52,549 bases of DNA from positions 1 through 52,549 of the forward strand of contig JADBZH010000036.1 in assembly GCA_020402585.1 (NCBI GenBank), given 5' to 3'. Each line of letters begins with the position of its first letter. Position 1 is the stretch's first letter. A program made the position numbers and the translations under genes. Shown here in pieces: positions 1 through 52,549 of the stretch. The DNA is from Phenylobacterium sp. GTDB taxonomy: Bacteria; Pseudomonadota; Alphaproteobacteria; Caulobacterales; Caulobacteraceae. The notes under the pieces were generated by a model. The model ran no database searches. It saw only the letters and a list, made by a program, of their open reading frames with translations, and had not been told where the DNA came from.

Positions 1-895
1 CCTCGCGGAGGCCCAGGATCCGGCAGATGGCATAGACCAGGTCCGCCCGGTTGAGGGTGTAGAAGTGGAAGTCCGAATAGCCTTCCTCGGCCAGTTTCAC
101 GCACATCTCGGCGGCGACGCCGGCGGCGATCATGCGGCGGGTCTCGGGGTCGCGGTCCAGGCCCTCGAACAGGGCGCCCAGCCAGCCGGGAAGGGGAATG
201 CCGACGGGCCCCGCCATGCGCTTCAATCCCTTGAAGTTCGAAACCGGCATGATCCCCGGCGAGATGGGGATGGTCACGCCCGCCTTGCGGACCCGGTCCA
301 TGAACCGCAGGAAGCCGTCGGTGTCGTAGAAGAACTGGGTGATGGCCCGGGTCGCCCCGGCGTCGATCTTGGCCTTCAGGACATCGATGTCGTGGTCGAC
401 CGATCCGCTCTCCGGGTGGGTCTGGGGATAGAGGCTGACGCTGACCTCGAAGGGGCCGATGGCGCGGATGCCGGCGGTCAGCTCGGTGGCGTTCAGGTAG
501 CCGTCCGTGCGGGGAACGTAGACCCCGCCGATCTGGCCGGGCGGATCGCCGCGAAGGGCCACGATATGCCGGACCCCGGCGTCCCAGTAGTCGCGGATCA
601 CCTCATCCACTTCGGCCCGGCTGGCGTCGACGCAGGTCAGGTGGGCGGCGGGCGCCAGCTGGGTCTCGGCCAGGATGCGGCTGACCGTCCGGTGGGTGCG
701 GTCGCGGGTGGAGCCCCCGGCGCCATAGGTCACCGAGACGAAGGCCGGGCTCAGGGGGGCGAGCCTGCGGATGGCCTCCCAGAGGGCGACCTCGGCCTCC
801 TCGGTCTTGGGCGGCGAGAACTCGAAGGAGACTCGGGGCGGCTGGGCCAGGCCGGCCCCCGCGCGGGCGATGGGCCCGAGGGTGGGTTCGGTCAT
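1..895 (-). CDS. metF: 5,10-methylenetetrahydrofolate reductase MetF (3' end cut by window edge)
   Basis: Cytosolic FAD enzyme that reduces 5,10-methylene-THF to 5-methyl-THF, the methyl donor for methionine synthesis. The reading frame opens with MTEPTLGPIARAG and carries the family start VSFEFSPPK, whose Glu (in FEF) matches the catalytic Glu of E. coli MetF. Further family segments are VSVTYGAGGSTRDRT, ALRGDPPG and the ITQFFYDTDGF stretch. About 298 residues are visible, close to the usual 290-310, so only a few C-terminal residues are missing. Its ATG overlaps the stop of the upstream ArsR-methyltransferase gene (ATGA), so the two are probably translationally coupled and share the palindromic operator upstream of that gene. 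A folate/methionine role is secure from the motifs. Control by the neighbour is inferred. Confidence 0.93.
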   Translation of the reverse strand, partial: MTEPTLGPIARAGAGLAQPPRVSFEFSPPKTEEAEVALWEAIRRLAPLSPAFVSVTYGAGGSTRDRTHRTVSRILAETQLAPAAHLTCVDASRAEVDEVIRDYWDAGVRHIVALRGDPPGQIGGVYVPRTDGYLNATELTAGIRAIGPFEVSVSLYPQTHPESGSVDHDIDVLKAKIDAGATRAITQFFYDTDGFLRFMDRVRKAGVTIPISPGIMPVSNFKGLKRMAGPVGIPLPGWLGALFEGLDRDPETRRMIAAGVAAEMCVKLAEEGYSDFHFYTLNRADLVYAICRILGLRE

Positions 896-1842
896 GCAGG
901 GCTCCTTTGGGCGGTCCAGACACAGACGGTCAGACCCTCGGCGCGGGCCGGGGGCAGGGTCTCCAGCTCCACCTGGCGGAGGCCGGCTGCGGACAGCCAG
1001 CGCTTCATCTCCGCGGCGGAGAAACCGAGGCGCCTGTGCTGGTGCTGCTCGCGCAGCATCTCCAGGGCGTGAGGGGCGAAGTCGACAATCACCAGGCGGC
1101 CGCCGGGCCCTGTCAGCCGGCCCGCCTCGCGCACCGCGGCGGCGGGGTCGCCCAGATAGTGAAGCACCTGGTGCACCACCACCAGGTCGGCGCAGCCGTC
1201 CGGAAGGCGGGTGGAGAAGATGTCGCCGTGCCGAAGCTCGACCCTGTCGAGGCCAGCCGCCTCGACCCGGGCGCGGGCGACGTTGAGCATCTGCTGCGAC
1301 AGGTCGAGCCCGATGCCGGACCGGGCCCTGTCCCCGAACAGGGTGAGCATGCGCCCGGACCCCGTGCCGAGGTCCACCAGCCGCTGGAAGGGGCCCGGCC
1401 CCGCAGCCCGCAGGATGGCGGCCTCCACCCGGTCCTCGGCGACATGCAGGGAGCGGATCTCGTCCCAGGTCGAAGCGTTGCGCGCGAAGTACTGGTCCGC
1501 CGCCGCCCGGCGCTCGGCCCGCACGGCCTCCAGCCGCTCTGCGTCCCGGATGAGGGCCGGGTCGGAGGGGTCGAGGGTGGCGAGCACCTGGTCGGCCAGG
1601 GTGCGGGCCTTGCCCGTTCCCGATGGCCGGTAGAAGACCCAGGCGCCGTCCGGAAACCGCTCCACCAGTCCCGCCTCGGCAAGGAGCCGGAGGTGACGTG
1701 AGACCCGGGGCTGGCTCTGGTCCAGCACCTTGCAGATCTCCAGCACCGCCAGCTCCTCCCGCGCCAGCAGGGCGAGGATCCGCAGGCGCGAGGGCTCCCC
1801 CGCAGCGCGCAGGACATCGACGGTGCGGGTGGCGCTCAACAT
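892..1842 (-). CDS. ArsR-family repressor fused to a SAM-dependent methyltransferase domain
   Basis: 316 residues. Residues 10-95 form an ArsR winged helix (AAGEPSRLRILALL, then SQPRVSRHLRLLAEAGLV as recognition helix). Residues 115-316 form a class I methyltransferase with motif I at 156-165 (VDLGTGSGRM), an acidic residue ending the next strand (GIGLDLS) and a motif IV-like DLVVVHQVLHYL. ArsR-methyltransferase fusions beside metF/metH in alphaproteobacteria are known as candidate methionine regulators of the SahR/SamR type, sensing SAH or SAM. Here the gene overlaps metF by ATGA and sits 5 bp from a perfect 18-bp palindrome, which fits autoregulation of this operon. No Shine-Dalgarno fits between palindrome and ATG, so a leaderless or near-leaderless message is possible. 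Whether the methyltransferase part is catalytic or only a ligand sensor cannot be told. Confidence 0.88.
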   Translation of the reverse strand: MLSATRTVDVLRAAGEPSRLRILALLAREELAVLEICKVLDQSQPRVSRHLRLLAEAGLVERFPDGAWVFYRPSGTGKARTLADQVLATLDPSDPALIRDAERLEAVRAERRAAADQYFARNASTWDEIRSLHVAEDRVEAAILRAAGPGPFQRLVDLGTGSGRMLTLFGDRARSGIGLDLSQQMLNVARARVEAAGLDRVELRHGDIFSTRLPDGCADLVVVHQVLHYLGDPAAAVREAGRLTGPGGRLVIVDFAPHALEMLREQHQHRRLGFSAAEMKRWLSAAGLRQVELETLPPARAEGLTVCVWTAQRSPA

Positions 1843-1847
1843 GAGCG

Positions 1848-1865
1848 CATAAAGATATCTTTATG
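1848..1865. promoter_or_regulatory. Perfect 18-bp palindromic operator (SahR/SamR-like), plus an extra half-site
   Basis: CATAAAGAT followed directly by ATCTTTATG, a perfect inverted repeat with no spacer. A further half-site TCTTTATG follows at 1866-1873. It lies 5 bp upstream of the ArsR-methyltransferase start codon in an AT-rich island within GC-rich DNA. Size and symmetry suit an ArsR dimer, and ATAAAGA-type palindromes are reported for methionine regulators of this class. Assignment to the adjacent regulator is inference. Confidence 0.72.
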
Positions 1866-1906
1866 TCTTTATGTCAACCCGAGGCAGGACAGTCTCGGGC
1901 CCCGGT

Positions 1907-3232
1907 TCAGGCGACGCCGTCGAGGACCCCGCCCAGGATCTCGAACAGCTTGCCGATCTCATCCTCGCTGATGATCAGCGGCGGAGAGAGGGCGATGATG
2001 TCGCCCGTCGCACGCACCAAAAGCCCGGCCTTCAGCGCCTTGACCAGGACCTCGTAGCCGCGGGCGCCCGGGTCGTCCGGCCGGGGCGACAGCTCGATGG
2101 CGCCCATCAGGCCGATGTTGCGGATGTCGATGACATTCGGCTTGCCGCGCAGGGCGTGGAGGCTGTCCTCCCACAGGCCGGCCAGGGACTTCACCCGGGT
2201 GAAGAGGCCGTCACGCCGATAGATCTCCAGGCTGGCGAGAGCCGCCGCGCAGGCGACCGGATGCCCGGAATAAGTGTAGCCATGGAAGAACTCGATAGCC
2301 GCCGGCGGGCCCTGGACGATGGCGTCGTGGACCTTCCGGTGGGCGAAGACCGCACCCATGGGCAGGGCGCCGTTGGTGATCCCCTTGGCGGTGGTCATGA
2401 TGTCCGGGATGACGCCCAGGGCCTGGGCGGCGAAGGGTTCGCCCAGGCGGCCAAAGCCGGTGATGACCTCGTCGAAGATCAGGAGGATGCCATGCCGGTC
2501 GCAGACCGCGCGCAGGCGCTCGAGATAGCCCTTGGGCGGCGGCAGGACGCCGGCGGAGCCCGCCACGGGCTCGACAATCACGGCGGCGATGGTCTCGGCC
2601 CCGTGCAGGGCGACCAGCCGTTCGACCTCGTCCGCCTTCTCCGCCCCATGGTCCGGCAGGCCGCGGGAGAAGGCGTTGCGCTCGGGGTCGAAGGTGTGGG
2701 CGATGTGGTCGGCGCCCGGCAGGGTGAGATAGGTCCTGCGGTTGTTGACCAGGCCGCCTACGGAAATCCCGCCGAAGCCTACGCCATGATAGCCCTTCTC
2801 CCGGCCGATCAGCCGCACCCTCTGCCCCTCGCCGCGGGCCCGGTGATAGGCCAGGGCCATCTTCAGGGCGGTGTCGACGGACTCCGAACCTGAATTGGTG
2901 AAGAAGATCCGGTCCAGCCCGGGCGGGGCGAACTCCGACAGGGCCGCCGCCAGCCGGAAGGGCAGGGGATGGCCCATCTGGAAGGTCGGGGCGAAATCCA
3001 GGGTGGCCAGCTGGCGCGAGACCGCCTCGGTGATCTCGTCCCGGGCATGGCCCAGATTGCAGCACCAGAGGCCCGCGGTGCCGTCCAGCACGCTGTCGCC
3101 ATCTATGGTGCGGTAGTACATGCCGCTGGCTTCAACGAGGAGGCGCGGCGCGTCCTTGTACTGGCGGTTCGCCGTGAAGGGCATCCAGAAGGCCGAAAGA
3201 TCCGGCCGGTTGTCCCCGTAGTCCGCGCTCAT
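1907..3232 (-). CDS. Class III omega-aminotransferase (beta-alanine:pyruvate type)
   Basis: PLP-dependent transaminase, 441 residues. It begins [20 protein letters not shown], and the N-terminal QYKDAPRL and [11 protein letters not shown] segments are typical of omega-amino acid:pyruvate aminotransferases. [12 protein letters not shown] supplies the cofactor-binding Asp, and K283 in TTAKGITNG is the Schiff-base lysine. [17 protein letters not shown] is the phosphate-cup region. The start at 3232 is preferred over an upstream in-frame ATG because GAGAGGGG lies just before it and the alignment to the family begins there. It stands alone: the next gene on the same strand starts 65 bp away beyond the palindromic operator, and an aldo-keto reductase diverges upstream. 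The amino donor (beta-alanine, GABA, putrescine or another amine) cannot be read from sequence. Confidence 0.88.
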
Positions 3233-3378
3233 GCCCTTGCCCCTCTCGCTCAGGAACCGATGGCATCTTAGCGTCTCCAACCGCGATTGCGAGGCTTGCC
3301 ACCCCGCAGGTGCGCGCTTATCAGCCGAGGGCCGGACAGACGGGCGATCAGGCCCGCGCCGCGTCAGGGGAGACCGCC

Positions 3379-4395
3379 ATGCAGCATCAGCGTCTGGGCC
3401 GCAGCCCGATCGTCGTTTCCAAGATCTGCATGGGGACCATGACCTTCGGGTCCCAGGCGGACGAGAAGACTTCCTTCCGGATTCTCGACCGCAGCCTCGA
3501 AGCCGGGATCAACTTCTTCGACACCGCCGAGAACTATCCGGTGCCGCCGCAGGAGTCCTGGGCGGGTCTGACCGAAGAGATCTTCGGGCGCTGGATGAAG
3601 ACCAAGCGGCGGGACGAAATCATCCTGGCCACCAAGGTGTGCGGGCCCAGCCATGGCTGGATCAAGGGCTCGCAGCGAGCGGGCATGACCGCCCTCGACC
3701 GCCACAACATCACCCGGGCCATCGAGGACAGCCTGCGCCGCCTGGGCACCGACTATGTCGACCTGTACCAGACCCACTGGCCCGACCATGGCGCACGCTA
3801 CGAGGACGCCCTGGAGACCCTGGACGAGCTGGTCCGCGCCGGGAAGGTGCGGGTCCTCGGCTGCTCGAACGAGACCTCCTGGGGCCTGATGAAGGCCCTC
3901 TCGACCTCCGAGCGTGAGGGCTTTGCCCGCTACGAGACGATCCAGAACAACCACAGCCTCAACAACCGCCGCTTCGAGGACGAGCTGGCCCAGGTCTGCC
4001 GGCAGGAAGGGGTCAGCTCCATTCCCTACTCGCCCCTGGCGGGCGGCGTGCTGTCGGGCAAGTACAACGGCGGCGCCCTGCCGGCCGGCGCGCGCTTCAG
4101 CCGCTATCTCGAGATCGGTGGCCGGCAGGGGGCGATGGCGCGCCGCTTCGTCAACGAGAAGTCGCTGGCGACCACCGAGCGCCTGTCGGCGATCGCGGCC
4201 GAGGCGGGCATGTCCCTCGTCACCCTGGCCACGGCCTGGTCCAAGCAGCACGACTTCGTCGCCTCGACCATCGTCGGCGTGACCCGCGAGGATCAGCTGG
4301 ACGACATCTTCGCCGCCGCCGACCTCGTCCTGTCGCCGGAAGTCCTCAAGGCCATCGACGACGTCACCCGGGACATCCTCTACCCCATGGGCTGA
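3379..4395 (+). CDS. NADP(H)-dependent aldo-keto reductase, Tas-like
   Basis: 338-residue TIM-barrel oxidoreductase. The catalytic tetrad is visible as D48 and Y53 ([12 protein letters not shown]), K86 (LATKVCGP) and H133 (QTHWPDH). The [13 protein letters not shown] stretch closely resembles E. coli Tas, so a Tas/YajO-type enzyme acting on aldehydes or ketones is the best call. C-terminal [14 protein letters not shown] is the usual NADPH-binding region. Start chosen at the ATG preceded by AGGGGAGACC; an in-frame ATG 69 bp upstream would add a tail with no family match. It diverges from the aminotransferase across about 146 bp that probably contains both promoters. Physiological substrate unknown. 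Confidence 0.88.
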
Positions 4396-4416
4396 GGCCC
4401 TTTGCGGACCTGAAAC

Positions 4417-5334
4417 GTGACCGAGCCGGCCCCCATCGCCGGGGACGCTGCGGCGTCCCGCCCGGTCGCCCAGAGCCCCGCCCTGGGCATTCTCCTGCGG
4501 GTCCTCGCCATGGCCCTCTTGGCGATGCTGGCGGCGATCGTGAAGGCGTGCGCCGAGCGCGGCGTGCCGGTGCTGGAGATCATCTTCTTCCGCAACGCCT
4601 TCGCCTTCATCCCGGTGATGCTCTACATCTGGCGGACCTCCGGTTTCGGGGTCCTGCGCACCCGGCGGCCGGGCGCCCACCTGACCCGGTCTGCGGTCGG
4701 CCTGACCGGCATGATCTTTGGGTTCACCGCGGTGAGCCTCCTGCCCCTCACACAATCCACCGCCATCTCCTTCTCGGCGCCGCTGTTCATGGTCGCCCTG
4801 TCGGCCCTGATCCTGAAGGAGCCGGTGGGCCTGTAGCGCTGGGCCGCCGTCGCCGTGGGCTTCGTCGGGGTCCTGATCATGGTCCACCCTGACCCCAGGC
4901 AGTTCGTCGGCGTCGGCGTGCTCTTCGCCATCGCGGCGGCCATCGGCGCGGCTGGAGCCAACATCGCGATCCGTGAGATCAGCCGAACGGAACCCGGTCC
5001 GACCATCGTCTTTTACTTCACCCTCGCCGGGACCGCGGCGGGCCTGGCCAGCCTGCCCTTCGGGTGGGTCATGCCCAGCCCGGGGGTCCTCGGCCTCCTG
5101 ATCGCCGCCGGCCTGATCGGCGGGACCGGGCAACTCCTGCTGACCGAGGCGATCCGCCGGGCGCCTGTCGCCGTGGTGGCCCCCTTCGACTACACCCAGC
5201 TGGTCTGGGCGGGGCTGATCGGCTTCCTGGTCTGGGGAGAGACCCCGGCGATGCTGACCCTGATCGGGGCCATGGTGGTGGCGGCCAGCAGCACCTATAT
5301 CCTGTGGCGGGAGATCGGGCGCTCCCGGATCTAG
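4417..5334 (+). pseudogene. DMT-superfamily (EamA) exporter interrupted by an in-frame amber codon
   Basis: A 306-codon frame opening with GTG at 4417 encodes a ten-helix drug/metabolite exporter, but codon 140 is TAG (4834-4836). Before it the frame reads LILKEPVGL; after it RWAAVAVGFVGVLIMV continues without shift, exactly as in intact EamA proteins. The stop falls between the two EamA repeats, so each half is one complete repeat of about five helices. A GTG at 4855 in the same frame could restart translation, but no Shine-Dalgarno precedes it. The simplest reading is a nonsense mutation or sequencing error in a formerly intact gene. A split, two-subunit transporter is possible but less likely. 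It follows the aldo-keto reductase by 21 bp. Confidence 0.8.
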
Positions 5335-5359
5335 GTCGCCCTCAGCCTTGGAGCCAGTA

Positions 5360-5920
5360 ATGCGGTATCGTTGGACCTGCGCCGCGATCGGTGCAGCTTT
5401 GGTGATGGGAGCGGCCGGTTCCGGCCACGCGGCGATCACGGTGCTGGGCGGAGGTTTCGCCCAGGCCTGCTCTGAGGCCGCCATGGCCGGCGAAGTGGAC
5501 AAGAAGTTCGAGGAACTCTGCACCCTGGCCCTGGATACCGAAGGCCTGAACATGCGGGACCGCGCGGGCACCCTGGTCAACCGCGGCGTCTTCAAGCTCC
5601 GCCGGCAGGAGTACGCCTCATCCCTCCGGGACTTCGACGCCGCCTTGAGGCGCGACCCCACCATGGGGGAGGCCCTGGTGAATCGGGGCGCCGCCCGGAT
5701 CGGCCTCAAGGCCCCGGAAGCCGCCCTCGCCGATATCAACAGGGCCCTGGAACTGGGCGTTGCCGAGCCCGCAAAGGCCTACTTCAACCGCGCCCTGGCG
5801 CACGAGCGCCTAGGCGACCTCAGGGCGGCCTGGCTGGACTACACCAAGGCTGCGGAACTGGACCCCGAATGGTCGGCGCCGCGCACGGAGCTGACCCGCT
5901 TCTCGGTGACCCGCAGGTAG
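5360..5920 (+). CDS. Periplasmic TPR-repeat protein
   Basis: 186 residues. An N-terminal signal peptide (MRYRWTCAAIGAALVMGAAGSGHA) is followed by a short region with two Cys and then about three tetratricopeptide repeats. These are recognisable from AGTLVNRGVFKLRRQEYASSLRDFDAALRRDP, then EALVNRGAARIGLKAPEAALADINRALELG, then AYFNRALAHERLGDLRAAWLDYTKAAELDP. It is probably exported and scaffolds protein-protein contacts. The ATG at 5360 is chosen because GGAG lies 6 bp upstream; a TTG 12 bp earlier is in frame. Its end is 5 bp from the convergent methyltransferase. No specific function can be assigned. Confidence 0.78.
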   Translation: MRYRWTCAAIGAALVMGAAGSGHAAITVLGGGFAQACSEAAMAGEVDKKFEELCTLALDTEGLNMRDRAGTLVNRGVFKLRRQEYASSLRDFDAALRRDPTMGEALVNRGAARIGLKAPEAALADINRALELGVAEPAKAYFNRALAHERLGDLRAAWLDYTKAAELDPEWSAPRTELTRFSVTRR

Positions 5921-5925
5921 GGGAC

Positions 5926-6498
5926 CTAACGGTCGAAGGGCTTCTTCGCCCTCAGGGTGACGTGGAGTTCCTTGACGACGTTCCAGCGTTCGCCCGCCCA
6001 GGTGCGAAGCTCTTCCCGGGTGACTTCGCCCAGCCGTTCCCGCTCCAGCCACCGCGGGTCATAGACCTGGCTGGCCTGGGCCACCTCGAAGTCGACCCCG
6101 AGTGCGTAGGCGATCATCGAATAGTTGGCCTTCCGGGCGATCCATTCGTCGTTCTTCGCCTTCGACATCATCTCGAAGGTCAGGAGGGTGAAGGGTCGAA
6201 CGTGGGTCGGATCTGACCAATAGGTGTCATGCCGGAAGTGCGGGACGTGAATCTCCACGAGGCCATCGGGCGCCGTGACCCGATAAATCTCGCGCATCAC
6301 GGAACGGAAACCGGCGAAGTCTGCGCCGACATGTTCCAGGACGTGCTTCATGAGGACGTACTCGAAGGCGTTGTCCTCAAACGGCCAGGGCGCAGCCTCG
6401 ATGTCCATGAGGACGTCGGGTTGGCACTCAGGAAAGTTGTCGGCGTTGACGAAGTCCTCCCGCCGGTCGAATCCGCATCCAAGGTTCAGCTTAGCCAT
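5926..6498 (-). CDS. SAM-dependent methyltransferase (type 11-like)
   Basis: 190 residues. The N-terminus AKLNLGCGFDRREDFVNAD is a glycine-rich motif I placed right at the start, as in short methyltransferases of glycan and surface-polymer loci. MDIEAAPWPFEDNAFEYVLMKHVLEHV matches the motif II to motif IV region, and DGLVEIHVPHFRHD follows. The C-terminal part is family-specific and unassigned. It lies 12 bp downstream of a 63-codon frame and the LOG-family gene on the same strand, so it may be the last gene of that unit. It converges on the TPR gene. Substrate unknown. Confidence 0.82.
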   Translation of the reverse strand: MAKLNLGCGFDRREDFVNADNFPECQPDVLMDIEAAPWPFEDNAFEYVLMKHVLEHVGADFAGFRSVMREIYRVTAPDGLVEIHVPHFRHDTYWSDPTHVRPFTLLTFEMMSKAKNDEWIARKANYSMIAYALGVDFEVAQASQVYDPRWLERERLGEVTREELRTWAGERWNVVKELHVTLRAKKPFDR

Positions 6499-6510
6499 TC
6501 GGGGATTTCC

Positions 6511-6702
6511 TTAGTCTCTTCCCGCCGTCGAGGCTCTGTCTGCAGCGTCAGCCTCGGACGCCGGGGGGGCGGCGCCATTGGTAGCCGGGACTTCCGGCAG
6601 GGGTTCGGGTCGCCGTCCCAGCACCCGAAGACCCGCAAGGGCTGATCCCAGAAAGCTGAGAAGCTCACGCAGTGGCGAACGGCCTTCCGGGCCGGGGGTC
6701 AT
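6511..6702 (-). CDS. Small protein translationally coupled to the LOG gene (hypothetical)
   Basis: A 63-codon frame whose ATG overlaps the stop of the LOG-family gene as ATGA and which ends 12 bp before the methyltransferase start. This spacing is typical of a real coupled gene. The protein has an amphipathic N-terminal stretch (PLRELLSFLGSALAGLRVLG) and a Pro/Ala/acidic tail. No domain is recognised. In GC-rich DNA a frame of this length can occur by chance, so the support is mainly positional. Confidence 0.42.
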   Translation of the reverse strand: MTPGPEGRSPLRELLSFLGSALAGLRVLGRRPEPLPEVPATNGAAPPASEADAADRASTAGRD

Positions 6703-7487
6703 GGACGGGCCCCGCCCTCGGCGGCCAGGGCTCCGGCGCTCACCTCGCGCCAGAGGTCCTCCGCCGAGTTGGCGAAGCGGAGAAGCTGCAGGTCGGCGGC
6801 GTCGATCATGCCCCGCTCGACGAGGGCCTCGAACCTCACGAGATCGCGCCAGTAGCTCTCGTCAAACAGGACGATGGGCACCCTGGGGCCCTTGCCCGTC
6901 TGGACGAGGGTCAGGATCTCGAACAGCTCGTCCAGGGTCCCGAAGCCGCCCGGGAAGGCCACCAGGGCGTTGGCCCGCATGGCCAGGTGCATCTTCCGCA
7001 TGGCGAAATAGTGGAACCTGAAGGCCAGGCCCGGGGTGATCCAGGGATTGGGGAACTGCTCGTGGGGCAGGGAGATGTTGAACCCGATGGTCGGGGCGCC
7101 GGCGTCCGCGGCCCCGCGGTTGGCCGCCTCCATCAGGCCGGGTCCGCCGCCCGTCGCGATCACGTTGTTCCGGGGCCCGCCGCCGGTCGGGCCATCCAGG
7201 GCGCCGCCCCGTTCCGAGGCGATGCGGCCAAAGGCCCGGGCCTCGGCGTACCAGCGCCCCTTCTCGCCCGGATCATCCTCCCGCACCCGCGCCGATCCGA
7301 AGACCACGATGGTGGAGCGGATGCCCCAGGACTTCAGGGTCTGGTCGGCCTTCTCGTACTCGAGAAGGAAGCGCACCCCGCGCATGCTCTCGCCGAGCAG
7401 GAAGTCGGAGTCGAGCGCGGCGAGGCGATAGGCGGGCTGGGAGATGAGCGCCCGGGGGTCGGTTTGATGGGCGCCGTTGGGCGTCAT
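6699..7487 (-). CDS. LOG-family nucleotide hydrolase (TIGR00730-like)
   Basis: 262-residue Rossmann-fold protein of the LONELY GUY family, which in characterised members releases free cytokinin-type bases or splits nucleoside 5'-monophosphates to base plus ribose 5-phosphate. Diagnostic motifs are GGGPGLMEAANRGA (113-126) and PGGFGTLDE (179-187). The protein is longer than the roughly 190-residue plant-type LOG because of about 60 extra N-terminal residues, as in the larger bacterial group. Bacterial substrates are often AMP or other purine nucleotides, so a purine-salvage role is as likely as cytokinin production. It is followed by a coupled small frame and a methyltransferase, and lies downstream of fixT with a 71-bp gap. 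Confidence 0.86.
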   Translation of the reverse strand: MTPNGAHQTDPRALISQPAYRLAALDSDFLLGESMRGVRFLLEYEKADQTLKSWGIRSTIVVFGSARVREDDPGEKGRWYAEARAFGRIASERGGALDGPTGGGPRNNVIATGGGPGLMEAANRGAADAGAPTIGFNISLPHEQFPNPWITPGLAFRFHYFAMRKMHLAMRANALVAFPGGFGTLDELFEILTLVQTGKGPRVPIVLFDESYWRDLVRFEALVERGMIDAADLQLLRFANSAEDLWREVSAGALAAEGGARP

Positions 7488-7558
7488 GGTCAGGCGTCCG
7501 CTGGGCGTGGCATGGGCAAGCTATAGGCAGTCGTCTCCGGCGAGGCAATCGGCGCAGG

Positions 7559-7948
7559 TCAGGTGGCAGGGGGTTGCCCCAGGGCGTAGCGGATGTTCCG
7601 GATCAGCAGGTCATCCATCAGGGGTTTCTCGATGATCGGCACCTTCATGCGGCCCGCGCGTCGGCGGAGCCCGGGCCCAGGGTGACTGGTTATGAGCAGG
7701 GCCGGCAGGTCCTGGGAGCGGGCCCGAAGCGCTCCCACGGAATCGAGCCCGCCCATTCCCGGCAGGTTTTCGTCCACCACCAGACAGACGTTCCGTGAGG
7801 GCAGGTCCGCGGCAAGAAGGTCTTCACCGGAGGCGAAGGTCTGCACCCTGTATCCGTCGAGTTCGAAGGCGAACTTCAGCGCGCTCCGGAGGGCGACGTC
7901 ATCGTCCACGAGCACGAGGGTCGGAGGCGTAGCGGCGGTGGCGGGCAT
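7559..7948 (-). CDS. fixT: Single-domain response-regulator receiver, FixT-like
   Basis: 129-residue stand-alone receiver domain without an output domain. Acidic pocket VDDD (15-17), predicted phospho-Asp D59 (CLVVDENLPGM), T87 (LLITSHPG) and K108 (IIEKPL) are all present. In Caulobacter, FixT is a single-domain receiver encoded with fixLJ/fixK that inhibits FixL autophosphorylation as negative feedback. The same setting downstream of fixJ, and the FixK-type box 58-71 bp upstream, support that assignment here. Caulobacter FixT is reported to bind an Fe-S cluster; this protein has only one Cys (C55), so that property may be absent. The gene symbol rests on context, since receivers are hard to tell apart by sequence alone. 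Confidence 0.7.
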   Translation of the reverse strand: MPATAATPPTLVLVDDDVALRSALKFAFELDGYRVQTFASGEDLLAADLPSRNVCLVVDENLPGMGGLDSVGALRARSQDLPALLITSHPGPGLRRRAGRMKVPIIEKPLMDDLLIRNIRYALGQPPAT

Positions 7949-8005
7949 GAACCGAGCGGAGCTCCTGATCAGAGGCCAGGGTGCTCCCGCCCGCCCGGTC
8001 CGGCC

Positions 8006-8019
8006 TTGATCCAGCGCAA
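8006..8019 (-). promoter_or_regulatory. FixK/FNR-type box upstream of fixT
   Basis: The plus strand reads TTGATCCAGCGCAA, the minus strand TTGCGCTGGATCAA. This matches the rhizobial FixK2 pattern TTG(A/C)-N6-(T/G)CAA. Its centre is about 65 bp upstream of the fixT ATG, compatible with a class II activator position for a start about 23 nt before the gene. A second copy of the TTGCG-N4-ATCAA form occurs at 13837-13850. FixK-dependent fixT expression is known in Caulobacter. Confidence 0.6.
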
Positions 8020-8023
8020 GCTT

Positions 8024-8632
8024 TCAGAAGCCGGCCAGGATCGACATCCGGACCAGTTCAGAGAGGCTCCGGGCTCCCGTCTTGGTCATGACGTTGGCCC
8101 GGTAGACCTCCACGGTTCTCGGGCTGATCCCGAGTTCCCGGGCGATGACCTTGTTCGCCTTGCCGTCCACGACACCCTTGAGCACCTCGGTCTCCCGGGG
8201 CGAGAGGGACGACAGCATGGCGGAGAAGGCGCCGCCGCCCTGGGTGGGCGCCTTGTTCGCTGTCTTCTCGAGGGCGTCCTGGATCGCCGCGACCAGCGCC
8301 TCGTCGTCGAAGGGCTTCTCGAGGAAGTCCGTCACACCCCGCTTCAAGGCCTCGACCGCCATCGGGACATCCCCGTGGCCGGTGATGATGATGACCGGCG
8401 TGGCCACCCCCCGCGCCGAAAGCTCGGACACGAGCTGGAGACCGGTCATGCCGGGCATCCTGACATCCGTGACGATGCAGTCCCCGGACCCGCATCCGTC
8501 CGACCCCAGGAAGGCGACGGCGGAGTCCCAGGTACGGCAGGAGAGCCCGGCCGTCTCCAGGAGAAAGGCGAGGGCGGCGCGGACGGCCTCGTCATCATCG
8601 ATGACATGCACCAGGGCGGACGATGGGGTCAT
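8024..8632 (-). CDS. fixJ: FixJ-type response regulator (receiver + LuxR HTH)
   Basis: 202 residues. The N-terminal receiver has acidic residues DDD at 12-14, phospho-Asp D56 ([11 protein letters not shown]), T84 ([11 protein letters not shown]) and K106 (DFLEKPFDD). The linker is rich in Ala and Gly. The C-terminal LuxR/NarL helix-turn-helix runs from about 140 to 198 ([27 protein letters not shown] and [13 protein letters not shown]). Domain layout and sequence are those of FixJ, the cognate partner of FixL, which activates fixK under low oxygen. Its ATG overlaps the fixL stop (ATGA), so sensor and regulator are co-translated. A FixJ-like box is present upstream of fixK. Confidence 0.92.
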
Positions 8633-10131
8633 GCGTCGGCCTCATCGGAGAGCGGCAGGTCCGCTGTGCGTAGCGTGAAACGGAAGACAGCGCCACCGTC
8701 GGGCCGGTTCCAGGCTGTGAGCTCCCCGCCATGGGCCTCGATGATGGTCCTGCAGATGGACAGGCCCACCCCCATGCCCTCGGCCTTGGTGGTGACGAAG
8801 GGCTGGAAGAGCCGCTCCTGAATCTCCGGAGCGAGCCCGGGCCCCGTATCCAAGATCAGGACCTCCACGCCTCCGCCATCCAGGGGGTTCGCCTCCACGG
8901 TCAGGTTGCGGACCGGAGCCTCGCTCATCGCCTCGACACTGTTTCGCATGAGGTTCAGAACCACCTGCTGGATCTGGACCTTGTCGGCCAGTACGGGGCC
9001 CAGCTTCGGGGAGAGGGCGTAGTCCAGCCGGATCCCGGCGTCCCGGGCTCCTGTCATGGCCAGCGCCCCGGCCTCTTCGAGCAGCTTCGGCAGGGCCTCA
9101 ATGCGCATGGCGGCCTCGCCCTTGCCGACGAAGGCGCGGAGGCGGCGGATGATCTCGCCCGCGCGGAGCGCCTGCTCTCCAGCCGCCGTCAGGGCGGACC
9201 GGATCCGGTCCAGGTCCGGCGTCCCGGAGTCCAGAAGACGGACCGAGCCCTTCATGTAGCTGGCGATGGCGGAGAGCGGCTGGTTTAGCTCGTGGGCCAG
9301 GGCGGAGGCCATCTCGCCCATGGAGGTCAGCCGCGAGACATGGATCAGCTCTGACTGCATGTCATGGAGCCGCCGTTCCGCCGCCTGAGGCTCGGTGAGG
9401 TCGCGGATGAAGCCGGTGAAGAACCTCCGCCGGCCGCTCCGCATCTCCCCGACAGCCAACTCGATCGGGAAGGTGGAACCGTCCCGGCGCACCCCCACAG
9501 CCACCCGGCCAATCCCGATGATCTTCCGCTCGCCTGTATCGAGATAGCGTCCGAGGTATTGGGCGTGCTCGGCCCGGTAGGGGTCTGGCATGAGCAGGGT
9601 GACGTTACAGCCGATCGCCTCGGCCGCGGTCCAGCCGAACAGCCGCTCAGCCGCCGCGCTGAAGGAGCGGATGGTCCCGGCCTCATCGATGACGATCATC
9701 GCCTCGGGGACGGTGTCGAGGATGGACTGGAGGTGATCCTGCCTCTGCTTCGAAAGGGCCAGCATGGTCCGCGCCGTGGCGGTCATGCGCCTGAGGCGCC
9801 AGGCCGCCGCCGCAAGGGCGCCGGAGGCGGCGATGTAGAGCACCAGGCCGAGGATCTCCTCGCCGTCCATCAGGGCGTGACCGCCCGTCAGGGCGAAGGA
9901 ACCGGCCAGTCCGAGGAGGGAGGCGAGGATCACCGGTCCGGCGCCGCCGGGAATCGCCGCCGCGAGGAGGGCCGGGGCGAGGAGAAAGAGGTCCAGGCGC
10001 GGGGTGGGCTGGGTCGTGAAGACAACCCGAGCCATCAGCACAACCATGACGGCGGCCACGGCGAGGCCATAGGCCAGCCATCGCCGCCGGGCGGGCTCGC
10101 CCTCGATCTCTCTCTGGATCTCCGAGTCCAT
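8629..10131 (-). CDS. fixL: Oxygen-sensing heme-PAS histidine kinase FixL
   Basis: 500 residues from the ATG preceded by TAGGAG; a longer in-frame start at 10248 adds an unsupported tail. Four membrane helices lie within about residues 18-112. A PAS domain follows (about 135-245), then HisKA with phospho-acceptor H280 in [17 protein letters not shown], then HATPase. The heme PAS is recognisable: H189 ([10 protein letters not shown]), R195 and R209 (IIGIGR) have exactly the spacing of Bradyrhizobium FixL H200, R206 and R220, the heme ligand and the arginines involved in heme-propionate contact and O2 signalling. So it should bind heme and be inhibited by O2. It overlaps fixJ and follows the universal stress gene by 47 bp. 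Confidence 0.93.
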
Positions 10132-10178
10132 GACCCGGACTCCTACCGCCCGGGATCGCCCCTGGGAATGCGCGGCGT

Positions 10179-11003
10179 TTAGTGGCTGAGGAAGACGAAC
10201 CGCTCGGAGGCGTTGAGCAGGTGTCGGGTCACACCGCCCAGGACCCATTCATAAGCCCGGCTATGGCCGTAGGCGCCCGAGACGATCAGGTCGGCGTCCA
10301 TGCGGTCCGCCTGCGCGAGGAGCTCCGCCTGCACGTCGTCGGCTCCCGCGACAGCCACATGGGTGCGCGGCCTCGCCATGCTGTGCCGGGCGATCATCCC
10401 GGCCACGTCCTCGGCCTGGGCGTGCAGGGCCTCCTGGTCCTCCTTGTCGCCAAGGGCGACGATCAGAATCTCGTCGGCCATGTGCATGAAGGAGAGCGCG
10501 TCGGACACCGCCCGCCGGGCCTCGCGGGTATCCTTCCAGGCCACCAGGATCCGGCGGGTCTCAAGACGGCCGCCGTGCGGTGGGACCACCAGTATGGGCC
10601 GGCCCGAACTGATCAGGAGTTCGGGGGTGCTGACCCTTGTGTAGATATCCCCTTCGCCGGCAGGACCTCCCGTGACCACCAGGTCGACGGCGCGGGCCAC
10701 GCGGGCCATGGCGGGCGTGGGCAGGTCGCCGACAGAGCGCCACTCGGTGCGGGCGCCCTTCGCATGTGCGGTGAAGGCCGCGTTCGCCGCCTCCAGGTTG
10801 CGTGTCTGCTGCTCGTAGAGAAGCGGCGTCCACTGGGCTGTTCCGAAACCGTAGGGGTCTATGGCGGCGATGGGAGGAATGGCTTCGGCGCCCAGGCCGA
10901 TCAGGAGGGCGTCAAGCTTGATGGCCAGGGCGGCCGCGGCCTCCGTGCGGAGCTTCGAGGCCTCGCCGGGCTGAGCGTGGACGAGCAGGGATCGGAAACT
11001 CAT
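10179..11003 (-). CDS. Universal stress protein (tandem UspA-type)
   Basis: 274 residues from the ATG preceded by GGAGGCG; the in-frame ATG 36 bp earlier lies before that ribosome site. The C-terminal UspA domain (about 145-274) has the ATP-binding pattern G-2x-G-9x-G in [16 protein letters not shown] and begins [17 protein letters not shown]. The N-terminal half ([15 protein letters not shown] onwards) is a degenerate second Usp domain. Such proteins are common in oxygen-limitation and redox regulons of proteobacteria, and the position between fixK and fixL suits that. A short hairpin (GGCCC-GACT-GGGCC) lies at 11021-11034 between this gene and fixK and might modulate read-through. Confidence 0.85.
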
Positions 11004-11060
11004 GATGTCGCCTCCATTTTGGCCCGACTGGGCCGCCAACCGGTCAGGACCGGCCTGTCT

Positions 11061-11729
11061 TCACTGGGCTTGATCTGCAAGCCGGGCGAGGCTTTCGGGA
11101 TTCACCACCCGGAACTGCCGGGTCGCGCAGAACGATACGATCCGCCCGGACTGCAGCTGAGACAGCATGCGCGAGACGGTCTCTATGGTCAGGCCCAGAT
11201 AGTCCGCCATGTCCTGACGTCCCATGGGCAGGTCCACCACCGGGGCGTCGCCCGACTTGTCGGACAGGCCCTTCAGGAAGCTTGCGACCCTTTCGCAGGC
11301 CGTCTTGCGGCCGAGGAGCAGGACATGTTCCTGGGCGCGCTCCAGCTCGCGCCGGGTGGCCTCCCATCCAAGGCGTTGCATATCCTCGCCGGGGGTCCTC
11401 AGGGCTGAGGCCTTGATCACCAGGATCACGCTGTCTCGGACCGCCTCGGCGGCGAAGCGGTGGGCAGATCCGGTCTCAAGGCCGAAGATCTCGCCTGCGA
11501 GGTAGAAGTCCCCGATCTGGCGCCGGCCGTCGGCCATGACCCGGGTGGTGCGCACGGCGCCTTCCAGGACCCGGTAGATCAGGTCGGCGTCCTCGTCCTG
11601 GCCATAGATTTCCTCGTCCTTGGCGAAGGCCATGGTCACCCCCATCCGGAACAGGGCCGCCACCGGCTCGCCCTTGCGCTGAGGCGTCGGCAGGACGTGG
11701 ACATCCTTGTAGTCATAGGCGAGGGCCAT
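11061..11729 (-). CDS. fixK: Crp/Fnr-family regulator FixK
   Basis: 222 residues with an N-terminal cyclic-nucleotide-like beta roll (about 25-115), dimerisation helix (116-143) and a C-terminal winged helix with recognition helix DYLGLTIETVSRMLSQL. E183, S186 and R187 correspond to the FNR residues that read TTGA half-sites. There is no N-terminal cluster of cysteines (only C145 and C201), so it is not an O2-labile FNR but FixK-type, placed under FixLJ. It is divergent from the metallo-beta-lactamase gene across about 166 bp containing a FixJ-like box. Ribosome site AAGGAG precedes the ATG. Targets probably include fixT and the 13.9-14.5 kb genes (see the two FixK boxes). Confidence 0.88.
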   Translation of the reverse strand: MALAYDYKDVHVLPTPQRKGEPVAALFRMGVTMAFAKDEEIYGQDEDADLIYRVLEGAVRTTRVMADGRRQIGDFYLAGEIFGLETGSAHRFAAEAVRDSVILVIKASALRTPGEDMQRLGWEATRRELERAQEHVLLLGRKTACERVASFLKGLSDKSGDAPVVDLPMGRQDMADYLGLTIETVSRMLSQLQSGRIVSFCATRQFRVVNPESLARLADQAQ

Positions 11730-11805
11730 TTCGTCGCTCCTTGTGGGTCAACGTCGCCAAGCTATGCCCCGAGCGGGGGCGGGCCTATCCGGGGCGGCTC
11801 CCTAC

Positions 11806-11819
11806 GGGGAACTACCTAG
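11806..11819 (-). promoter_or_regulatory. FixJ-like binding site upstream of fixK
   Basis: On the minus strand the sequence is CTAGGTAGTTCCCC, 77-90 nt upstream of the fixK ATG. This differs at one position from the class I FixJ site that I recall as CTAAGTAGTTNCCC from in vitro selection work. The distance suits an activator site for a promoter with a short leader. It lies in the divergent region, so it could also influence the metallo-beta-lactamase gene. The consensus is quoted from memory and should be verified. Confidence 0.58.
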
Positions 11820-11895
11820 AGTGGCGGCGGACGCGGTATCGGCTAGGCTCGACCCACTGGCTGGCGTGGTGTCGGCGGGGAGCCGGGTGTTCAGA

Positions 11896-13488
11896 ATGGC
11901 GCTTGATCTGCTGTTTCACGGCGCCGCCGGATGCGTCACCGGGTCCTGCGCCGAACTGGGAGGTCCCGGCTTCCGGGTGCTGGTGGACTGCGGGATGTTC
12001 CAGGGTTCCAAGACCCTGAAGGCCCTGAACTATGAGCCCTTCCCCTTCGACCCGCGGAAGATCGACGCCGTCCTCCTGACACACGCTCATATCGATCATT
12101 CCGGCCTCCTGCCCAAGCTCATGAGGGCGGGCTTCTCCGGCCCGATCTACGCCACCGCCGGGACCCGGGACCTGTGCCGGATCATGCTCGCCGACGCCGG
12201 AGGCATCCAGGAAAGCGAGGTTCGGCATCTGAATCGCCGCAACCAGAGGCGCGGGCGGGAGATGGTCGAGCCGATCTACACAGAGGCCGACGCCCGCCGT
12301 GTGATGGACCAGTTCGTCAAGGTGCGGCTGGGTGAGACGATCCCGGTTCTGCCCGGGCTTGAAGCGGTCTGGTGGGAGGCCGGGCACATCCTCGGCGGCG
12401 CCTCGGTTGAGGTCCGGGCGGAGAGCGGGGAGGGGCCGACCCGCCTGCTGTTCTCGGGCGACCTCGGTCCGGGGGGGCGGGACTACATGCCCGATCCGGA
12501 AGGACCCTCGGGGATCGACCACCTGATCCTGGAGTCGACCTACGGGGACCGGCAGCGGGAGAGGGTGACTCCGGAGGCGCGGCGCGCGCTGCTGGCCCAT
12601 GAGCTGAGCGAGGCGCACAAGGCTGGCGGTCCGCTCCTCATCCCGGCCTTCGCCGTCGAGCGTTCCCAGGAGCTGCTGGCGGATATCATGACCATCATGG
12701 ATGAAGGCCTGGCGCCCGAGGCCGACATCTTCCTGGATTCGCCGATGGCCTCCGAGGTGACAGAAGTGTTCCGGCAGAGGGGTTGGAACCGGGCCTCCGG
12801 CGTCAATCCCTTCACCTCCCTACATACGGCCGGGCGGCTCAAGTTCACACCCGATCCCGGTGACAGCGACCGGCTGGAACAGCTCCGGGGCTGGCACGTC
12901 ATCATGGCGGCGAGCGGCATGTGCGACGCCGGCCGGGTGCGTCGCCATCTCAAGCGCCTGCTCTGGAACCGGGAGGCCACCGTCCTGATCACGGGCTACC
13001 AGGCTGTGGGCACCCTCGGCCGGCTGCTGGTCGATGGGGCCCGCCGCGTGCGGATCCAGGGCGAGGAGTTCCGCGTCCGGGCGCGCATCCGCAGCATCGA
13101 GGTCTATTCCGGCCATGCCGACGCCGCCGGCCTGGTGGAGTGGGCCCGCGCCCGTGGGCCCATACGCGGGTCGGTCTTCCTCGACCATGGCGAGCCCCCG
13201 GCGTTGGAGGGGCTGGCGACGCGTCTGGCCGAGGCGGGGACGCCCCGGGAGCGGATCATCATTCCCCAGGTCGACCAGGCCTATCGCCTGACGCCAGCCG
13301 GCGCAGAGGCCGGGCCCGCCCCGACGCCGCGGATCGCCGCCGGCCTCGCCGCCGTTCCCGACTGGCACAACGCCCGGGCCCAGCTGATCCTCGACCTCAA
13401 CGACCGCCTGGAGGGCCTGCCGCCCGAGGCGCGCGAATCCCTGATCCGGCGGATCGGCGAACTTGTCGCCGGCGCCGAGGAGACCTGA
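11896..13488 (+). CDS. Metallo-beta-lactamase/beta-CASP RNA nuclease (RMMBL type)
   Basis: 530 residues. The zinc-binding motif HAHIDH (H63, H65, D67, H68) is preceded by the family start LLFHGAAGCVTGSCAEL. The beta-CASP region has ILESTYGDR, PAFAVERSQELL and FLDSPMASEVTEVF. The C-terminal RMMBL part contains SIEVYSGHADAAGLVEW and FLDHGEPPALEGL. The overall plan is that of CPSF73/Ysh1-like exonucleases involved in RNA processing or decay. ATG 11896 is chosen; a GTG at 11887 with GGGGAG 4 bp upstream is an alternative start adding three residues. It diverges from fixK, and its neighbours suggest a low-oxygen stress role, which is inference. Confidence 0.88.
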   Translation: MALDLLFHGAAGCVTGSCAELGGPGFRVLVDCGMFQGSKTLKALNYEPFPFDPRKIDAVLLTHAHIDHSGLLPKLMRAGFSGPIYATAGTRDLCRIMLADAGGIQESEVRHLNRRNQRRGREMVEPIYTEADARRVMDQFVKVRLGETIPVLPGLEAVWWEAGHILGGASVEVRAESGEGPTRLLFSGDLGPGGRDYMPDPEGPSGIDHLILESTYGDRQRERVTPEARRALLAHELSEAHKAGGPLLIPAFAVERSQELLADIMTIMDEGLAPEADIFLDSPMASEVTEVFRQRGWNRASGVNPFTSLHTAGRLKFTPDPGDSDRLEQLRGWHVIMAASGMCDAGRVRRHLKRLLWNREATVLITGYQAVGTLGRLLVDGARRVRIQGEEFRVRARIRSIEVYSGHADAAGLVEWARARGPIRGSVFLDHGEPPALEGLATRLAEAGTPRERIIIPQVDQAYRLTPAGAEAGPAPTPRIAAGLAAVPDWHNARAQLILDLNDRLEGLPPEARESLIRRIGELVAGAEET

Positions 13489-13492
13489 CGCC

Positions 13493-13825
13493 ATGAGACT
13501 CATCGCCGCCGTCCTCACTCCCAGCGCCCTTGTCCTCGCCCTCGCCGGATGCGCCACGACAGGGGATGAAGACGCCCCCTCGGCCGCCAGGGGACAGCTC
13601 CTGGCGGAGGCCCAGTGCGGGACCTGCCACGCTGTGACCGGCGAGGCCGAGCCCGGCCAGGCGCCCTCCTTCACGAGCCTCGCCGCGCGCTACCGGGCCC
13701 ACAGCCTGAGGGCCCGGCTGACGGAGATCGATGAGACCGGGCATTTCAACATGCCGCCCCTGAAGATGGGGGATGCCGATGTCGAGGACATCGCGGCCTG
13801 GCTGGACAGCCTGCCTCTGCCCTGA
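13493..13825 (+). CDS. Small c-type cytochrome lipoprotein
   Basis: 110 residues with a lipoprotein signal peptide ending LALAGC (lipidated Cys 20), one heme c site CGTCH (C42, C45, H46) and a likely axial Met in HFNMPP (M87). The protein would sit in the periplasm anchored to a membrane and carry electrons. Its ATG is 4 bp after the nuclease stop, so it is probably co-transcribed with that gene. Co-occurrence with FixLJK fits a role in microaerobic respiration, though the partner oxidase genes (ccoNOQP) are not in this window. Family beyond class I cytochrome c not determined. Confidence 0.83.
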   Translation: MRLIAAVLTPSALVLALAGCATTGDEDAPSAARGQLLAEAQCGTCHAVTGEAEPGQAPSFTSLAARYRAHSLRARLTEIDETGHFNMPPLKMGDADVEDIAAWLDSLPLP

Positions 13826-13836
13826 CCCCCGGCCCT

Positions 13837-13850
13837 TTGCGGCAGATCAA
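13837..13850 (+). promoter_or_regulatory. FixK/FNR-type box upstream of the 13.9-14.5 kb gene pair
   Basis: TTGCGGCAGATCAA, of the form TTGCG-N4-ATCAA, matching TTG(A/C)-N6-(T/G)CAA. It lies 53-66 bp upstream of the ATG at 13903. That suits class II activation with a leader of about 18 nt. The same TTGCG-N4-ATCAA form precedes fixT. Confidence 0.6.
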
Positions 13851-13902
13851 GGCGACGGCGCCGGGGGCATGGTCTTTGGACCCGCTCACGGAGACGACAG
13901 CC

Positions 13903-14118
13903 ATGGTGGCCTCCCCTGTTCGGCGCAACGCTTGCAAGACGCACATGAGGCGTGCCCCCGGCTCCCTGTCGGTCGGCGCCGTCCTCGTCGCGACGATCGT
14001 CCTGGCGGCCTGCCACCGCCCCATCCCGCCCAACGTCACGCCCCCGGGTGAGACGGCGGCCTTCTCTGAACCCAGCCCGGGCGCACCTGTGGCCCGGCAG
14101 ACGGAGATCCCGAAATGA
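13903..14118 (+). CDS. Small lipoprotein (hypothetical)
   Basis: 71 residues from the ATG with GGAG 9 bp upstream. A second ATG at 13945 would give 57 residues with the same mature part. The signal segment SVGAVLVATIVLAAC ends in a lipobox (lipidated Cys 37), leaving a short Pro-rich exported tail (HRPIPPNVTPPGE onwards) of about 34 residues. The stop overlaps the ATG of the host-attachment-like gene as ATGA, which supports it as real. Function unknown. Expression may be FixK-dependent given the box 53 bp upstream. Confidence 0.6.
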   Translation: MVASPVRRNACKTHMRRAPGSLSVGAVLVATIVLAACHRPIPPNVTPPGETAAFSEPSPGAPVARQTEIPK

Positions 14119-14549
14119 CAGTTTCAGAGCGCACCCGCATCCTGGTCGCGGCGGGCGGCGGCGCGCGCTGGATCGAGCGGGCCCGCGATCACGCCGACCC
14201 TGTCACCCTGGGCGAGATGAAGCCGCCAGCCGTGCACCATCACCAGGGGCCGCCGGGCGTGTCGTTCGAGAGCGCTACCGCCATGCGGCACGGGACCGGC
14301 CAGCATGACCTGGCCGATCGTCGTCGGGAGGCCTTCGCCAAGGAACTCGCCGAGCTTCTCAATACGCAGGCGGGGAAGGGCGAATACGAACACCTTGTCC
14401 TCGCCGCCCCGCCGCGCCTCCTGAAGGCGATCCGCGAGCGGCTTTCGGATACGGCGCGCGGGCGGATCCTGGCGGAGATCCCCAAGGACCTGCTGAAGGT
14501 CTCCAACCACGACATCAAGGACTGGCTCCGGGCGCCCGGCATCCTCTGA
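14115..14549 (+). CDS. Host-attachment-family protein (eRF1/baeRF-like)
   Basis: 144 residues. The pattern TRILVAAGGGARWIERARDH at the N-terminus and FAKELAELLNTQAGKGEYEHLVLAAPPRLLKAIRERLS in the second half are typical of the proteins annotated as required for attachment to host cells (Host_attach, Pfam PF10116), which relate to archaeo-eukaryotic release-factor-like domains. Despite the name the biochemical role is not established. Translational coupling with the small lipoprotein and an upstream FixK-type box suggest induction at low oxygen. In other alphaproteobacteria these genes often lie near universal stress and respiratory genes, as here. Confidence 0.8.
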   Translation: MTVSERTRILVAAGGGARWIERARDHADPVTLGEMKPPAVHHHQGPPGVSFESATAMRHGTGQHDLADRRREAFAKELAELLNTQAGKGEYEHLVLAAPPRLLKAIRERLSDTARGRILAEIPKDLLKVSNHDIKDWLRAPGIL

Positions 14550-14562
14550 GGGCGTCCCGCTG

Positions 14563-14610
14563 GATCATGTTCCGATGAGTGGGAACCGGTTATCGGATCG
14601 AGACATGATC
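14563..14610. repeat. Dispersed palindromic repeat, copy 1
   Basis: A 48-bp imperfect hairpin bounded by GATCATGT and ACATGATC, with the core GAGTGGGAACCGGTTATCGG. It lies between the host-attachment-like gene and pfkB. A second copy in the opposite orientation is at 18324-18366: CCGATAACC, GTTCCCACT, GGAACA and GATC are shared in the same order. Similar GATC-bounded palindromes with a GTGGGAACCGGTT-like core are scattered in alphaproteobacterial genomes (from memory). Confidence 0.72.
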
Positions 14611-14730
14611 TAACGTATTGAAATGAGGTCTTGTTTGTCCCTTCAGGCGTTCCGTCTGAAAGGAACAGGCTCTGGCGGGAATCGGGAGTTCGGGTCCATC
14701 TGGTCGCGGGCGTCGCCGGGAGGCGTGAGC

Positions 14731-15696
14731 GTGACGAAGGCCATAACTGCCCCGGTCCTGGCGACCTTGACCCTCAATCCGGCCCTGGACCTCCAGACCG
14801 GCGTGGACATCGTCGAGCCAGAGAACAAGCTGCGCTGCGATGTCGCCCGACAGGACGCGGGCGGCGGCGGCGTGAACGTCGCCCGGGTCCTGGGCCGGTT
14901 GGGCGGGAGGGCGACCTGCATCCTGCCCCTTGGCGGCCCGGCTGGACAGGCCCTCCAGGCCCGCCTCGCCGATGAGGGCCTGGACGCCCTGGTGGTCCCG
15001 ATCGCCGGCGAAACCCGTCAGAGCTTCACCGTTTTCGACCGTTCGCGGGGCGCGGAGTTCCGCTTCGTCCTTCCAGGCCCCAAGCTGAAGGCCGGCGAGG
15101 TCCGCGCCGTGGAGACGGCGCTGGCGGACCTGTCGCCTGCTCCGGACGTCCTGGTGGTCAGCGGCAGCCTGCCGGCCGGCATGGATCCGACCCGCCTCGC
15201 CCGTCTCGCTGCGCGTGTGCGCCGCCAGGGCGTGAAGCTCGCCCTCGACGCTTCGGGCGAGGGGCTCAGGGCCGGACTGGACGCCGGTGTCTGGTTGGTG
15301 AAACCCAACCTCCGGGAGTTACAGCAGTGCCTCGTGCGGGACCTGCCCGATCTTTCGTCGCAGCTCGCCGCCGCCCGCGGGCTGATCGATGACGGTCGCG
15401 CCGCCTGGGTGGCCCTGAGCCTCGGGCGCCAGGGCGCCGTGCTGGTCGGCGCCGGCTTCGCCGCCCACGCGCCCGCCTTGCCGATCACCCCGGTCTCCAC
15501 GGTGGGCGCCGGAGACAGCTTCCTCGCGGGCCTCGTCTGGGAGCTTTCCCGGGGCCGCCCGCCGCGCCAGGCGCTGGCGACCGCTGTCGCCGCCGCCTCG
15601 GCGACCCTGATGTCGCCCGGTTCCGGCATGGCCCGCAGCGCCGATATCCGGCGACTGAGGCCCAGGGTGCGGATTGAGGTCCTGGCGGGCGGCTAG
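14731..15696 (+). CDS. pfkB: 6-phosphofructokinase II (PfkB family)
   Basis: 321-residue ribokinase-fold sugar kinase. N-terminal LATLTLNPALD and ENKLRC followed by GGGGVNVARVLGRLGG match E. coli PfkB, and the C-terminal GAGD (259-262) holds the catalytic Asp D262. VVSGSLPAGMD and LVKPNLREL are further family segments. It should phosphorylate fructose 6-phosphate; a tagatose 6-phosphate or fructose 1-phosphate specificity cannot be excluded. The GTG at 14731 is chosen because GGGAGG ends 7 nt upstream; a GTG 6 nt earlier is too close to it. PfkB-type kinases are common in hypoxia regulons, matching the neighbours. The stop shares CTAG with the convergent PAS-like gene. Confidence 0.87.
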   Translation: MTKAITAPVLATLTLNPALDLQTGVDIVEPENKLRCDVARQDAGGGGVNVARVLGRLGGRATCILPLGGPAGQALQARLADEGLDALVVPIAGETRQSFTVFDRSRGAEFRFVLPGPKLKAGEVRAVETALADLSPAPDVLVVSGSLPAGMDPTRLARLAARVRRQGVKLALDASGEGLRAGLDAGVWLVKPNLRELQQCLVRDLPDLSSQLAAARGLIDDGRAAWVALSLGRQGAVLVGAGFAAHAPALPITPVSTVGAGDSFLAGLVWELSRGRPPRQALATAVAAASATLMSPGSGMARSADIRRLRPRVRIEVLAGG

Positions 15697-16121
15697 CCCT
15701 TCGCCAGGCCGCCGACCAGCATGCGCACCTCGCCCTCGCCCCAGGCGGGCAGGAGAAGACGCTGGCCGCCTCCCGCCGCATAGAGGGTGGGCCGCATCAG
15801 CTCCACCGTAGCGCTGGCCTGGGCGCGGAGGAGGGTGAAGACCTCGGGCAGGTCGACGTCATCGAGAAAGAGGCCGAGCAGCAGGTCGCTCTGCACCGCC
15901 GGGGGTGCGACCTCCAGGTCGTTGAAGCGGAAACGTTCCGGCCGGCTGAAGACATCGAGGATGAAGGTTTCCGCGCCGGAGGCCTCGATCTTGATCTCCG
16001 AAAGGTCGTCCCAGAACGGAACCTCCGCCTGACCGCGCTTCAGTCCCTCCCAGTAGGCGAGCAGCCGGGCGAGGGGAGGGGCCAGGGGGCCGTCGATGGC
16101 GAAGGGCGCGGCCTGGGTCAT
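15693..16121 (-). CDS. PAS-fold protein (PAS_5-like, function unknown)
   Basis: 142 residues from the ATG preceded by GGAAGGA. Sequence such as LARLLAYWEGLKRGQAEVPFWDDLSEIKIEA, then ETFILDVFSRPERFRFND, is the pattern of the PAS_5 group found widely in alphaproteobacteria, with a single domain and no kinase or DNA-binding output. Cofactor and partner unknown. It converges on pfkB with a four-base overlap (CTAG at 15693-15696 reads as TAG on both strands) and diverges from the permease gene across about 212 bp. That gap holds no recognisable gene. Confidence 0.68.
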   Translation of the reverse strand: MTQAAPFAIDGPLAPPLARLLAYWEGLKRGQAEVPFWDDLSEIKIEASGAETFILDVFSRPERFRFNDLEVAPPAVQSDLLLGLFLDDVDLPEVFTLLRAQASATVELMRPTLYAAGGGQRLLLPAWGEGEVRMLVGGLAKG

Positions 16122-16333
16122 CAAGGGTCCTTCCGGGCGCTGCAGAATCTGGAGCCGCATCCTAGCTTCCGCCCGGAGAAGGTGAAAGCGCGGCGTCCGG
16201 GCAGTTGACCTTACGGCGTTCTGCCCTTTGGATGCGGGTGCGGCGGGGGTGGGAGCCGCAGTAGGGTGATTTCGAGCGTTCCCGACGCCCTGGCCATGAA
16301 CCGGGTCGCGGTCCATTCTCAGGGAGTGTTTTC

Positions 16334-17779
16334 ATGTCCAGCGCCCAGGCCGACACTGTCGACCGGCTGCCGCTTCGCACCAAGTTCTTCTTTGGAATCG
16401 GATCCGTAGGCGACTCCATCATCCTCGCCACGGTCGGCTCCTACGCCATGCTCTACTACAACCAGATCCTGGGGCTGAACGCTGTCCTGGCCGGGCTCGC
16501 CGTCTCCGCAAGCCTGGTCTTCGACGGCTTTGCGGACCCAGTCATCGGATCCCTCTCGGACCGTACCCGCGGCCGGTTCGGCCGGCGCCACGGCTATCTC
16601 TTCCTCGCCCCGCTCCCCATCGCCCTGTCGGTCATCGCGGTCTTCAATCCGCCGCCAGGGGCCTCCGACCTGGTCCTCTTCCTCTGGTTCGCCCTGTCGG
16701 TGAGCTTCATGCGGGTCTCGATCAGCCTTTTCAACACCCCTCACCTGGCCCTCGGCGGGGAGTTGTCCAGCGACTACATCGAACGCTCTAAGGTGCTGAG
16801 CTGGAACAACTTCTTCACCTGGGCGGGCGGCGCGGGCATGAACTTCCTGGCGCTGCACTTCGTCTTCAAGGCGACGCCGGAGTACCCGCGCGGGCTCCTC
16901 AATCCCGAGCCTTACGGTCCGTTCGCCGTCGGGTGCGGCCTGGCGGCGATGGCCCTGCTCCTGGCCTCCGCCTGGTTCACCCGCGACCAGATCCGCCGAC
17001 TGCCAAAGGCCCCTGACAATCTGCCCCGGTTCAGTCCGCTCGAGTTCCTCAAGGACGTGGGCAAGGCCCTGGGGAACCGGAACTATGTCTGGCTGCTGGT
17101 CGCCTTCTTCTTCTTGTCCATGATGATCGGCGTCCGGGGCGGCCTGAACCTCTATGTGAACACCTTCTACTGGGGCCTCGCGAGCGAGCAGCTGAAGTGG
17201 TTCGTGATCGGCAGCTTCGTCGGCTACGCCACTGGCTTTCTGTTCTCGGCCCGCATGCACCAGCGCCTCGACAAGAGGCTGAACATGATCATCTGGGCCA
17301 TCGTCTTCTCGATCGGCCCCGCGGTCCCCATGATCCTCGGCCTGACCGGCGTCCTGACCGCCGAGACGCCGGGCCTGACGCCCATGCTCATCGCCTTCTC
17401 GGCGGTGGGCAATGCCGGCGCCAGCGTGCTCAGCATCACCGTCATGTCGGCCCTGGCGGACATTGCCGACGAGAACGAGCTCGCCCACGGCGTGCGCCAG
17501 GAAGGGGTCCTCTACTCGACCCGCAACCTCGCCGCCAAGATCGACCAGGCCCTGGGCGCCGCCCTGGCGGGCTTCGCCCTCTGGGTGATCAGCTTCCCGC
17601 CGAAGGCCAAGCCGGGCACAGTGCCTGACGACGTTCTCTACAACCTCGTCTTCGTGGATGGGGTTCTCGCCACCATCCCCGGCCTCATCGCCGCCGTGTG
17701 TTACGCCCGCTACAACATCACCCGGGCGCGGTACGACGCCACCAAGGCGGCCCTGGCGGCGCGAAGGGCGGCGGCCTGA
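16334..17779 (+). CDS. GPH-family sugar:cation symporter (MelB-like MFS)
   Basis: 481-residue inner-membrane permease with about twelve helices. The N-terminal RTKFFFGIGSVGDSIILATVGSYAMLYYNQILGL and FDGFADPVIGSLSDRTRGRFGRRHGYLFLAP are diagnostic of the glycoside-pentoside-hexuronide family: the acidic residue in FDGFADP corresponds to the cation site, and SDRTRGRFGRR is the conserved loop 2-3. It probably imports a sugar or related solute with H+ or Na+. No glycosidase is adjacent, so the substrate is unknown. The next small exported protein overlaps its stop. Confidence 0.88.
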   Translation: MSSAQADTVDRLPLRTKFFFGIGSVGDSIILATVGSYAMLYYNQILGLNAVLAGLAVSASLVFDGFADPVIGSLSDRTRGRFGRRHGYLFLAPLPIALSVIAVFNPPPGASDLVLFLWFALSVSFMRVSISLFNTPHLALGGELSSDYIERSKVLSWNNFFTWAGGAGMNFLALHFVFKATPEYPRGLLNPEPYGPFAVGCGLAAMALLLASAWFTRDQIRRLPKAPDNLPRFSPLEFLKDVGKALGNRNYVWLLVAFFFLSMMIGVRGGLNLYVNTFYWGLASEQLKWFVIGSFVGYATGFLFSARMHQRLDKRLNMIIWAIVFSIGPAVPMILGLTGVLTAETPGLTPMLIAFSAVGNAGASVLSITVMSALADIADENELAHGVRQEGVLYSTRNLAAKIDQALGAALAGFALWVISFPPKAKPGTVPDDVLYNLVFVDGVLATIPGLIAAVCYARYNITRARYDATKAALAARRAAA

Positions 17780-18240
17780 ACATCCGGGGCCGTCTCGCCG
17801 GCCGGCTTGTCGCCGGACTTCTGGTCCTGCCAGGCGCCGCGCACGCTGTCCTGCCGCCCTCCGCCTACCTGGGAGCCCGGGCGTCCGCAGACGTGCACCT
17901 CCAGGTCTGGGTCACGAGAGTCCGTGCGATACAGAAGGACAGCGCCTGCCAGGTTGAGGGCCGGGCTCTTTCAGTCTGGCGGGGATCGGTGAAGCCGGGC
18001 GACAGGTTCAGGTTCAGCCTGCCATGCCGGTTCGTCTCGACCCCCGTCATGCCGGGCCCGACCCTCTGGTTCGATCCTGGCGCCCTGAAGACGGGTCAGG
18101 TGCTCCAAGGCTTCTTCAATGTCCGGGACAGGGGTCTCAGCACGGCGCGAGACCAGGTCTTCCTCTTCCGGACGGCCAGCGCCAGGCCCCGCTGCGGGAT
18201 GGAGGACTATGCCTGCCGGGAAGAGTCACCGGCATCCTAA
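17776..18240 (+). CDS. Putative small exported protein (start uncertain)
   Basis: About 154 residues. A signal peptide is clear (NIRGRLAGRLVAGLLVLPGAAHA), followed by a mature domain with four Cys (ACQVEG, LPCRF, PRCGMEDYAC), suggesting disulphides in the periplasm. There is no ATG before the signal peptide: the best candidate is a CTG at 17776 overlapping the permease stop, with AAGGGCGG upstream, or a GTG at 17698 inside the permease gene. SVWRGSVKPGDRFRFSLPC resembles proteins carrying a short beta domain, but no family is recognised. The coding call rests on the signal peptide and even composition. Confidence 0.5.
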   Translation: MNIRGRLAGRLVAGLLVLPGAAHAVLPPSAYLGARASADVHLQVWVTRVRAIQKDSACQVEGRALSVWRGSVKPGDRFRFSLPCRFVSTPVMPGPTLWFDPGALKTGQVLQGFFNVRDRGLSTARDQVFLFRTASARPRCGMEDYACREESPAS

Positions 18241-18323
18241 GATACCACCGGGGTTAGCCGGAGCCTGTTACCTTCAGGCGAAACGCCCGCAGGGAGAAAA
18301 CAGCCTCTCAGCCCCATATGCCA

Positions 18324-18366
18324 GATCAAGTCCCGATAACCCGTTCCCACTTCTGGGAACAAGATC
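18324..18366. repeat. Dispersed palindromic repeat, copy 2 (opposite orientation)
   Basis: A 43-bp element from GATCAAGTC to AACAAGATC with core CCGATAACCCGTTCCCACT. Aligned with the reverse complement of copy 1 (14563-14610) it lacks five bases (CGATC after GTCT) and otherwise differs at a few positions. Its last GATC abuts the stop codon of the AraC-type gene, so it marks the end of that transcription unit and the border of a block with looser codon bias. Confidence 0.7.
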
Positions 18367-19316
18367 TAGGGTTTACGCAGGGCGCTGGGCGAAGCCCCGA
18401 ACCAGCGGCGAGTCGCCCGACGCAGACTGCGCGCCTCGGAATAGCCGAGCTCCACAGCCAAATCTTCAAGCCCCACCTTGGCCCTGAGCGCCGACAGGGT
18501 CTGCTGCTGTCGGACATGGCTGACAAGTCCACGGAAACTGTAACCCTCGTCAGACAGACGACGCCTAAGGGTGGCCACGGAGACGCCCAGCGCGGCCGAT
18601 ATCGTTTCCTGGTCGAGCGGCGCCTGCCACAGAAGGTCCAACACCTGTTCCGCGGTCCCGGGATGCGCCAAAGGCTCGGCAGTGATCTGGCGGTAGGTTT
18701 CAAAGAGAAGACTGGGCCAGAGGTCGAAGCGTTCGGCGACGATCTTCAGATTTGAGACGTTCGCAGGATAGACCAATTCCACATCTGACCCGCGTCGAAC
18801 GACCGGGCATCCCAGAAGGGCAAACAACGCCCCATTGCCCGGGGCGTCATCCTTCGGAGCGACAAGGCGCCGGGGCTCGAGTTTCTGACCGGTCATCCAG
18901 CAGCACGCCGTGTGCAAGACTATGGCGACCATCTCTACGTAGAGCCGCCTCTGCGCCGGGACGTCGCTGACGCCCGGCGCTTGCAGGCGCAGGTCGTGCC
19001 CGCGCCGCACTGCGAGTGGCAAATCTGGCCAGACAATGCGCGAGGCCGCGGCGAGCCTCGCCAGACCCTCACCGAGATCTTGCCCCAGCCGCATCGCCGC
19101 CAGCAGCAGTTCGAAACTCCCATCGGGAACGGTCTGAGGTCCCAATGCATGGCGCTCGTCCCCTGTCTGCTCAATGTTGCTCCGCAGCAGGCGCCAGAAG
19201 TCGAGGTGACCGATCGCAGCGCCGTCATACGGCAGGCCTGCATTGGCGAGCATTGTCCGCGCTGGGGCCTCGCCCACGAGCGTCGCCAGGAATGCAAAGG
19301 GGATCTGCGCTGACAC
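18366..19316 (-). CDS. AraC-family regulator (Arabinose_bd + HTH_18)
   Basis: 316 residues from a GTG start giving VSAQIPFAFLATLVGEAPARTML. The N-terminal two thirds match the AraC-type arabinose-binding-like domain (GSFELLLAAMRLGQDLGEGLARL). The C-terminal 90 residues form two helix-turn-helices (ETISAALGVSVATLRRRLSDEGYSFRGLVSHVR and LEDLAVELGYSEARSLRRATRRWFGASPSALRK). Such OruR/VirS-like regulators often control a neighbouring catabolic gene. It diverges from a TonB receptor across about 143 bp, so it likely controls the receptor-esterase pair. The reading frame is open further upstream without a good start. Codon use is less GC-biased than in the flanking operons. Confidence 0.84.
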   Translation of the reverse strand: MSAQIPFAFLATLVGEAPARTMLANAGLPYDGAAIGHLDFWRLLRSNIEQTGDERHALGPQTVPDGSFELLLAAMRLGQDLGEGLARLAAASRIVWPDLPLAVRRGHDLRLQAPGVSDVPAQRRLYVEMVAIVLHTACCWMTGQKLEPRRLVAPKDDAPGNGALFALLGCPVVRRGSDVELVYPANVSNLKIVAERFDLWPSLLFETYRQITAEPLAHPGTAEQVLDLLWQAPLDQETISAALGVSVATLRRRLSDEGYSFRGLVSHVRQQQTLSALRAKVGLEDLAVELGYSEARSLRRATRRWFGASPSALRKP

Positions 19317-19459
19317 GCCACAATGTTTGCGCAGATCCGCCCCTGAACCAATGCCCAATTTGAGCGATTTTGTCCGCCACTCGTGAGGTCTGTGGTCCTT
19401 CCTGTCATGCACCCCTGCGCGGGAGGATCGACGATCTAGAAAACCGGGAAGGAATTGGG

Positions 19460-21652
19460 ATGAAGAGGGCGCTCTACAGCGGCATGGCCTCCACGCTTGC
19501 CTTGGTCGCCGCCACCAGTGTTTCTGCGCAGGCGGCGGAGCAAGGCCATTCGACACCTTCGGTCCGGGCGCCGAACGAAGTGTCGTTGGAGGAGGTCATC
19601 GTCACCGCCGAGCGGCGGAGCAGTCGTATCCAGGACACGCCGCTGGCGCTCACGGTCGTCGATGGGGAAAAGCTGCGTCAAGGCGGCAACCAGGGTCTGA
19701 CCGAACTGGCCCAACGCATCCCCAGCCTCAGCTTTGCCCAGAGCTTCGGCATCTCCCAGATCTTCATTCGCGGCGTGGGGAATAATTTCTTCTCGCCAGG
19801 AGGTGACCCGGGCGTCGCGACCTATGCCGATGGAGTCTATCTCTCCGACCAGGAAGCCACCGCGGTGGCGTTTCTTGACCTTGACCGGATCGAGGTTTTG
19901 CGGGGTCCCCAGGGCGCTCTCTACGGGCGCAACGCCACCGGTGGTGCGGTCAATCTCATTTCAGCCCGGCCCAGCGAGGTCTTTGAGGGGCGGGCCGGCG
20001 CGCAGATCGGTGATTTCGGACGCAAGCAGGTCGACGCCCTGGTCTCGGGCCCGATCGGAGGCGGGGTGACGGCTCGGGCGAGCGTGCAGTACCGCACTCT
20101 GTCGGGCTTTACCCGCAATGAGCTGGCCGGGACCCCTGGCGCGAAGCGGCGTGGCGATGCCGAAGACAGTCTTGCCGGTCGCCTCCAGTTGACCGCACCG
20201 CTTGGCGAGGGACGCCTGCGTCTGATCGCCAATGGCTATACCCAGGACGATACAGGGCCGGCGCTCAAGATCCTCGCTGATCCCTTCCCGCAACCGGCTG
20301 AACTTCTGTTTGGCGTCACGCCGTCTAGAGATGCCCGATCCTTCAAGAGCGAGGGTGCGGAAAACCGCCGCGATGTCTGGTCAGTCACGGGACAAGTCGA
20401 CTATCCGATCGGCGACACGGAACTAGTGGTGATCGCCGATACCCGCGGCTCGGACCGCGCCATCACCTACGATCAGGATGGAACCGAGCGCAGGGTCAGC
20501 ACCACGACCCTCGATACCGAAAGCACCCAGACCAGCTTCGAGGCCTATCTCAAGGGATCGACCGGCAGGATCGACTGGCTGGCAGGCGCAACCTGGCTTA
20601 AATTCAGCCAGAGCCGGACCACCCTGGTCGACGGCGTCTTGCCCGGTGCGTTCCTCAATCCCAGCCTGCCTGTGACCTTTCCCTTCCCCTATGCGTTCGC
20701 GGGCGGAGGCGAGGTCACGACAGAGGCCGTTGCAGCCTATGCTGACGGCAAGCTGGAGATCTCTGACACGTTCGCCCTCCGGCTCGGTGGCCGATACAGC
20801 GATGATCGGAAGCGTGCGAGCGAGTTCCTGACGTTCCTGGCGCCGACCCTTCGCGGCAACCAGCGCGACAGCTGGGGCGAATGGTCCGGCAAGGCAGGGA
20901 TCGATTTCACGCCGTCGGACGGGACCCTGCTCTACGCCTCGCTCGCCCGCGGATTCAAGTCCGGCGCCCTGAATGTCGGGGCCTTCACCCCGGCGGTGGC
21001 TCCAGAGATCAATGTGACGGTCGAGGCCGGTGCAAGGCTGTCTGGATCAGGCTGGATCCTCAACCTGACCGGATACACATCTGACTACAGCGATCTCCAG
21101 ATCGTCCAGGTCGGACCTCTCAGTCAGATTCTTGCGAACGCCGCATCGGCCCGGATCAACGGGGTTGAGTTGGAGTCGGGCCTGAAGGTCTCACCGCGCC
21201 TCACGTTGAACGTCTCGGGCAGTTGGATGGACGCGGAGTTTGGTGCGTTCGTTTCGACGGACCAGCGTCGCGGCTTCAAGGCGTTCGACGTATCCGGCAA
21301 CAGGTTGCCGCTGACTTCTCGCTGGCAGGGGAGCCTTGTTGCTCAGTACCAGGCGCCGCTCAGGGATGGCGGTCGTCTCGATCTTGACGCCGCGCTCCAG
21401 TGGCGCTCGGAATACTTCTTCACCGAGTTCAACACCCCTGACGCCCGGCAGGGCGGGTTTGTCCGGTTCGACCTGGGCGCGGCGTGGACAAGCCCGGACG
21501 AGCGTTGGGTCGTCAACGTCTTCGGCCGCAACCTGTCGGACAGGCGCGTGCTGTCCTCCCTTGCCGTCGTCTCGCCGCTCCTTGGCTCGGTGCGCGTCGC
21601 GTCCCTGGAGCCGCCGCGTCATGTCGGCATCGGAGTGGAGAGGCGGTTCTGA
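19460..21652 (+). CDS. TonB-dependent outer-membrane receptor
   Basis: 730 residues. Signal peptide (MKRALYSGMASTLALVAATSVSAQA), then a TonB box region EVSLEEVIVTAERRSSRIQDTPLAL, the plug domain (GLTELAQRIPSLSFAQSFG, QIFIRGVG, IEVLRGPQGALYGRNATGGAVNL) and a C-terminal 22-strand barrel ending in the typical terminal Phe (GIGVERRF). It imports an unknown ligand across the outer membrane with ExbB/TonB energy. ATG at 19460 has AAGGAA just upstream. It is followed after 5 bp by an esterase, so the ligand may be an ester. An AraC regulator diverges. Confidence 0.9.
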   Translation: MKRALYSGMASTLALVAATSVSAQAAEQGHSTPSVRAPNEVSLEEVIVTAERRSSRIQDTPLALTVVDGEKLRQGGNQGLTELAQRIPSLSFAQSFGISQIFIRGVGNNFFSPGGDPGVATYADGVYLSDQEATAVAFLDLDRIEVLRGPQGALYGRNATGGAVNLISARPSEVFEGRAGAQIGDFGRKQVDALVSGPIGGGVTARASVQYRTLSGFTRNELAGTPGAKRRGDAEDSLAGRLQLTAPLGEGRLRLIANGYTQDDTGPALKILADPFPQPAELLFGVTPSRDARSFKSEGAENRRDVWSVTGQVDYPIGDTELVVIADTRGSDRAITYDQDGTERRVSTTTLDTESTQTSFEAYLKGSTGRIDWLAGATWLKFSQSRTTLVDGVLPGAFLNPSLPVTFPFPYAFAGGGEVTTEAVAAYADGKLEISDTFALRLGGRYSDDRKRASEFLTFLAPTLRGNQRDSWGEWSGKAGIDFTPSDGTLLYASLARGFKSGALNVGAFTPAVAPEINVTVEAGARLSGSGWILNLTGYTSDYSDLQIVQVGPLSQILANAASARINGVELESGLKVSPRLTLNVSGSWMDAEFGAFVSTDQRRGFKAFDVSGNRLPLTSRWQGSLVAQYQAPLRDGGRLDLDAALQWRSEYFFTEFNTPDARQGGFVRFDLGAAWTSPDERWVVNVFGRNLSDRRVLSSLAVVSPLLGSVRVASLEPPRHVGIGVERRF

Positions 21653-21657
21653 TCGCG

Positions 21658-22560
21658 ATGCGCTCCGATCTTGCCGAAGTCTTCGCGCACCTGAGGCGGA
21701 GTCCACCGGAGGGTGACGACCCCATCGCCTCCATGCGCGAGATGGTCGAGGACTATGCGATGGGGTGCGCCGGCCCGGGCCTCAGCGCCTGTCGCAGAGT
21801 TCCGGTGTGCATTGGAGCGCTGGCCGCAGAGTGGCTGGTCCCGCCAGAGGTCGGCAGGGAGCGTCTCGTCTACCTGCATGGCGGGGGCTGGGCGGCGGGC
21901 TCTCTCTCCAGTCATCGCGCCATCGCCGCTGAACTGGCCCTGCTCAGCGGACAGGCCGTGCTGGTCCCCGATTACCGACTTGCTCCTGAACACCCGTTTC
22001 CGGCCGCCCTGGTGGACGCGGCTGAAGCACTGGCCTTCGCCGCCCGTAACGGGCCGGATGAGCCGGGTCCAGCGAGCCGACTTGCGCTGGCTGGCGATTC
22101 AGCCGGAGGGAACCTGGCGGCTGTAATCGCGCTCGGGCTGGCGCCTGAGATCTCGGGGCCAAGGCCCGACCGACTGGTCCTGCTGAGCCCCTTTCTCGGG
22201 ACCCAGCCGGAGGATGGGGGGTTCGTCCGGGCCCCCGAAGATCCGGTTGTCGCAAGTGATGCCATGGGTATGGTGGCTGCGCTCTATGCGCCGAACCATG
22301 ACCCGCGCCAGCCCGCCATAAGCCCGCTCCTCGCCAGCGCACAAGCGTTCGAGACCCTGCCCCCCACTCTCATCCAGGCGAGCACGGTCGAGACACTGCG
22401 CGGACAGGCGATGGCCTTCGCCCAGCGTGCGTGGGCCTGTGGCGTAGCCTTACGACTGTCCTTCTGGCCCGGCATGCCGCACGTCTGGCAGGTCTTCATG
22501 GGCAAGCTCCCCGAGGCGGATGGGGCGCTGGCCGAGGTAGCCGCTTTCCTGAGTGATTGA
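21658..22560 (+). CDS. Alpha/beta hydrolase, HSL-type (hormone-sensitive lipase) esterase
   Basis: 300 residues. Oxyanion motif HGGGW at 74-78, nucleophile S148 in GDSAGGN, LAPEHPFPAALVDA typical of the family, and catalytic His H275 in GMPHVWQ. The expected acid in the D-x-L-R segment is Glu here: E245 in STVETLRGQ sits where most members have Asp. It may still act as the acid, or activity may be reduced. The cytosolic enzyme would hydrolyse short acyl esters. It is directly downstream of the TonB receptor, suggesting uptake then hydrolysis of the same compound. The ATG is preceded by GGAGAGGC within the end of the receptor gene. Confidence 0.86.
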   Translation: MRSDLAEVFAHLRRSPPEGDDPIASMREMVEDYAMGCAGPGLSACRRVPVCIGALAAEWLVPPEVGRERLVYLHGGGWAAGSLSSHRAIAAELALLSGQAVLVPDYRLAPEHPFPAALVDAAEALAFAARNGPDEPGPASRLALAGDSAGGNLAAVIALGLAPEISGPRPDRLVLLSPFLGTQPEDGGFVRAPEDPVVASDAMGMVAALYAPNHDPRQPAISPLLASAQAFETLPPTLIQASTVETLRGQAMAFAQRAWACGVALRLSFWPGMPHVWQVFMGKLPEADGALAEVAAFLSD

Positions 22561-22759
22561 GGCGGTCGGGCTCGCGGGATCGGGAGGTGCGGATCGCGCG
22601 CAAGCCTGGGAAAAACCCCAGCGCCTTGGCTGCGAACGTATCCGACATCGCAGGACGCCACGAAAGCGCCGCCCACCCGTGGTCAAATCCCTCCGAAAGC
22701 CAAGACGCAACTCCGGACTTGGCGCCGCACCGCCCGCGTGGCATCGCTCCGCCCGGCCA

Positions 22760-22836
22760 GGCCCGGTAGCTCAGCAGGATAGAGCAGCGCTTTCCTAAAG
22801 CGAAGGTCGGGGGTTCGAGTCCCTCCCGGGCCGCCA
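22760..22836 (+). tRNA. tRNA-Arg (anticodon CCT)
   Basis: A 77-nt cloverleaf. Acceptor GGCCCGG pairs with CCGGGCC, then discriminator G and an encoded CCA. D-arm TAGCTCAGCAGGATAGAGCA, anticodon loop TTCCTAA flanked by GCGCT and AGCGA, and T-arm GGGGG-TTCGAGT-CCCTC. Anticodon CCT reads AGG, so Arg. It is followed by a terminator hairpin. Confidence 0.95.
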
Positions 22837-22860
22837 GGCCGGCATGGCGGCCTGTCTTTT
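22835..22860 (+). terminator. Rho-independent terminator of tRNA-Arg
   Basis: CAGGCCG (22835-22841) pairs perfectly with CGGCCTG (22848-22854) around a six-base loop, followed by TCTTTT. The stem starts in the encoded CCA of the tRNA. Confidence 0.75.
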
Positions 22861-22899
22861 GGCGTCGATGCCGAGTGAGCCCCGGCCTGCGCTGACCCG

Positions 22900-23529
22900 C
22901 TAGGCTGCAGTCTCTGGCGGACGGATCACTGACAGGTCTCGCAGGAGGATGTCGATCATCCGCGCCGCAAGGACTTCGGATCGGTCTAGGTCAAGGCGAT
23001 CAAAGTTGACCGGAAGGGCCAGGCATCCATGGACGCCGGCCCAGACAAGCTGAGCCAGGTCCTGAGGATCGCCCCCGCGCAGGACCCCCAGAGCCTGACC
23101 CTCACGGATGGATGAGGTCAGAAGGATCGCGAAGGGGGCTGTGTCCAGGGGTTCGCGGTCCGGCTTGGGCAATCCCTCCGGGCGGACGAAGAGGAAGGTG
23201 CCGCGAAACAGCTGGGGCCGGGTCAGTGCGATCTCGACATAGGCGTTCAGCAAGGCGCTCAGGCGCGCGACCGGGTCTGCGATGTCAGCGGCCAGACCTT
23301 CCAGCCGGGCGTTGATGGCCTCGACCGGATCCATCCACAGCGACTGCATGAGCGCCTGAAGGCTGCCGAAATGGGCGTAGATCTTGCCGACGCTGACCCC
23401 GGCCCGCTGGGCGACCGCCCGGGCCGTGACCGCGGCGGCGCCATGCTCTGCATAGAAGCTGGCCGCCGCCTTCTGGATCTGGCGACGGGCGGCCTTCTTC
23501 TGCGCATCTGTCGCCGGGGGGCGGGCCAC
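22900..23529 (-). CDS. TetR/AcrR-family transcriptional repressor
   Basis: 209 residues from the GTG at 23529, which has AAGGA 7 nt upstream. The N-terminal helix-turn-helix spans about 33-58 (AAVTARAVAQRAGVSVGKIYAHFGS). The C-terminal ligand domain resembles TetR_C members (LLNAYVEIALTRPQLFRGTFLFV, IREGQALGVLRGGDPQDLAQLVWAGVHG). It follows the Coq4-like gene by 8 bp and would be co-transcribed with it. A 34-bp perfect palindrome in the divergent promoter region is its likely operator, controlling both this pair and the dehalogenase operon. Effector unknown. Confidence 0.85.
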   Translation of the reverse strand: MARPPATDAQKKAARRQIQKAAASFYAEHGAAAVTARAVAQRAGVSVGKIYAHFGSLQALMQSLWMDPVEAINARLEGLAADIADPVARLSALLNAYVEIALTRPQLFRGTFLFVRPEGLPKPDREPLDTAPFAILLTSSIREGQALGVLRGGDPQDLAQLVWAGVHGCLALPVNFDRLDLDRSEVLAARMIDILLRDLSVIRPPETAA

Positions 23530-23537
23530 GGGTGTCC

Positions 23538-24242
23538 TTACGCGGCGAGCTTGTCCCGGTTGAGGTTCATTCTCGCCCGCAACTGGTCGAGCGGTGTATC
23601 CAGCTCGTCCTCCCAGCGTTCGAAGTTGAGGTTGCGCGCACTGCGGCCATAGCTCCACCCATCCACAAAGGCGTCCATGGCGTCGACGATCAGGCCCGGC
23701 CGCACGAAGGCCATGTGCGCAGCGGTCACCGCCACCCGCATGGCGTGATAGGGGAACCGAAGCTGCGCCAGATAGAAGGCGGCCAGGGCCAGCTCGCCCC
23801 AGTTGTCCGCCTCATAACCCGTCAGGACATGCAGGAAGTCGTGGATCTGGAAGCCACGCACCATCATGTAGCTGAGGTCCGGCGGCAGCCGGTCGAGCTT
23901 GCCGGAACTGGTCAGCTCCTCATTGAACCGGCGATAGTTGCGGCCGAGGTTCTGCTCGAGCTTGTTGTCCAGGATGAAGCGACGATAGGCGTGCCCGAGC
24001 GTGCCCGGCGCGCATTCCGCAAGGCGTTCCAGCGACAAGGGCTCGGAGATGTAGCGACTGGCGAGCAGGGGCGCAGCTTCCGGGATGGAAGCCAGCTCAC
24101 GGCTGTAGGCGTCGATCGCCTTCTGCGGCGCTTCCGCCCACCAATCGTGAAAGAGCAGGTAGACCCCATAGTCGAGGGGCGCGTCCGCCGCGCGCAGGAA
24201 CTTTTCTGCGAAACCCCGATCGATGATCTCCGCGCCGGACAT
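23538..24242 (-). CDS. Coq4-family protein
   Basis: 234 residues. The Coq4 signature HDxxH-x11-E is intact: H134, D135, H138 and E150 in IHDFLHVLTGYEADNWGE. These residues bind zinc in eukaryotic COQ4, which acts in oxidative decarboxylation and in organising ubiquinone synthesis. The bacterial homologues are not linked to ubi genes here. This gene instead sits with a TetR regulator and opposite a dehalogenase operon, so it may process or bind a hydrophobic ligand other than ubiquinone. The promoter-proximal 34-bp palindrome is 38 bp upstream of the ATG. Family membership is firm; the role is open. Confidence 0.84.
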   Translation of the reverse strand: MSGAEIIDRGFAEKFLRAADAPLDYGVYLLFHDWWAEAPQKAIDAYSRELASIPEAAPLLASRYISEPLSLERLAECAPGTLGHAYRRFILDNKLEQNLGRNYRRFNEELTSSGKLDRLPPDLSYMMVRGFQIHDFLHVLTGYEADNWGELALAAFYLAQLRFPYHAMRVAVTAAHMAFVRPGLIVDAMDAFVDGWSYGRSARNLNFERWEDELDTPLDQLRARMNLNRDKLAA

Positions 24243-24280
24243 GGCTTTTCTCCGCTGTGGCCTGCCGCAGGCTAGCGCCC

Positions 24281-24314
24281 CCGGAATAAAATGAACAGGT
24301 TCATTTTATTCCGG
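24281..24314. promoter_or_regulatory. 34-bp perfect palindrome, probable TetR operator
   Basis: Arms CCGGAATAAAATGAAC (24281-24296) and GTTCATTTTATTCCGG (24299-24314) are perfect reverse complements around AG. The AT-rich core is exceptional in this GC-rich DNA. It starts 38 bp upstream of the Coq4-like ATG and ends 209 bp before the divergent operon. The rest of the 280-bp gap contains an AT-rich tract near 24437-24475, probably promoter DNA for the plus-strand operon. Confidence 0.85.
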
Positions 24315-24522
24315 TCCCGGAGATCCCGCCGTTTCAGCGACGTCTCGTCCTCTTCAGGACGGGACGCCTGAGCCGGACATCGGGGATATGGCGCCCCATG
24401 CGGACGTCGGCGGCTGTTGCCAAAACCTTCCGCAGCATTTAATGGCATTCACAATGTCAATACATTCCTCAGGCCGAGGCCCTCCGGGTCTGGACCGGGA
24501 GTGAAGGCGGGGGAGCCGGACA

Positions 24523-25167
24523 ATGGCGAGTTTCTGGGTTTGGGGCGTCGCCCTGCTGGGCTACGCCATCTTCCTGGCCTGGTACGTCAATTGGCGCGGA
24601 CCGCTCTCCAAGGCCGAGATCGAGACCCTCATGGCGCAGATGCGCGCCAGCAATGTGGGGCATGGCGACCAGGACGAACTGCCCGTGATCCGGAAATTCC
24701 TCGAGGAGGATGACGGGCGCGAATTCTTCATGCTCAACGTCATTCGCCTGTCGCAGGATGACGTCGCCGATCCAGTGACCGGCGAAAGGCTGCCGGCGCG
24801 CCAGGTCATGGCGGGCTATACGCGCATGTTCATGCCCGCCCTGTTCGCCCGGGGCGGGCATCCGGCCCTGGCTGCGCGCCGCGTCGGCGGCATGGTCGAC
24901 ACCTGGGGGCTCAAGGACGTCCCCGAGTGGTCGATGATGGGCTACATCCGCTACCGGAGCCGGCGCGATCTCGCCCACCTGGTCTGCGATCCGCGGTTCA
25001 CAGGGGCGCACGCCTTCAAGTTCGCCGCCATGCCTCAGACCTTCAACTTCCCGACCCGCCCGATGATCATGACCCTCGCCGGTCCGGGGATCTGGGTGGG
25101 CCTGTCCTTCGCCCTCGCCGCCGCGGCGGCGCAGATCGCCCTCCTGCTGTCCGCCGCGCCGAACTGA
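24523..25167 (+). CDS. Membrane-anchored DUF1330/EthD-like protein
   Basis: 214 residues: an N-terminal helix (SFWVWGVALLGYAIFLAWYV), a central ferredoxin-like alpha+beta region (FFMLNVIRLSQDDVA, ARQVMAGYTRMFMPALFARGGHP, WSMMGYIRYRSRRDLAHLV) and a C-terminal helix (GIWVGLSFALAAAAAQIALLL). The central pattern recalls DUF1330/EthD dimeric barrels, which often bind or act on small aromatic or lipid-like compounds. It is the first gene of the operon facing the Coq4-TetR pair. Catalytic function cannot be assigned. Confidence 0.65.
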   Translation: MASFWVWGVALLGYAIFLAWYVNWRGPLSKAEIETLMAQMRASNVGHGDQDELPVIRKFLEEDDGREFFMLNVIRLSQDDVADPVTGERLPARQVMAGYTRMFMPALFARGGHPALAARRVGGMVDTWGLKDVPEWSMMGYIRYRSRRDLAHLVCDPRFTGAHAFKFAAMPQTFNFPTRPMIMTLAGPGIWVGLSFALAAAAAQIALLLSAAPN

Positions 25168-25208
25168 CCCGCGCGCGCCTTTCCAACTCTCCAGACCCGA
25201 GACACGCC

Positions 25209-26108
25209 ATGAAGATCCTGCGTACGCCCGACACCCAGTTCGCCAACCTGCCCGACTTCCCGTGGGCGCCTCACTACATGACCGTCCGGGATGAGGACGG
25301 GACAGACATCCGCATTCACTGCATCGATGAAGGCCCGCGCGACGCGCCCCCGATCCTGTTGATGCACGGCAATCCGACCTGGGCCTACCTCTACAGGCAC
25401 ATGATCCCCGGACTGCTGGCGACGGGTCGGCGGGTGATCGCCGTCGATCTCGTGGGCTGCGGACGGTCGGACAAGCCTGCGGCGAAGAGCGACTACACCC
25501 TGGCCCGGCACTATGACTGGATGGGCAAGTGGCTCACCCAGATGGACCTGACGGACATCACCCTCTTCTGCCAGGACTGGGGCGGCACCATCGGCATCTA
25601 CCTGGCGGCCCAGCACCCCGAACGCTTCGCCCGGGTGATCGCCGCCAATACCGGCCTGCCCCTCGGGGAGGGCGAAAGCGACTTCATGAAGATGTGGGTC
25701 GACATGATGCGCGCGGCGACCGTGTTTCCCTGGCAGATGCTCGAGGGCGGCATGCAGCGCAAGCTCACCGAGGGCGAGGTCGCCGCCTACCGGGCGCCCT
25801 TCCCGTCCTCGGAGTACGAGGCCGGGATCATCCAGTTTCCGCTCCTGATCGCCGTGCAGGTCGACAATCCGGGCGCCCCGCTGAACCGCGAGGCCTGGGC
25901 GAAGCTGGCGACCTTCGATCGTCCCTTCCTGACCCTGTTCGGCGACCTCGATCCGGTTGCCCGGGGGTGGGACAAGCGGGCCCAGGCGTACATTCCCGGT
26001 GCGGCCGGCCAGAAGCACCAGAACATTCCCACGGCGAACCATTTCATCCAGGAAGACGCGCCGGACGAACTGCTCGCCCACATTCTTCCCTTTCTCGACG
26101 TGAACTGA
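25209..26108 (+). CDS. Haloalkane dehalogenase (HLD-I-like alpha/beta hydrolase)
   Basis: 299 residues. HGNPTW (53-58) forms the oxyanion region, D123 in QDWGG is the nucleophile with W124 as one halide-binding Trp, and W175 (VFPWQM) is a candidate second one as in DhlA. The acid is D246 or D248 (LFGDLDPV, after beta-7 as in subfamily I) and H278 (ANHFIQ) completes the triad. Such enzymes hydrolyse carbon-halogen bonds to alcohol plus halide. Some relatives act on epoxides or other esters, so natural substrate is open. It is the second gene of the TetR-facing cluster, 41 bp after the DUF1330-like gene. Confidence 0.88.
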   Translation: MKILRTPDTQFANLPDFPWAPHYMTVRDEDGTDIRIHCIDEGPRDAPPILLMHGNPTWAYLYRHMIPGLLATGRRVIAVDLVGCGRSDKPAAKSDYTLARHYDWMGKWLTQMDLTDITLFCQDWGGTIGIYLAAQHPERFARVIAANTGLPLGEGESDFMKMWVDMMRAATVFPWQMLEGGMQRKLTEGEVAAYRAPFPSSEYEAGIIQFPLLIAVQVDNPGAPLNREAWAKLATFDRPFLTLFGDLDPVARGWDKRAQAYIPGAAGQKHQNIPTANHFIQEDAPDELLAHILPFLDVN

Positions 26109-26121
26109 CGAGGCGGATTCC

Positions 26122-26574
26122 ATGGCCCTCTTGCCCCCCAGCACCAATCCGGATTACCGCGGTGCGCCCATCTCCGCTTGGTTCCTGGCCCTGTCCTCCG
26201 TGACGACCATCGTGCCGGGGTTGATCCACTACTTCCTCCCCGACGGCGGCGCCGGCGTCATTGGCGGCGTCGACCTTTCGACCCGCGCAGACACCATCAT
26301 CACGCTCTTCGCCTGGTACGGGGCCATGCAGATCCCGTTCGGGATTCTCATCCTGATCATCGCCCTGCGATACCGCTCGCTCGTGCCCCTGGTCCTGCTG
26401 CTCACCATCCTCATGCAGGCGCTCGGCGCCTACTTGGGTTGGTTCGGGAAGGGCTCGCACAGCGGCCACCATCCGCCGGAGCACTATGGAAGCGCCGCCT
26501 TCGTCGTGCTGGGGACACTCTTCTTCATGCTGTCATTGCGCGATCGTCGCGCCCAACAGGAACCCACAACATGA
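26122..26574 (+). CDS. Four-helix membrane protein (hypothetical)
   Basis: 150 residues with four predicted helices: ISAWFLALSSVTTIVPGLIHYFL, TIITLFAWYGAMQIPFGILILIIAL, VPLVLLLTILMQALGAYLGWF and AFVVLGTLFFMLSL. A His-rich loop (GSHSGHHPPEHYG) lies between helices 3 and 4 and might bind a metal. It lies 13 bp after the dehalogenase and overlaps the next gene by ATGA, so it is a firm part of the operon. Family not recognised. Confidence 0.7.
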   Translation: MALLPPSTNPDYRGAPISAWFLALSSVTTIVPGLIHYFLPDGGAGVIGGVDLSTRADTIITLFAWYGAMQIPFGILILIIALRYRSLVPLVLLLTILMQALGAYLGWFGKGSHSGHHPPEHYGSAAFVVLGTLFFMLSLRDRRAQQEPTT

Positions 26575-27650
26575 TCACCCAGGTTCAGGTGCGTCGCTCG
26601 GCCTTCTCCGAAGCCCGGACGGTTTCCACAGAGATTCCGGAGCTGGCGGAAGGCGAGGTCCTTGTCGCCATCGACAAGTTCGCCATGACCGCGAACAACG
26701 TCAGCTACGCCCTCTCCGGCGACATGATCGGCTACTGGAGGTTCTTCCCCGCCGAGGAGCCCTGGGGGATCGTGCCCGTCTGGGGCTTCGCCGACGTGGT
26801 CGCGTCTCGCGCCCCGGAGGTCGCCGTCGGCGAGCGGATCTGGGGCTTCCTGCCCCTGGCCAGCCACGTCGTGATGCGGCCCGCCGGGGCGACGGGCCGA
26901 AGCTTTGTCGACGGCGCCGCGCATCGCACGGACCTGCCGGCCATCTACAACACCTACCAGCGCACCCAGGGCGATCCGCCCGCCCTGACCGCCATGGAAG
27001 ACGAGCGCTGCCTCCTCTTCCCGCTCTTTTCGACCTCCTACGTGCTGTACGACTACCTGGTGGACAACGGCTTCTTCGGCGCGCGGCAGGTGCTGGTCGG
27101 CAGCGCCTCCTCCAAGACCGGCCTGGGCCTGACGAACCTGCTTTCCCGTCACGGCGAAGGTCGCCCCCGCGTCGTGGGCCTGACCTCTCCGGGGAATGTC
27201 GGCTTCGTCACGGGCCTGGGGACCTGCGATGAGGTCGTGACCTATGACGCCATCGGCGCCCTGGATCCCGCCGTCCCGACCGCCTTCGTGGACATGTCCG
27301 GCGCGGGCGAGGTGGTCAGCGCCATCCACGCGCACTTCGGTGACCAGCTCAAGCTCAGCTGCGCCGTCGGCGCGACCCACTGGGGCGCTGGCCGCTATCG
27401 GCCAGAGACCTCCGCCACGCCCCACGCCTTCTTCTTCGCGCCGGCCCAGTTCGCCAAGCGCGACGTCGATTGGGGTCCGGGCGAGATCATGCGCCGCGCC
27501 CAGACGGAGTCCGCCCGCATGTCGCTGGAGCTGAAGGGCGCCCTGGAAATCCGCCACGAAGGTGGAGCGGATGCGGTCATCGCCGCCTGGCAGGGGCTCG
27601 TGGCGAACAGGATCGCGCCGAACGCGGCGGTCATGGCCTCGCTGAAATAG
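26571..27650 (+). CDS. DUF2855-family, MDR-like oxidoreductase-related protein
   Basis: 359 residues. The N-terminus (EVLVAIDKFAMTANNVSYALSGDMIGYWRFFPAEEPWGIVPVWGFADVVAS) and the GSASSKTGLGLTNLLS nucleotide-binding-like loop match DUF2855 proteins, relatives of medium-chain dehydrogenases/enoyl reductases that lack the usual zinc residues. It may reduce or modify an acyl or enone substrate with NAD(P)H; this is inference. It overlaps the membrane-protein gene by ATGA. DUF2855 proteins together with haloalkane dehalogenase and Coq4-like genes would suggest a dedicated catabolic pathway. Confidence 0.8.
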   Translation: MITQVQVRRSAFSEARTVSTEIPELAEGEVLVAIDKFAMTANNVSYALSGDMIGYWRFFPAEEPWGIVPVWGFADVVASRAPEVAVGERIWGFLPLASHVVMRPAGATGRSFVDGAAHRTDLPAIYNTYQRTQGDPPALTAMEDERCLLFPLFSTSYVLYDYLVDNGFFGARQVLVGSASSKTGLGLTNLLSRHGEGRPRVVGLTSPGNVGFVTGLGTCDEVVTYDAIGALDPAVPTAFVDMSGAGEVVSAIHAHFGDQLKLSCAVGATHWGAGRYRPETSATPHAFFFAPAQFAKRDVDWGPGEIMRRAQTESARMSLELKGALEIRHEGGADAVIAAWQGLVANRIAPNAAVMASLK

Positions 27651-27732
27651 GCGTCGGAGGAATTGGAATTCCCGGCGGCTCGGCTATCTCTGGGCGGGCA
27701 ATCAGGGATTCCACCGCCGGGGAGGCGACGGC

Positions 27733-28380
27733 ATGACCAAGCCCATGAAGATCGACTTCGTCTCCGACGTGGCCTGTCCCTGGTGCATCATTGGCCTGGC
27801 CGGGCTCGAGGAGGCCCTGTCCCGTGTGGGCGACCTCGTCGAGGCGACGATCTTCCTCCAGCCCTTCGAGCTCAATCCCGACATGCCGCCCGGGGGCCAG
27901 AACCTGGCGGAACACGTGTTCGAGAAGTACGGCGCGACGCCGGAGCAGTCGGCGGCGAACCGGGAGCGGATCCGGGCCCGCGCCGCCGAGGTGGGCTTCA
28001 CCATCGCCACCACCCCTGAAAGCCGGATCTACAACACCTTTGACGCCCACAGGCTGCTGCACTGGGCGGGGTTGATGGGGCGCCAGCTGCCCCTCAAGCA
28101 CGCCCTGTTCGAGGCCTATTTCACCCGGGGTGAGAACCCCGGCGACCCCGAGGTCCTTGCGGCGGCGGCCGGGCGGGCGGGCCTCGATCCCGACGCCGCT
28201 CGCGAGATTCTGGCCTCGGGCCGCTTCGCCGAACACGTCCGGTCCCTGGAGCGCCAGTGGTACGAGGCGGGGATCAGTTCGGTCCCGACCCTGATCATCA
28301 ACGACACCTACGTCATCTCCGGGGGCCACCCCGCCGACGCCTTCGAGCGCGCGCTCCGCACCCTGGCCGCCGAGGCCTAG
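27733..28380 (+). CDS. FrnE-like DsbA-family oxidoreductase
   Basis: 215 residues, no signal peptide, so cytosolic. The active site is CPWC (C15-C18) in DFVSDVACPWCIIG and the cis-Pro loop is SVPTLII. The DsbA helical insertion follows the first strand. This is the FrnE/2-hydroxychromene-2-carboxylate isomerase-related group, which contains disulphide oxidoreductases and polyketide-associated enzymes. Ribosome site GGAGGCG precedes the ATG. It sits 82 bp after the DUF2855 gene and 111 bp before the calycin-like gene; co-transcription is possible but not shown. Confidence 0.86.
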   Translation: MTKPMKIDFVSDVACPWCIIGLAGLEEALSRVGDLVEATIFLQPFELNPDMPPGGQNLAEHVFEKYGATPEQSAANRERIRARAAEVGFTIATTPESRIYNTFDAHRLLHWAGLMGRQLPLKHALFEAYFTRGENPGDPEVLAAAAGRAGLDPDAAREILASGRFAEHVRSLERQWYEAGISSVPTLIINDTYVISGGHPADAFERALRTLAAEA

Positions 28381-28491
28381 TCCGACAGGAGGGAACTCCG
28401 GGCTGCCCACGGCTTGAGCCGGTCCCCGCCCGGACCTATCCTCACCCCGACCCCGCCTGGACCCTGGCGGCCCCCGACTGGGAGATCCCGC

Positions 28492-29505
28492 ATGAGCACT
28501 GTCACAGGCACCGACGAGGCCATGCATCCGACCGGCGAGGACCGGGCCTGGAGCGAGAGCTACTACTTCAACTTCGTCGACCCGAAGACCGGTGTGGGGA
28601 TGTTCACCCGCATGGGCTTCCGCCCCGGGAACGGCTGGGCCGACGCCCTGCACGCGGTCTACCTGGGCGGCAGCCGGGTCGCCTTCACCTATGGCCGCCG
28701 GGACATCGGCAAGGACCTCTCGGTTTACGACGGCGACCTGAAGGTCGGGAACCTGGCCCTGGCCTGCGATGACCCCTTCCGCCGCTGGACCGTGAGTTAC
28801 GAGGGCCCGGCCCAGGACATCCCCGACGGGTCCATCCTGATGACCCGCGCCAAGCTCCGCCCGGAGGGCTGGCACACGCCGGCGCACCTCTCCATGCAGG
28901 TGGATGTCGAGGCCCTGACCGAGCCCCACTTCGCGGCGAAGGGCGCCCATGGCCACTTCGAGCAGAGCCTTCGCGCCACCGGGCGCCTGACGATCGGCGG
29001 CGAGGAGATCGCCTTCGACGGCTTTGGCGTGCGCGATAAGTCCTGGGGGCCGCGCAACTGGAGCGGGTCTTCCAGCGGTTCCTCAGGCGCCGCCTCGACT
29101 GGGCCCGCCCTCTCGACCGCCGCCGCCCCCAACCCCTTCGTCTTCTGGTTTTCCATGAACTTCGGCGCCGGAACCTCCCTGGGAGGCTCCTGCTTCCGCC
29201 GCGCCGACGGGACCATGCTGGGCGCGGGCTGGATCCAGGACGGCGAGCATATGGATACCCTGGAGGACGTTCGGGTGGAGACCACCTTCCGGCCCGGCTC
29301 CATCCTGCATGAGACGGTGTCGATGGTCGCCCGCACCGGGCGGGGCCGGGAGGTCCGGATCGAGGGGCGGGTGATCAACATGTGCCCGACCAAGATCCCC
29401 TTCCCGGGGGGCGCCACCTTCGTCAACGAGGGCCTGGCGCGCTTCGAGATGGACGGCCGCGAGGGCTTCGGCATCGCCGAGTCCTGGCACAACGTGACGG
29501 AGTAG
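28492..29505 (+). CDS. AttH/CrtC-like calycin protein 1 (DUF7064/7065-type, unknown function)
   Basis: 337 residues with no signal peptide or membrane helix. Short beta-rich segments dominate, and the motif VRDKSWGPRNW (just after the middle) is shared with the gene at 30058 as TKDRSWGVRN. The N-terminus SESYYFNFVDPKTGVGMFTRMGFRP also corresponds to YEKDGGYYFGVGMAVYP there. This two-lobed, W-G-rich arrangement resembles the AttH/hydroxyneurosporene synthase (CrtC) calycin fold, which adds water to isoprenoid double bonds in CrtC. A hydratase or lipid-binding role is therefore possible but unproven. A Ser/Gly/Ala-rich insertion (GSSSGSSGAAST) interrupts the domain. Ribosome site GGGAGA. Confidence 0.66.
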   Translation: MSTVTGTDEAMHPTGEDRAWSESYYFNFVDPKTGVGMFTRMGFRPGNGWADALHAVYLGGSRVAFTYGRRDIGKDLSVYDGDLKVGNLALACDDPFRRWTVSYEGPAQDIPDGSILMTRAKLRPEGWHTPAHLSMQVDVEALTEPHFAAKGAHGHFEQSLRATGRLTIGGEEIAFDGFGVRDKSWGPRNWSGSSSGSSGAASTGPALSTAAAPNPFVFWFSMNFGAGTSLGGSCFRRADGTMLGAGWIQDGEHMDTLEDVRVETTFRPGSILHETVSMVARTGRGREVRIEGRVINMCPTKIPFPGGATFVNEGLARFEMDGREGFGIAESWHNVTE

Positions 29506-29616
29506 GTCGGGGCCGCCGCAGCTCTTTGGGCGCCCGGCGGACCCGGGTCCTTGCTTTACACGCTTCCGGTCCGCAACCGGATGTGCTGCAGTCCTCCGAA
29601 ACACCGGGAGGACTTC

Positions 29617-30030
29617 ATGCAGGAAATGACCGTCCGCGAGGACATTCCGCTGGCCGCCGATGCGGCCTGGGCCGTGATCGGCGACTTTTCGGGAATCCGG
29701 AAGTGGGCGACCCTGGTGGAGGCCGAGAGCACCGAGGTTACGCCAAAGGGCAAGGTGCGCACCCTGACCATGCCCGGCGGCCGGACCGTGTCGGAACTGA
29801 TGACCGACGAGGGGCCGCACCACTACACCTACACCCTCGATCGCCCCGACATGGAGGCCTACTTCTCCACCGTCTCGGTGGAGCCCGGCGACGGGGACTC
29901 CTGCGCCATCGCGCTGCGGGTTCGGTTCCAGCCCAAGGATGCCTCACAGCTCGAGGCGGCGACGGAGGCCATGGGGAAGTTCTGCCGCGGCAACCTCAAG
30001 GCGATGAAGCGGGCCCTGGGCCTGGCCTGA
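29617..30030 (+). CDS. SRPBCC-fold protein (polyketide cyclase/dehydrase-like)
   Basis: 137 residues with the START-like helix-grip pattern: MTVREDIPLAADAAWAVIGDFSGIRKWA at the N-terminus and a long C-terminal helix (ASQLEAATEAMGKFCRGNLKAMKRAL). These small proteins bind hydrophobic ligands in a central cavity. Some are cyclases or hydratases. Placement between two calycin-like genes, 27 bp before the second, suggests that all three handle one lipid or polyketide-like compound. Ribosome site GGGAGG precedes ATG 29617. Confidence 0.78.
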   Translation: MQEMTVREDIPLAADAAWAVIGDFSGIRKWATLVEAESTEVTPKGKVRTLTMPGGRTVSELMTDEGPHHYTYTLDRPDMEAYFSTVSVEPGDGDSCAIALRVRFQPKDASQLEAATEAMGKFCRGNLKAMKRALGLA

Positions 30031-30057
30031 ACCCCGCCGTTTCGAGGAGATTCGACC

Positions 30058-31191
30058 ATGCTGAACCGACTTGACGACTTCCCGATCCACCAGACCCCGG
30101 AGCCCATCGCCCACCCGGCGACCAGCGACCGCAACGTCTACGACCGCACCTGGTTCAATGCTTACGAGAAGGACGGCGGCTACTATTTCGGCGTCGGCAT
30201 GGCGGTCTACCCCTTCCGGGGCATACTGGACGGGGCCTTCAGCGTCGTGGCGCCGGGCGGGCGGCAGTACTGCTTCTACGGCTCGCGCCGGGCGCCCGCA
30301 GAGCGGACGGACATGTCCGTAGGCCCCTTCCGGCTTGAGGTGTTGGAGCCTATGCGACGCACCCGGGTCGTGCTGGAAAAGAATGAGAGCGGTCTGTCCT
30401 GCGACCTCGTCTTCTCGGCCCGGACGGCCAGCCTCCAGGAAGCTCGCCAGACCCTCTGGTCCGGGACCCGCCGGGTGATGGACTCCACCCGCTTCGACCA
30501 GTTCGGCCGCTGGAGCGGTTGGTTAGAGACGCCCGAGGGCCGCATCGAGGTGGACGCGGAGGTCTGCCTCGGCACCAAGGACCGGTCATGGGGGGTCCGA
30601 AACGTCGGCGAGCCCGAGACCGGCGGGGCGCCGCGCACAACACTCCCCAGCGTCTTCTTCCTCTGGACGCCCCTCTTCTGGGACGACCACATCTCACACG
30701 CCATCTTCTTCGATGACGCCCAGGGCCGGCCCCTGGTCCGCGAGGGCTTCACCGCGCCGCTCTATGACAGCGAGGCGGACATACCGGGGGTCGAGGACGG
30801 GCGGGACCATCGCATGGCCACGGCCCGGCACCGGGTCGACTACCACCCTGGTACGCGCCTGGCCCGCTATGCCGAGGTGGACCTCGTCGACCATGACGGG
30901 ACGGTCCGCACCATCAGCATGGAGCCCATCCTGAGGTTCCAGATGAAGGGCCTGGGCTATACCCACCCCGAGTGGGGGCAGGGCATGTGGAAGGGGGAAC
31001 TGGCCATCGGCCATGAGTCCTTCGATCCCCGCCAGCTCGATCCCCTGGCCCACTCGCACCTGCATACCCAGCAGGTCGTCCGCACCCGGGACAACGAGGG
31101 CCGGACGGGTATCGGCGTCCTGGAGCAGCTCTGCATTGGTCCCTATGCCCCGGCGGGCTTCACCCAGTTGCTCGACGGGGCCAAGGCCTAG
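30058..31191 (+). CDS. AttH/CrtC-like calycin protein 2 (DUF7064/7065-type, unknown function)
   Basis: 377 residues, cytosolic by absence of a signal. TKDRSWGVRN aligns with the KDKSWGPRNW motif of the protein at 28492. Other notable segments are YFGVGMAVYPFRGILDGAFSVV, FFLWTPLFWDDHISHAIFFDD and YTHPEWGQGMWKGELAIGHES, all rich in aromatic residues as expected for a hydrophobic-ligand beta barrel. The two proteins are paralogues of the same fold rather than recent duplicates. Ribosome site GAGGAGA precedes the ATG. The 3' end faces the enoyl-CoA hydratase gene with 20 bp between stops. Confidence 0.66.
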   Translation: MLNRLDDFPIHQTPEPIAHPATSDRNVYDRTWFNAYEKDGGYYFGVGMAVYPFRGILDGAFSVVAPGGRQYCFYGSRRAPAERTDMSVGPFRLEVLEPMRRTRVVLEKNESGLSCDLVFSARTASLQEARQTLWSGTRRVMDSTRFDQFGRWSGWLETPEGRIEVDAEVCLGTKDRSWGVRNVGEPETGGAPRTTLPSVFFLWTPLFWDDHISHAIFFDDAQGRPLVREGFTAPLYDSEADIPGVEDGRDHRMATARHRVDYHPGTRLARYAEVDLVDHDGTVRTISMEPILRFQMKGLGYTHPEWGQGMWKGELAIGHESFDPRQLDPLAHSHLHTQQVVRTRDNEGRTGIGVLEQLCIGPYAPAGFTQLLDGAKA

Positions 31192-31197
31192 ACTTCA

Positions 31198-31217
31198 GGG
31201 GTCAGCCGGGGTCAGCC
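31198..31217. repeat. Tandem 10-bp duplication at the end of the hydratase gene
   Basis: GGGGTCAGCC occurs twice back to back. The second copy contains the hydratase stop codon (minus strand), so the duplication places a second TGA-containing copy just beyond it. Probably a replication slippage event without functional effect. Confidence 0.6.
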
Positions 31218-31961
31218 GCCCTTCCGGGCGGCGAAGGCGGCGATACGCTCTCGCATGTCAGGGCCAACGCCTTCGCCGCGGTAGACTTCATGGGCGAGGC
31301 CCGCCGGCAGGGCCAGGCCGTCCGTCTGGTCCAGCAGGCGCTTGTTGGCGGCGTGGCTGAAGGGCGAGTTCGCGGCGATCTCGGCTGTCCAGGCGTCCAC
31401 GCCCTCCAGGAAGGTCGCGTCTGGCAGGCAGGCGTTGGCCAGCCCCATGGCCTCCGCCTCCCGCCCGGAATAGGTCCGGCAGGTGAACATCATTTCCCGG
31501 GCCTTGGCGGTCCCGACCCGTCGGGGCAGGCGCTGGCTCAGGCCCCAGACCGGCGTCAGGGCCCAGCGGGCGTGGGTGTCGGCGAACTTCGCGTTTTCCG
31601 CCGCCAGGATGATGTCGCCCGCCAGGGCCAGCTCCAGGGCGCCGGTGTAGCAGTGGCCATGGACCGCCGAGATCACCGGAAGGGGCAGGGCGGCCAGCCG
31701 CTCGATGACCTTCGACTGGAAGTGGGGCTCGGGCAACCGCTCGCCGGCGGCGATGTCGCCGAGGTCGTGGCCGGCCGAGAAACAGCGGCCCGCGCCCCGC
31801 AGGACGACAACGGCGATCCCGGCAGGGTCTGCGGCGATGTCCCGGACATGGGCGTCCAGGGCCTGGAAAACGGGGACGTTAAGCGAATTCAGCTTGTCAG
31901 GTCGGTTCAGCACCAGGTGCACCGCCGCGCCGCGCATCTCGCGCAAGACCAGATCGGTCAT
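31212..31961 (-). CDS. Enoyl-CoA hydratase/isomerase (crotonase family)
   Basis: 249 residues from the ATG preceded by GGAGGACG. Crotonase signatures: LVLNRPDKLNSLN, VVVLRGAGRCFSAGHDLGDIA (oxyanion hole) and VISAVHGHCYTGALELALAGDIILAAENAKFADTHARWALTPVWG. Acts on CoA-bound enoyl substrates in the cytosol, in beta-oxidation or a related degradation route. One Glu of the usual pair is replaced around HARWALTPVWG, so an isomerase or other crotonase reaction is as likely as hydration. It diverges from virB1 across 177 bp that contain the Pho-box-like repeat, which points towards virB rather than this gene. Confidence 0.85.
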   Translation of the reverse strand: MTDLVLREMRGAAVHLVLNRPDKLNSLNVPVFQALDAHVRDIAADPAGIAVVVLRGAGRCFSAGHDLGDIAAGERLPEPHFQSKVIERLAALPLPVISAVHGHCYTGALELALAGDIILAAENAKFADTHARWALTPVWGLSQRLPRRVGTAKAREMMFTCRTYSGREAEAMGLANACLPDATFLEGVDAWTAEIAANSPFSHAANKRLLDQTDGLALPAGLAHEVYRGEGVGPDMRERIAAFAARKGG

Positions 31962-32029
31962 ATGTCGTCCTCCCTTTTGAGACCGAGGGAACGCAATCCT
32001 TCCTCCCGATGTCAACCGGGCGGCCGGCG

Positions 32030-32047
32030 CTGTCATCCAACCGTCAT
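32030..32047 (+). promoter_or_regulatory. Pho-box-like direct repeat upstream of virB1
   Basis: CTGTCAT-CCAA-CCGTCAT: the first half matches the PhoB half-site CTGTCAT 7/7, the second 6/7, with the canonical 4-bp spacer (11-bp period). A -10-like TGTAAT follows at 32056-32061, the position expected for PhoB activation replacing a -35. Its end is 92 bp upstream of the virB1 start. Confidence 0.62.
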
Positions 32048-32138
32048 GGATCCTTTGTAATCGTCCCGTCGCCCGTTTCGGGATATCGTGCCCCCTGACC
32101 CAAGTTCCCGCTCAGGGGCGCCGCAGACAGGATCTCCC

Positions 32139-32726
32139 GTGAGAACCATCGCCATCGGTATCGGCGCTCTTCTCGCCACCCTGCTATCGGTACCGGAGGT
32201 CGCCAGAAGCCAGGTTCTCGAGATCGGGGACGATGGCGCGGTGACGACCTACTCCGGGCCCATGGTCATCACGTCTGCAGGCGCGCAATCCATCGTCCAG
32301 GTCGTCCCGACCCAGGTCTCGCCAGCTCCGGCCGTCGTGGCCAGGCTGATCGCCGAGGCCGCCGCCCGGCACGGGATCGACCCGGGTCTGGCCACAGCCG
32401 TCGCCTGGCAGGAATCCCGCTTCCAGCAGTCGGCCGTTTCTCCCAAGGGGGCCCGCGGGGTCATGCAGCTGATGCCCGCCACCGCCCGCGACCTGGGCGT
32501 TGACCCGGACGACCTCCACGGCAATATCGACGGGGGCGTGAATTACCTGGCCCGCCAGCTTCGGCGATTTGGCGATGTGCGGCTCGCCCTTGCGGCCTAC
32601 AACGCCGGACCTGAGGCCGTAATGCGTTACGGAGACGTGCCGCCGTTCGCGGAAACCCGCGCCTATGTCCAGGCGATCTTCTCGCGCCTCGGCGCCCCCC
32701 GTATCCTGTCCATCGGAGCTGAGTAG
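32139..32726 (+). CDS. virB1: VirB1-like lytic transglycosylase
   Basis: 195 residues from the GTG at 32139 (AGGA upstream). A signal peptide (RTIAIGIGALLATLLSVPEVARS) is followed by a variable region and a C-terminal SLT domain. That domain carries AVAWQESRFQQSAVSPKGARGVMQLMPATARDLGV with the catalytic Glu in WQES, and LALAAYNAGPEAV. Exported to the periplasm, it opens the murein for assembly of the secretion channel. It is the first gene of the T4SS operon; virB2 follows after 4 bp. The Pho-box-like repeat is immediately upstream of this gene. Confidence 0.88.
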   Translation: MRTIAIGIGALLATLLSVPEVARSQVLEIGDDGAVTTYSGPMVITSAGAQSIVQVVPTQVSPAPAVVARLIAEAAARHGIDPGLATAVAWQESRFQQSAVSPKGARGVMQLMPATARDLGVDPDDLHGNIDGGVNYLARQLRRFGDVRLALAAYNAGPEAVMRYGDVPPFAETRAYVQAIFSRLGAPRILSIGAE

Positions 32727-32730
32727 GACC

Positions 32731-33042
32731 ATGACCCGCAAGACCCTCTCTCTCAGCGCTCTCGCCGCCCTCTTCGCCTCGCCCGCCCTGGCGCAGACCC
32801 AGGCCCAGGCGGATCCCGCCGGATCTTCGCCGCTCATCGCCGCCCTCAGCTGGGTCCAGGGAACCCTCCTGGGCACAGTGGCCACCAGCGCAGCGGTGAT
32901 CGCCATCGCCATTGTCGGCTTCCTGATGCTATCGGGCCGGATGGACTGGCGCCGCGGGGTGATCGTCATTGTCGGCGCCTTCATCATCTTCGGCGCCGTC
33001 TCCATTGTTGCGGGCATCCGCAGCCTCGCCGGAGCCATGTAG
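32731..33042 (+). CDS. virB2: VirB2-like major pilin
   Basis: 103 residues. Signal peptide ending SPALA-QTQAQA, then two hydrophobic helices (TLLGTVATSAAVIAIAIVGFLMLSG and GVIVIVGAFIIFGAVSIVAGIRSL) separated by a short basic loop (RMDWRR), which is the TrbC/VirB2 pilin layout. After processing, the roughly 80-residue pilin would sit in the inner membrane and assemble a pilus. It lies between virB1 (4 bp) and virB3 (1 bp), confirming its identity by position. Confidence 0.88.
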   Translation: MTRKTLSLSALAALFASPALAQTQAQADPAGSSPLIAALSWVQGTLLGTVATSAAVIAIAIVGFLMLSGRMDWRRGVIVIVGAFIIFGAVSIVAGIRSLAGAM

Positions 33043-33043
33043 G

Positions 33044-33328
33044 ATGAGCCGGCTGGCCTCCGATCCGGTCTTCGCCGCCCTCACACGGCCGCAAATGATC
33101 GGCGGCGTCACCTACACCTACGCCATCCTCAACCTCATCGTGACCGGGGAGCTTTTCCTCATCACCAAGTCGTTCTGGGTCCTCGGCGTGGCGCTGGTGA
33201 TCCACGCCATTGGCTATGCCGGGTCGGTCCGTGAGCCGCGCTTCTTCGACATCTGGATCACCCGGCTCCGGTCCTGCCCGCGGGTGCGGAACTTCAGCTT
33301 CTGGGGCGGGAACTCGTACACGCCGTGA
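33044..33328 (+). CDS. virB3: VirB3-like inner-membrane component
   Basis: 94 residues. The N-terminal DPVFAALTRPQMIGGVTYTYAILNLIVTGELFLIT and VLGVALVIHAIGYAGS are the two membrane helices typical of VirB3/TrbD, followed by REPRFFDIW. It is an inner-membrane partner of the VirB4 ATPase. Its stop overlaps the GTG of virB4 (GTGA), so the two are translated together, as is general in these loci. Confidence 0.88.
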   Translation: MSRLASDPVFAALTRPQMIGGVTYTYAILNLIVTGELFLITKSFWVLGVALVIHAIGYAGSVREPRFFDIWITRLRSCPRVRNFSFWGGNSYTP

Positions 33329-35709
33329 CCAAGGTCATCACCACACAGGCCGCCCGTCTCCTGGCGCCGCGGGAAGCCCCCATCGGCGACCGCCTGCCCT
33401 ATGCGCGCCATCTGGACGCCCAGACGGTGACGACCCGGGACGGTCTGCTGGTCCAGACCCTTCACATTTCGGGCTTTCCCTTCGAGACGGCGTCAGACGA
33501 AGACCTGAACTACCGCAAGTCGGTCCGGGAGACGGTTCTGCGAAGCGCCGCCACCTCGCGCCTGGCCCTCTGGCACCACGTGGTCCGGCGTCGGGTCACC
33601 CCTGAGTTCCCACCCCCGCCAGAGGAACCTTTCTGCGCGGATCTCGACCGAAAGTGGCGCGAGCAGCTCGAGGCCCGCCAGCTCTTCATCAACGACATCT
33701 TCCTGACCCTTGTCCTGAGGCCGACCCAGGGGCGGGCGGGGCTCATCGAGAAGGTGCTGAGGGGGCCGCGTCAGCGGCAGTCCGAGACCGCCCGGGACCT
33801 GCGCGAGCTTCACGCCATCCGCGAGTCCTTCTCGGCCGCCCTGTCGCCCTACGGCGCTCGCACCCTCAGCCTCTACGACGGTCCGGGAGGCGCCCAGTAC
33901 TCCGAGCCCTCCGAGTTCCTCGCCCTTCTGCTGAACGGGGAGGGCCGGCCCGTCCTCACCCCATCTGGTGAGATCGGCGCCGCGGTCGGACAGCGCCGCC
34001 TGACCTTCGGCCTGGACGCCATGGAGCTCGGGACTGGTCATGGCGGCGCGCGCAGCTACGCCGCCGTGGTGGGCCTGAAGGATTATCCTGCGCGGACCGC
34101 GCCGGGCCTGCTCGACGGCGTCCTTCGCCTGCCCCACGAGATGGTGCTGACCGAAAGCTTCGCCTTCCAGGACCGCCAGGCTTCACTGGACCGGATGGGC
34201 GTGGCCCTGCGCCGCCTCAAGGCCGCCGACGACGACGCCTTCAGTCTCAGGGGCGAACTTGCCCAGGCGCGGGATGACATCGGCGCCGGCCGTACGGCCT
34301 ATGGAGAGCATCACCTTTCGATCCTTGTTCGCGCCGACTCCCTTCCGACCCTCGACTATGCGGTCGCAGACGTGCAGTCCGCCATGGCCGAGGCCGGCGC
34401 CCTTGCGGTCCGGGAGGACGCCAACCTGGAACCGAGCTTCTGGGCCCAGTTCCCCGGCGGCTTCCGGTTCATCGCTCGCAAAGGGCTGATCTCTGCAGGA
34501 AACTTCGCCAGCCTGGCCAGTTTCCACAACCATCCGACGGGTGAGGCGGCAGGCAACCACTGGGGACCGGCGATCTCCGTCCTGGAGACCACGGCCTCGG
34601 GTCCCTACCATTTCAACTTCCACCAGGGCGACCTCGGCAACTTCACCTGCATCGGGCCTTCCGGGTCCGGCAAGACCGTCCTCCTGACCTTCCTGCTGGC
34701 CCAGGCCGAGAGGGTCCGGCCGCGTATCGCCTACTTCGACAAGGACCGCGGCGCAGAGCCCTTCATCCGGGCCATTGGCGGCCGCTACGACGTCCTGCGA
34801 CCGGGCGAGCCGACCGGCTTCAACCCCCTTCTGCTGCCGGATGAGCCCGGCAACCGGGCCTTCCTTACCGAGTGGCTCGCCCAGCTCCTTTCCGCGGACG
34901 GATCGACCCTCAGCGCCGACGACCGGGCGGTGATCGCGGACGCCATCGACGCCAACTTCGCCCAGCCGACCAGCCACCGCAGGCTGCGCTTCCTGCGGGA
35001 GTTGTTCCGGGGCGGCCGCCGCCCCACCCCCGGCGACCTCGCCTTCCGGCTGGGGCCCTGGTGCGAGACGGGAGAGCACGCCTGGCTGTTCGACAACGCC
35101 GAGGACCAGCTCAGCCTGGAGACCCGCGTCCTGGGCTTCGACATGACCCGGGTCCTGGACGCGCCGGAGGTCCGCACCCCCGCCATGATGTACCTGTTCC
35201 ACCGGCTGGAGCAGAGGCTGGACGGATCCCCCGCCATCTTCGTCGTCGACGAGGGCTGGAAGGTCCTGGACGACCCGGTCTTCGTCCGGCGGATCAAGGA
35301 CTGGGAGAAGACGATCCGCAAGCGCAACGGTCTGGTGGGATTTTGCACCCAGAGCGCCTCGGACGCCCTGGACAGCCGGATCGCCGCAGCCATCATCGAG
35401 CAGGCCGCGACCCAGATCTTCTTCCCCAACGCCCGGGCCAAGCCGGACGAGTACATCGACGGCTTCGGCCTCTCCGAGCACGAGTTTTCCCTGGTGAAGT
35501 CCCTGCCGGACACCTCGCGGTGCTTCCTGGTCAAGCGGGGCGACCATAGCGTCGTGGCGAGGCTGGACCTGTCGGGGCTCTCCGGACCCCTTCAGGTGCT
35601 GGCCGGGACAGAGCGGTCCGTCCGGCGGCTGGACCAGCTGCGGGCGGTGGTGGGTGATGCGCCCTCGGCCTGGCTTGAGCCCTTCATGGCGGGAAAGAGC
35701 GCGCCATGA
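33325..35709 (+). CDS. virB4: VirB4 ATPase
   Basis: 794 residues. Walker A GPSGSGKT at about 444-451 and a Walker B-like FVVDEGW near 636, then the C-terminal TQSASD motif typical of VirB4 (VGFCTQSASDALDS). The N-terminal CagE/TrbE/VirB domain (RTLHISGFPF-like start at VQTLHISGFPFETASDEDL) precedes the ATPase. It drives pilus biogenesis and substrate transfer at the inner membrane. It overlaps virB3 and virB6 by four bases each. Confidence 0.94.
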   Translation: MTKVITTQAARLLAPREAPIGDRLPYARHLDAQTVTTRDGLLVQTLHISGFPFETASDEDLNYRKSVRETVLRSAATSRLALWHHVVRRRVTPEFPPPPEEPFCADLDRKWREQLEARQLFINDIFLTLVLRPTQGRAGLIEKVLRGPRQRQSETARDLRELHAIRESFSAALSPYGARTLSLYDGPGGAQYSEPSEFLALLLNGEGRPVLTPSGEIGAAVGQRRLTFGLDAMELGTGHGGARSYAAVVGLKDYPARTAPGLLDGVLRLPHEMVLTESFAFQDRQASLDRMGVALRRLKAADDDAFSLRGELAQARDDIGAGRTAYGEHHLSILVRADSLPTLDYAVADVQSAMAEAGALAVREDANLEPSFWAQFPGGFRFIARKGLISAGNFASLASFHNHPTGEAAGNHWGPAISVLETTASGPYHFNFHQGDLGNFTCIGPSGSGKTVLLTFLLAQAERVRPRIAYFDKDRGAEPFIRAIGGRYDVLRPGEPTGFNPLLLPDEPGNRAFLTEWLAQLLSADGSTLSADDRAVIADAIDANFAQPTSHRRLRFLRELFRGGRRPTPGDLAFRLGPWCETGEHAWLFDNAEDQLSLETRVLGFDMTRVLDAPEVRTPAMMYLFHRLEQRLDGSPAIFVVDEGWKVLDDPVFVRRIKDWEKTIRKRNGLVGFCTQSASDALDSRIAAAIIEQAATQIFFPNARAKPDEYIDGFGLSEHEFSLVKSLPDTSRCFLVKRGDHSVVARLDLSGLSGPLQVLAGTERSVRRLDQLRAVVGDAPSAWLEPFMAGKSAP

Positions 35710-36857
35710 GCCAGGCCTGTCCCTCCTACATGGACGCCGGCCCGATTGATGGCGTGCTGGCGACCATCGACTGCCAGACCCGGGTCTACGCCCAGGGCGG
35801 CTACGAGGCCCTGACCCAGGGCTCGGGACTTTTCGGAGCGGCGTTGACCCTCCTGTTGACCATCTATGTGGCCCTGATCGGCTGGCGCCTCCTGGTGGCC
35901 CCGGAGGGGGCGCGGCTGTCGGAAGCGCCCGGCGTGGCCCTGCGCATCGGCGCCATCCTGGCCCTTGTGACTAACTGGTCTGTCTTCCAGACCCTGGTCT
36001 TCGACCTTGCAGACCGTGCGCCCGTCCAGATTGCGGCCGCAGTGTCCGCGCCCTGGACCTCCGGCGGGGAAGGGCGGAGCCTGGCGGCCCGTCCCGTCGC
36101 CGGCCTTGACCAGGCGCATGCCGAGCTGCGCCGCGCCGCCGCCGCCTTCGGGGTCCGGGCGCCGCCCAACGCTAAGGCCTACGCCAGCGCGGAAGCGGCC
36201 TCAGCGGAGGCGCTTTCCCTTGCCGCCGACGCCCTGATGGTGATGAGCGTCGGGGTCATTGGCGGCGCCAAGCTCGCTATCGGCGTTCTGACCGCGGTGG
36301 GGCCGGTCTTCATCGCCCTGGCCCTCCTGAACGTGACGCGGGGGGTCTTCTTCGGCTGGGTGAGGGCCCTGGCGGGTTCCGCCCTCAGCCTGCTCGTCGG
36401 CTGGGCCCTCCTGATCCTGCTCCTCGTCGTCCTAGCGCCCTGGCTGGCGGCGCTGGCGGCCCAGAGGGAGGCCCAGGCCCTTGAACCCCGCATGGCCACC
36501 AGCCTCGCGGCCATCCTTCTGGTCTTCGCGGTCGGGCAGGGGGTGCTGATCGTCGCCGCCTGGGTGGCCGCCCTCGGTCTGAGGATGGGGACGCCCGCTA
36601 TCGTTCCGGCGTCCCCGGCGGGCGCCACTGTTCGGCCGGAGCTGGCCGCCGCCCCGCAGGCCGCCTCCCGCGCCGACCGCCTCGCCCAGGCGTTGACCCA
36701 GGATGGGCAGAGGTTTGAAAGCCGGGTTCGGGAAGTCACCCTGGCGGGCGCGGCCGCCCGCTCGACCCCTGTGCCCGTCATAGGCGCCCGTCCTGCGGAC
36801 ACCATCGGGGGCAGCTACAGAAGGCCGATCGCAACGCGACGGCGTGGAGGCGCATGA
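35706..36857 (+). CDS. virB6: VirB6/TrbL-like polytopic channel protein
   Basis: 383 residues. After an N-terminal segment with paired Cys (SQACPSYMDAGPIDGVLATIDCQ) come several membrane helices: LFGAALTLLLTIYVALIGWRLLVAP, ALRIGAILALVTNWSVFQTLVF, LMVMSVGVIGGAKLAIGVLTAVGPVFIALALLNV, LAGSALSLLVGWALLILLLVVLAPWLAAL and LAAILLVFAVGQGVLIVAAWVAALGL. The C-terminus is basic (YRRPIATRRRGG). VirB6 forms part of the inner-membrane channel. It overlaps virB4 upstream and virB9 downstream (ATGA), leaving no room for the usual virB7-virB8 between virB6 and virB9. Confidence 0.88.
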   Translation: MSQACPSYMDAGPIDGVLATIDCQTRVYAQGGYEALTQGSGLFGAALTLLLTIYVALIGWRLLVAPEGARLSEAPGVALRIGAILALVTNWSVFQTLVFDLADRAPVQIAAAVSAPWTSGGEGRSLAARPVAGLDQAHAELRRAAAAFGVRAPPNAKAYASAEAASAEALSLAADALMVMSVGVIGGAKLAIGVLTAVGPVFIALALLNVTRGVFFGWVRALAGSALSLLVGWALLILLLVVLAPWLAALAAQREAQALEPRMATSLAAILLVFAVGQGVLIVAAWVAALGLRMGTPAIVPASPAGATVRPELAAAPQAASRADRLAQALTQDGQRFESRVREVTLAGAAARSTPVPVIGARPADTIGGSYRRPIATRRRGGA

Positions 36858-37609
36858 TGTTTCGCTCCGTCCTCATCGCGGCCTGTCTCGCCCTGACGCC
36901 GGCCGCCGTTCTTGCCGTGACCCCCCGCCCTGGCGGGGGAGATCCCCGCATCCATTTCGTCGACTTTGACCCGGTCGCCGTGGTCGAGCTCAGGGGCGCC
37001 CTCCGGCATCAGCTGACCGTCGAGTTCGATCCTGCAGAGCGCATCGAGAACGTCGCCATCGGCGATAGCCTCGGCTGGCAGGTCACACCCAACCGCCGGG
37101 CGAACCTGCTCTTCCTCAAGCCCATGGCGCGCCGGCCCTCCACCAACATGACCGTGGTCACCAACCTGCGCCGGTACAACTTCCAGCTGACCTCGCTGGC
37201 CCAGCCGACACGAGGCATGCCCTTCACGGTCCGGTTCGTCTATGCGCCGCCGGTCGCTCTGGTGCAGACGCCGCCGCCGCCGGATCCGCCGCCGGAGGTG
37301 CGCAATGCGGCCTACTCCTTCCAGGGCTCCCGGGCCTTGCTGCCGGTTCGGATCTTCGACGACGGCCGGGACACCTACTTCGCCTTTCCCGGGGATGAAG
37401 ACCTGCCCGCCATCTTCGCTGTGGAGCCCGACGGGGCCGAGGCGGTGATCAATCTGCGCCTCCGGGACGGGCTCTTCGTGGCCGACCGGGTCGCCCAGGG
37501 CTTTGTCCTGAGGCGGGGCGGGGAGGTCACCCGCGTGTTCAACGACGGATATCGCCGGCCTGAGACCAGCCAGGTCCCGGAAAAGCGCCGTTCCTTCTGG
37601 GGAAGATGA
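36854..37609 (+). CDS. virB9: VirB9-like outer-membrane core complex protein
   Basis: 251 residues with a signal peptide (MMFRSVLIAACLALTPAAVLA). The CagX/VirB9 pattern is seen at VTPRPGGGDPRIHFVDFDPVAVVELRGALRHQLTVEF, IGDSLGWQVTPNRRANLLFLKP, TNMTVVTNLRRYNFQL and PFTVRFVYAPP. The C-terminal beta-sandwich includes NAAYSFQGSRALLPVRIFDDGRDTYFAFP. VirB9 forms the core-complex outer ring with VirB10 and, usually, VirB7. No VirB7 lipoprotein is encoded beside it. Overlaps virB6 and virB10 (ATGA at both ends). Confidence 0.9.
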   Translation: MMFRSVLIAACLALTPAAVLAVTPRPGGGDPRIHFVDFDPVAVVELRGALRHQLTVEFDPAERIENVAIGDSLGWQVTPNRRANLLFLKPMARRPSTNMTVVTNLRRYNFQLTSLAQPTRGMPFTVRFVYAPPVALVQTPPPPDPPPEVRNAAYSFQGSRALLPVRIFDDGRDTYFAFPGDEDLPAIFAVEPDGAEAVINLRLRDGLFVADRVAQGFVLRRGGEVTRVFNDGYRRPETSQVPEKRRSFWGR

Positions 37610-38706
37610 AGATGGTCGAGAACAAGGCGGTTCCCCCGACCGGCCGGGCCAGCAAGGTTCTGGCCAGCGAGGTTCCGGACAGCGAGGTCCTGACGCGTGC
37701 TGCGGACTCCCTTCCCAAGGTGAGGGCGCCGGATTCGCCTCTGGTCTTCTGGGGCGGGATGGGCGGCGCTGTCCTGGCGGGTCTCCTGGTCTTCAACGGG
37801 CTCAACGCTTCGCGGGGCGCCCAGGCGCAGGTCACCCCTCCGCCGGCCGCCGAGGCGCCTCCGCCCGTTGCAGCTCCCGCCCCCGCACCGCTCCCCATGC
37901 CCCCCCCGGCGGCCACCGAGACGCCGCCTGGCGTCCCCGTGCCCGCCGCCAATACGGAGGACGCCTATCTCCGGTCCCCGACCCTGGTCGTTGACCTCGC
38001 GCCGCCAGAGGGTGCGGCCCAGGCGCCTGCGGCCAGCCCGGCTGCGCCGGTCTCAGCGCCGTCCGAAGCTCCGGGTTCGCCTGAGGAGCGTTTCGCGGCG
38101 CGGACCATGGGAGGGACCAGTGAAGGGGCCCGGGCCATGCAGATGAGGGATCTCAGCCGCATTGTTCCGCAGGGCACCCTGATCGCCGCCGTCCTGGAAT
38201 CGGCGATCAACTCCGACCTGCCCGGCGCCGTCCGGGGCGTGGTCAGCCGGGATGTGCGCAGCTTCGACGGCAGCCGGGTCCTGATCCCCAGGGGCTCGCG
38301 GCTGGTCGGTGAGTACAAGTCCGCCGCCTCCATCGGGCAGACCCGCGCCTTCGTCGTCTGGAGCCGGATCATCAGCCCGACCGGGGTCAGCATCGACATC
38401 GCCTCTCCCGCCGTCGACCGCCTCGGTCGGGGCGGCGTGGAGGGCAAGGTCGACAACCACTTCCTTGAACGCTTCGGCCCCTCGATCCTCCTGACGGTCC
38501 TCAACGCCGGCGCCACCGCCGCCGCCAACAGCGGATCCAACAACAGCAACACCACCCTCGTCCTGGGATGGTCGGGCCAGGCAGGGCAGGCGGCCGCCGC
38601 CGCCGTCCGGCCAACGGACGTCACTGCGACTCTTAAGGTCGACCAGGGGGCCGCAATCCAGGTCTATGTGGCCCGGGACCTCGACTTTGCGGGCGTCGTC
38701 CGCTGA
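37606..38706 (+). CDS. virB10: VirB10-like core channel protein
   Basis: 366 residues. One membrane helix at about 46-66 (SPLVFWGGMGGAVLAGLLVFNGL), then a Pro/Ala-rich periplasmic linker, then the C-terminal TrbI/VirB10 barrel. Motifs include RIVPQGTLIAAVLESAINSDLPGAVRGVVSRDV and LIPRGSRLVGEYKS; the final NTTLVLGWSGQAGQAA segment precedes the antenna end. VirB10 spans from the inner membrane to the outer membrane and gates the channel. Its stop shares one base with the virB11 ATG (TGATG). Confidence 0.92.
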   Translation: MKMVENKAVPPTGRASKVLASEVPDSEVLTRAADSLPKVRAPDSPLVFWGGMGGAVLAGLLVFNGLNASRGAQAQVTPPPAAEAPPPVAAPAPAPLPMPPPAATETPPGVPVPAANTEDAYLRSPTLVVDLAPPEGAAQAPAASPAAPVSAPSEAPGSPEERFAARTMGGTSEGARAMQMRDLSRIVPQGTLIAAVLESAINSDLPGAVRGVVSRDVRSFDGSRVLIPRGSRLVGEYKSAASIGQTRAFVVWSRIISPTGVSIDIASPAVDRLGRGGVEGKVDNHFLERFGPSILLTVLNAGATAAANSGSNNSNTTLVLGWSGQAGQAAAAAVRPTDVTATLKVDQGAAIQVYVARDLDFAGVVR

Positions 38707-39686
38707 TGAACGCCAACGTCTATCTCGGCGCCTTCCTCGCCCCTCTCTCGCCCTGGCTGGGGCGGCCCGAAGTGACGGACGTCCTGGTCAACGCCCCGGG
38801 CGAGGTCTGGGTCGAGACGGCGACCGAAGGCATGCGCCGCGAGGCCGCCCCCGGACTTGATGAGACCACCCTCCAGCGACTGGTGCGCCAGATCGCGGCC
38901 TACAGCAGCCAGGGCGTGAACCGGGAGCAGCCACTCCTGTCGGCAACCCTGCCCGATGGCGCTCGCGTACAGGTGGTGGCGCCGCCGGCCACCCGGGGCG
39001 GGACGGTCCTGGCCGTACGCAAGCATCTGATCTCTGACCTCAGCCTCGAGGATCTCTCGGCAAGCGGACTGTTCGTTCGTCCCGCCGGAGAGGATGCCGG
39101 AGTGTCCGGTGACGGGATCATGGCCAGCCTGCTTGAGGCCGGCGACCGGTTGGGCTTCCTGCGGGAGGCGGTGCGCCGGCGGAAGACGATCGTGATCTCG
39201 GGCGGCACGGGCAGCGGCAAGACCACGCTCCTCAATGCGCTCGTCAAGGAGATCGACGAGTCCGAGCGCCTGGTCGTCATCGAGGACGCACCGGAAATTC
39301 GCTTGGACCATCCCAACAGTGTCGGCCTGATCGCCGTGAGGGGCGACATGGGCGAGGCGCGGGTCGATGCGGACGCTCTCCTGATCGCCGCCCTGAGGCT
39401 GCGGCCGGACCGGATCCTGCTCGGGGAACTCAGGGGATCAGAGGCCTTCGCCTTCCTGCGGGCGGTGAACAGCGGTCATCCGGGCTCGATCACCACCATC
39501 CATGCCGACAGCCCCGCCGGCGCTCTCGACCAGATTGGCCTCCTGGCCCTCACGTCAGGCCTGGAGTTGGGCTGGGACAAGGTCCAGGCCTATGTTTCGA
39601 GGGTGATTGACGTCGTGGTCCAGATCGAGCGGTCCGGAGGCGTCCGCCGGATCTCGGATATCCAGTTCCTCGGCCGGCGCGCCTGA
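38706..39686 (+). CDS. virB11: VirB11 traffic ATPase
   Basis: 326 residues. N-terminal domain to about 155, then Walker A GGTGSGKTT at about 166-174, the Asp box VVIEDAPEIRLDHPNSVGL, Walker B-like DRILLGELRGSEAF and the His box GSITTIHADSP. A hexameric cytosolic motor that energises pilus assembly and substrate export with VirB4. It is the last T4SS gene and is followed after 4 bp by a bidirectional-looking hairpin; no VirD4 coupling protein follows. Confidence 0.94.
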   Translation: MNANVYLGAFLAPLSPWLGRPEVTDVLVNAPGEVWVETATEGMRREAAPGLDETTLQRLVRQIAAYSSQGVNREQPLLSATLPDGARVQVVAPPATRGGTVLAVRKHLISDLSLEDLSASGLFVRPAGEDAGVSGDGIMASLLEAGDRLGFLREAVRRRKTIVISGGTGSGKTTLLNALVKEIDESERLVVIEDAPEIRLDHPNSVGLIAVRGDMGEARVDADALLIAALRLRPDRILLGELRGSEAFAFLRAVNSGHPGSITTIHADSPAGALDQIGLLALTSGLELGWDKVQAYVSRVIDVVVQIERSGGVRRISDIQFLGRRA

Positions 39687-39690
39687 GATC

Positions 39691-39714
39691 GCCGGGCGGG
39701 TTGTCCCGCCCGGC
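39691..39714. terminator. Intrinsic hairpin at the virB11 / TonB-receptor convergence
   Basis: GCCGGGCGGG pairs perfectly with CCCGCCCGGC across a TTGT loop, 5 bp after the virB11 stop and 29 bp from the facing receptor stop. No clear U-tract, so it may end both transcripts with help. The next 30 bases contain TGTCTTCAGA twice. Confidence 0.62.
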
Positions 39715-39742
39715 CCATGATCTGTCTTCAGAGGACCTGTCT

Positions 39743-42370
39743 TCAGAACTTGGCGGAAAGTCCCAGCGAGTAGGACTGCCCGATCTCGAAGCTGTTCGTG
39801 TCGAACCGCTTTCCACCCGCAGCCTGGTACTCCTCGGCGTCCGTCCCGGTCAGGTTCCGCGCCTCGAAGGAACCGGTGAACTCCCGGCCCTGGAACTCGA
39901 AGTTGCGCCGATAGACAAAGTCGACCCTCATGCCAGGCTTCTGGACGAGGTCCGGCAGGTCGATGCTGCTGGAACGGGCGGAGACGCGCTCGCTCGTATA
40001 GGTCACGAGGATTGTGGCCTGCGAACCCGCTTCGTCGTTCTCGAAGCCCAGCTGCAGATTGGCCAGGTGATCGGACTGTCCCTGAAGCTTCTCTCCGCCG
40101 GTCAGGTAGTCACTGGCGGGCGGGGTGGTGGGGACGCCCGTGATATCAAGGGTGATGGTGTCCCCGTCCGAAACCTTCAGGCTCGAGGTCGTGTAGGTGT
40201 AGTTGAGCGAGACAAGCCAGCGCCGCTCATCGACCCAGCCCGTACCGGTGTCCGGTTCGAAGAGCTTCTTGAACTCAACTTCGCCGCCGTAAATGTCTGC
40301 GGCTGGCGCATTGTAGAAGGTCTGGCGGAAGGCGCCATCGGAGCCCAGGACCGCGAGGGCTTCGACGGGCTTCTCCATGTTCTTGTAGAAGGCGCCGAAG
40401 GTGAAGTACTGGCCCTTGCTGAAGTAGCGCTCGTATCGGGCGTCGACGTTCACGAAGGTCGTATCCTCGAGGTAGGGATTGCCCGAGAGGATCCGGTCGG
40501 TCTCCGTGTCCCGGTAGCGCTGCGGGGCCAGTTCCCGGAACTGCGGCCGGCCGATGGTCTGGGACAGGCCGAAGCGCAGCTGCTGGTCCTCGGCGAAGTT
40601 CCAGGTCAGGGTCGCCGCCGGAAGGAGGTAATCCTTCGAGACGCTGCGGCTGAAGATCGGCGCAGCGGTCGGCGCGAAGATGTCCAGGGTCTTCACCGAC
40701 AGGTCCGCCGTCTCGTAGCGCAGGCCAATGCTGCCCCTGAGCAAGGGACGGATCTCACTGTCCACCTGGACATAGGCCGCAGCCACCTCCAGCCCGGCGT
40801 CATACATGGCGGCGTCCCCGGTCAGGGAAGACCCTGTCAGTTCCCGCAGCATGATGATGTCGTCGTTGATGTTCCGGTCCGCCACCAGGTAGTCGATCCG
40901 CTGGCCGGCGTAACGCGCCGGGTCCCAGTTGCGGCCCTGGTCGTAGGTGAAGTCCCGACGGACAGAGGTCCGGGTGTTCCGCTGCCAGGCGGCGCCCATC
41001 TTCAGCTGGGCCTGCCGGACGAAGTCCACGGGAAGGTCATAGGCGAGGTCAAGGTTGGCCGAGCCGATGTTTTCATCCAGGTCCGAGAAGGAGACCAGCT
41101 GGTTGGCGCCCGACAGCAGGGCTGTACGCCCGCCGGTCGCCGACAGACCGTACCGGTACAGCCGCTCGTACGGCGCCTGGCGGGCCGTCCGGCCATAGGT
41201 CCCGCGCCAGGCGAGTTCCCAATCCCCGATGAGGTGTTCGCCTGAGAGCTGGCTCAGCTGCAGCACGCGCTCGTACCACTCCGAGTTGTAGGCGTTCACA
41301 TTGGTGTTGCCCTGCGACTGGGCCGTGTTGGAGGTGATCCGGGCGCGCTTCGACGTCGAGCGGATCCAGAGACCGGTATAGCGGACCTCGTTGTCTCCGT
41401 TCTCCCAGGCCAGGCCGCCAAGGCCGCTCCAGGCGATGTCGTTCTGGTTGGCCTCGAAGGTCGCATCCGTGGCGAGGGCCAGTCCGCCGGTGTCAGGAAC
41501 CGCGGTCTGGCGCACGCCCTTTCGCGTCTGCCAGCCGTTCCGGTAGCTCAGGACCCCGATGGCGCCGATGCGCCCATAGTCGGTATCGAAGGTCTGTCCG
41601 CCTGAGACGTCGAAATTGCCGTTAAGCGGCGTCTTGTCCCGCTGAAGGACGTTCAGCGGGGCGTTGGTGAAGCTCCGCGCGACAGCCTTGTACTGGTCCG
41701 TCGTCAGCCCGCCCGTGGCGCTTCCGACCACCACGGGGCGGTTGGCGGCGAACTGGCGAACGCCCACCGGCAGCTTCCGGGCCCCGTCGTCGAAGCCCAG
41801 CCAGTCGGTCTCTGATCCGTAATAGGTCAGCCCGCTCTTTCCCGTTGTCACGGTGTCGCCGCTCATGCCGACGCCCATCTTGAGGAAGGGCTCGTCAGGC
41901 GTCCCGACCGTTTGCAGGTCGATCACCCCGCCCCCGAACTCGCCGGGATAGTTGGCCGAGAAGGTCTTCTGGATCACGGTTCCCGAGAGGATCGAGGCCG
42001 GGAAGAGATCCAGGGGAATGACGCGCTGCAGCGGCTCGGGGCTGGGCAGGGGAGAGCCGTTCAGCAGGGCCTGGGAGTATCGTTCACCCAGTCCACGGAC
42101 ATAGACGAACTTGCCCGATACCAGGGAGATGCCCGTGATCCGGGTCAGCGCCTGGGCCGCATTGTCGTCACCGGCCCGCTGCACGTCCTCGACACTGAGG
42201 AAGTTCGCCACTTCCGCGGTGTCACGGATGACATCCGGGATGAACCGGCCGCTGACGATGATTTCTTCGACTTCGGTCCCCTCGCTGGGCGGAGGGGTCT
42301 GGGCGAAGGCCGAGTGCGCCGAGGTGAGGGCGGCGCTTGCCAACAGGAGGGTGCGGAGGGTTCGGGTCAT
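39743..42370 (-). CDS. Large TonB-dependent receptor
   Basis: 875 residues. Signal peptide (MTRTLRTLLLASAALTSAHSAFA), a TonB box-like VEEIIVSGR, and a plug with QALTRITGISLVSGKFVYVRGLGERYSQALLNGSPLPSPEPL and IQKTFSANYPGEFGGGVIDLQ. The barrel ends in the expected terminal aromatic (SLGLSAKF). The KFVYVRGLGERYS type is a large receptor subfamily in Caulobacterales and Sphingomonadales. It lies downstream of the beta-helix lipoprotein, which is probably its surface partner, and a hairpin lies between them. Its 3' end converges on virB11. Ligand unknown; phosphate-containing compounds are possible if the upstream Pho-like site is real. Confidence 0.9.
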   Translation of the reverse strand: MTRTLRTLLLASAALTSAHSAFAQTPPPSEGTEVEEIIVSGRFIPDVIRDTAEVANFLSVEDVQRAGDDNAAQALTRITGISLVSGKFVYVRGLGERYSQALLNGSPLPSPEPLQRVIPLDLFPASILSGTVIQKTFSANYPGEFGGGVIDLQTVGTPDEPFLKMGVGMSGDTVTTGKSGLTYYGSETDWLGFDDGARKLPVGVRQFAANRPVVVGSATGGLTTDQYKAVARSFTNAPLNVLQRDKTPLNGNFDVSGGQTFDTDYGRIGAIGVLSYRNGWQTRKGVRQTAVPDTGGLALATDATFEANQNDIAWSGLGGLAWENGDNEVRYTGLWIRSTSKRARITSNTAQSQGNTNVNAYNSEWYERVLQLSQLSGEHLIGDWELAWRGTYGRTARQAPYERLYRYGLSATGGRTALLSGANQLVSFSDLDENIGSANLDLAYDLPVDFVRQAQLKMGAAWQRNTRTSVRRDFTYDQGRNWDPARYAGQRIDYLVADRNINDDIIMLRELTGSSLTGDAAMYDAGLEVAAAYVQVDSEIRPLLRGSIGLRYETADLSVKTLDIFAPTAAPIFSRSVSKDYLLPAATLTWNFAEDQQLRFGLSQTIGRPQFRELAPQRYRDTETDRILSGNPYLEDTTFVNVDARYERYFSKGQYFTFGAFYKNMEKPVEALAVLGSDGAFRQTFYNAPAADIYGGEVEFKKLFEPDTGTGWVDERRWLVSLNYTYTTSSLKVSDGDTITLDITGVPTTPPASDYLTGGEKLQGQSDHLANLQLGFENDEAGSQATILVTYTSERVSARSSSIDLPDLVQKPGMRVDFVYRRNFEFQGREFTGSFEARNLTGTDAEEYQAAGGKRFDTNSFEIGQSYSLGLSAKF

Positions 42371-42402
42371 CGGGATCGGGCCTTCAAGGGGACAAGGAGG
42401 GA

Positions 42403-42425
42403 GGCGGCGGGATCACCCCGCCGCC
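42403..42425 (-). terminator. Hairpin between lipoprotein and receptor genes (possible attenuator)
   Basis: GGCGGCGGG (42403-42411) pairs perfectly with CCCGCCGCC (42417-42425) around a five-base loop in the 69-bp gap. Without a U-tract it may lower receptor expression relative to the lipoprotein or protect the upstream message, as is common between genes with unequal dosage. Confidence 0.5.
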
Positions 42426-42439
42426 CTGCGCTTCTCGGA

Positions 42440-43954
42440 TCAGCAGGAGGCCGCGCCTGCCAGGCCGCAGGTCCAGCCGACGTACCAGTTGTCGGTCAGG
42501 CCGGAGACTGCACCGATGTAGGTCGTCGCCAGGAAGAAGGACGAGGCGGGGATCGGGTTGGTGGCGACCCGTCCGCTCTCGTTCGAACCGTTGATGAAGC
42601 CCTGGGAGAAGGTCGGGGTGTAGCCGGTCGCGATGTTGTTCGGGCCGGCGTTGAACAGGGTCTCGGGACCGGTGGGCTGGTCGTTGTCCGTGGTGCGGAA
42701 GGGACCCGCGCCGCAGGAGAGGGCCACCGAGGAGAAGGTGGGCCGGGGCTCAGCCATCGTCGAGGAGCCGTCCACGTCAATGCAGGGGATGGACGGGTGG
42801 GCCGAATAGATCACGCCGTTCAGGAAGTCCGCCCGGGTGCCGCCGTTCAGGACCAGGCCCTGGTGCTGGCGGGAGTCAAAGGTCGTGGTGGCCAGGCCGA
42901 GACGGCAGACGAAGTTGGAAACCTTGGGGTGGGCGCGCAGAAGCGGGAGACCGCCCGAGGTGGAGCCGGCGCCCGAGATTTCAAAGCAGCGGGCTTCTTC
43001 GGTGGGCCGGTCCGACGTGTTAATGATGTACTGGGCCGAGCCGGTGTATCCCTCGTCGGTGTCGAAACCGTCGTCATCCCACTCGGTCAGCACGAGGCGG
43101 CGCACATTCACCGTACCGCCGAAGAACTCCACCGCATCGTCCGCGCCGCCGTGAACCTGGACGAAGTCGACAAGGGTGCCGTTGCCGACGCCGCCGAAGG
43201 TGATGCCGTTCAGCTCCTCGTTGGGGGCCACTTCGTAGCCGGCTTCCTTGACCTGGACGTAACGGAGCACGCCGCTGTTGTCGTTCGCCGCGTTGCCGCC
43301 CCAGTTGATCGTCTGGATCGCTTCGAAGCGGAACTCGCAGTTCACCGGATTCGCCGGGAAGCTGGTGGTGGTCGGCGGGCAGCGGTTGATCGGAGCCCGG
43401 CCGGCGATGACGATGCCGCCCCACTGGCCCTTGAGGTCAGGGCCGCCGTTCAGGTCGTTCAGGCTGGTGAAGATGATGGGGCGCGAGGCGGTGCCGTCGG
43501 CGATGATCCGAGATCCGCGGTTGACCGCGATGTACTCGGCGATGCCGCCGAACACAATGACGCCCGGTTCGATGGTCAGGACGCCCGACTGAACGCCCGT
43601 GCGGGGGTTCTGGGCGTCAGGGCCGAGGTCCTGGCCCACCTCGGTCTTGCCATCGACCCGATAGGCGGTGCCCGGCCGGAAGGGGAGGGTCAGGGAGCCG
43701 GTGACGAGGCGTGGGATGCCGCAGGAGCGCAGGGTTCCGTTGGCGATGGTGCCGAGGTTGATGAACCCGGTGGGGCAGTCGGCTGAAGCCGATCCGGATC
43801 CACCGGACCCGCCGGAACCACCACCCGTACCCCCGGTGGCGAACTGTCCTTCGCCGGGCGATGCGATGCTGGATCCGCCGCCGCCGCAGGCGGCCAGCAG
43901 GCCGCTCGCAGCGACGCTCAGGGCAAGGATTTTCAGCTTTCCGAGAGCTGTCAT
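42440..43954 (-). CDS. Surface/periplasmic beta-helix lipoprotein paired with TonB receptor
   Basis: 504 residues from the ATG with GGAGA upstream. Lipoprotein signal (KLKILALSVAASGLLAAC) gives a lipidated Cys followed by a Gly/Ser-rich tether (GGGGSS onwards, then GGTGGGSGGSGGSGSAS). The long domain has the repeating turn pattern of a right-handed beta-helix: LTIEPGVIVFGG, YIAVNRGSRIIADGTASRPIIFTS, QWGGIVIAGRA, RYVQVKEAGYEV, NGTLVDFVQVHGGADDAVEFFGGTVNVRRLVLTEWDDDGFDTDEGY. These acidic turns may bind metal. Several Cys pairs suggest disulphides. The gene precedes a TonB receptor by 69 bp. Such lipoprotein-receptor pairs are frequent in this group, but their substrates are mostly unknown. A Pho-like site lies about 129 bp upstream. 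Confidence 0.8.
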   Translation of the reverse strand: MTALGKLKILALSVAASGLLAACGGGGSSIASPGEGQFATGGTGGGSGGSGGSGSASADCPTGFINLGTIANGTLRSCGIPRLVTGSLTLPFRPGTAYRVDGKTEVGQDLGPDAQNPRTGVQSGVLTIEPGVIVFGGIAEYIAVNRGSRIIADGTASRPIIFTSLNDLNGGPDLKGQWGGIVIAGRAPINRCPPTTTSFPANPVNCEFRFEAIQTINWGGNAANDNSGVLRYVQVKEAGYEVAPNEELNGITFGGVGNGTLVDFVQVHGGADDAVEFFGGTVNVRRLVLTEWDDDGFDTDEGYTGSAQYIINTSDRPTEEARCFEISGAGSTSGGLPLLRAHPKVSNFVCRLGLATTTFDSRQHQGLVLNGGTRADFLNGVIYSAHPSIPCIDVDGSSTMAEPRPTFSSVALSCGAGPFRTTDNDQPTGPETLFNAGPNNIATGYTPTFSQGFINGSNESGRVATNPIPASSFFLATTYIGAVSGLTDNWYVGWTCGLAGAASC

Positions 43955-44462
43955 GGGTCGGTCTCCACCGTATCGACGTTTCGTGCGCAAACAGGGTGTG
44001 GCGACCGCGCCAAGACCGGCCCCCCGAACACCCCTTTGGGGCAGGTTCTAGGGACGGCCTGTGACGCCCAGCCTTCACTTTGATGACAGAAACATGTCAT
44101 TCCGGCTTGGGGCGGGCGGGTGGACGCCCCGGAGAAGGCGCCGGTCCCCCGTGGTCCGCACAGGAATGTCCGCGACAAGGGCTCCCCAGGCCTCGGAGCG
44201 CCGCCATGCCGGCTGGAGCGTTCTGTCCCAGGAGGCCGACGACGGCTTCGGGATGGATCACCCCAGAACCCTGGTTGGCGCCGGAGACGCCGGTCGGCCG
44301 GATCGTCGTGACCTTGATGCGAACCCGGGATTCCACCTGCAGCGAGCAGGTGGGTGCAGAAACCTGCAGCTTGCCGCTTGGTCACCTACTGGCGGCCCTG
44401 CCGGGGGTCTGTCAAACATCGGGTCGGGCGCTGTCCCGCGCCCCGGACCCGGAGATCCCGCC
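43955..44462. other. 508-bp intergenic region without a recognised gene
   Basis: Divergent promoter region between the beta-helix lipoprotein (minus) and the GFA gene (plus). It holds the Pho-like element at 44083-44100 and, near 44336-44354, a small hairpin CACCTGC-AGCGA-GCAGGTG. Open frames are present but have no ribosome site, no family match and poor continuity, so none is called. Confidence 0.6.
44083..44100 (-). promoter_or_regulatory. Pho-box-like or inverted-repeat element upstream of the lipoprotein
   Basis: On the minus strand: ATGACAT-GTTT-CTGTCAT. The promoter-proximal half is a perfect PhoB half-site (7/7), the other 5/7, with the right 4-bp spacer. The same bases are also an inverted repeat ATGACA-N6-TGTCAT, so another regulator is possible. 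No convincing -10 follows at the PhoB distance. About 129 bp upstream of the lipoprotein ATG. Confidence 0.42.
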
Positions 44463-44861
44463 ATGCGTGGAAACTGCCTCTGCGGTGACGTCGCCTTCGA
44501 GTGTGACGCCGCCCCCGTCGTGACCGTCGCCTGCCATTGCACCCACTGCCAGAAGACCAGCGGCTCGGCCTTCTCGGTCAACGCCATCGTCCCGGGCGCC
44601 GCCTTCCGGCTGACGGGCGGCTACGCTGTCTACGCCGACCAGGGCGAGAGCGGCGGGTCCGTCGAGCGCTGCTTCTGCCCGAAGTGCGGCTCTCCCCTGG
44701 CTTCGCGCCTCGGCAACGGCATGGTCGCAGTCAAGGTCGGCGCCCTAGAGAGCCAGGAGGACGTGACCCCCGCCCTGCAGGTCTGGACCCGCAGCGCCCG
44801 GTCCTGGTCGAAGACCCTCCTGGCCGCCCCCGGCTTCGAGACCAACCCACCCTCGGCCTGA
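44463..44861 (+). CDS. GFA-family (glutathione-dependent formaldehyde-activating-like) zinc protein
   Basis: 132 residues. The zinc cysteines are in order: C5 and C7 (NCLCG), C24, C26 and C29 (ACHCTHC), and C70, C72 and C75 (CFCPKCG). This is the GFA/CENP-V-like fold, whose biochemical role in glutathione-formaldehyde adduct formation is disputed and whose members may act on other small carbonyls or in zinc binding. Its ATG is preceded by GGAGA, and the acyl-CoA dehydrogenase start lies 14 bp after its stop, so the three genes are likely one operon. Confidence 0.85.
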   Translation: MRGNCLCGDVAFECDAAPVVTVACHCTHCQKTSGSAFSVNAIVPGAAFRLTGGYAVYADQGESGGSVERCFCPKCGSPLASRLGNGMVAVKVGALESQEDVTPALQVWTRSARSWSKTLLAAPGFETNPPSA

Positions 44862-44875
44862 CCCGGAGATCCGCC

Positions 44876-46024
44876 GTGCTTGCTCCCCTCGTTCCGGCCG
44901 CCATCGGCCCTGAGGACGAAGCCCTCCGCGCAGAGGTCCGGGCCTTCCTGGCCGAGCGCCTCGCCGGGGTCCCCGGCGCCCTGCGGGCGCGGACCTGGAT
45001 GGGCTTCGACGCCGACTTTTCCCGCGACCTCGCCGCCCGCGGATGGGTGGGCCTGACCCTGCCGGTGGAGTTCGGCGGCGGCGGCCGCAGCCCCTTCGCC
45101 CGGTTCGTGCTCATCGAGGAGGTTCTGGCGGCGGGCGCCCCCGTGGCGGCCCACTGGATCGCCGAGCGCCAGAGCGCGCCCCTGCTCCTGCGCTACGGGA
45201 CCGAGGCCCAGCGCCGGGACATCGTGCCCCGCATCTGCCGGGGCGAGGCCTTCTTCTGCATCGGCATGAGCGAGCCCAATTCTGGCTCCGATCTCGCCAG
45301 CGTCCGCACACGGGCCGAGCGCACCGCCAACGGCTGGCGGCTGAACGGCTCCAAGATCTGGACGACCTATGGCCACAAGGCCCACTACATGGTCGCCCTG
45401 GTGCGGACCAGCGGCGGGCCGGACGACCGGCAGGCGGGCCTCTCCCAGCTGCTGATCGACCTGAAGACCCCCGGGGTCACCGCCCGGCCGATCCGCGACC
45501 TGGCGGGGGACGAGCATTTCTCGGAAGTCTTCTTCGAGGATGTCGACCTGCCCGAGGACGCTCTGATCGGCCAGGAAGGCCAGGGCTGGTCCCAGGTGAA
45601 CGCCGAGCTGGCCTTCGAGCGCAGCGGGCCCGAGCGTCTCTATTCCTCCACCGTCCTGATCGACGAATGGATGGACTTCATCCGCTCGCGGGGCGGACCT
45701 ACGGAGTCCGAAGCCGAGCTGGCGGGGCGGATGCTCGCCCGGCTGGCCACCCTGCGGAACATGTCCCTGGCGGTGACCGGCCAGCTGGCCCGGGGCGAGA
45801 GCCCCGTGGTCGAGGCCTCCATGGTCAAGGACCTGGGCGCCAGCTTCGAGCAGTCGATCCCCGCCCTCATCACCGATCACCTGGCCTCGGTGGAAGGGCC
45901 GGTCCCGGCCCCGCTCCTGGCCACCCTCGACTATCTGGCGGGCATGAGCCCGACCTTCTCCCTGCGCGGCGGCACGCGCGAGATTCTGCGGGGCATCATC
46001 GCCCGCGGGCTCGGACTGAGGTGA
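44876..46024 (+). CDS. Acyl-CoA dehydrogenase, large partner
   Basis: 382-residue flavoprotein from the GTG at 44876 (GGAGA upstream). N-terminal helices lead to SEPNSGSDLASVRTRAERTANGWRLNGSKIWTTYGHKAHYMVAL, the central FAD/acyl pocket region, and a C-terminal helical domain ending GGTREILRGIIARGLGL. It dehydrogenates an acyl-CoA to the enoyl-CoA. The base Glu is not evident from its usual position, which is common in actinobacterial and proteobacterial heterodimeric FadE pairs. It is followed after 4 bp by a shorter partner, so an alpha2beta2 enzyme for bulky acyl-CoAs (steroid-like or branched) is plausible. Confidence 0.86.
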   Translation: MLAPLVPAAIGPEDEALRAEVRAFLAERLAGVPGALRARTWMGFDADFSRDLAARGWVGLTLPVEFGGGGRSPFARFVLIEEVLAAGAPVAAHWIAERQSAPLLLRYGTEAQRRDIVPRICRGEAFFCIGMSEPNSGSDLASVRTRAERTANGWRLNGSKIWTTYGHKAHYMVALVRTSGGPDDRQAGLSQLLIDLKTPGVTARPIRDLAGDEHFSEVFFEDVDLPEDALIGQEGQGWSQVNAELAFERSGPERLYSSTVLIDEWMDFIRSRGGPTESEAELAGRMLARLATLRNMSLAVTGQLARGESPVVEASMVKDLGASFEQSIPALITDHLASVEGPVPAPLLATLDYLAGMSPTFSLRGGTREILRGIIARGLGLR

Positions 46025-46028
46025 GGCC

Positions 46029-46781
46029 ATGAGCGACGACCTGTTCCTCGATTCCTTCCGCAAGCTCCTGGATGGCCTGGGCGCCGACCCCTGGCCTGAG
46101 CTTTCCGCCTCCGGGTTCCTCGATGTTCTCCGGCCCGAGTCCGAGGGCGGGGCCGGGCTGGACCTCTCCGGCCTCTTCCCCCTGGCTTTCGAGACCGGGC
46201 GCAGGGCCGCGCCGCCGGCCATCCTCCAGACCCTGCTGGCCCGCCTCGTCGATCCTGAGGTCCTGGACTGCGTCGATGCCGCTCCCGTGCTGGCGGCGGG
46301 CGGCGTTCCGGCCGAGACGGGCCGCGCCCTGTGCGCAGCCGCGGACGCGGCGGTCATGGCCGGGCTGATCGACGCCCTCCAGTCCATGACCCTGGACCAC
46401 GCCTCGACCCGCCGGCAGTTCGGCCGCGAGATCAGCAAGTTCCAGGCGATCCAGCACCAGATCGCGGTGATGGCCGAGGAGGTCATGGCCGCTCGGATGG
46501 CGGCGGAGACGGCCCTGATGGGCGCCCCGCTTGGGGTCTCCGGTCCCGCCGCAGCGGTCGCCAAGCTGCGCTGCGGGGAAGCCGCGCTCGTCTGTTCCGG
46601 CGTCGCCCACGCCGTCCATGGCGCCATCGGGGTCAGCGCCGAGCACGCCCTGCACCGCTATACCGGCGCCCTGCATCGCCTGCGCCTGTCGCATGGGGGG
46701 GAGGCCTGGTGGGCCCGCCGCCTCGGCGAATGGGCCCTGTCGCGGCGGGATGACGCCGCCACCCTGGCCCGGAGCCTCTAG
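46029..46781 (+). CDS. Truncated acyl-CoA dehydrogenase partner subunit
   Basis: 250 residues, about 130 shorter than a full enzyme: the middle beta domain that binds the acyl chain is missing, while the C-terminal helical domain with TRRQFGREISKFQAIQHQIAVMAEE (FAD-contact Arg) and AHAVHGAIGVSAEHALHRYTGALH is kept. Pairs of a full and a short acyl-CoA dehydrogenase form FadE28/FadE29-type heterotetramers in side-chain degradation of bulky substrates. It follows the full-length subunit by 4 bp. Its stop overlaps that of the convergent desaturase by four bases (CTAG). Confidence 0.82.
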   Translation: MSDDLFLDSFRKLLDGLGADPWPELSASGFLDVLRPESEGGAGLDLSGLFPLAFETGRRAAPPAILQTLLARLVDPEVLDCVDAAPVLAAGGVPAETGRALCAAADAAVMAGLIDALQSMTLDHASTRRQFGREISKFQAIQHQIAVMAEEVMAARMAAETALMGAPLGVSGPAAAVAKLRCGEAALVCSGVAHAVHGAIGVSAEHALHRYTGALHRLRLSHGGEAWWARRLGEWALSRRDDAATLARSL

Positions 46782-47665
46782 AGCCCGTCCAGCCGGCAGC
46801 CCCGCGCGACGAGGAAGGGCCGCAGGGCCTCGTAGGCCCTGGCGTGCCGCAGGAGCGGTATGCGGGGATAGAGGTGGTGCAGGATGTGGAACTGCATGCC
46901 TGAAGACATCAGATTGCCCAGCCGGCTGCGGAAGGCGCGGGTGTCGCGGTAGCGACCCATTTCCTGCGCCGGATGGTGCGGCGCCCAGCTCAGGTAGAAC
47001 TGGATATAGGTCGTCCCGAGAATCCGCGGCAGCCACCAGATCAGGGCCGCCTCGATGGCGAAGCCGGACCAGGCCAGGCCGAACAGGATGGCGTGGTAGG
47101 CCAGGGTGTAGAGCGCCGCGATCAGACCCGCCCGGCGGGCTTCGTCCGTGCCGATCCGCGCCAGGGCCTTGCCGTAGTTGCCGCCCGTCGCAGATCCCGG
47201 CTGGCGGTGGGCGATGGTGTTCAGCAGGTGCCGCCAGGCGTTTGGCGCCTTGGTGTGGATGTCGGGGTCCAGGTCGGGATGGTTGGCGTGCAGGTGGTGC
47301 TCGTAATGGGTCAGGCGCGCGACGCCATAGGGTAGCAGCATGGGGAGGGGCGACAGGTGGCCCACCAGCTCGTTCAGCCAGAAGAGGGGCTCGCCCTCCC
47401 GGGCGATGATCCGGTGCTGGGCCTCATGCGAGGGCAGGTAGCAGAGGGCCACGTTCAGGGTGGCGATGGGGAAGGCCAGCCAGAGGGGCATCAGGCCGGA
47501 CAGGGTCAGGGGCCAGAGCGACAGCCAGACCGCGAGATTCCCGAGCCCCCAGAGAACCGATCCCCAGGGCAGGCCGCCCATGAACCGGGCCGCCGTTTCG
47601 GTCTCCAGCCGGTTGAGTTCCTGAGCGGGCAGGGCGCGGAGGGCTTCGACGGAGATGTCGGTCAT
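46778..47665 (-). CDS. Membrane-bound fatty-acid desaturase/hydroxylase
   Basis: 295 residues with the three histidine boxes of non-heme di-iron membrane enzymes: HEAQH, then HYEHHLHANH, then HILHHLYPRIP. Several membrane helices lie between (LWGLGNLAVWLSLWPLTLSGL, LWLAFPIATLNVALCYL, ALYTLAYHAILFGLAWSG). This family covers acyl desaturases and ring hydroxylases or ketolases such as CrtW; a substrate cannot be assigned. It overlaps a 64-residue membrane protein (ATGA) upstream, and an inverted repeat there may be its operator. The start is at the ATG preceded by the small gene's coupling region. Confidence 0.86.
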   Translation of the reverse strand: MTDISVEALRALPAQELNRLETETAARFMGGLPWGSVLWGLGNLAVWLSLWPLTLSGLMPLWLAFPIATLNVALCYLPSHEAQHRIIAREGEPLFWLNELVGHLSPLPMLLPYGVARLTHYEHHLHANHPDLDPDIHTKAPNAWRHLLNTIAHRQPGSATGGNYGKALARIGTDEARRAGLIAALYTLAYHAILFGLAWSGFAIEAALIWWLPRILGTTYIQFYLSWAPHHPAQEMGRYRDTRAFRSRLGNLMSSGMQFHILHHLYPRIPLLRHARAYEALRPFLVARGCRLDGL

Positions 47666-47856
47666 ATCCAGCGCCCCGTCTTCTGGGCGATGGCGCCCCA
47701 CCCACCCCCGACCAGCAGTCCGACGACCAGCGGCCAGGGCGTGGCGGCGATTGAAGGTGCGGTTCGCTCAAGGACCTGGGCGATCAGGGGCGCGAGGAAA
47801 CCGATCCCGAACAGAAACGTGAGGTTCCGGAAGATCAGGGGCAGGAGGCGGCTCAC
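47662..47856 (-). CDS. Small membrane protein coupled to the desaturase
   Basis: 64 residues from the GTG at 47856 with GAGGA 6 nt upstream (a TTG 18 bp earlier is possible). Two hydrophobic helices, LIFRNLTFLFGIGFLAPLIAQVL and WPLVVGLLVGGGWGAIAQ. It overlaps the desaturase start as ATGA, so it is made with it and may be an accessory subunit or stabiliser. No known family is recognised. Confidence 0.66.
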   Translation of the reverse strand: MSRLLPLIFRNLTFLFGIGFLAPLIAQVLERTAPSIAATPWPLVVGLLVGGGWGAIAQKTGRWI

Positions 47857-47867
47857 GGTGTGTCCTC

Positions 47868-47896
47868 TTTTCAACTTTCGGTATGGAAAGCGAAAA
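47868..47896. promoter_or_regulatory. Nested inverted repeat upstream of the small membrane protein/desaturase genes
   Basis: TTTTC-aa-CTTTC, a six-base centre (GGTATG), then GAAAG-c-GAAAA. The two pairs of 5-bp arms (TTTTC/GAAAA and CTTTC/GAAAG) are nested, with one base more on the left. It lies 12 bp upstream of the GTG at 47856, where a repressor would block transcription. No regulator gene is adjacent. Confidence 0.5.
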
Positions 47897-47958
47897 TGAC
47901 GGGTGCGTCAACTTTTGATCAGGCTTGAGTCTGCGACACCCCCGGGTCATCAAAGACT

Positions 47959-48780
47959 ATGAGCCTCGCCGACTTCCAGCCTTGGGTGGACCGCTGGCGT
48001 CTGGCGCCGGATGGCGCGCCCTTCGCCAGCAACTGGAGCCGGCTGCTGCCTGTCCGTCGTGAGGGGCAGTCCCTGATCCTGAAGGCGGCCATGGCCGAAC
48101 AGGAAATCCACGGCTCGGCCTTCCTCTCGGGTTATGGCGGACGGTCGGCCGTACAGGTGCTCGAACGCGAAGCCGATGCTGTCCTGCTGGAGCGCGCCGC
48201 AGGTCCAAGCCGCCTCGCCGATATCGCCCGGATGCAGGGTGATGAGGCCGCCTACCGCATCCTTTGCAGGGGGGTCGCGAAGCTCCAGGCGGCTCCAGGC
48301 CCCTTTCCGGTGGCCCCGATTCCGCTGGCGACCTGGTTCTCGATCCTGCCCCAGGCGGCGGCCCATGTGGGCGGAGTCGGGGTCTACGCCGAGGCCGCCG
48401 GAGTCCTGGAACGTCTGGTCGCCACCACGACGGCGGAGGCGCCCCTCCACGGTGACCTTCACCACGGCAACCTGCTGGACGGCGGGGTGCGGGGCTGGCT
48501 GGCCATCGACCCCAAGGGCCTTACGGGCGACCCCGCCTGCGACTATGCGATCATGCTCTTTTGGGCGGGCGCCCCGGATGCGGTGGCTCTCCCGGATCTG
48601 GTCGCTGCCCGGATCGCGCCGGTCGCAGCCCTTGGCGGGCTCACGTCGCCAAGGCTGACAGGCTGGGGCCTCTGCGTCGCTGCTCAGTACGCGGGGTGGT
48701 TCCACGGGACGCCCATGGGCGAGGCCATGATGGCTGTCGCTGAACGCCTTTCCCTCGACGGGGCCCTGGCGGAGATCTGA
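47959..48780 (+). CDS. APH(6)-type aminoglycoside/hydroxyurea phosphotransferase
   Basis: 273 residues. The catalytic loop HGDLHHGNLL (H164, G165, D166) is followed by WLAIDPKGLTGDPACDYA (D180), a pattern typical of the StrB/APH_6_hur group. The N-terminal lobe has LILKAAMAEQEIHGSAFLSGYGG. Members phosphorylate streptomycin O-6 or hydroxyurea, but chromosomal copies in free-living bacteria are often of unknown substrate, so resistance should not be assumed. It has its own promoter region in the 100-bp gap shared with the desaturase operator, and its 3' end forms part of a terminator hairpin. Confidence 0.84.
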   Translation: MSLADFQPWVDRWRLAPDGAPFASNWSRLLPVRREGQSLILKAAMAEQEIHGSAFLSGYGGRSAVQVLEREADAVLLERAAGPSRLADIARMQGDEAAYRILCRGVAKLQAAPGPFPVAPIPLATWFSILPQAAAHVGGVGVYAEAAGVLERLVATTTAEAPLHGDLHHGNLLDGGVRGWLAIDPKGLTGDPACDYAIMLFWAGAPDAVALPDLVAARIAPVAALGGLTSPRLTGWGLCVAAQYAGWFHGTPMGEAMMAVAERLSLDGALAEI

Positions 48781-48794
48781 ACCCCCGCCAGGGC
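48763..48794. terminator. Terminator hairpin between the convergent kinase and permease genes
   Basis: GCCCTGGCGG (48763-48772) pairs perfectly with CCGCCAGGGC (48785-48794) across a 12-base loop that includes the kinase stop codon. It is 8 bp from the permease stop and could serve both strands. Confidence 0.68.
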
Positions 48795-48802
48795 GCCCGG
48801 CC

Positions 48803-50170
48803 TCAGGACTCCATCTCTTCCCGGATCGTCTTGCGGGCCATCCAGAAGAGGAGGAAGGCCAGCACACCGAAGCAGGTGGAGATCATCAGCGCCCAGCGCA
48901 CCCCCTGGGCCGAACCGAGGCCCACGCCGTTCGCCATCACGTCCGAGATGATCCCGACGACGGTCGGGCCAAGGCCCAGGCCGATCAGGTTGATCACGAA
49001 CAGAAGGATGGCGGACGTGGTCGCGCGCATGTGGGCGGGCACGATGGACTGGCCGATCGCGTACACCGGTCCATACCAGAGCGAACCCAGCAGACCGTTG
49101 ATCACGAGGATCCAGAGGGCCACGGAGGCCGAGGGCACGCTGACCGCAATGATGTAGACCGGCACGGCGATCAGGGAGGCGATGGCCGGAACGACGACAT
49201 AGCCGCGCAGGTCTGTCTTGGCGAAGCGGTCAGCGATCTGTCCCCCCAGCCAGGCGGAGATCATGCCGGCCGTTCCCCCCATGAGGCCCAGGGCCAGGCC
49301 CATGAAGCCGACGGACTTCAGCTCGAACATGCTGGCCAGGCGGGCGACCTCCTCACCATGGACCCGAAGGAAGAAGCTGGCGGTGAAGGGGGCGTGTCCA
49401 TAGCCGATGAAGGCCTTGATGGCCGCGCCCAGGGCGATCAGCCAGAAGGTCTTCTTCTTCATGAGGTAGGCCAGGGTCTCCCGGAAGGTCGCCTGGGCCG
49501 AGGTGATGCGGGCGCTGTGTTCCGCGAGGATCTTGCGCGGCTCACGGAGGGTGAAGAAGCAGAGGGCGGCGAACAGGAGCCCCGGCACGCCGGCGACGAG
49601 GAAGGCGACCCGCCAGCCATACGCATCCGCGATCAGGCCGCCCATGACCAGACCGAGAAGGCCGCCCAGCGGGGTGCCCATCGAGTAGAAGGCCAGAGCC
49701 GAGGCCCGCTTCTCCTTGGGCACATAGTCGGCGATCAGGGAGTGGGCGGGCGGCGTGCATCCCGCCTCCCCGATTCCTACGCCGATCCGGCAAAGGACAA
49801 GCTGGACGAAGTTGGTCGTGGCGCCGGAAAGGGCCGTGAATCCGGACCAGACCGCTACGGAGGCGCCGATGATCATGGGCCGATTTCGCCTTTCGGCGAG
49901 CTGGGCCAAGGGAATTCCCAGGATGGTGTAGAACAGCGCGAAGGCGAGGCCGCTCATGAGCCCCAGCTGCCAGTCCGCCAGCTTGAGCTCATTCTTGATG
50001 GGCTCAGCCAGGATGTTGATGATGGACCGGTCGAGGAAGTTGATCGTGTAGATCGCCAGCAGCAGGAGCATGGCGTAGCGCGTGTACGCGGCGGAATAGG
50101 GCGCCTGGCCAACGGTCGCCGTGGCGGGCGGCACGATGGGGTCCGCCGACGGCGTTGCGGTTTCTGTCAT
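48803..50170 (-). CDS. Spinster-like MFS transporter
   Basis: 455-residue, twelve-helix permease. LLLLAIYTINFLDRSIINILAEPIKNELKLADWQLGLMSGLAFALFYTILGIPLAQLAERRNR is typical of the Spinster-type MFS group common in Caulobacterales and Sphingomonadales; GIGEAGCTPPAHSLIADYVPKEKRASALAFYSMGTPLGGLLG is the signature region. These proteins move lipids or organic acids in other organisms; the ligand here is unknown. It lies 60 bp downstream of the EmrB-like gene on the same strand, so read-through is possible. The N-terminus is Pro/Ala-rich and cytosolic. Confidence 0.86.
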   Translation of the reverse strand: MTETATPSADPIVPPATATVGQAPYSAAYTRYAMLLLLAIYTINFLDRSIINILAEPIKNELKLADWQLGLMSGLAFALFYTILGIPLAQLAERRNRPMIIGASVAVWSGFTALSGATTNFVQLVLCRIGVGIGEAGCTPPAHSLIADYVPKEKRASALAFYSMGTPLGGLLGLVMGGLIADAYGWRVAFLVAGVPGLLFAALCFFTLREPRKILAEHSARITSAQATFRETLAYLMKKKTFWLIALGAAIKAFIGYGHAPFTASFFLRVHGEEVARLASMFELKSVGFMGLALGLMGGTAGMISAWLGGQIADRFAKTDLRGYVVVPAIASLIAVPVYIIAVSVPSASVALWILVINGLLGSLWYGPVYAIGQSIVPAHMRATTSAILLFVINLIGLGLGPTVVGIISDVMANGVGLGSAQGVRWALMISTCFGVLAFLLFWMARKTIREEMES

Positions 50171-50230
50171 TTGATTTTCCTGGGCTCCCTCAGGTGTTTT
50201 TTTCGATCATGGCGACTTGCGCGGGATTTG

Positions 50231-51772
50231 CTAGTCCGGCGCGCTGTCGATTTTCTCCACCGGCGCCCGGGGCGGCGGCCTGAGGATGAGGATCAGCGGG
50301 ATCATGGCCAGGGTGATGAGCGTCATCCAGCTGAAGATGTCGACATAGCCGATCATCATCGCCTGGCGCGTCACCTCTCCGTTGAGCTGCGCCAGGCCCT
50401 CGGGCGTCGTGAGGGCGCCCGGATTGGCGATCACGTCATTGAGCATCGGATTGGTCGGGTCCATGCGGGACGAGAGCTCGCTGTGGGCGAGCGCACTGTT
50501 CCTCAGGACCATGGCCTGGACGAGGGAGATGCCGATGGCCGATCCCATACTTCTCGCCATCGTCGACAGGATTGTCCCCTCCACCCTGTGCGCGGGACTG
50601 AGGGTCACGTAGGCCAGCGTGCTCAAGGGCGCAAAGAGCAAGCCGGTGCCGGCGCCCTGGATGAACCCGCTCACGATGATGGGCCAGTCCGTCATCGACA
50701 GGTCGAATCTGGCCATCGCCCAGAGGGAGGCGATGCTCAGGACGGTGCCGATGAAGAGCACCCGCCTCGCCCCAAGTCTCTGGATCAGGAAGGGGACCAT
50801 CAGGAAGGAGATCAGGGAGCCCAGGCCCCGGCTGACGCTGGCTTCACCGGCCTGCATGGCGGAGTAGCCCAGCAGGTTCTGCATCAGGACCGGCAGCAGG
50901 GCGCTGGTGGAGAAGAGCAGCACGCCGACAAAGAAACTGAAGATCGTCGTGCCGACGAAGTTCCCATCCCGGGCGAGGTCGCGGTGGAAGAAGGGATGCC
51001 GCGCCGTTGCCGACTGGACCAGGAAGACCCAGAGGCCCGCCAGGGCGAGCGCAAGCCAGGCCCAGATCTCGGGAGACTCCCACCAGTCCTGTCCAGGGCC
51101 GCGGTCCAGCATGACCTGCAGGCCGACGACAAAGGCGGTCAGGGCGGAGAAGCCGATGAAGTCGAAGGGCCGCTGTCTCCCCCCCGGGTCATCCGCCATG
51201 AAGGTGGACACCCCCAGGACGGCGATGATGCCGAGCGGCAGGTTGATGAAGAAGACCCACCGCCAGTCGAGATGCTCTGTGATCCAGCCCCCGACAATGG
51301 GGCCCAGGATGGGGCCCAGGATCACCGCCGAACTCCACAGGCTCATCACCCTGGGGATCTGCTCCTGCGGAAAGGTATCCAGCATGACAGACTGCGAAAG
51401 GGGCATCAGGGAGGCGCCCGCCAGGCCCTGCAGGGTGCGGAAGAGCACCATCTCCGGCACGCTGGTGGCGATGCCACAGAGCATCGAGGCCGCCGTGAAA
51501 CCTATGATCGACAGAACGATCATCCGCTTCCGGCCGAACTTCATGGCGAGCCAGCCGCAGAGCGGCGTCATGACCGCGGTGGCCAGGATATAGGAGGTCA
51601 GCACCCAGGTCAGCTGCTCGGGCGAGGCCGAGATGCTGCCCTGCATGTTGGGCAGGGCGACGTTGGCGATGGTGCTGTCGAGGGTGTGCATCAAGGTCGC
51701 CAGCATCAGGGCGCCAGTGATGGGAATGCGGTTCGCCTTATCCTTTTCGAGGAAGTCGGTCGTATCAGTCAT
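50231..51772 (-). CDS. EmrB/QacA-type (DHA2) drug:H+ antiporter
   Basis: 513 residues, about fourteen helices. MLATLMHTLDSTIANVALPNMQGSISASPEQLTWVLTSYILATAVMTPLCGWLAMKFGRKRMIVLSIIGFTAASMLCGIA carries the DHA2 signature and motif A. WRWVFFINLPLGIIAVLGVSTFM is the family loop after helix 6. It would work with a periplasmic adaptor and an outer-membrane channel. The outer-membrane gene overlaps it by 8 bp (ATGAC then TGA), and the adaptor gene would be expected beyond the right edge, upstream in transcription. Physiological substrates unknown. Confidence 0.9.
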   Translation of the reverse strand: MTDTTDFLEKDKANRIPITGALMLATLMHTLDSTIANVALPNMQGSISASPEQLTWVLTSYILATAVMTPLCGWLAMKFGRKRMIVLSIIGFTAASMLCGIATSVPEMVLFRTLQGLAGASLMPLSQSVMLDTFPQEQIPRVMSLWSSAVILGPILGPIVGGWITEHLDWRWVFFINLPLGIIAVLGVSTFMADDPGGRQRPFDFIGFSALTAFVVGLQVMLDRGPGQDWWESPEIWAWLALALAGLWVFLVQSATARHPFFHRDLARDGNFVGTTIFSFFVGVLLFSTSALLPVLMQNLLGYSAMQAGEASVSRGLGSLISFLMVPFLIQRLGARRVLFIGTVLSIASLWAMARFDLSMTDWPIIVSGFIQGAGTGLLFAPLSTLAYVTLSPAHRVEGTILSTMARSMGSAIGISLVQAMVLRNSALAHSELSSRMDPTNPMLNDVIANPGALTTPEGLAQLNGEVTRQAMMIGYVDIFSWMTLITLAMIPLILILRPPPRAPVEKIDSAPD

Positions 51773-52549
51773 CGGCGGCCGTTCGCCAGTCCGCCCCGGC
51801 TGCGGCGAAGAGCCCGATCATGTCCGACAGCCGCCGCGCCTCGGCCTCGGCCAGGCTGCGCCGCGCGAGGCTGAGCTGGCGACGGGCGTCGATGGCCCGG
51901 AGGAGCGGGGTGCCGCCCAGCCTTACCCCAGCCAGGGTGATGTCGGCGTCCGTCTGCGCAGCGTCCACCGCCCGCCGGAAGGCGGCGACCTCGGTCTCCC
52001 CGGCATCGAGGGACGACATCAATCCGCCGACCTGCGAGAAAGCCTCGAGCACGGTCCGGCGATATCGGGCCTCGGCTGCCCGAAGGTCGGCCTCGGCCAT
52101 CCTCCGGTTGGCCCGGGCGAGGCCGCCGTCGTAGATCGGTGCGGTCAGACCCGAAGACAGGTTCCAGCCGCGGGAGTCAGACCTGAACAGATCCTCGATC
52201 TGGTTCGAGGTCTGGGCGTAGTCGCCGGTGAGGCTCAGTTTCGGAAGTGAATCCGTCTGTTCCGCCCGGGCGGCGAACCGCGCCGCGCGCAGCTCGGCCT
52301 CCGCGGCCTTGATGTCGGGGCGAGTCCGAAGCAGCTCCGAGGGGAGGCCTACGGGAATGGCGCCCGGAAGGGCCAGGTCCGCCAGCCTGAAGTCCGGCGG
52401 AGTCCATTCCGACGGGGACTGTCCCGCCAGGAGGGCCAGGCGGCGTCGGGCCTGGTCCCTTTGCCGGAGGAGGTCGGGCATCTGGGCTTCGTCGATGGCG
52501 AGCTGGGCTTCGATCTCCACCCGGCCCGAACGGGACAGCCCGCCGAGGC
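51765..52549 (-). CDS. NodT/OprM-family outer-membrane efflux lipoprotein (N-terminus cut by window edge)
   Basis: About 261 C-terminal residues are visible, in one frame to the edge; the true start lies outside. The outer-membrane efflux pattern is clear: QARRRLALLAGQSPSEW, LPSELLRTRPDIKAAEAELRAARFAARAEQTDSLPKLSLTGDY, GWNLSSGLTAPIYDGGLARANRRMAEADLRAAEARYRRTVLEAF, and AFRRAVDAAQTDADITLAGVRLGGTPLLRAIDARRQLSLARRSLAEAEARRLSDMIGLFAAAG. It forms the exit duct for the neighbouring EmrB-like pump. The overlap with that gene supports one operon. Confidence 0.9.
   Translation of the reverse strand, partial: LGGLSRSGRVEIEAQLAIDEAQMPDLLRQRDQARRRLALLAGQSPSEWTPPDFRLADLALPGAIPVGLPSELLRTRPDIKAAEAELRAARFAARAEQTDSLPKLSLTGDYAQTSNQIEDLFRSDSRGWNLSSGLTAPIYDGGLARANRRMAEADLRAAEARYRRTVLEAFSQVGGLMSSLDAGETEVAAFRRAVDAAQTDADITLAGVRLGGTPLLRAIDARRQLSLARRSLAEAEARRLSDMIGLFAAAGADWRTAADD

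Follow-up and report, generated by a model that had tools for sequence, protein, structure and literature searches.

In those type IV secretion systems (T4SSs) that have been studied best, VirB8 belongs to the inner-membrane ring. The conjugation apparatus of the Mycoplasma ICE, by comparison, serves a conjugative element in a wall-less host, where no outer-membrane core is expected. The signature subunit of all T4SSs is an ATPase of the VirB4 family (PMC12857230), and in R388 VirB8 forms arches, with 18 VirB8 tails contacting VirB4 (PMC9259494). The Ptl system of Bordetella pertussis keeps VirB2, VirB3, VirB4, VirB6, VirB9, VirB10 and VirB11 and, as described in PMC8402538 and PMC12857230, lacks VirD4 and VirB5; a VirB8 homologue is present and VirB1 absent (PMC8402538). 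Ptl exports Sec-delivered subunits from the periplasm, for which a pilus-push model has been proposed (PMC12857230, PMC8402538). Closer to the organism studied here, the VirB or Trb systems listed for the P. zucineum genome come with VirB8 or TrbF (PMC2529317), and the main text of a Caulobacterales genome paper (PMC12700997) makes no mention of VirB or T4SS. The literature searched, as listings and passages, contained no description of this VirB8-less system or of a link between DUF1800 and T4SSs; the phrase "absence of VirB8" occurs in two papers on H. pylori Cag.

The window analysed here, a stretch of 52,549 nucleotides from Phenylobacterium sp., contains an operon virB1-2-3-4-6-9-10-11 of eight intact open frames (32139-39686) with the following features:

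32139..32726, forward strand: virB1, lytic transglycosylase (SLT), GTG start; Pfam PF01464 1.5e-25
32731..33042, forward strand: virB2, pilin (TrbC/VirB2); Pfam PF04956 5.3e-18
33044..33328, forward strand: virB3 (VirB3); Pfam PF05101 1.9e-26, NCBIfam NF010474 above cut-off
33325..35709, forward strand: virB4, ATPase (CagE_TrbE_VirB), GTG start; Pfam PF03135 1.7e-38, TIGR00929 above cut-off
35706..36857, forward strand: virB6, polytopic inner-membrane protein (TrbL/VirB6); Pfam PF04610 2.1e-23
36854..36857, forward strand: ATGA in the sequence, overlap of the virB6 stop and the virB9 start; site of virB8 in relatives
36854..37609, forward strand: virB9, outer-membrane core (CagX/VirB9); Pfam PF03524 9.5e-51
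37606..38706, forward strand: virB10 (TrbI/VirB10); Pfam PF03743 1.5e-51
38706..39686, forward strand: virB11, ATPase (T2SSE/VirB11); Pfam PF00437 1.4e-33, TIGR02788 above cut-off

For VirB9 and VirB10 the NCBIfam models are the best matches, yet they stay under their cut-offs (188.7 against 217.7 bits and 210.3 against 220). The junctions are, in order, gaps of 4 and 1 bp followed by overlaps of 4, 4, 4, 4 and 1 bp. A sequence-only reading had described the eight genes as intact and overlapping or nearly touching, with virB6 and virB9 sharing an ATGA and with no space for a hidden virB8; the open frames and junction spacing bear this out, and because no gap exceeds 4 bp there is no room for virB5 or virB7 either.

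The operon belongs to the T4SS superfamily by its VirB4-family ATPase, which exceeds the cut-offs of both PF03135 and TIGR00929 and is the sole PF03135 match of a profile search in this genome, and by its VirB9/VirB10 core, VirB3/VirB6 inner-membrane proteins, VirB2 pilin and VirB11 ATPase. With the type IVA systems VirB/D4 and R388 Trw it has VirB1-4, VirB6 and VirB9-11 in common, with matching Pfam families, but it differs from them in having no VirB8, VirD4 or PF03432 relaxase and no operon room for VirB5. Parts that separate it from a canonical VirB/D4 (MPF-T) system are VirB8 (PF04335 and the A1 profile described below) and VirD4 (PF02534). It resembles a Ptl-type exporter in having no VirD4 and in its VirB2, VirB3, VirB4, VirB6 and VirB9-11, whereas the states of VirB8 and VirB1 are the reverse of those in Ptl.

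We searched the whole Phenylobacterium sp. assembly (2.85 Mb, 140 contigs, 99.99% complete) for the missing parts. VirB8 gave no match anywhere, neither with PF04335, which matched 14 of 14 VirB8-bearing relatives and none of 14 control genomes, nor, even at E<=1, with a second profile built from 14 sister VirB8 sequences (A1). The absence noted for the operon thus extends, by two profiles, to the whole assembly, and a VirB8 encoded elsewhere in this genome was rejected. VirD4 was likewise without a genome-wide match to PF02534 (5/14 controls matched; the TrwB family, PF10412, lay outside the search), as was the relaxase family PF03432, the only relaxase family searched (1/14 controls). For VirB5, PF07996 found nothing in the genome, but it matched none of the controls either. 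Since neither a PF02534 VirD4 nor a PF03432 relaxase was matched, ordinary conjugation by this operon is unlikely, as the sequence-only reading had argued from the immediate neighbourhood.

Comparison with the gene order of related operons shows that the absence of VirB8 recurs, so that this genome is no defective exception; many Caulobacter-like bacteria have a chromosomal VirB-type operon without virB8. Of 285 stretches that matched, the best 80 were taken as relatives, and 40 further operons were picked by hand, favouring long contigs and genomes without VirB8. virB8 is absent from 91 of the 117 operons compared and present in 26, proportions that are not a prevalence because of this choice of 40 operons; among them are four identical pairs, which leaves 113 distinct rows, and six operons that were brought in to compare VirB8 or to serve as outgroup. 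A further ten loci were excluded, nine of them short or cut and one (L145, genome G168) an incomplete operon in which virB2-3-4 is followed by no virB6 or virB9 although the contig continues. In all 26 bearing operons virB8 lies between virB6 and virB9; these include the sister operons (L151, L111, L071, Sphingomonas and Brevundimonas loci), which otherwise have the same gene order and VirB4 family. In 86 of the 87 VirB8-less operons measured, with starts chosen mechanically, the end of virB6 and the start of virB9 share either 4 bases or 1. No residue of VirB8 was found in the 91 VirB8-less loci including their flanks, where the best match reaches 7.4 bits, against at least 196 in the 26 VirB8 loci. 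The absence of VirB8 is a repeated lineage trait, beyond what could be seen from the window itself, and we regard the existence of a VirB8-less lineage of VirB-type operons as practically certain.

On a tree rooted on VirB8-bearing operons, obtained by a quick search with SH-aLRT as its only support and with some long branches, four changes of state are needed, all forced by starred branches. The most probable history is one of four or more independent losses of virB8, with the rest of the operon retained; by parsimony, these would be four separate clean deletions from a VirB8-bearing ancestor, and repeated loss as such appears very likely.

A VirB8 supplied from elsewhere was also sought in relatives. 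No VirB8 profile match occurs anywhere in 45 of 129 genomes of the family with the same VirB4 type (at least 90% completeness); the operon was read in 17 of these 45 (the window included), always without VirB8, and four of the 17 are single-contig genomes (G298, G084, G228 and G229). G168, with its incomplete operon, is also one of the 45. A genome-wide check that took in 50 loci, out of 68 in the initial set, found VirB8 absent elsewhere in 15 of 36 genomes with a VirB8-less operon, many of them draft metagenome assemblies, and present within another T4SS in the other 21. Each of the 44 VirB8 matches in those 21 genomes has its own VirB9 alongside, and all but one also a VirB10 (43 of 44); the exception (L109) is cut by a contig end and has a weak VirB9 match (28 bits). 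These VirB8s were set aside as the missing part, as all 44 sit in other T4SS operons; in those 21 genomes, a VirB8 from another T4SS could act in trans. Fusion of VirB8 to a partner was rejected on protein lengths, none of which is longer on the scale of a VirB8 domain: in the three multi-row VirB8-less clades, the medians are 385-415 aa for VirB6, 253-272 aa for VirB9 and 363-369 aa for VirB10, against 403, 231 and 367 aa in VirB8 rows. Of the three explanations first offered for the absence, the simplified machine thus fits best, a part located elsewhere fails for this genome and for the 45 family genomes without a VirB8 match, and a fused substitute is unlikely.

The remaining operon genes have dN/dS values of 0.02-0.24 against four near relatives (L001-L004), and a Walker A-type motif persists in 91/91 VirB4 and 83/83 VirB11 rows. 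The N-terminal part of VirB4 shows no clear relaxation, being about as conserved in VirB8-less rows; set against the VirB8-VirB4 contact in R388, this counts against a reduced machine.

Downstream of the operon, two genes on the opposite strand are candidate partners:

39743..42370, reverse strand: TonB-dependent receptor (Pfam PF00593/PF07715), convergent neighbour, also found beside the operon in near relatives; putative partner
42440..43990, reverse strand: predicted parallel beta-helix lipoprotein; putative partner or cargo

Clustering of neighbours revealed no flanking gene that accompanies every VirB8-less operon. Among the 80 loci with at least 4 kb on both sides (67 VirB8-less, 13 VirB8-bearing, one further locus being left uncounted), a linked pair, either DUF1800/DUF1501 or TonB receptor and beta-helix lipoprotein, lies beside 46/67 VirB8-less and 2/13 VirB8-bearing loci, which are not independent events because the loci are related; 21 of the 67 have no such pair, and in the VirB8-bearing sister operons the count is only 2/20. 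Each pair occurs in four arrangements, and DUF1800/DUF1501 adjoins the operon in more relatives than the pair seen here. The linkage does not need VirB8 loss, since the VirB8-bearing loci L059 and L151 also have the DUF pair. Both pairs are probably exported, and that of TonB receptor and beta-helix lipoprotein may belong to the secretion system. Counting against a role of the pairs in secretion are export motifs in only 15/20 DUF1800 and 12/25 DUF1501 rows, the size of the beta-helix family, with 1437 of 7987 scored candidates matching it, and the other setting in which the DUF pair is known. Adjacent DUF1800/DUF1501 genes, the DUF1501 with a twin-arginine motif, have been described next to bacterial chitin synthases (PMC5122149); the two Pfam families are the same, but there they are linked to a chitin synthase and here to a VirB operon. 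The linkage of VirB8-less operons to these two gene pairs is new here.

With virB8 probably lost repeatedly and the other genes kept, the machine probably works more simply, perhaps exporting surface proteins encoded next door, and we tentatively favour a reduced, VirD4-independent, Ptl-like piston for periplasmic proteins or a short VirB2 pilus. VirB4 and VirB11, on VirB3/VirB6, would extend VirB2 through a VirB9/VirB10 channel without VirB8 arches. A two-step mechanism is conceivable and is put forward with reserve, in which proteins would first be exported to the periplasm and then pushed through the outer-membrane core, unless a short VirB2 pilus is made instead. The linked proteins, TonB receptor and beta-helix here and DUF1800/DUF1501 in more relatives, would be cargo, tip or surface partners.

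An otherwise ordinary T4SS in which VirB8 is replaced by an inner-membrane protein of another, unrecognised family, with its gene outside the operon, would account for the conserved VirB4 N-terminal part and for the importance that the arches and VirB4 contact in R388 suggest (PMC9259494), but such a replacement is unlikely: no outside gene accompanies all VirB8-less operons, lengths speak against a fused domain, and a replacement must either have arisen with each of the four losses or have existed before them. Another reading, proposed for Bartonella Trw, is that the product is just a VirB2 pilus or an adhesive surface organelle, without secretion. It is suggested by the retention of VirB1, VirB2, VirB4 and VirB11 without VirD4, and Trw also lacks VirD4 and has pilus display attributed to it (PMC12857230); the linked lipoprotein could, by its predicted fold, act as an adhesin at the surface or on glycans. 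We nevertheless consider this reading fairly improbable, as the operon leaves no space for VirB5, which usually forms the tip and initiates the pilus.

A ComB-like or gonococcal-like machine for DNA uptake or release is very improbable: ComB, as summarised in PMC12857230, also does without VirD4 and VirB5, but has VirB8 and no VirB11, the opposite of the operon here, and the genome has no PF03432 relaxase. Scarcely credible, finally, is a former conjugation system in decay, to which the missing VirB8, VirD4 and PF03432 relaxase, a probably missing VirB5 and the incomplete operon of G168 could point; eight intact frames under low dN/dS, the persisting Walker A-type motifs and the retained virB6-virB9 overlap largely refute it.

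Returning to the reduced piston, a bolder version of it, which we consider somewhat unlikely, would make these operons a distinct T4SS class, also in Caulobacter, in which the VirB8 arches were repeatedly discarded, leaving a minimal VirB2 piston with the exported pair as tip or cargo. In the Caulobacter vibrioides control genome, the VirB4 and DUF1800 profiles match and those of VirB8 and VirD4 do not; C. vibrioides probably carries a VirB8-less operon, which would put a model organism at hand. A conserved, probably repeatedly evolved VirB8-less system in Gram-negative bacteria is a natural test of the role of the arches, and through the linked pairs, proteins without known function gain a testable partner. 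If the minimal VirB2 piston with its exported pair is true, families without a known function would get their first machine.

The genes and frames in the window that matter here are as follows.

26178-32036, 5' of the operon: DUF2855, DUF7064/DUF7065, Polyketide_cyc2 and enoyl-CoA hydratase genes, perhaps for lipid or aromatic catabolism
32139-39686: virB1 (SLT), virB2, virB3, virB4, virB6, virB9, virB10 and virB11, eight co-oriented genes
36854-36857: ATGA overlap of virB6 and virB9
44630-46627, minus strand: 665-aa open frame without a match in Pfam, which may be spurious

Each of the eight virB genes matches its own Pfam family, and both the operon and the ATGA overlap proposed by the sequence-only reading are borne out. 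The NCBIfam models for VirB3, VirB4 and VirB11 exceed their cut-offs, and those for VirB9 and VirB10 are the best matches, below cut-off. Of the seven junctions, two are gaps (4 and 1 bp) and five are overlaps (4, 4, 4, 4 and 1 bp). The window lies on contig C71; the assembly comprises 2.85 Mb in 140 contigs, is scored 99.99% complete and has its closest relatives among metagenome assemblies of Phenylobacterium and Caulobacteraceae.

VirB8, VirD4, VirB5 and a relaxase were searched for across this genome, which encodes a single VirB4. For VirB8, there was no match to PF04335, a search that by itself shows little because no control genome matched in it, nor, at E≤1, to a profile built from 14 sister VirB8 proteins; as a positive control, PF04335 recovers 14 of 14 VirB8-bearing relatives. 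VirD4 (PF02534) and relaxase (PF03432) also gave no match, with controls matching. The search for VirB5 (PF07996) was negative with no control matching; the case for its absence is that the operon leaves no space for it.

A scan with VirB4 yielded 80 loci, the best 80 of 285. Nearly all of those with sufficient length share one gene order, except that virB1 has changed place or went undetected in some; in two VirB8-less loci it follows virB11 but is encoded on the other strand (L034:16493-17143, L038:16449-17105). Fourteen loci carry an open frame of 227-335 aa between virB6 and virB9 (trimmed near an internal start in L069), all 14 matching PF04335, and in the remaining loci that show both genes virB6 runs directly into virB9. 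Once the set was enlarged by 40 operons from family genomes and six VirB8 operons, with ten further loci left out, VirB8 was absent from 91 of 117 operons and present in 26, in every one of which its match begins downstream of virB6 and upstream of virB9 (L064 and L073, where the virB9 frame extends back over virB8, are counted here). With virB9 starts picked mechanically, the start shares 4 or 1 bases with the end of virB6 in 86 of the 87 VirB8-less operons measured; virB8 is therefore gone without a scar. Several VirB8-bearing operons have a second VirB2-like frame directly after virB11 (L068:17074-17358, L069:16943-17350, L148:14456-14725, L149:14412-14657).

We built a tree from VirB3, VirB4, VirB9 and VirB11 and used as its root four operons that carry VirB8 (42% VirB4 identity). 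It requires four changes of VirB8 state, all forced by starred branches. Four groups lack VirB8: the window falls in a 57-row clade whose sister, L151, bears VirB8; a Caulobacter clade of 15 rows has the VirB8-bearing sister group L111/L167; a third clade, of 18 rows, includes Sphingopyxis and Sphingorhabdus; and the fourth is L062 alone, to which VirB8-bearing L071 is sister. Since the outgroup carries VirB8, we read these changes as four separate losses of virB8; this is a parsimony argument, and the tree comes from a quick search with SH-aLRT as its only support. The absence of VirD4 may be older, as PF02534 is also missing from 3 of 14 VirB8-bearing genomes.

Among 50 relatives examined, 36 genomes have a VirB8-less operon, and PF04335 occurs nowhere in 15 of them and at least once in 21. 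All 44 PF04335 matches adjoin their own VirB9 (one weak, at a contig end) and are thus parts of other type IV secretion system (T4SS) operons, two of which, L111 and L124, are VirB8-bearing members of this family. Across 322 family genomes of at least 90% completeness, the window VirB4 is matched at E≤1e-60 in 189 and PF04335 is present in 181. A VirB4 that we take as own-type (best match E≤4.7e-207) occurs in 129 genomes, including some with VirB8-bearing operons, and 45 of these lack PF04335. For 17 of the 45, the window included, we read the operon, and VirB8 is missing in all 17, four of them from single-contig genomes (G298, G084, G228, G229). In an eighteenth, G168 (L145, after 9507), virB2-3-4 are followed by none of virB6, virB9, virB10 and virB11 even though the contig continues; this operon is perhaps a broken copy. 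Profile searches of the Caulobacter vibrioides control genome matched VirB4 and DUF1800, and neither VirB8 nor VirD4.

The operon is unlikely to be a remnant, judging from its sequence conservation: dN/dS is 0.02-0.24 against L001-L004 (the L001 contig ends within virB9 and gives no value for virB10 or virB11) and 0.02-0.11 against the very close L072, except for virB1 (0.75, on almost no changes), and the Walker A-type motif is kept in 91/91 VirB4 and 83/83 VirB11 rows. Possibly, a substitute unrelated to VirB8 stands in. No VirB8-like hit in the 91 VirB8-less loci scores above 7.4 bits, whereas the 26 VirB8-bearing ones reach 196 bits or more, and the N-terminal part of VirB4 shows no clear relaxation. 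The C-terminal halves of VirB9 and VirB10 are somewhat more conserved in VirB8-less than in VirB8-bearing pairs of similar VirB4 identity, these pairs being non-independent. A VirB8 domain fused into VirB6, VirB9 or VirB10 was also considered, and none of these proteins is longer by a domain.

With its VirB4 and VirB9/VirB10 core, the operon belongs to the T4SS superfamily, but does not qualify as a canonical VirB/D4 system. Ptl is described as lacking VirD4 and VirB5 and as releasing cargo brought to the periplasm by Sec, with a proposed pilus-push model in which the cargo serves as tip (PMC12857230, PMC8402538). The window operon resembles it in this respect, as VirD4 was not found in the genome and the operon has no room for VirB5; however, Ptl has VirB8 and no VirB1, whereas the window operon has VirB1 and no VirB8, and is therefore not a Ptl by membership. 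The apparatus of mycoplasma ICEs, from wall-less bacteria, is a precedent for VirB8 absence (PMC12857230). In the literature listings and passages searched, neither a Gram-negative system without VirB8 nor a connection between DUF1800 and a T4SS was described.

Two gene pairs adjoin VirB8-less operons, DUF1800/DUF1501 and a TonB receptor with a predicted β-helix lipoprotein. Both flank one operon in L010:643-16459, the latter upstream and the former downstream, and 21 well-flanked VirB8-less operons have neither (including L012, L014, L018, L129, L132, L134-L137, L146, L160-L162). In the window genome, a DUF1800/DUF1501 pair lies off the T4SS contig (L126:10519-11865 and L127:2-1961), apparently broken in two where contig C29 ends and contig C93 begins. 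L059 combines a VirB8-bearing operon of this family with such a pair under the bin label Candidatus Sulfopaludibacter (Acidobacteriota), which may be a binning error.

In the mechanism we envisage, VirB2, VirB4, VirB6, VirB11 and VirB3 would make a VirB2 fibre, VirB9 and VirB10 would form the outer-membrane channel and VirB1 would open a hole in the cell wall; the absent parts would be those for cytoplasmic loading (VirD4), the arches (VirB8) and, probably, the fibre tip (VirB5). Because the kept and absent parts resemble those of Ptl, we propose, by analogy, that the operon may encode either an exporter working in two steps or an organelle at the cell surface, for which the linked proteins are candidate cargo or tip.
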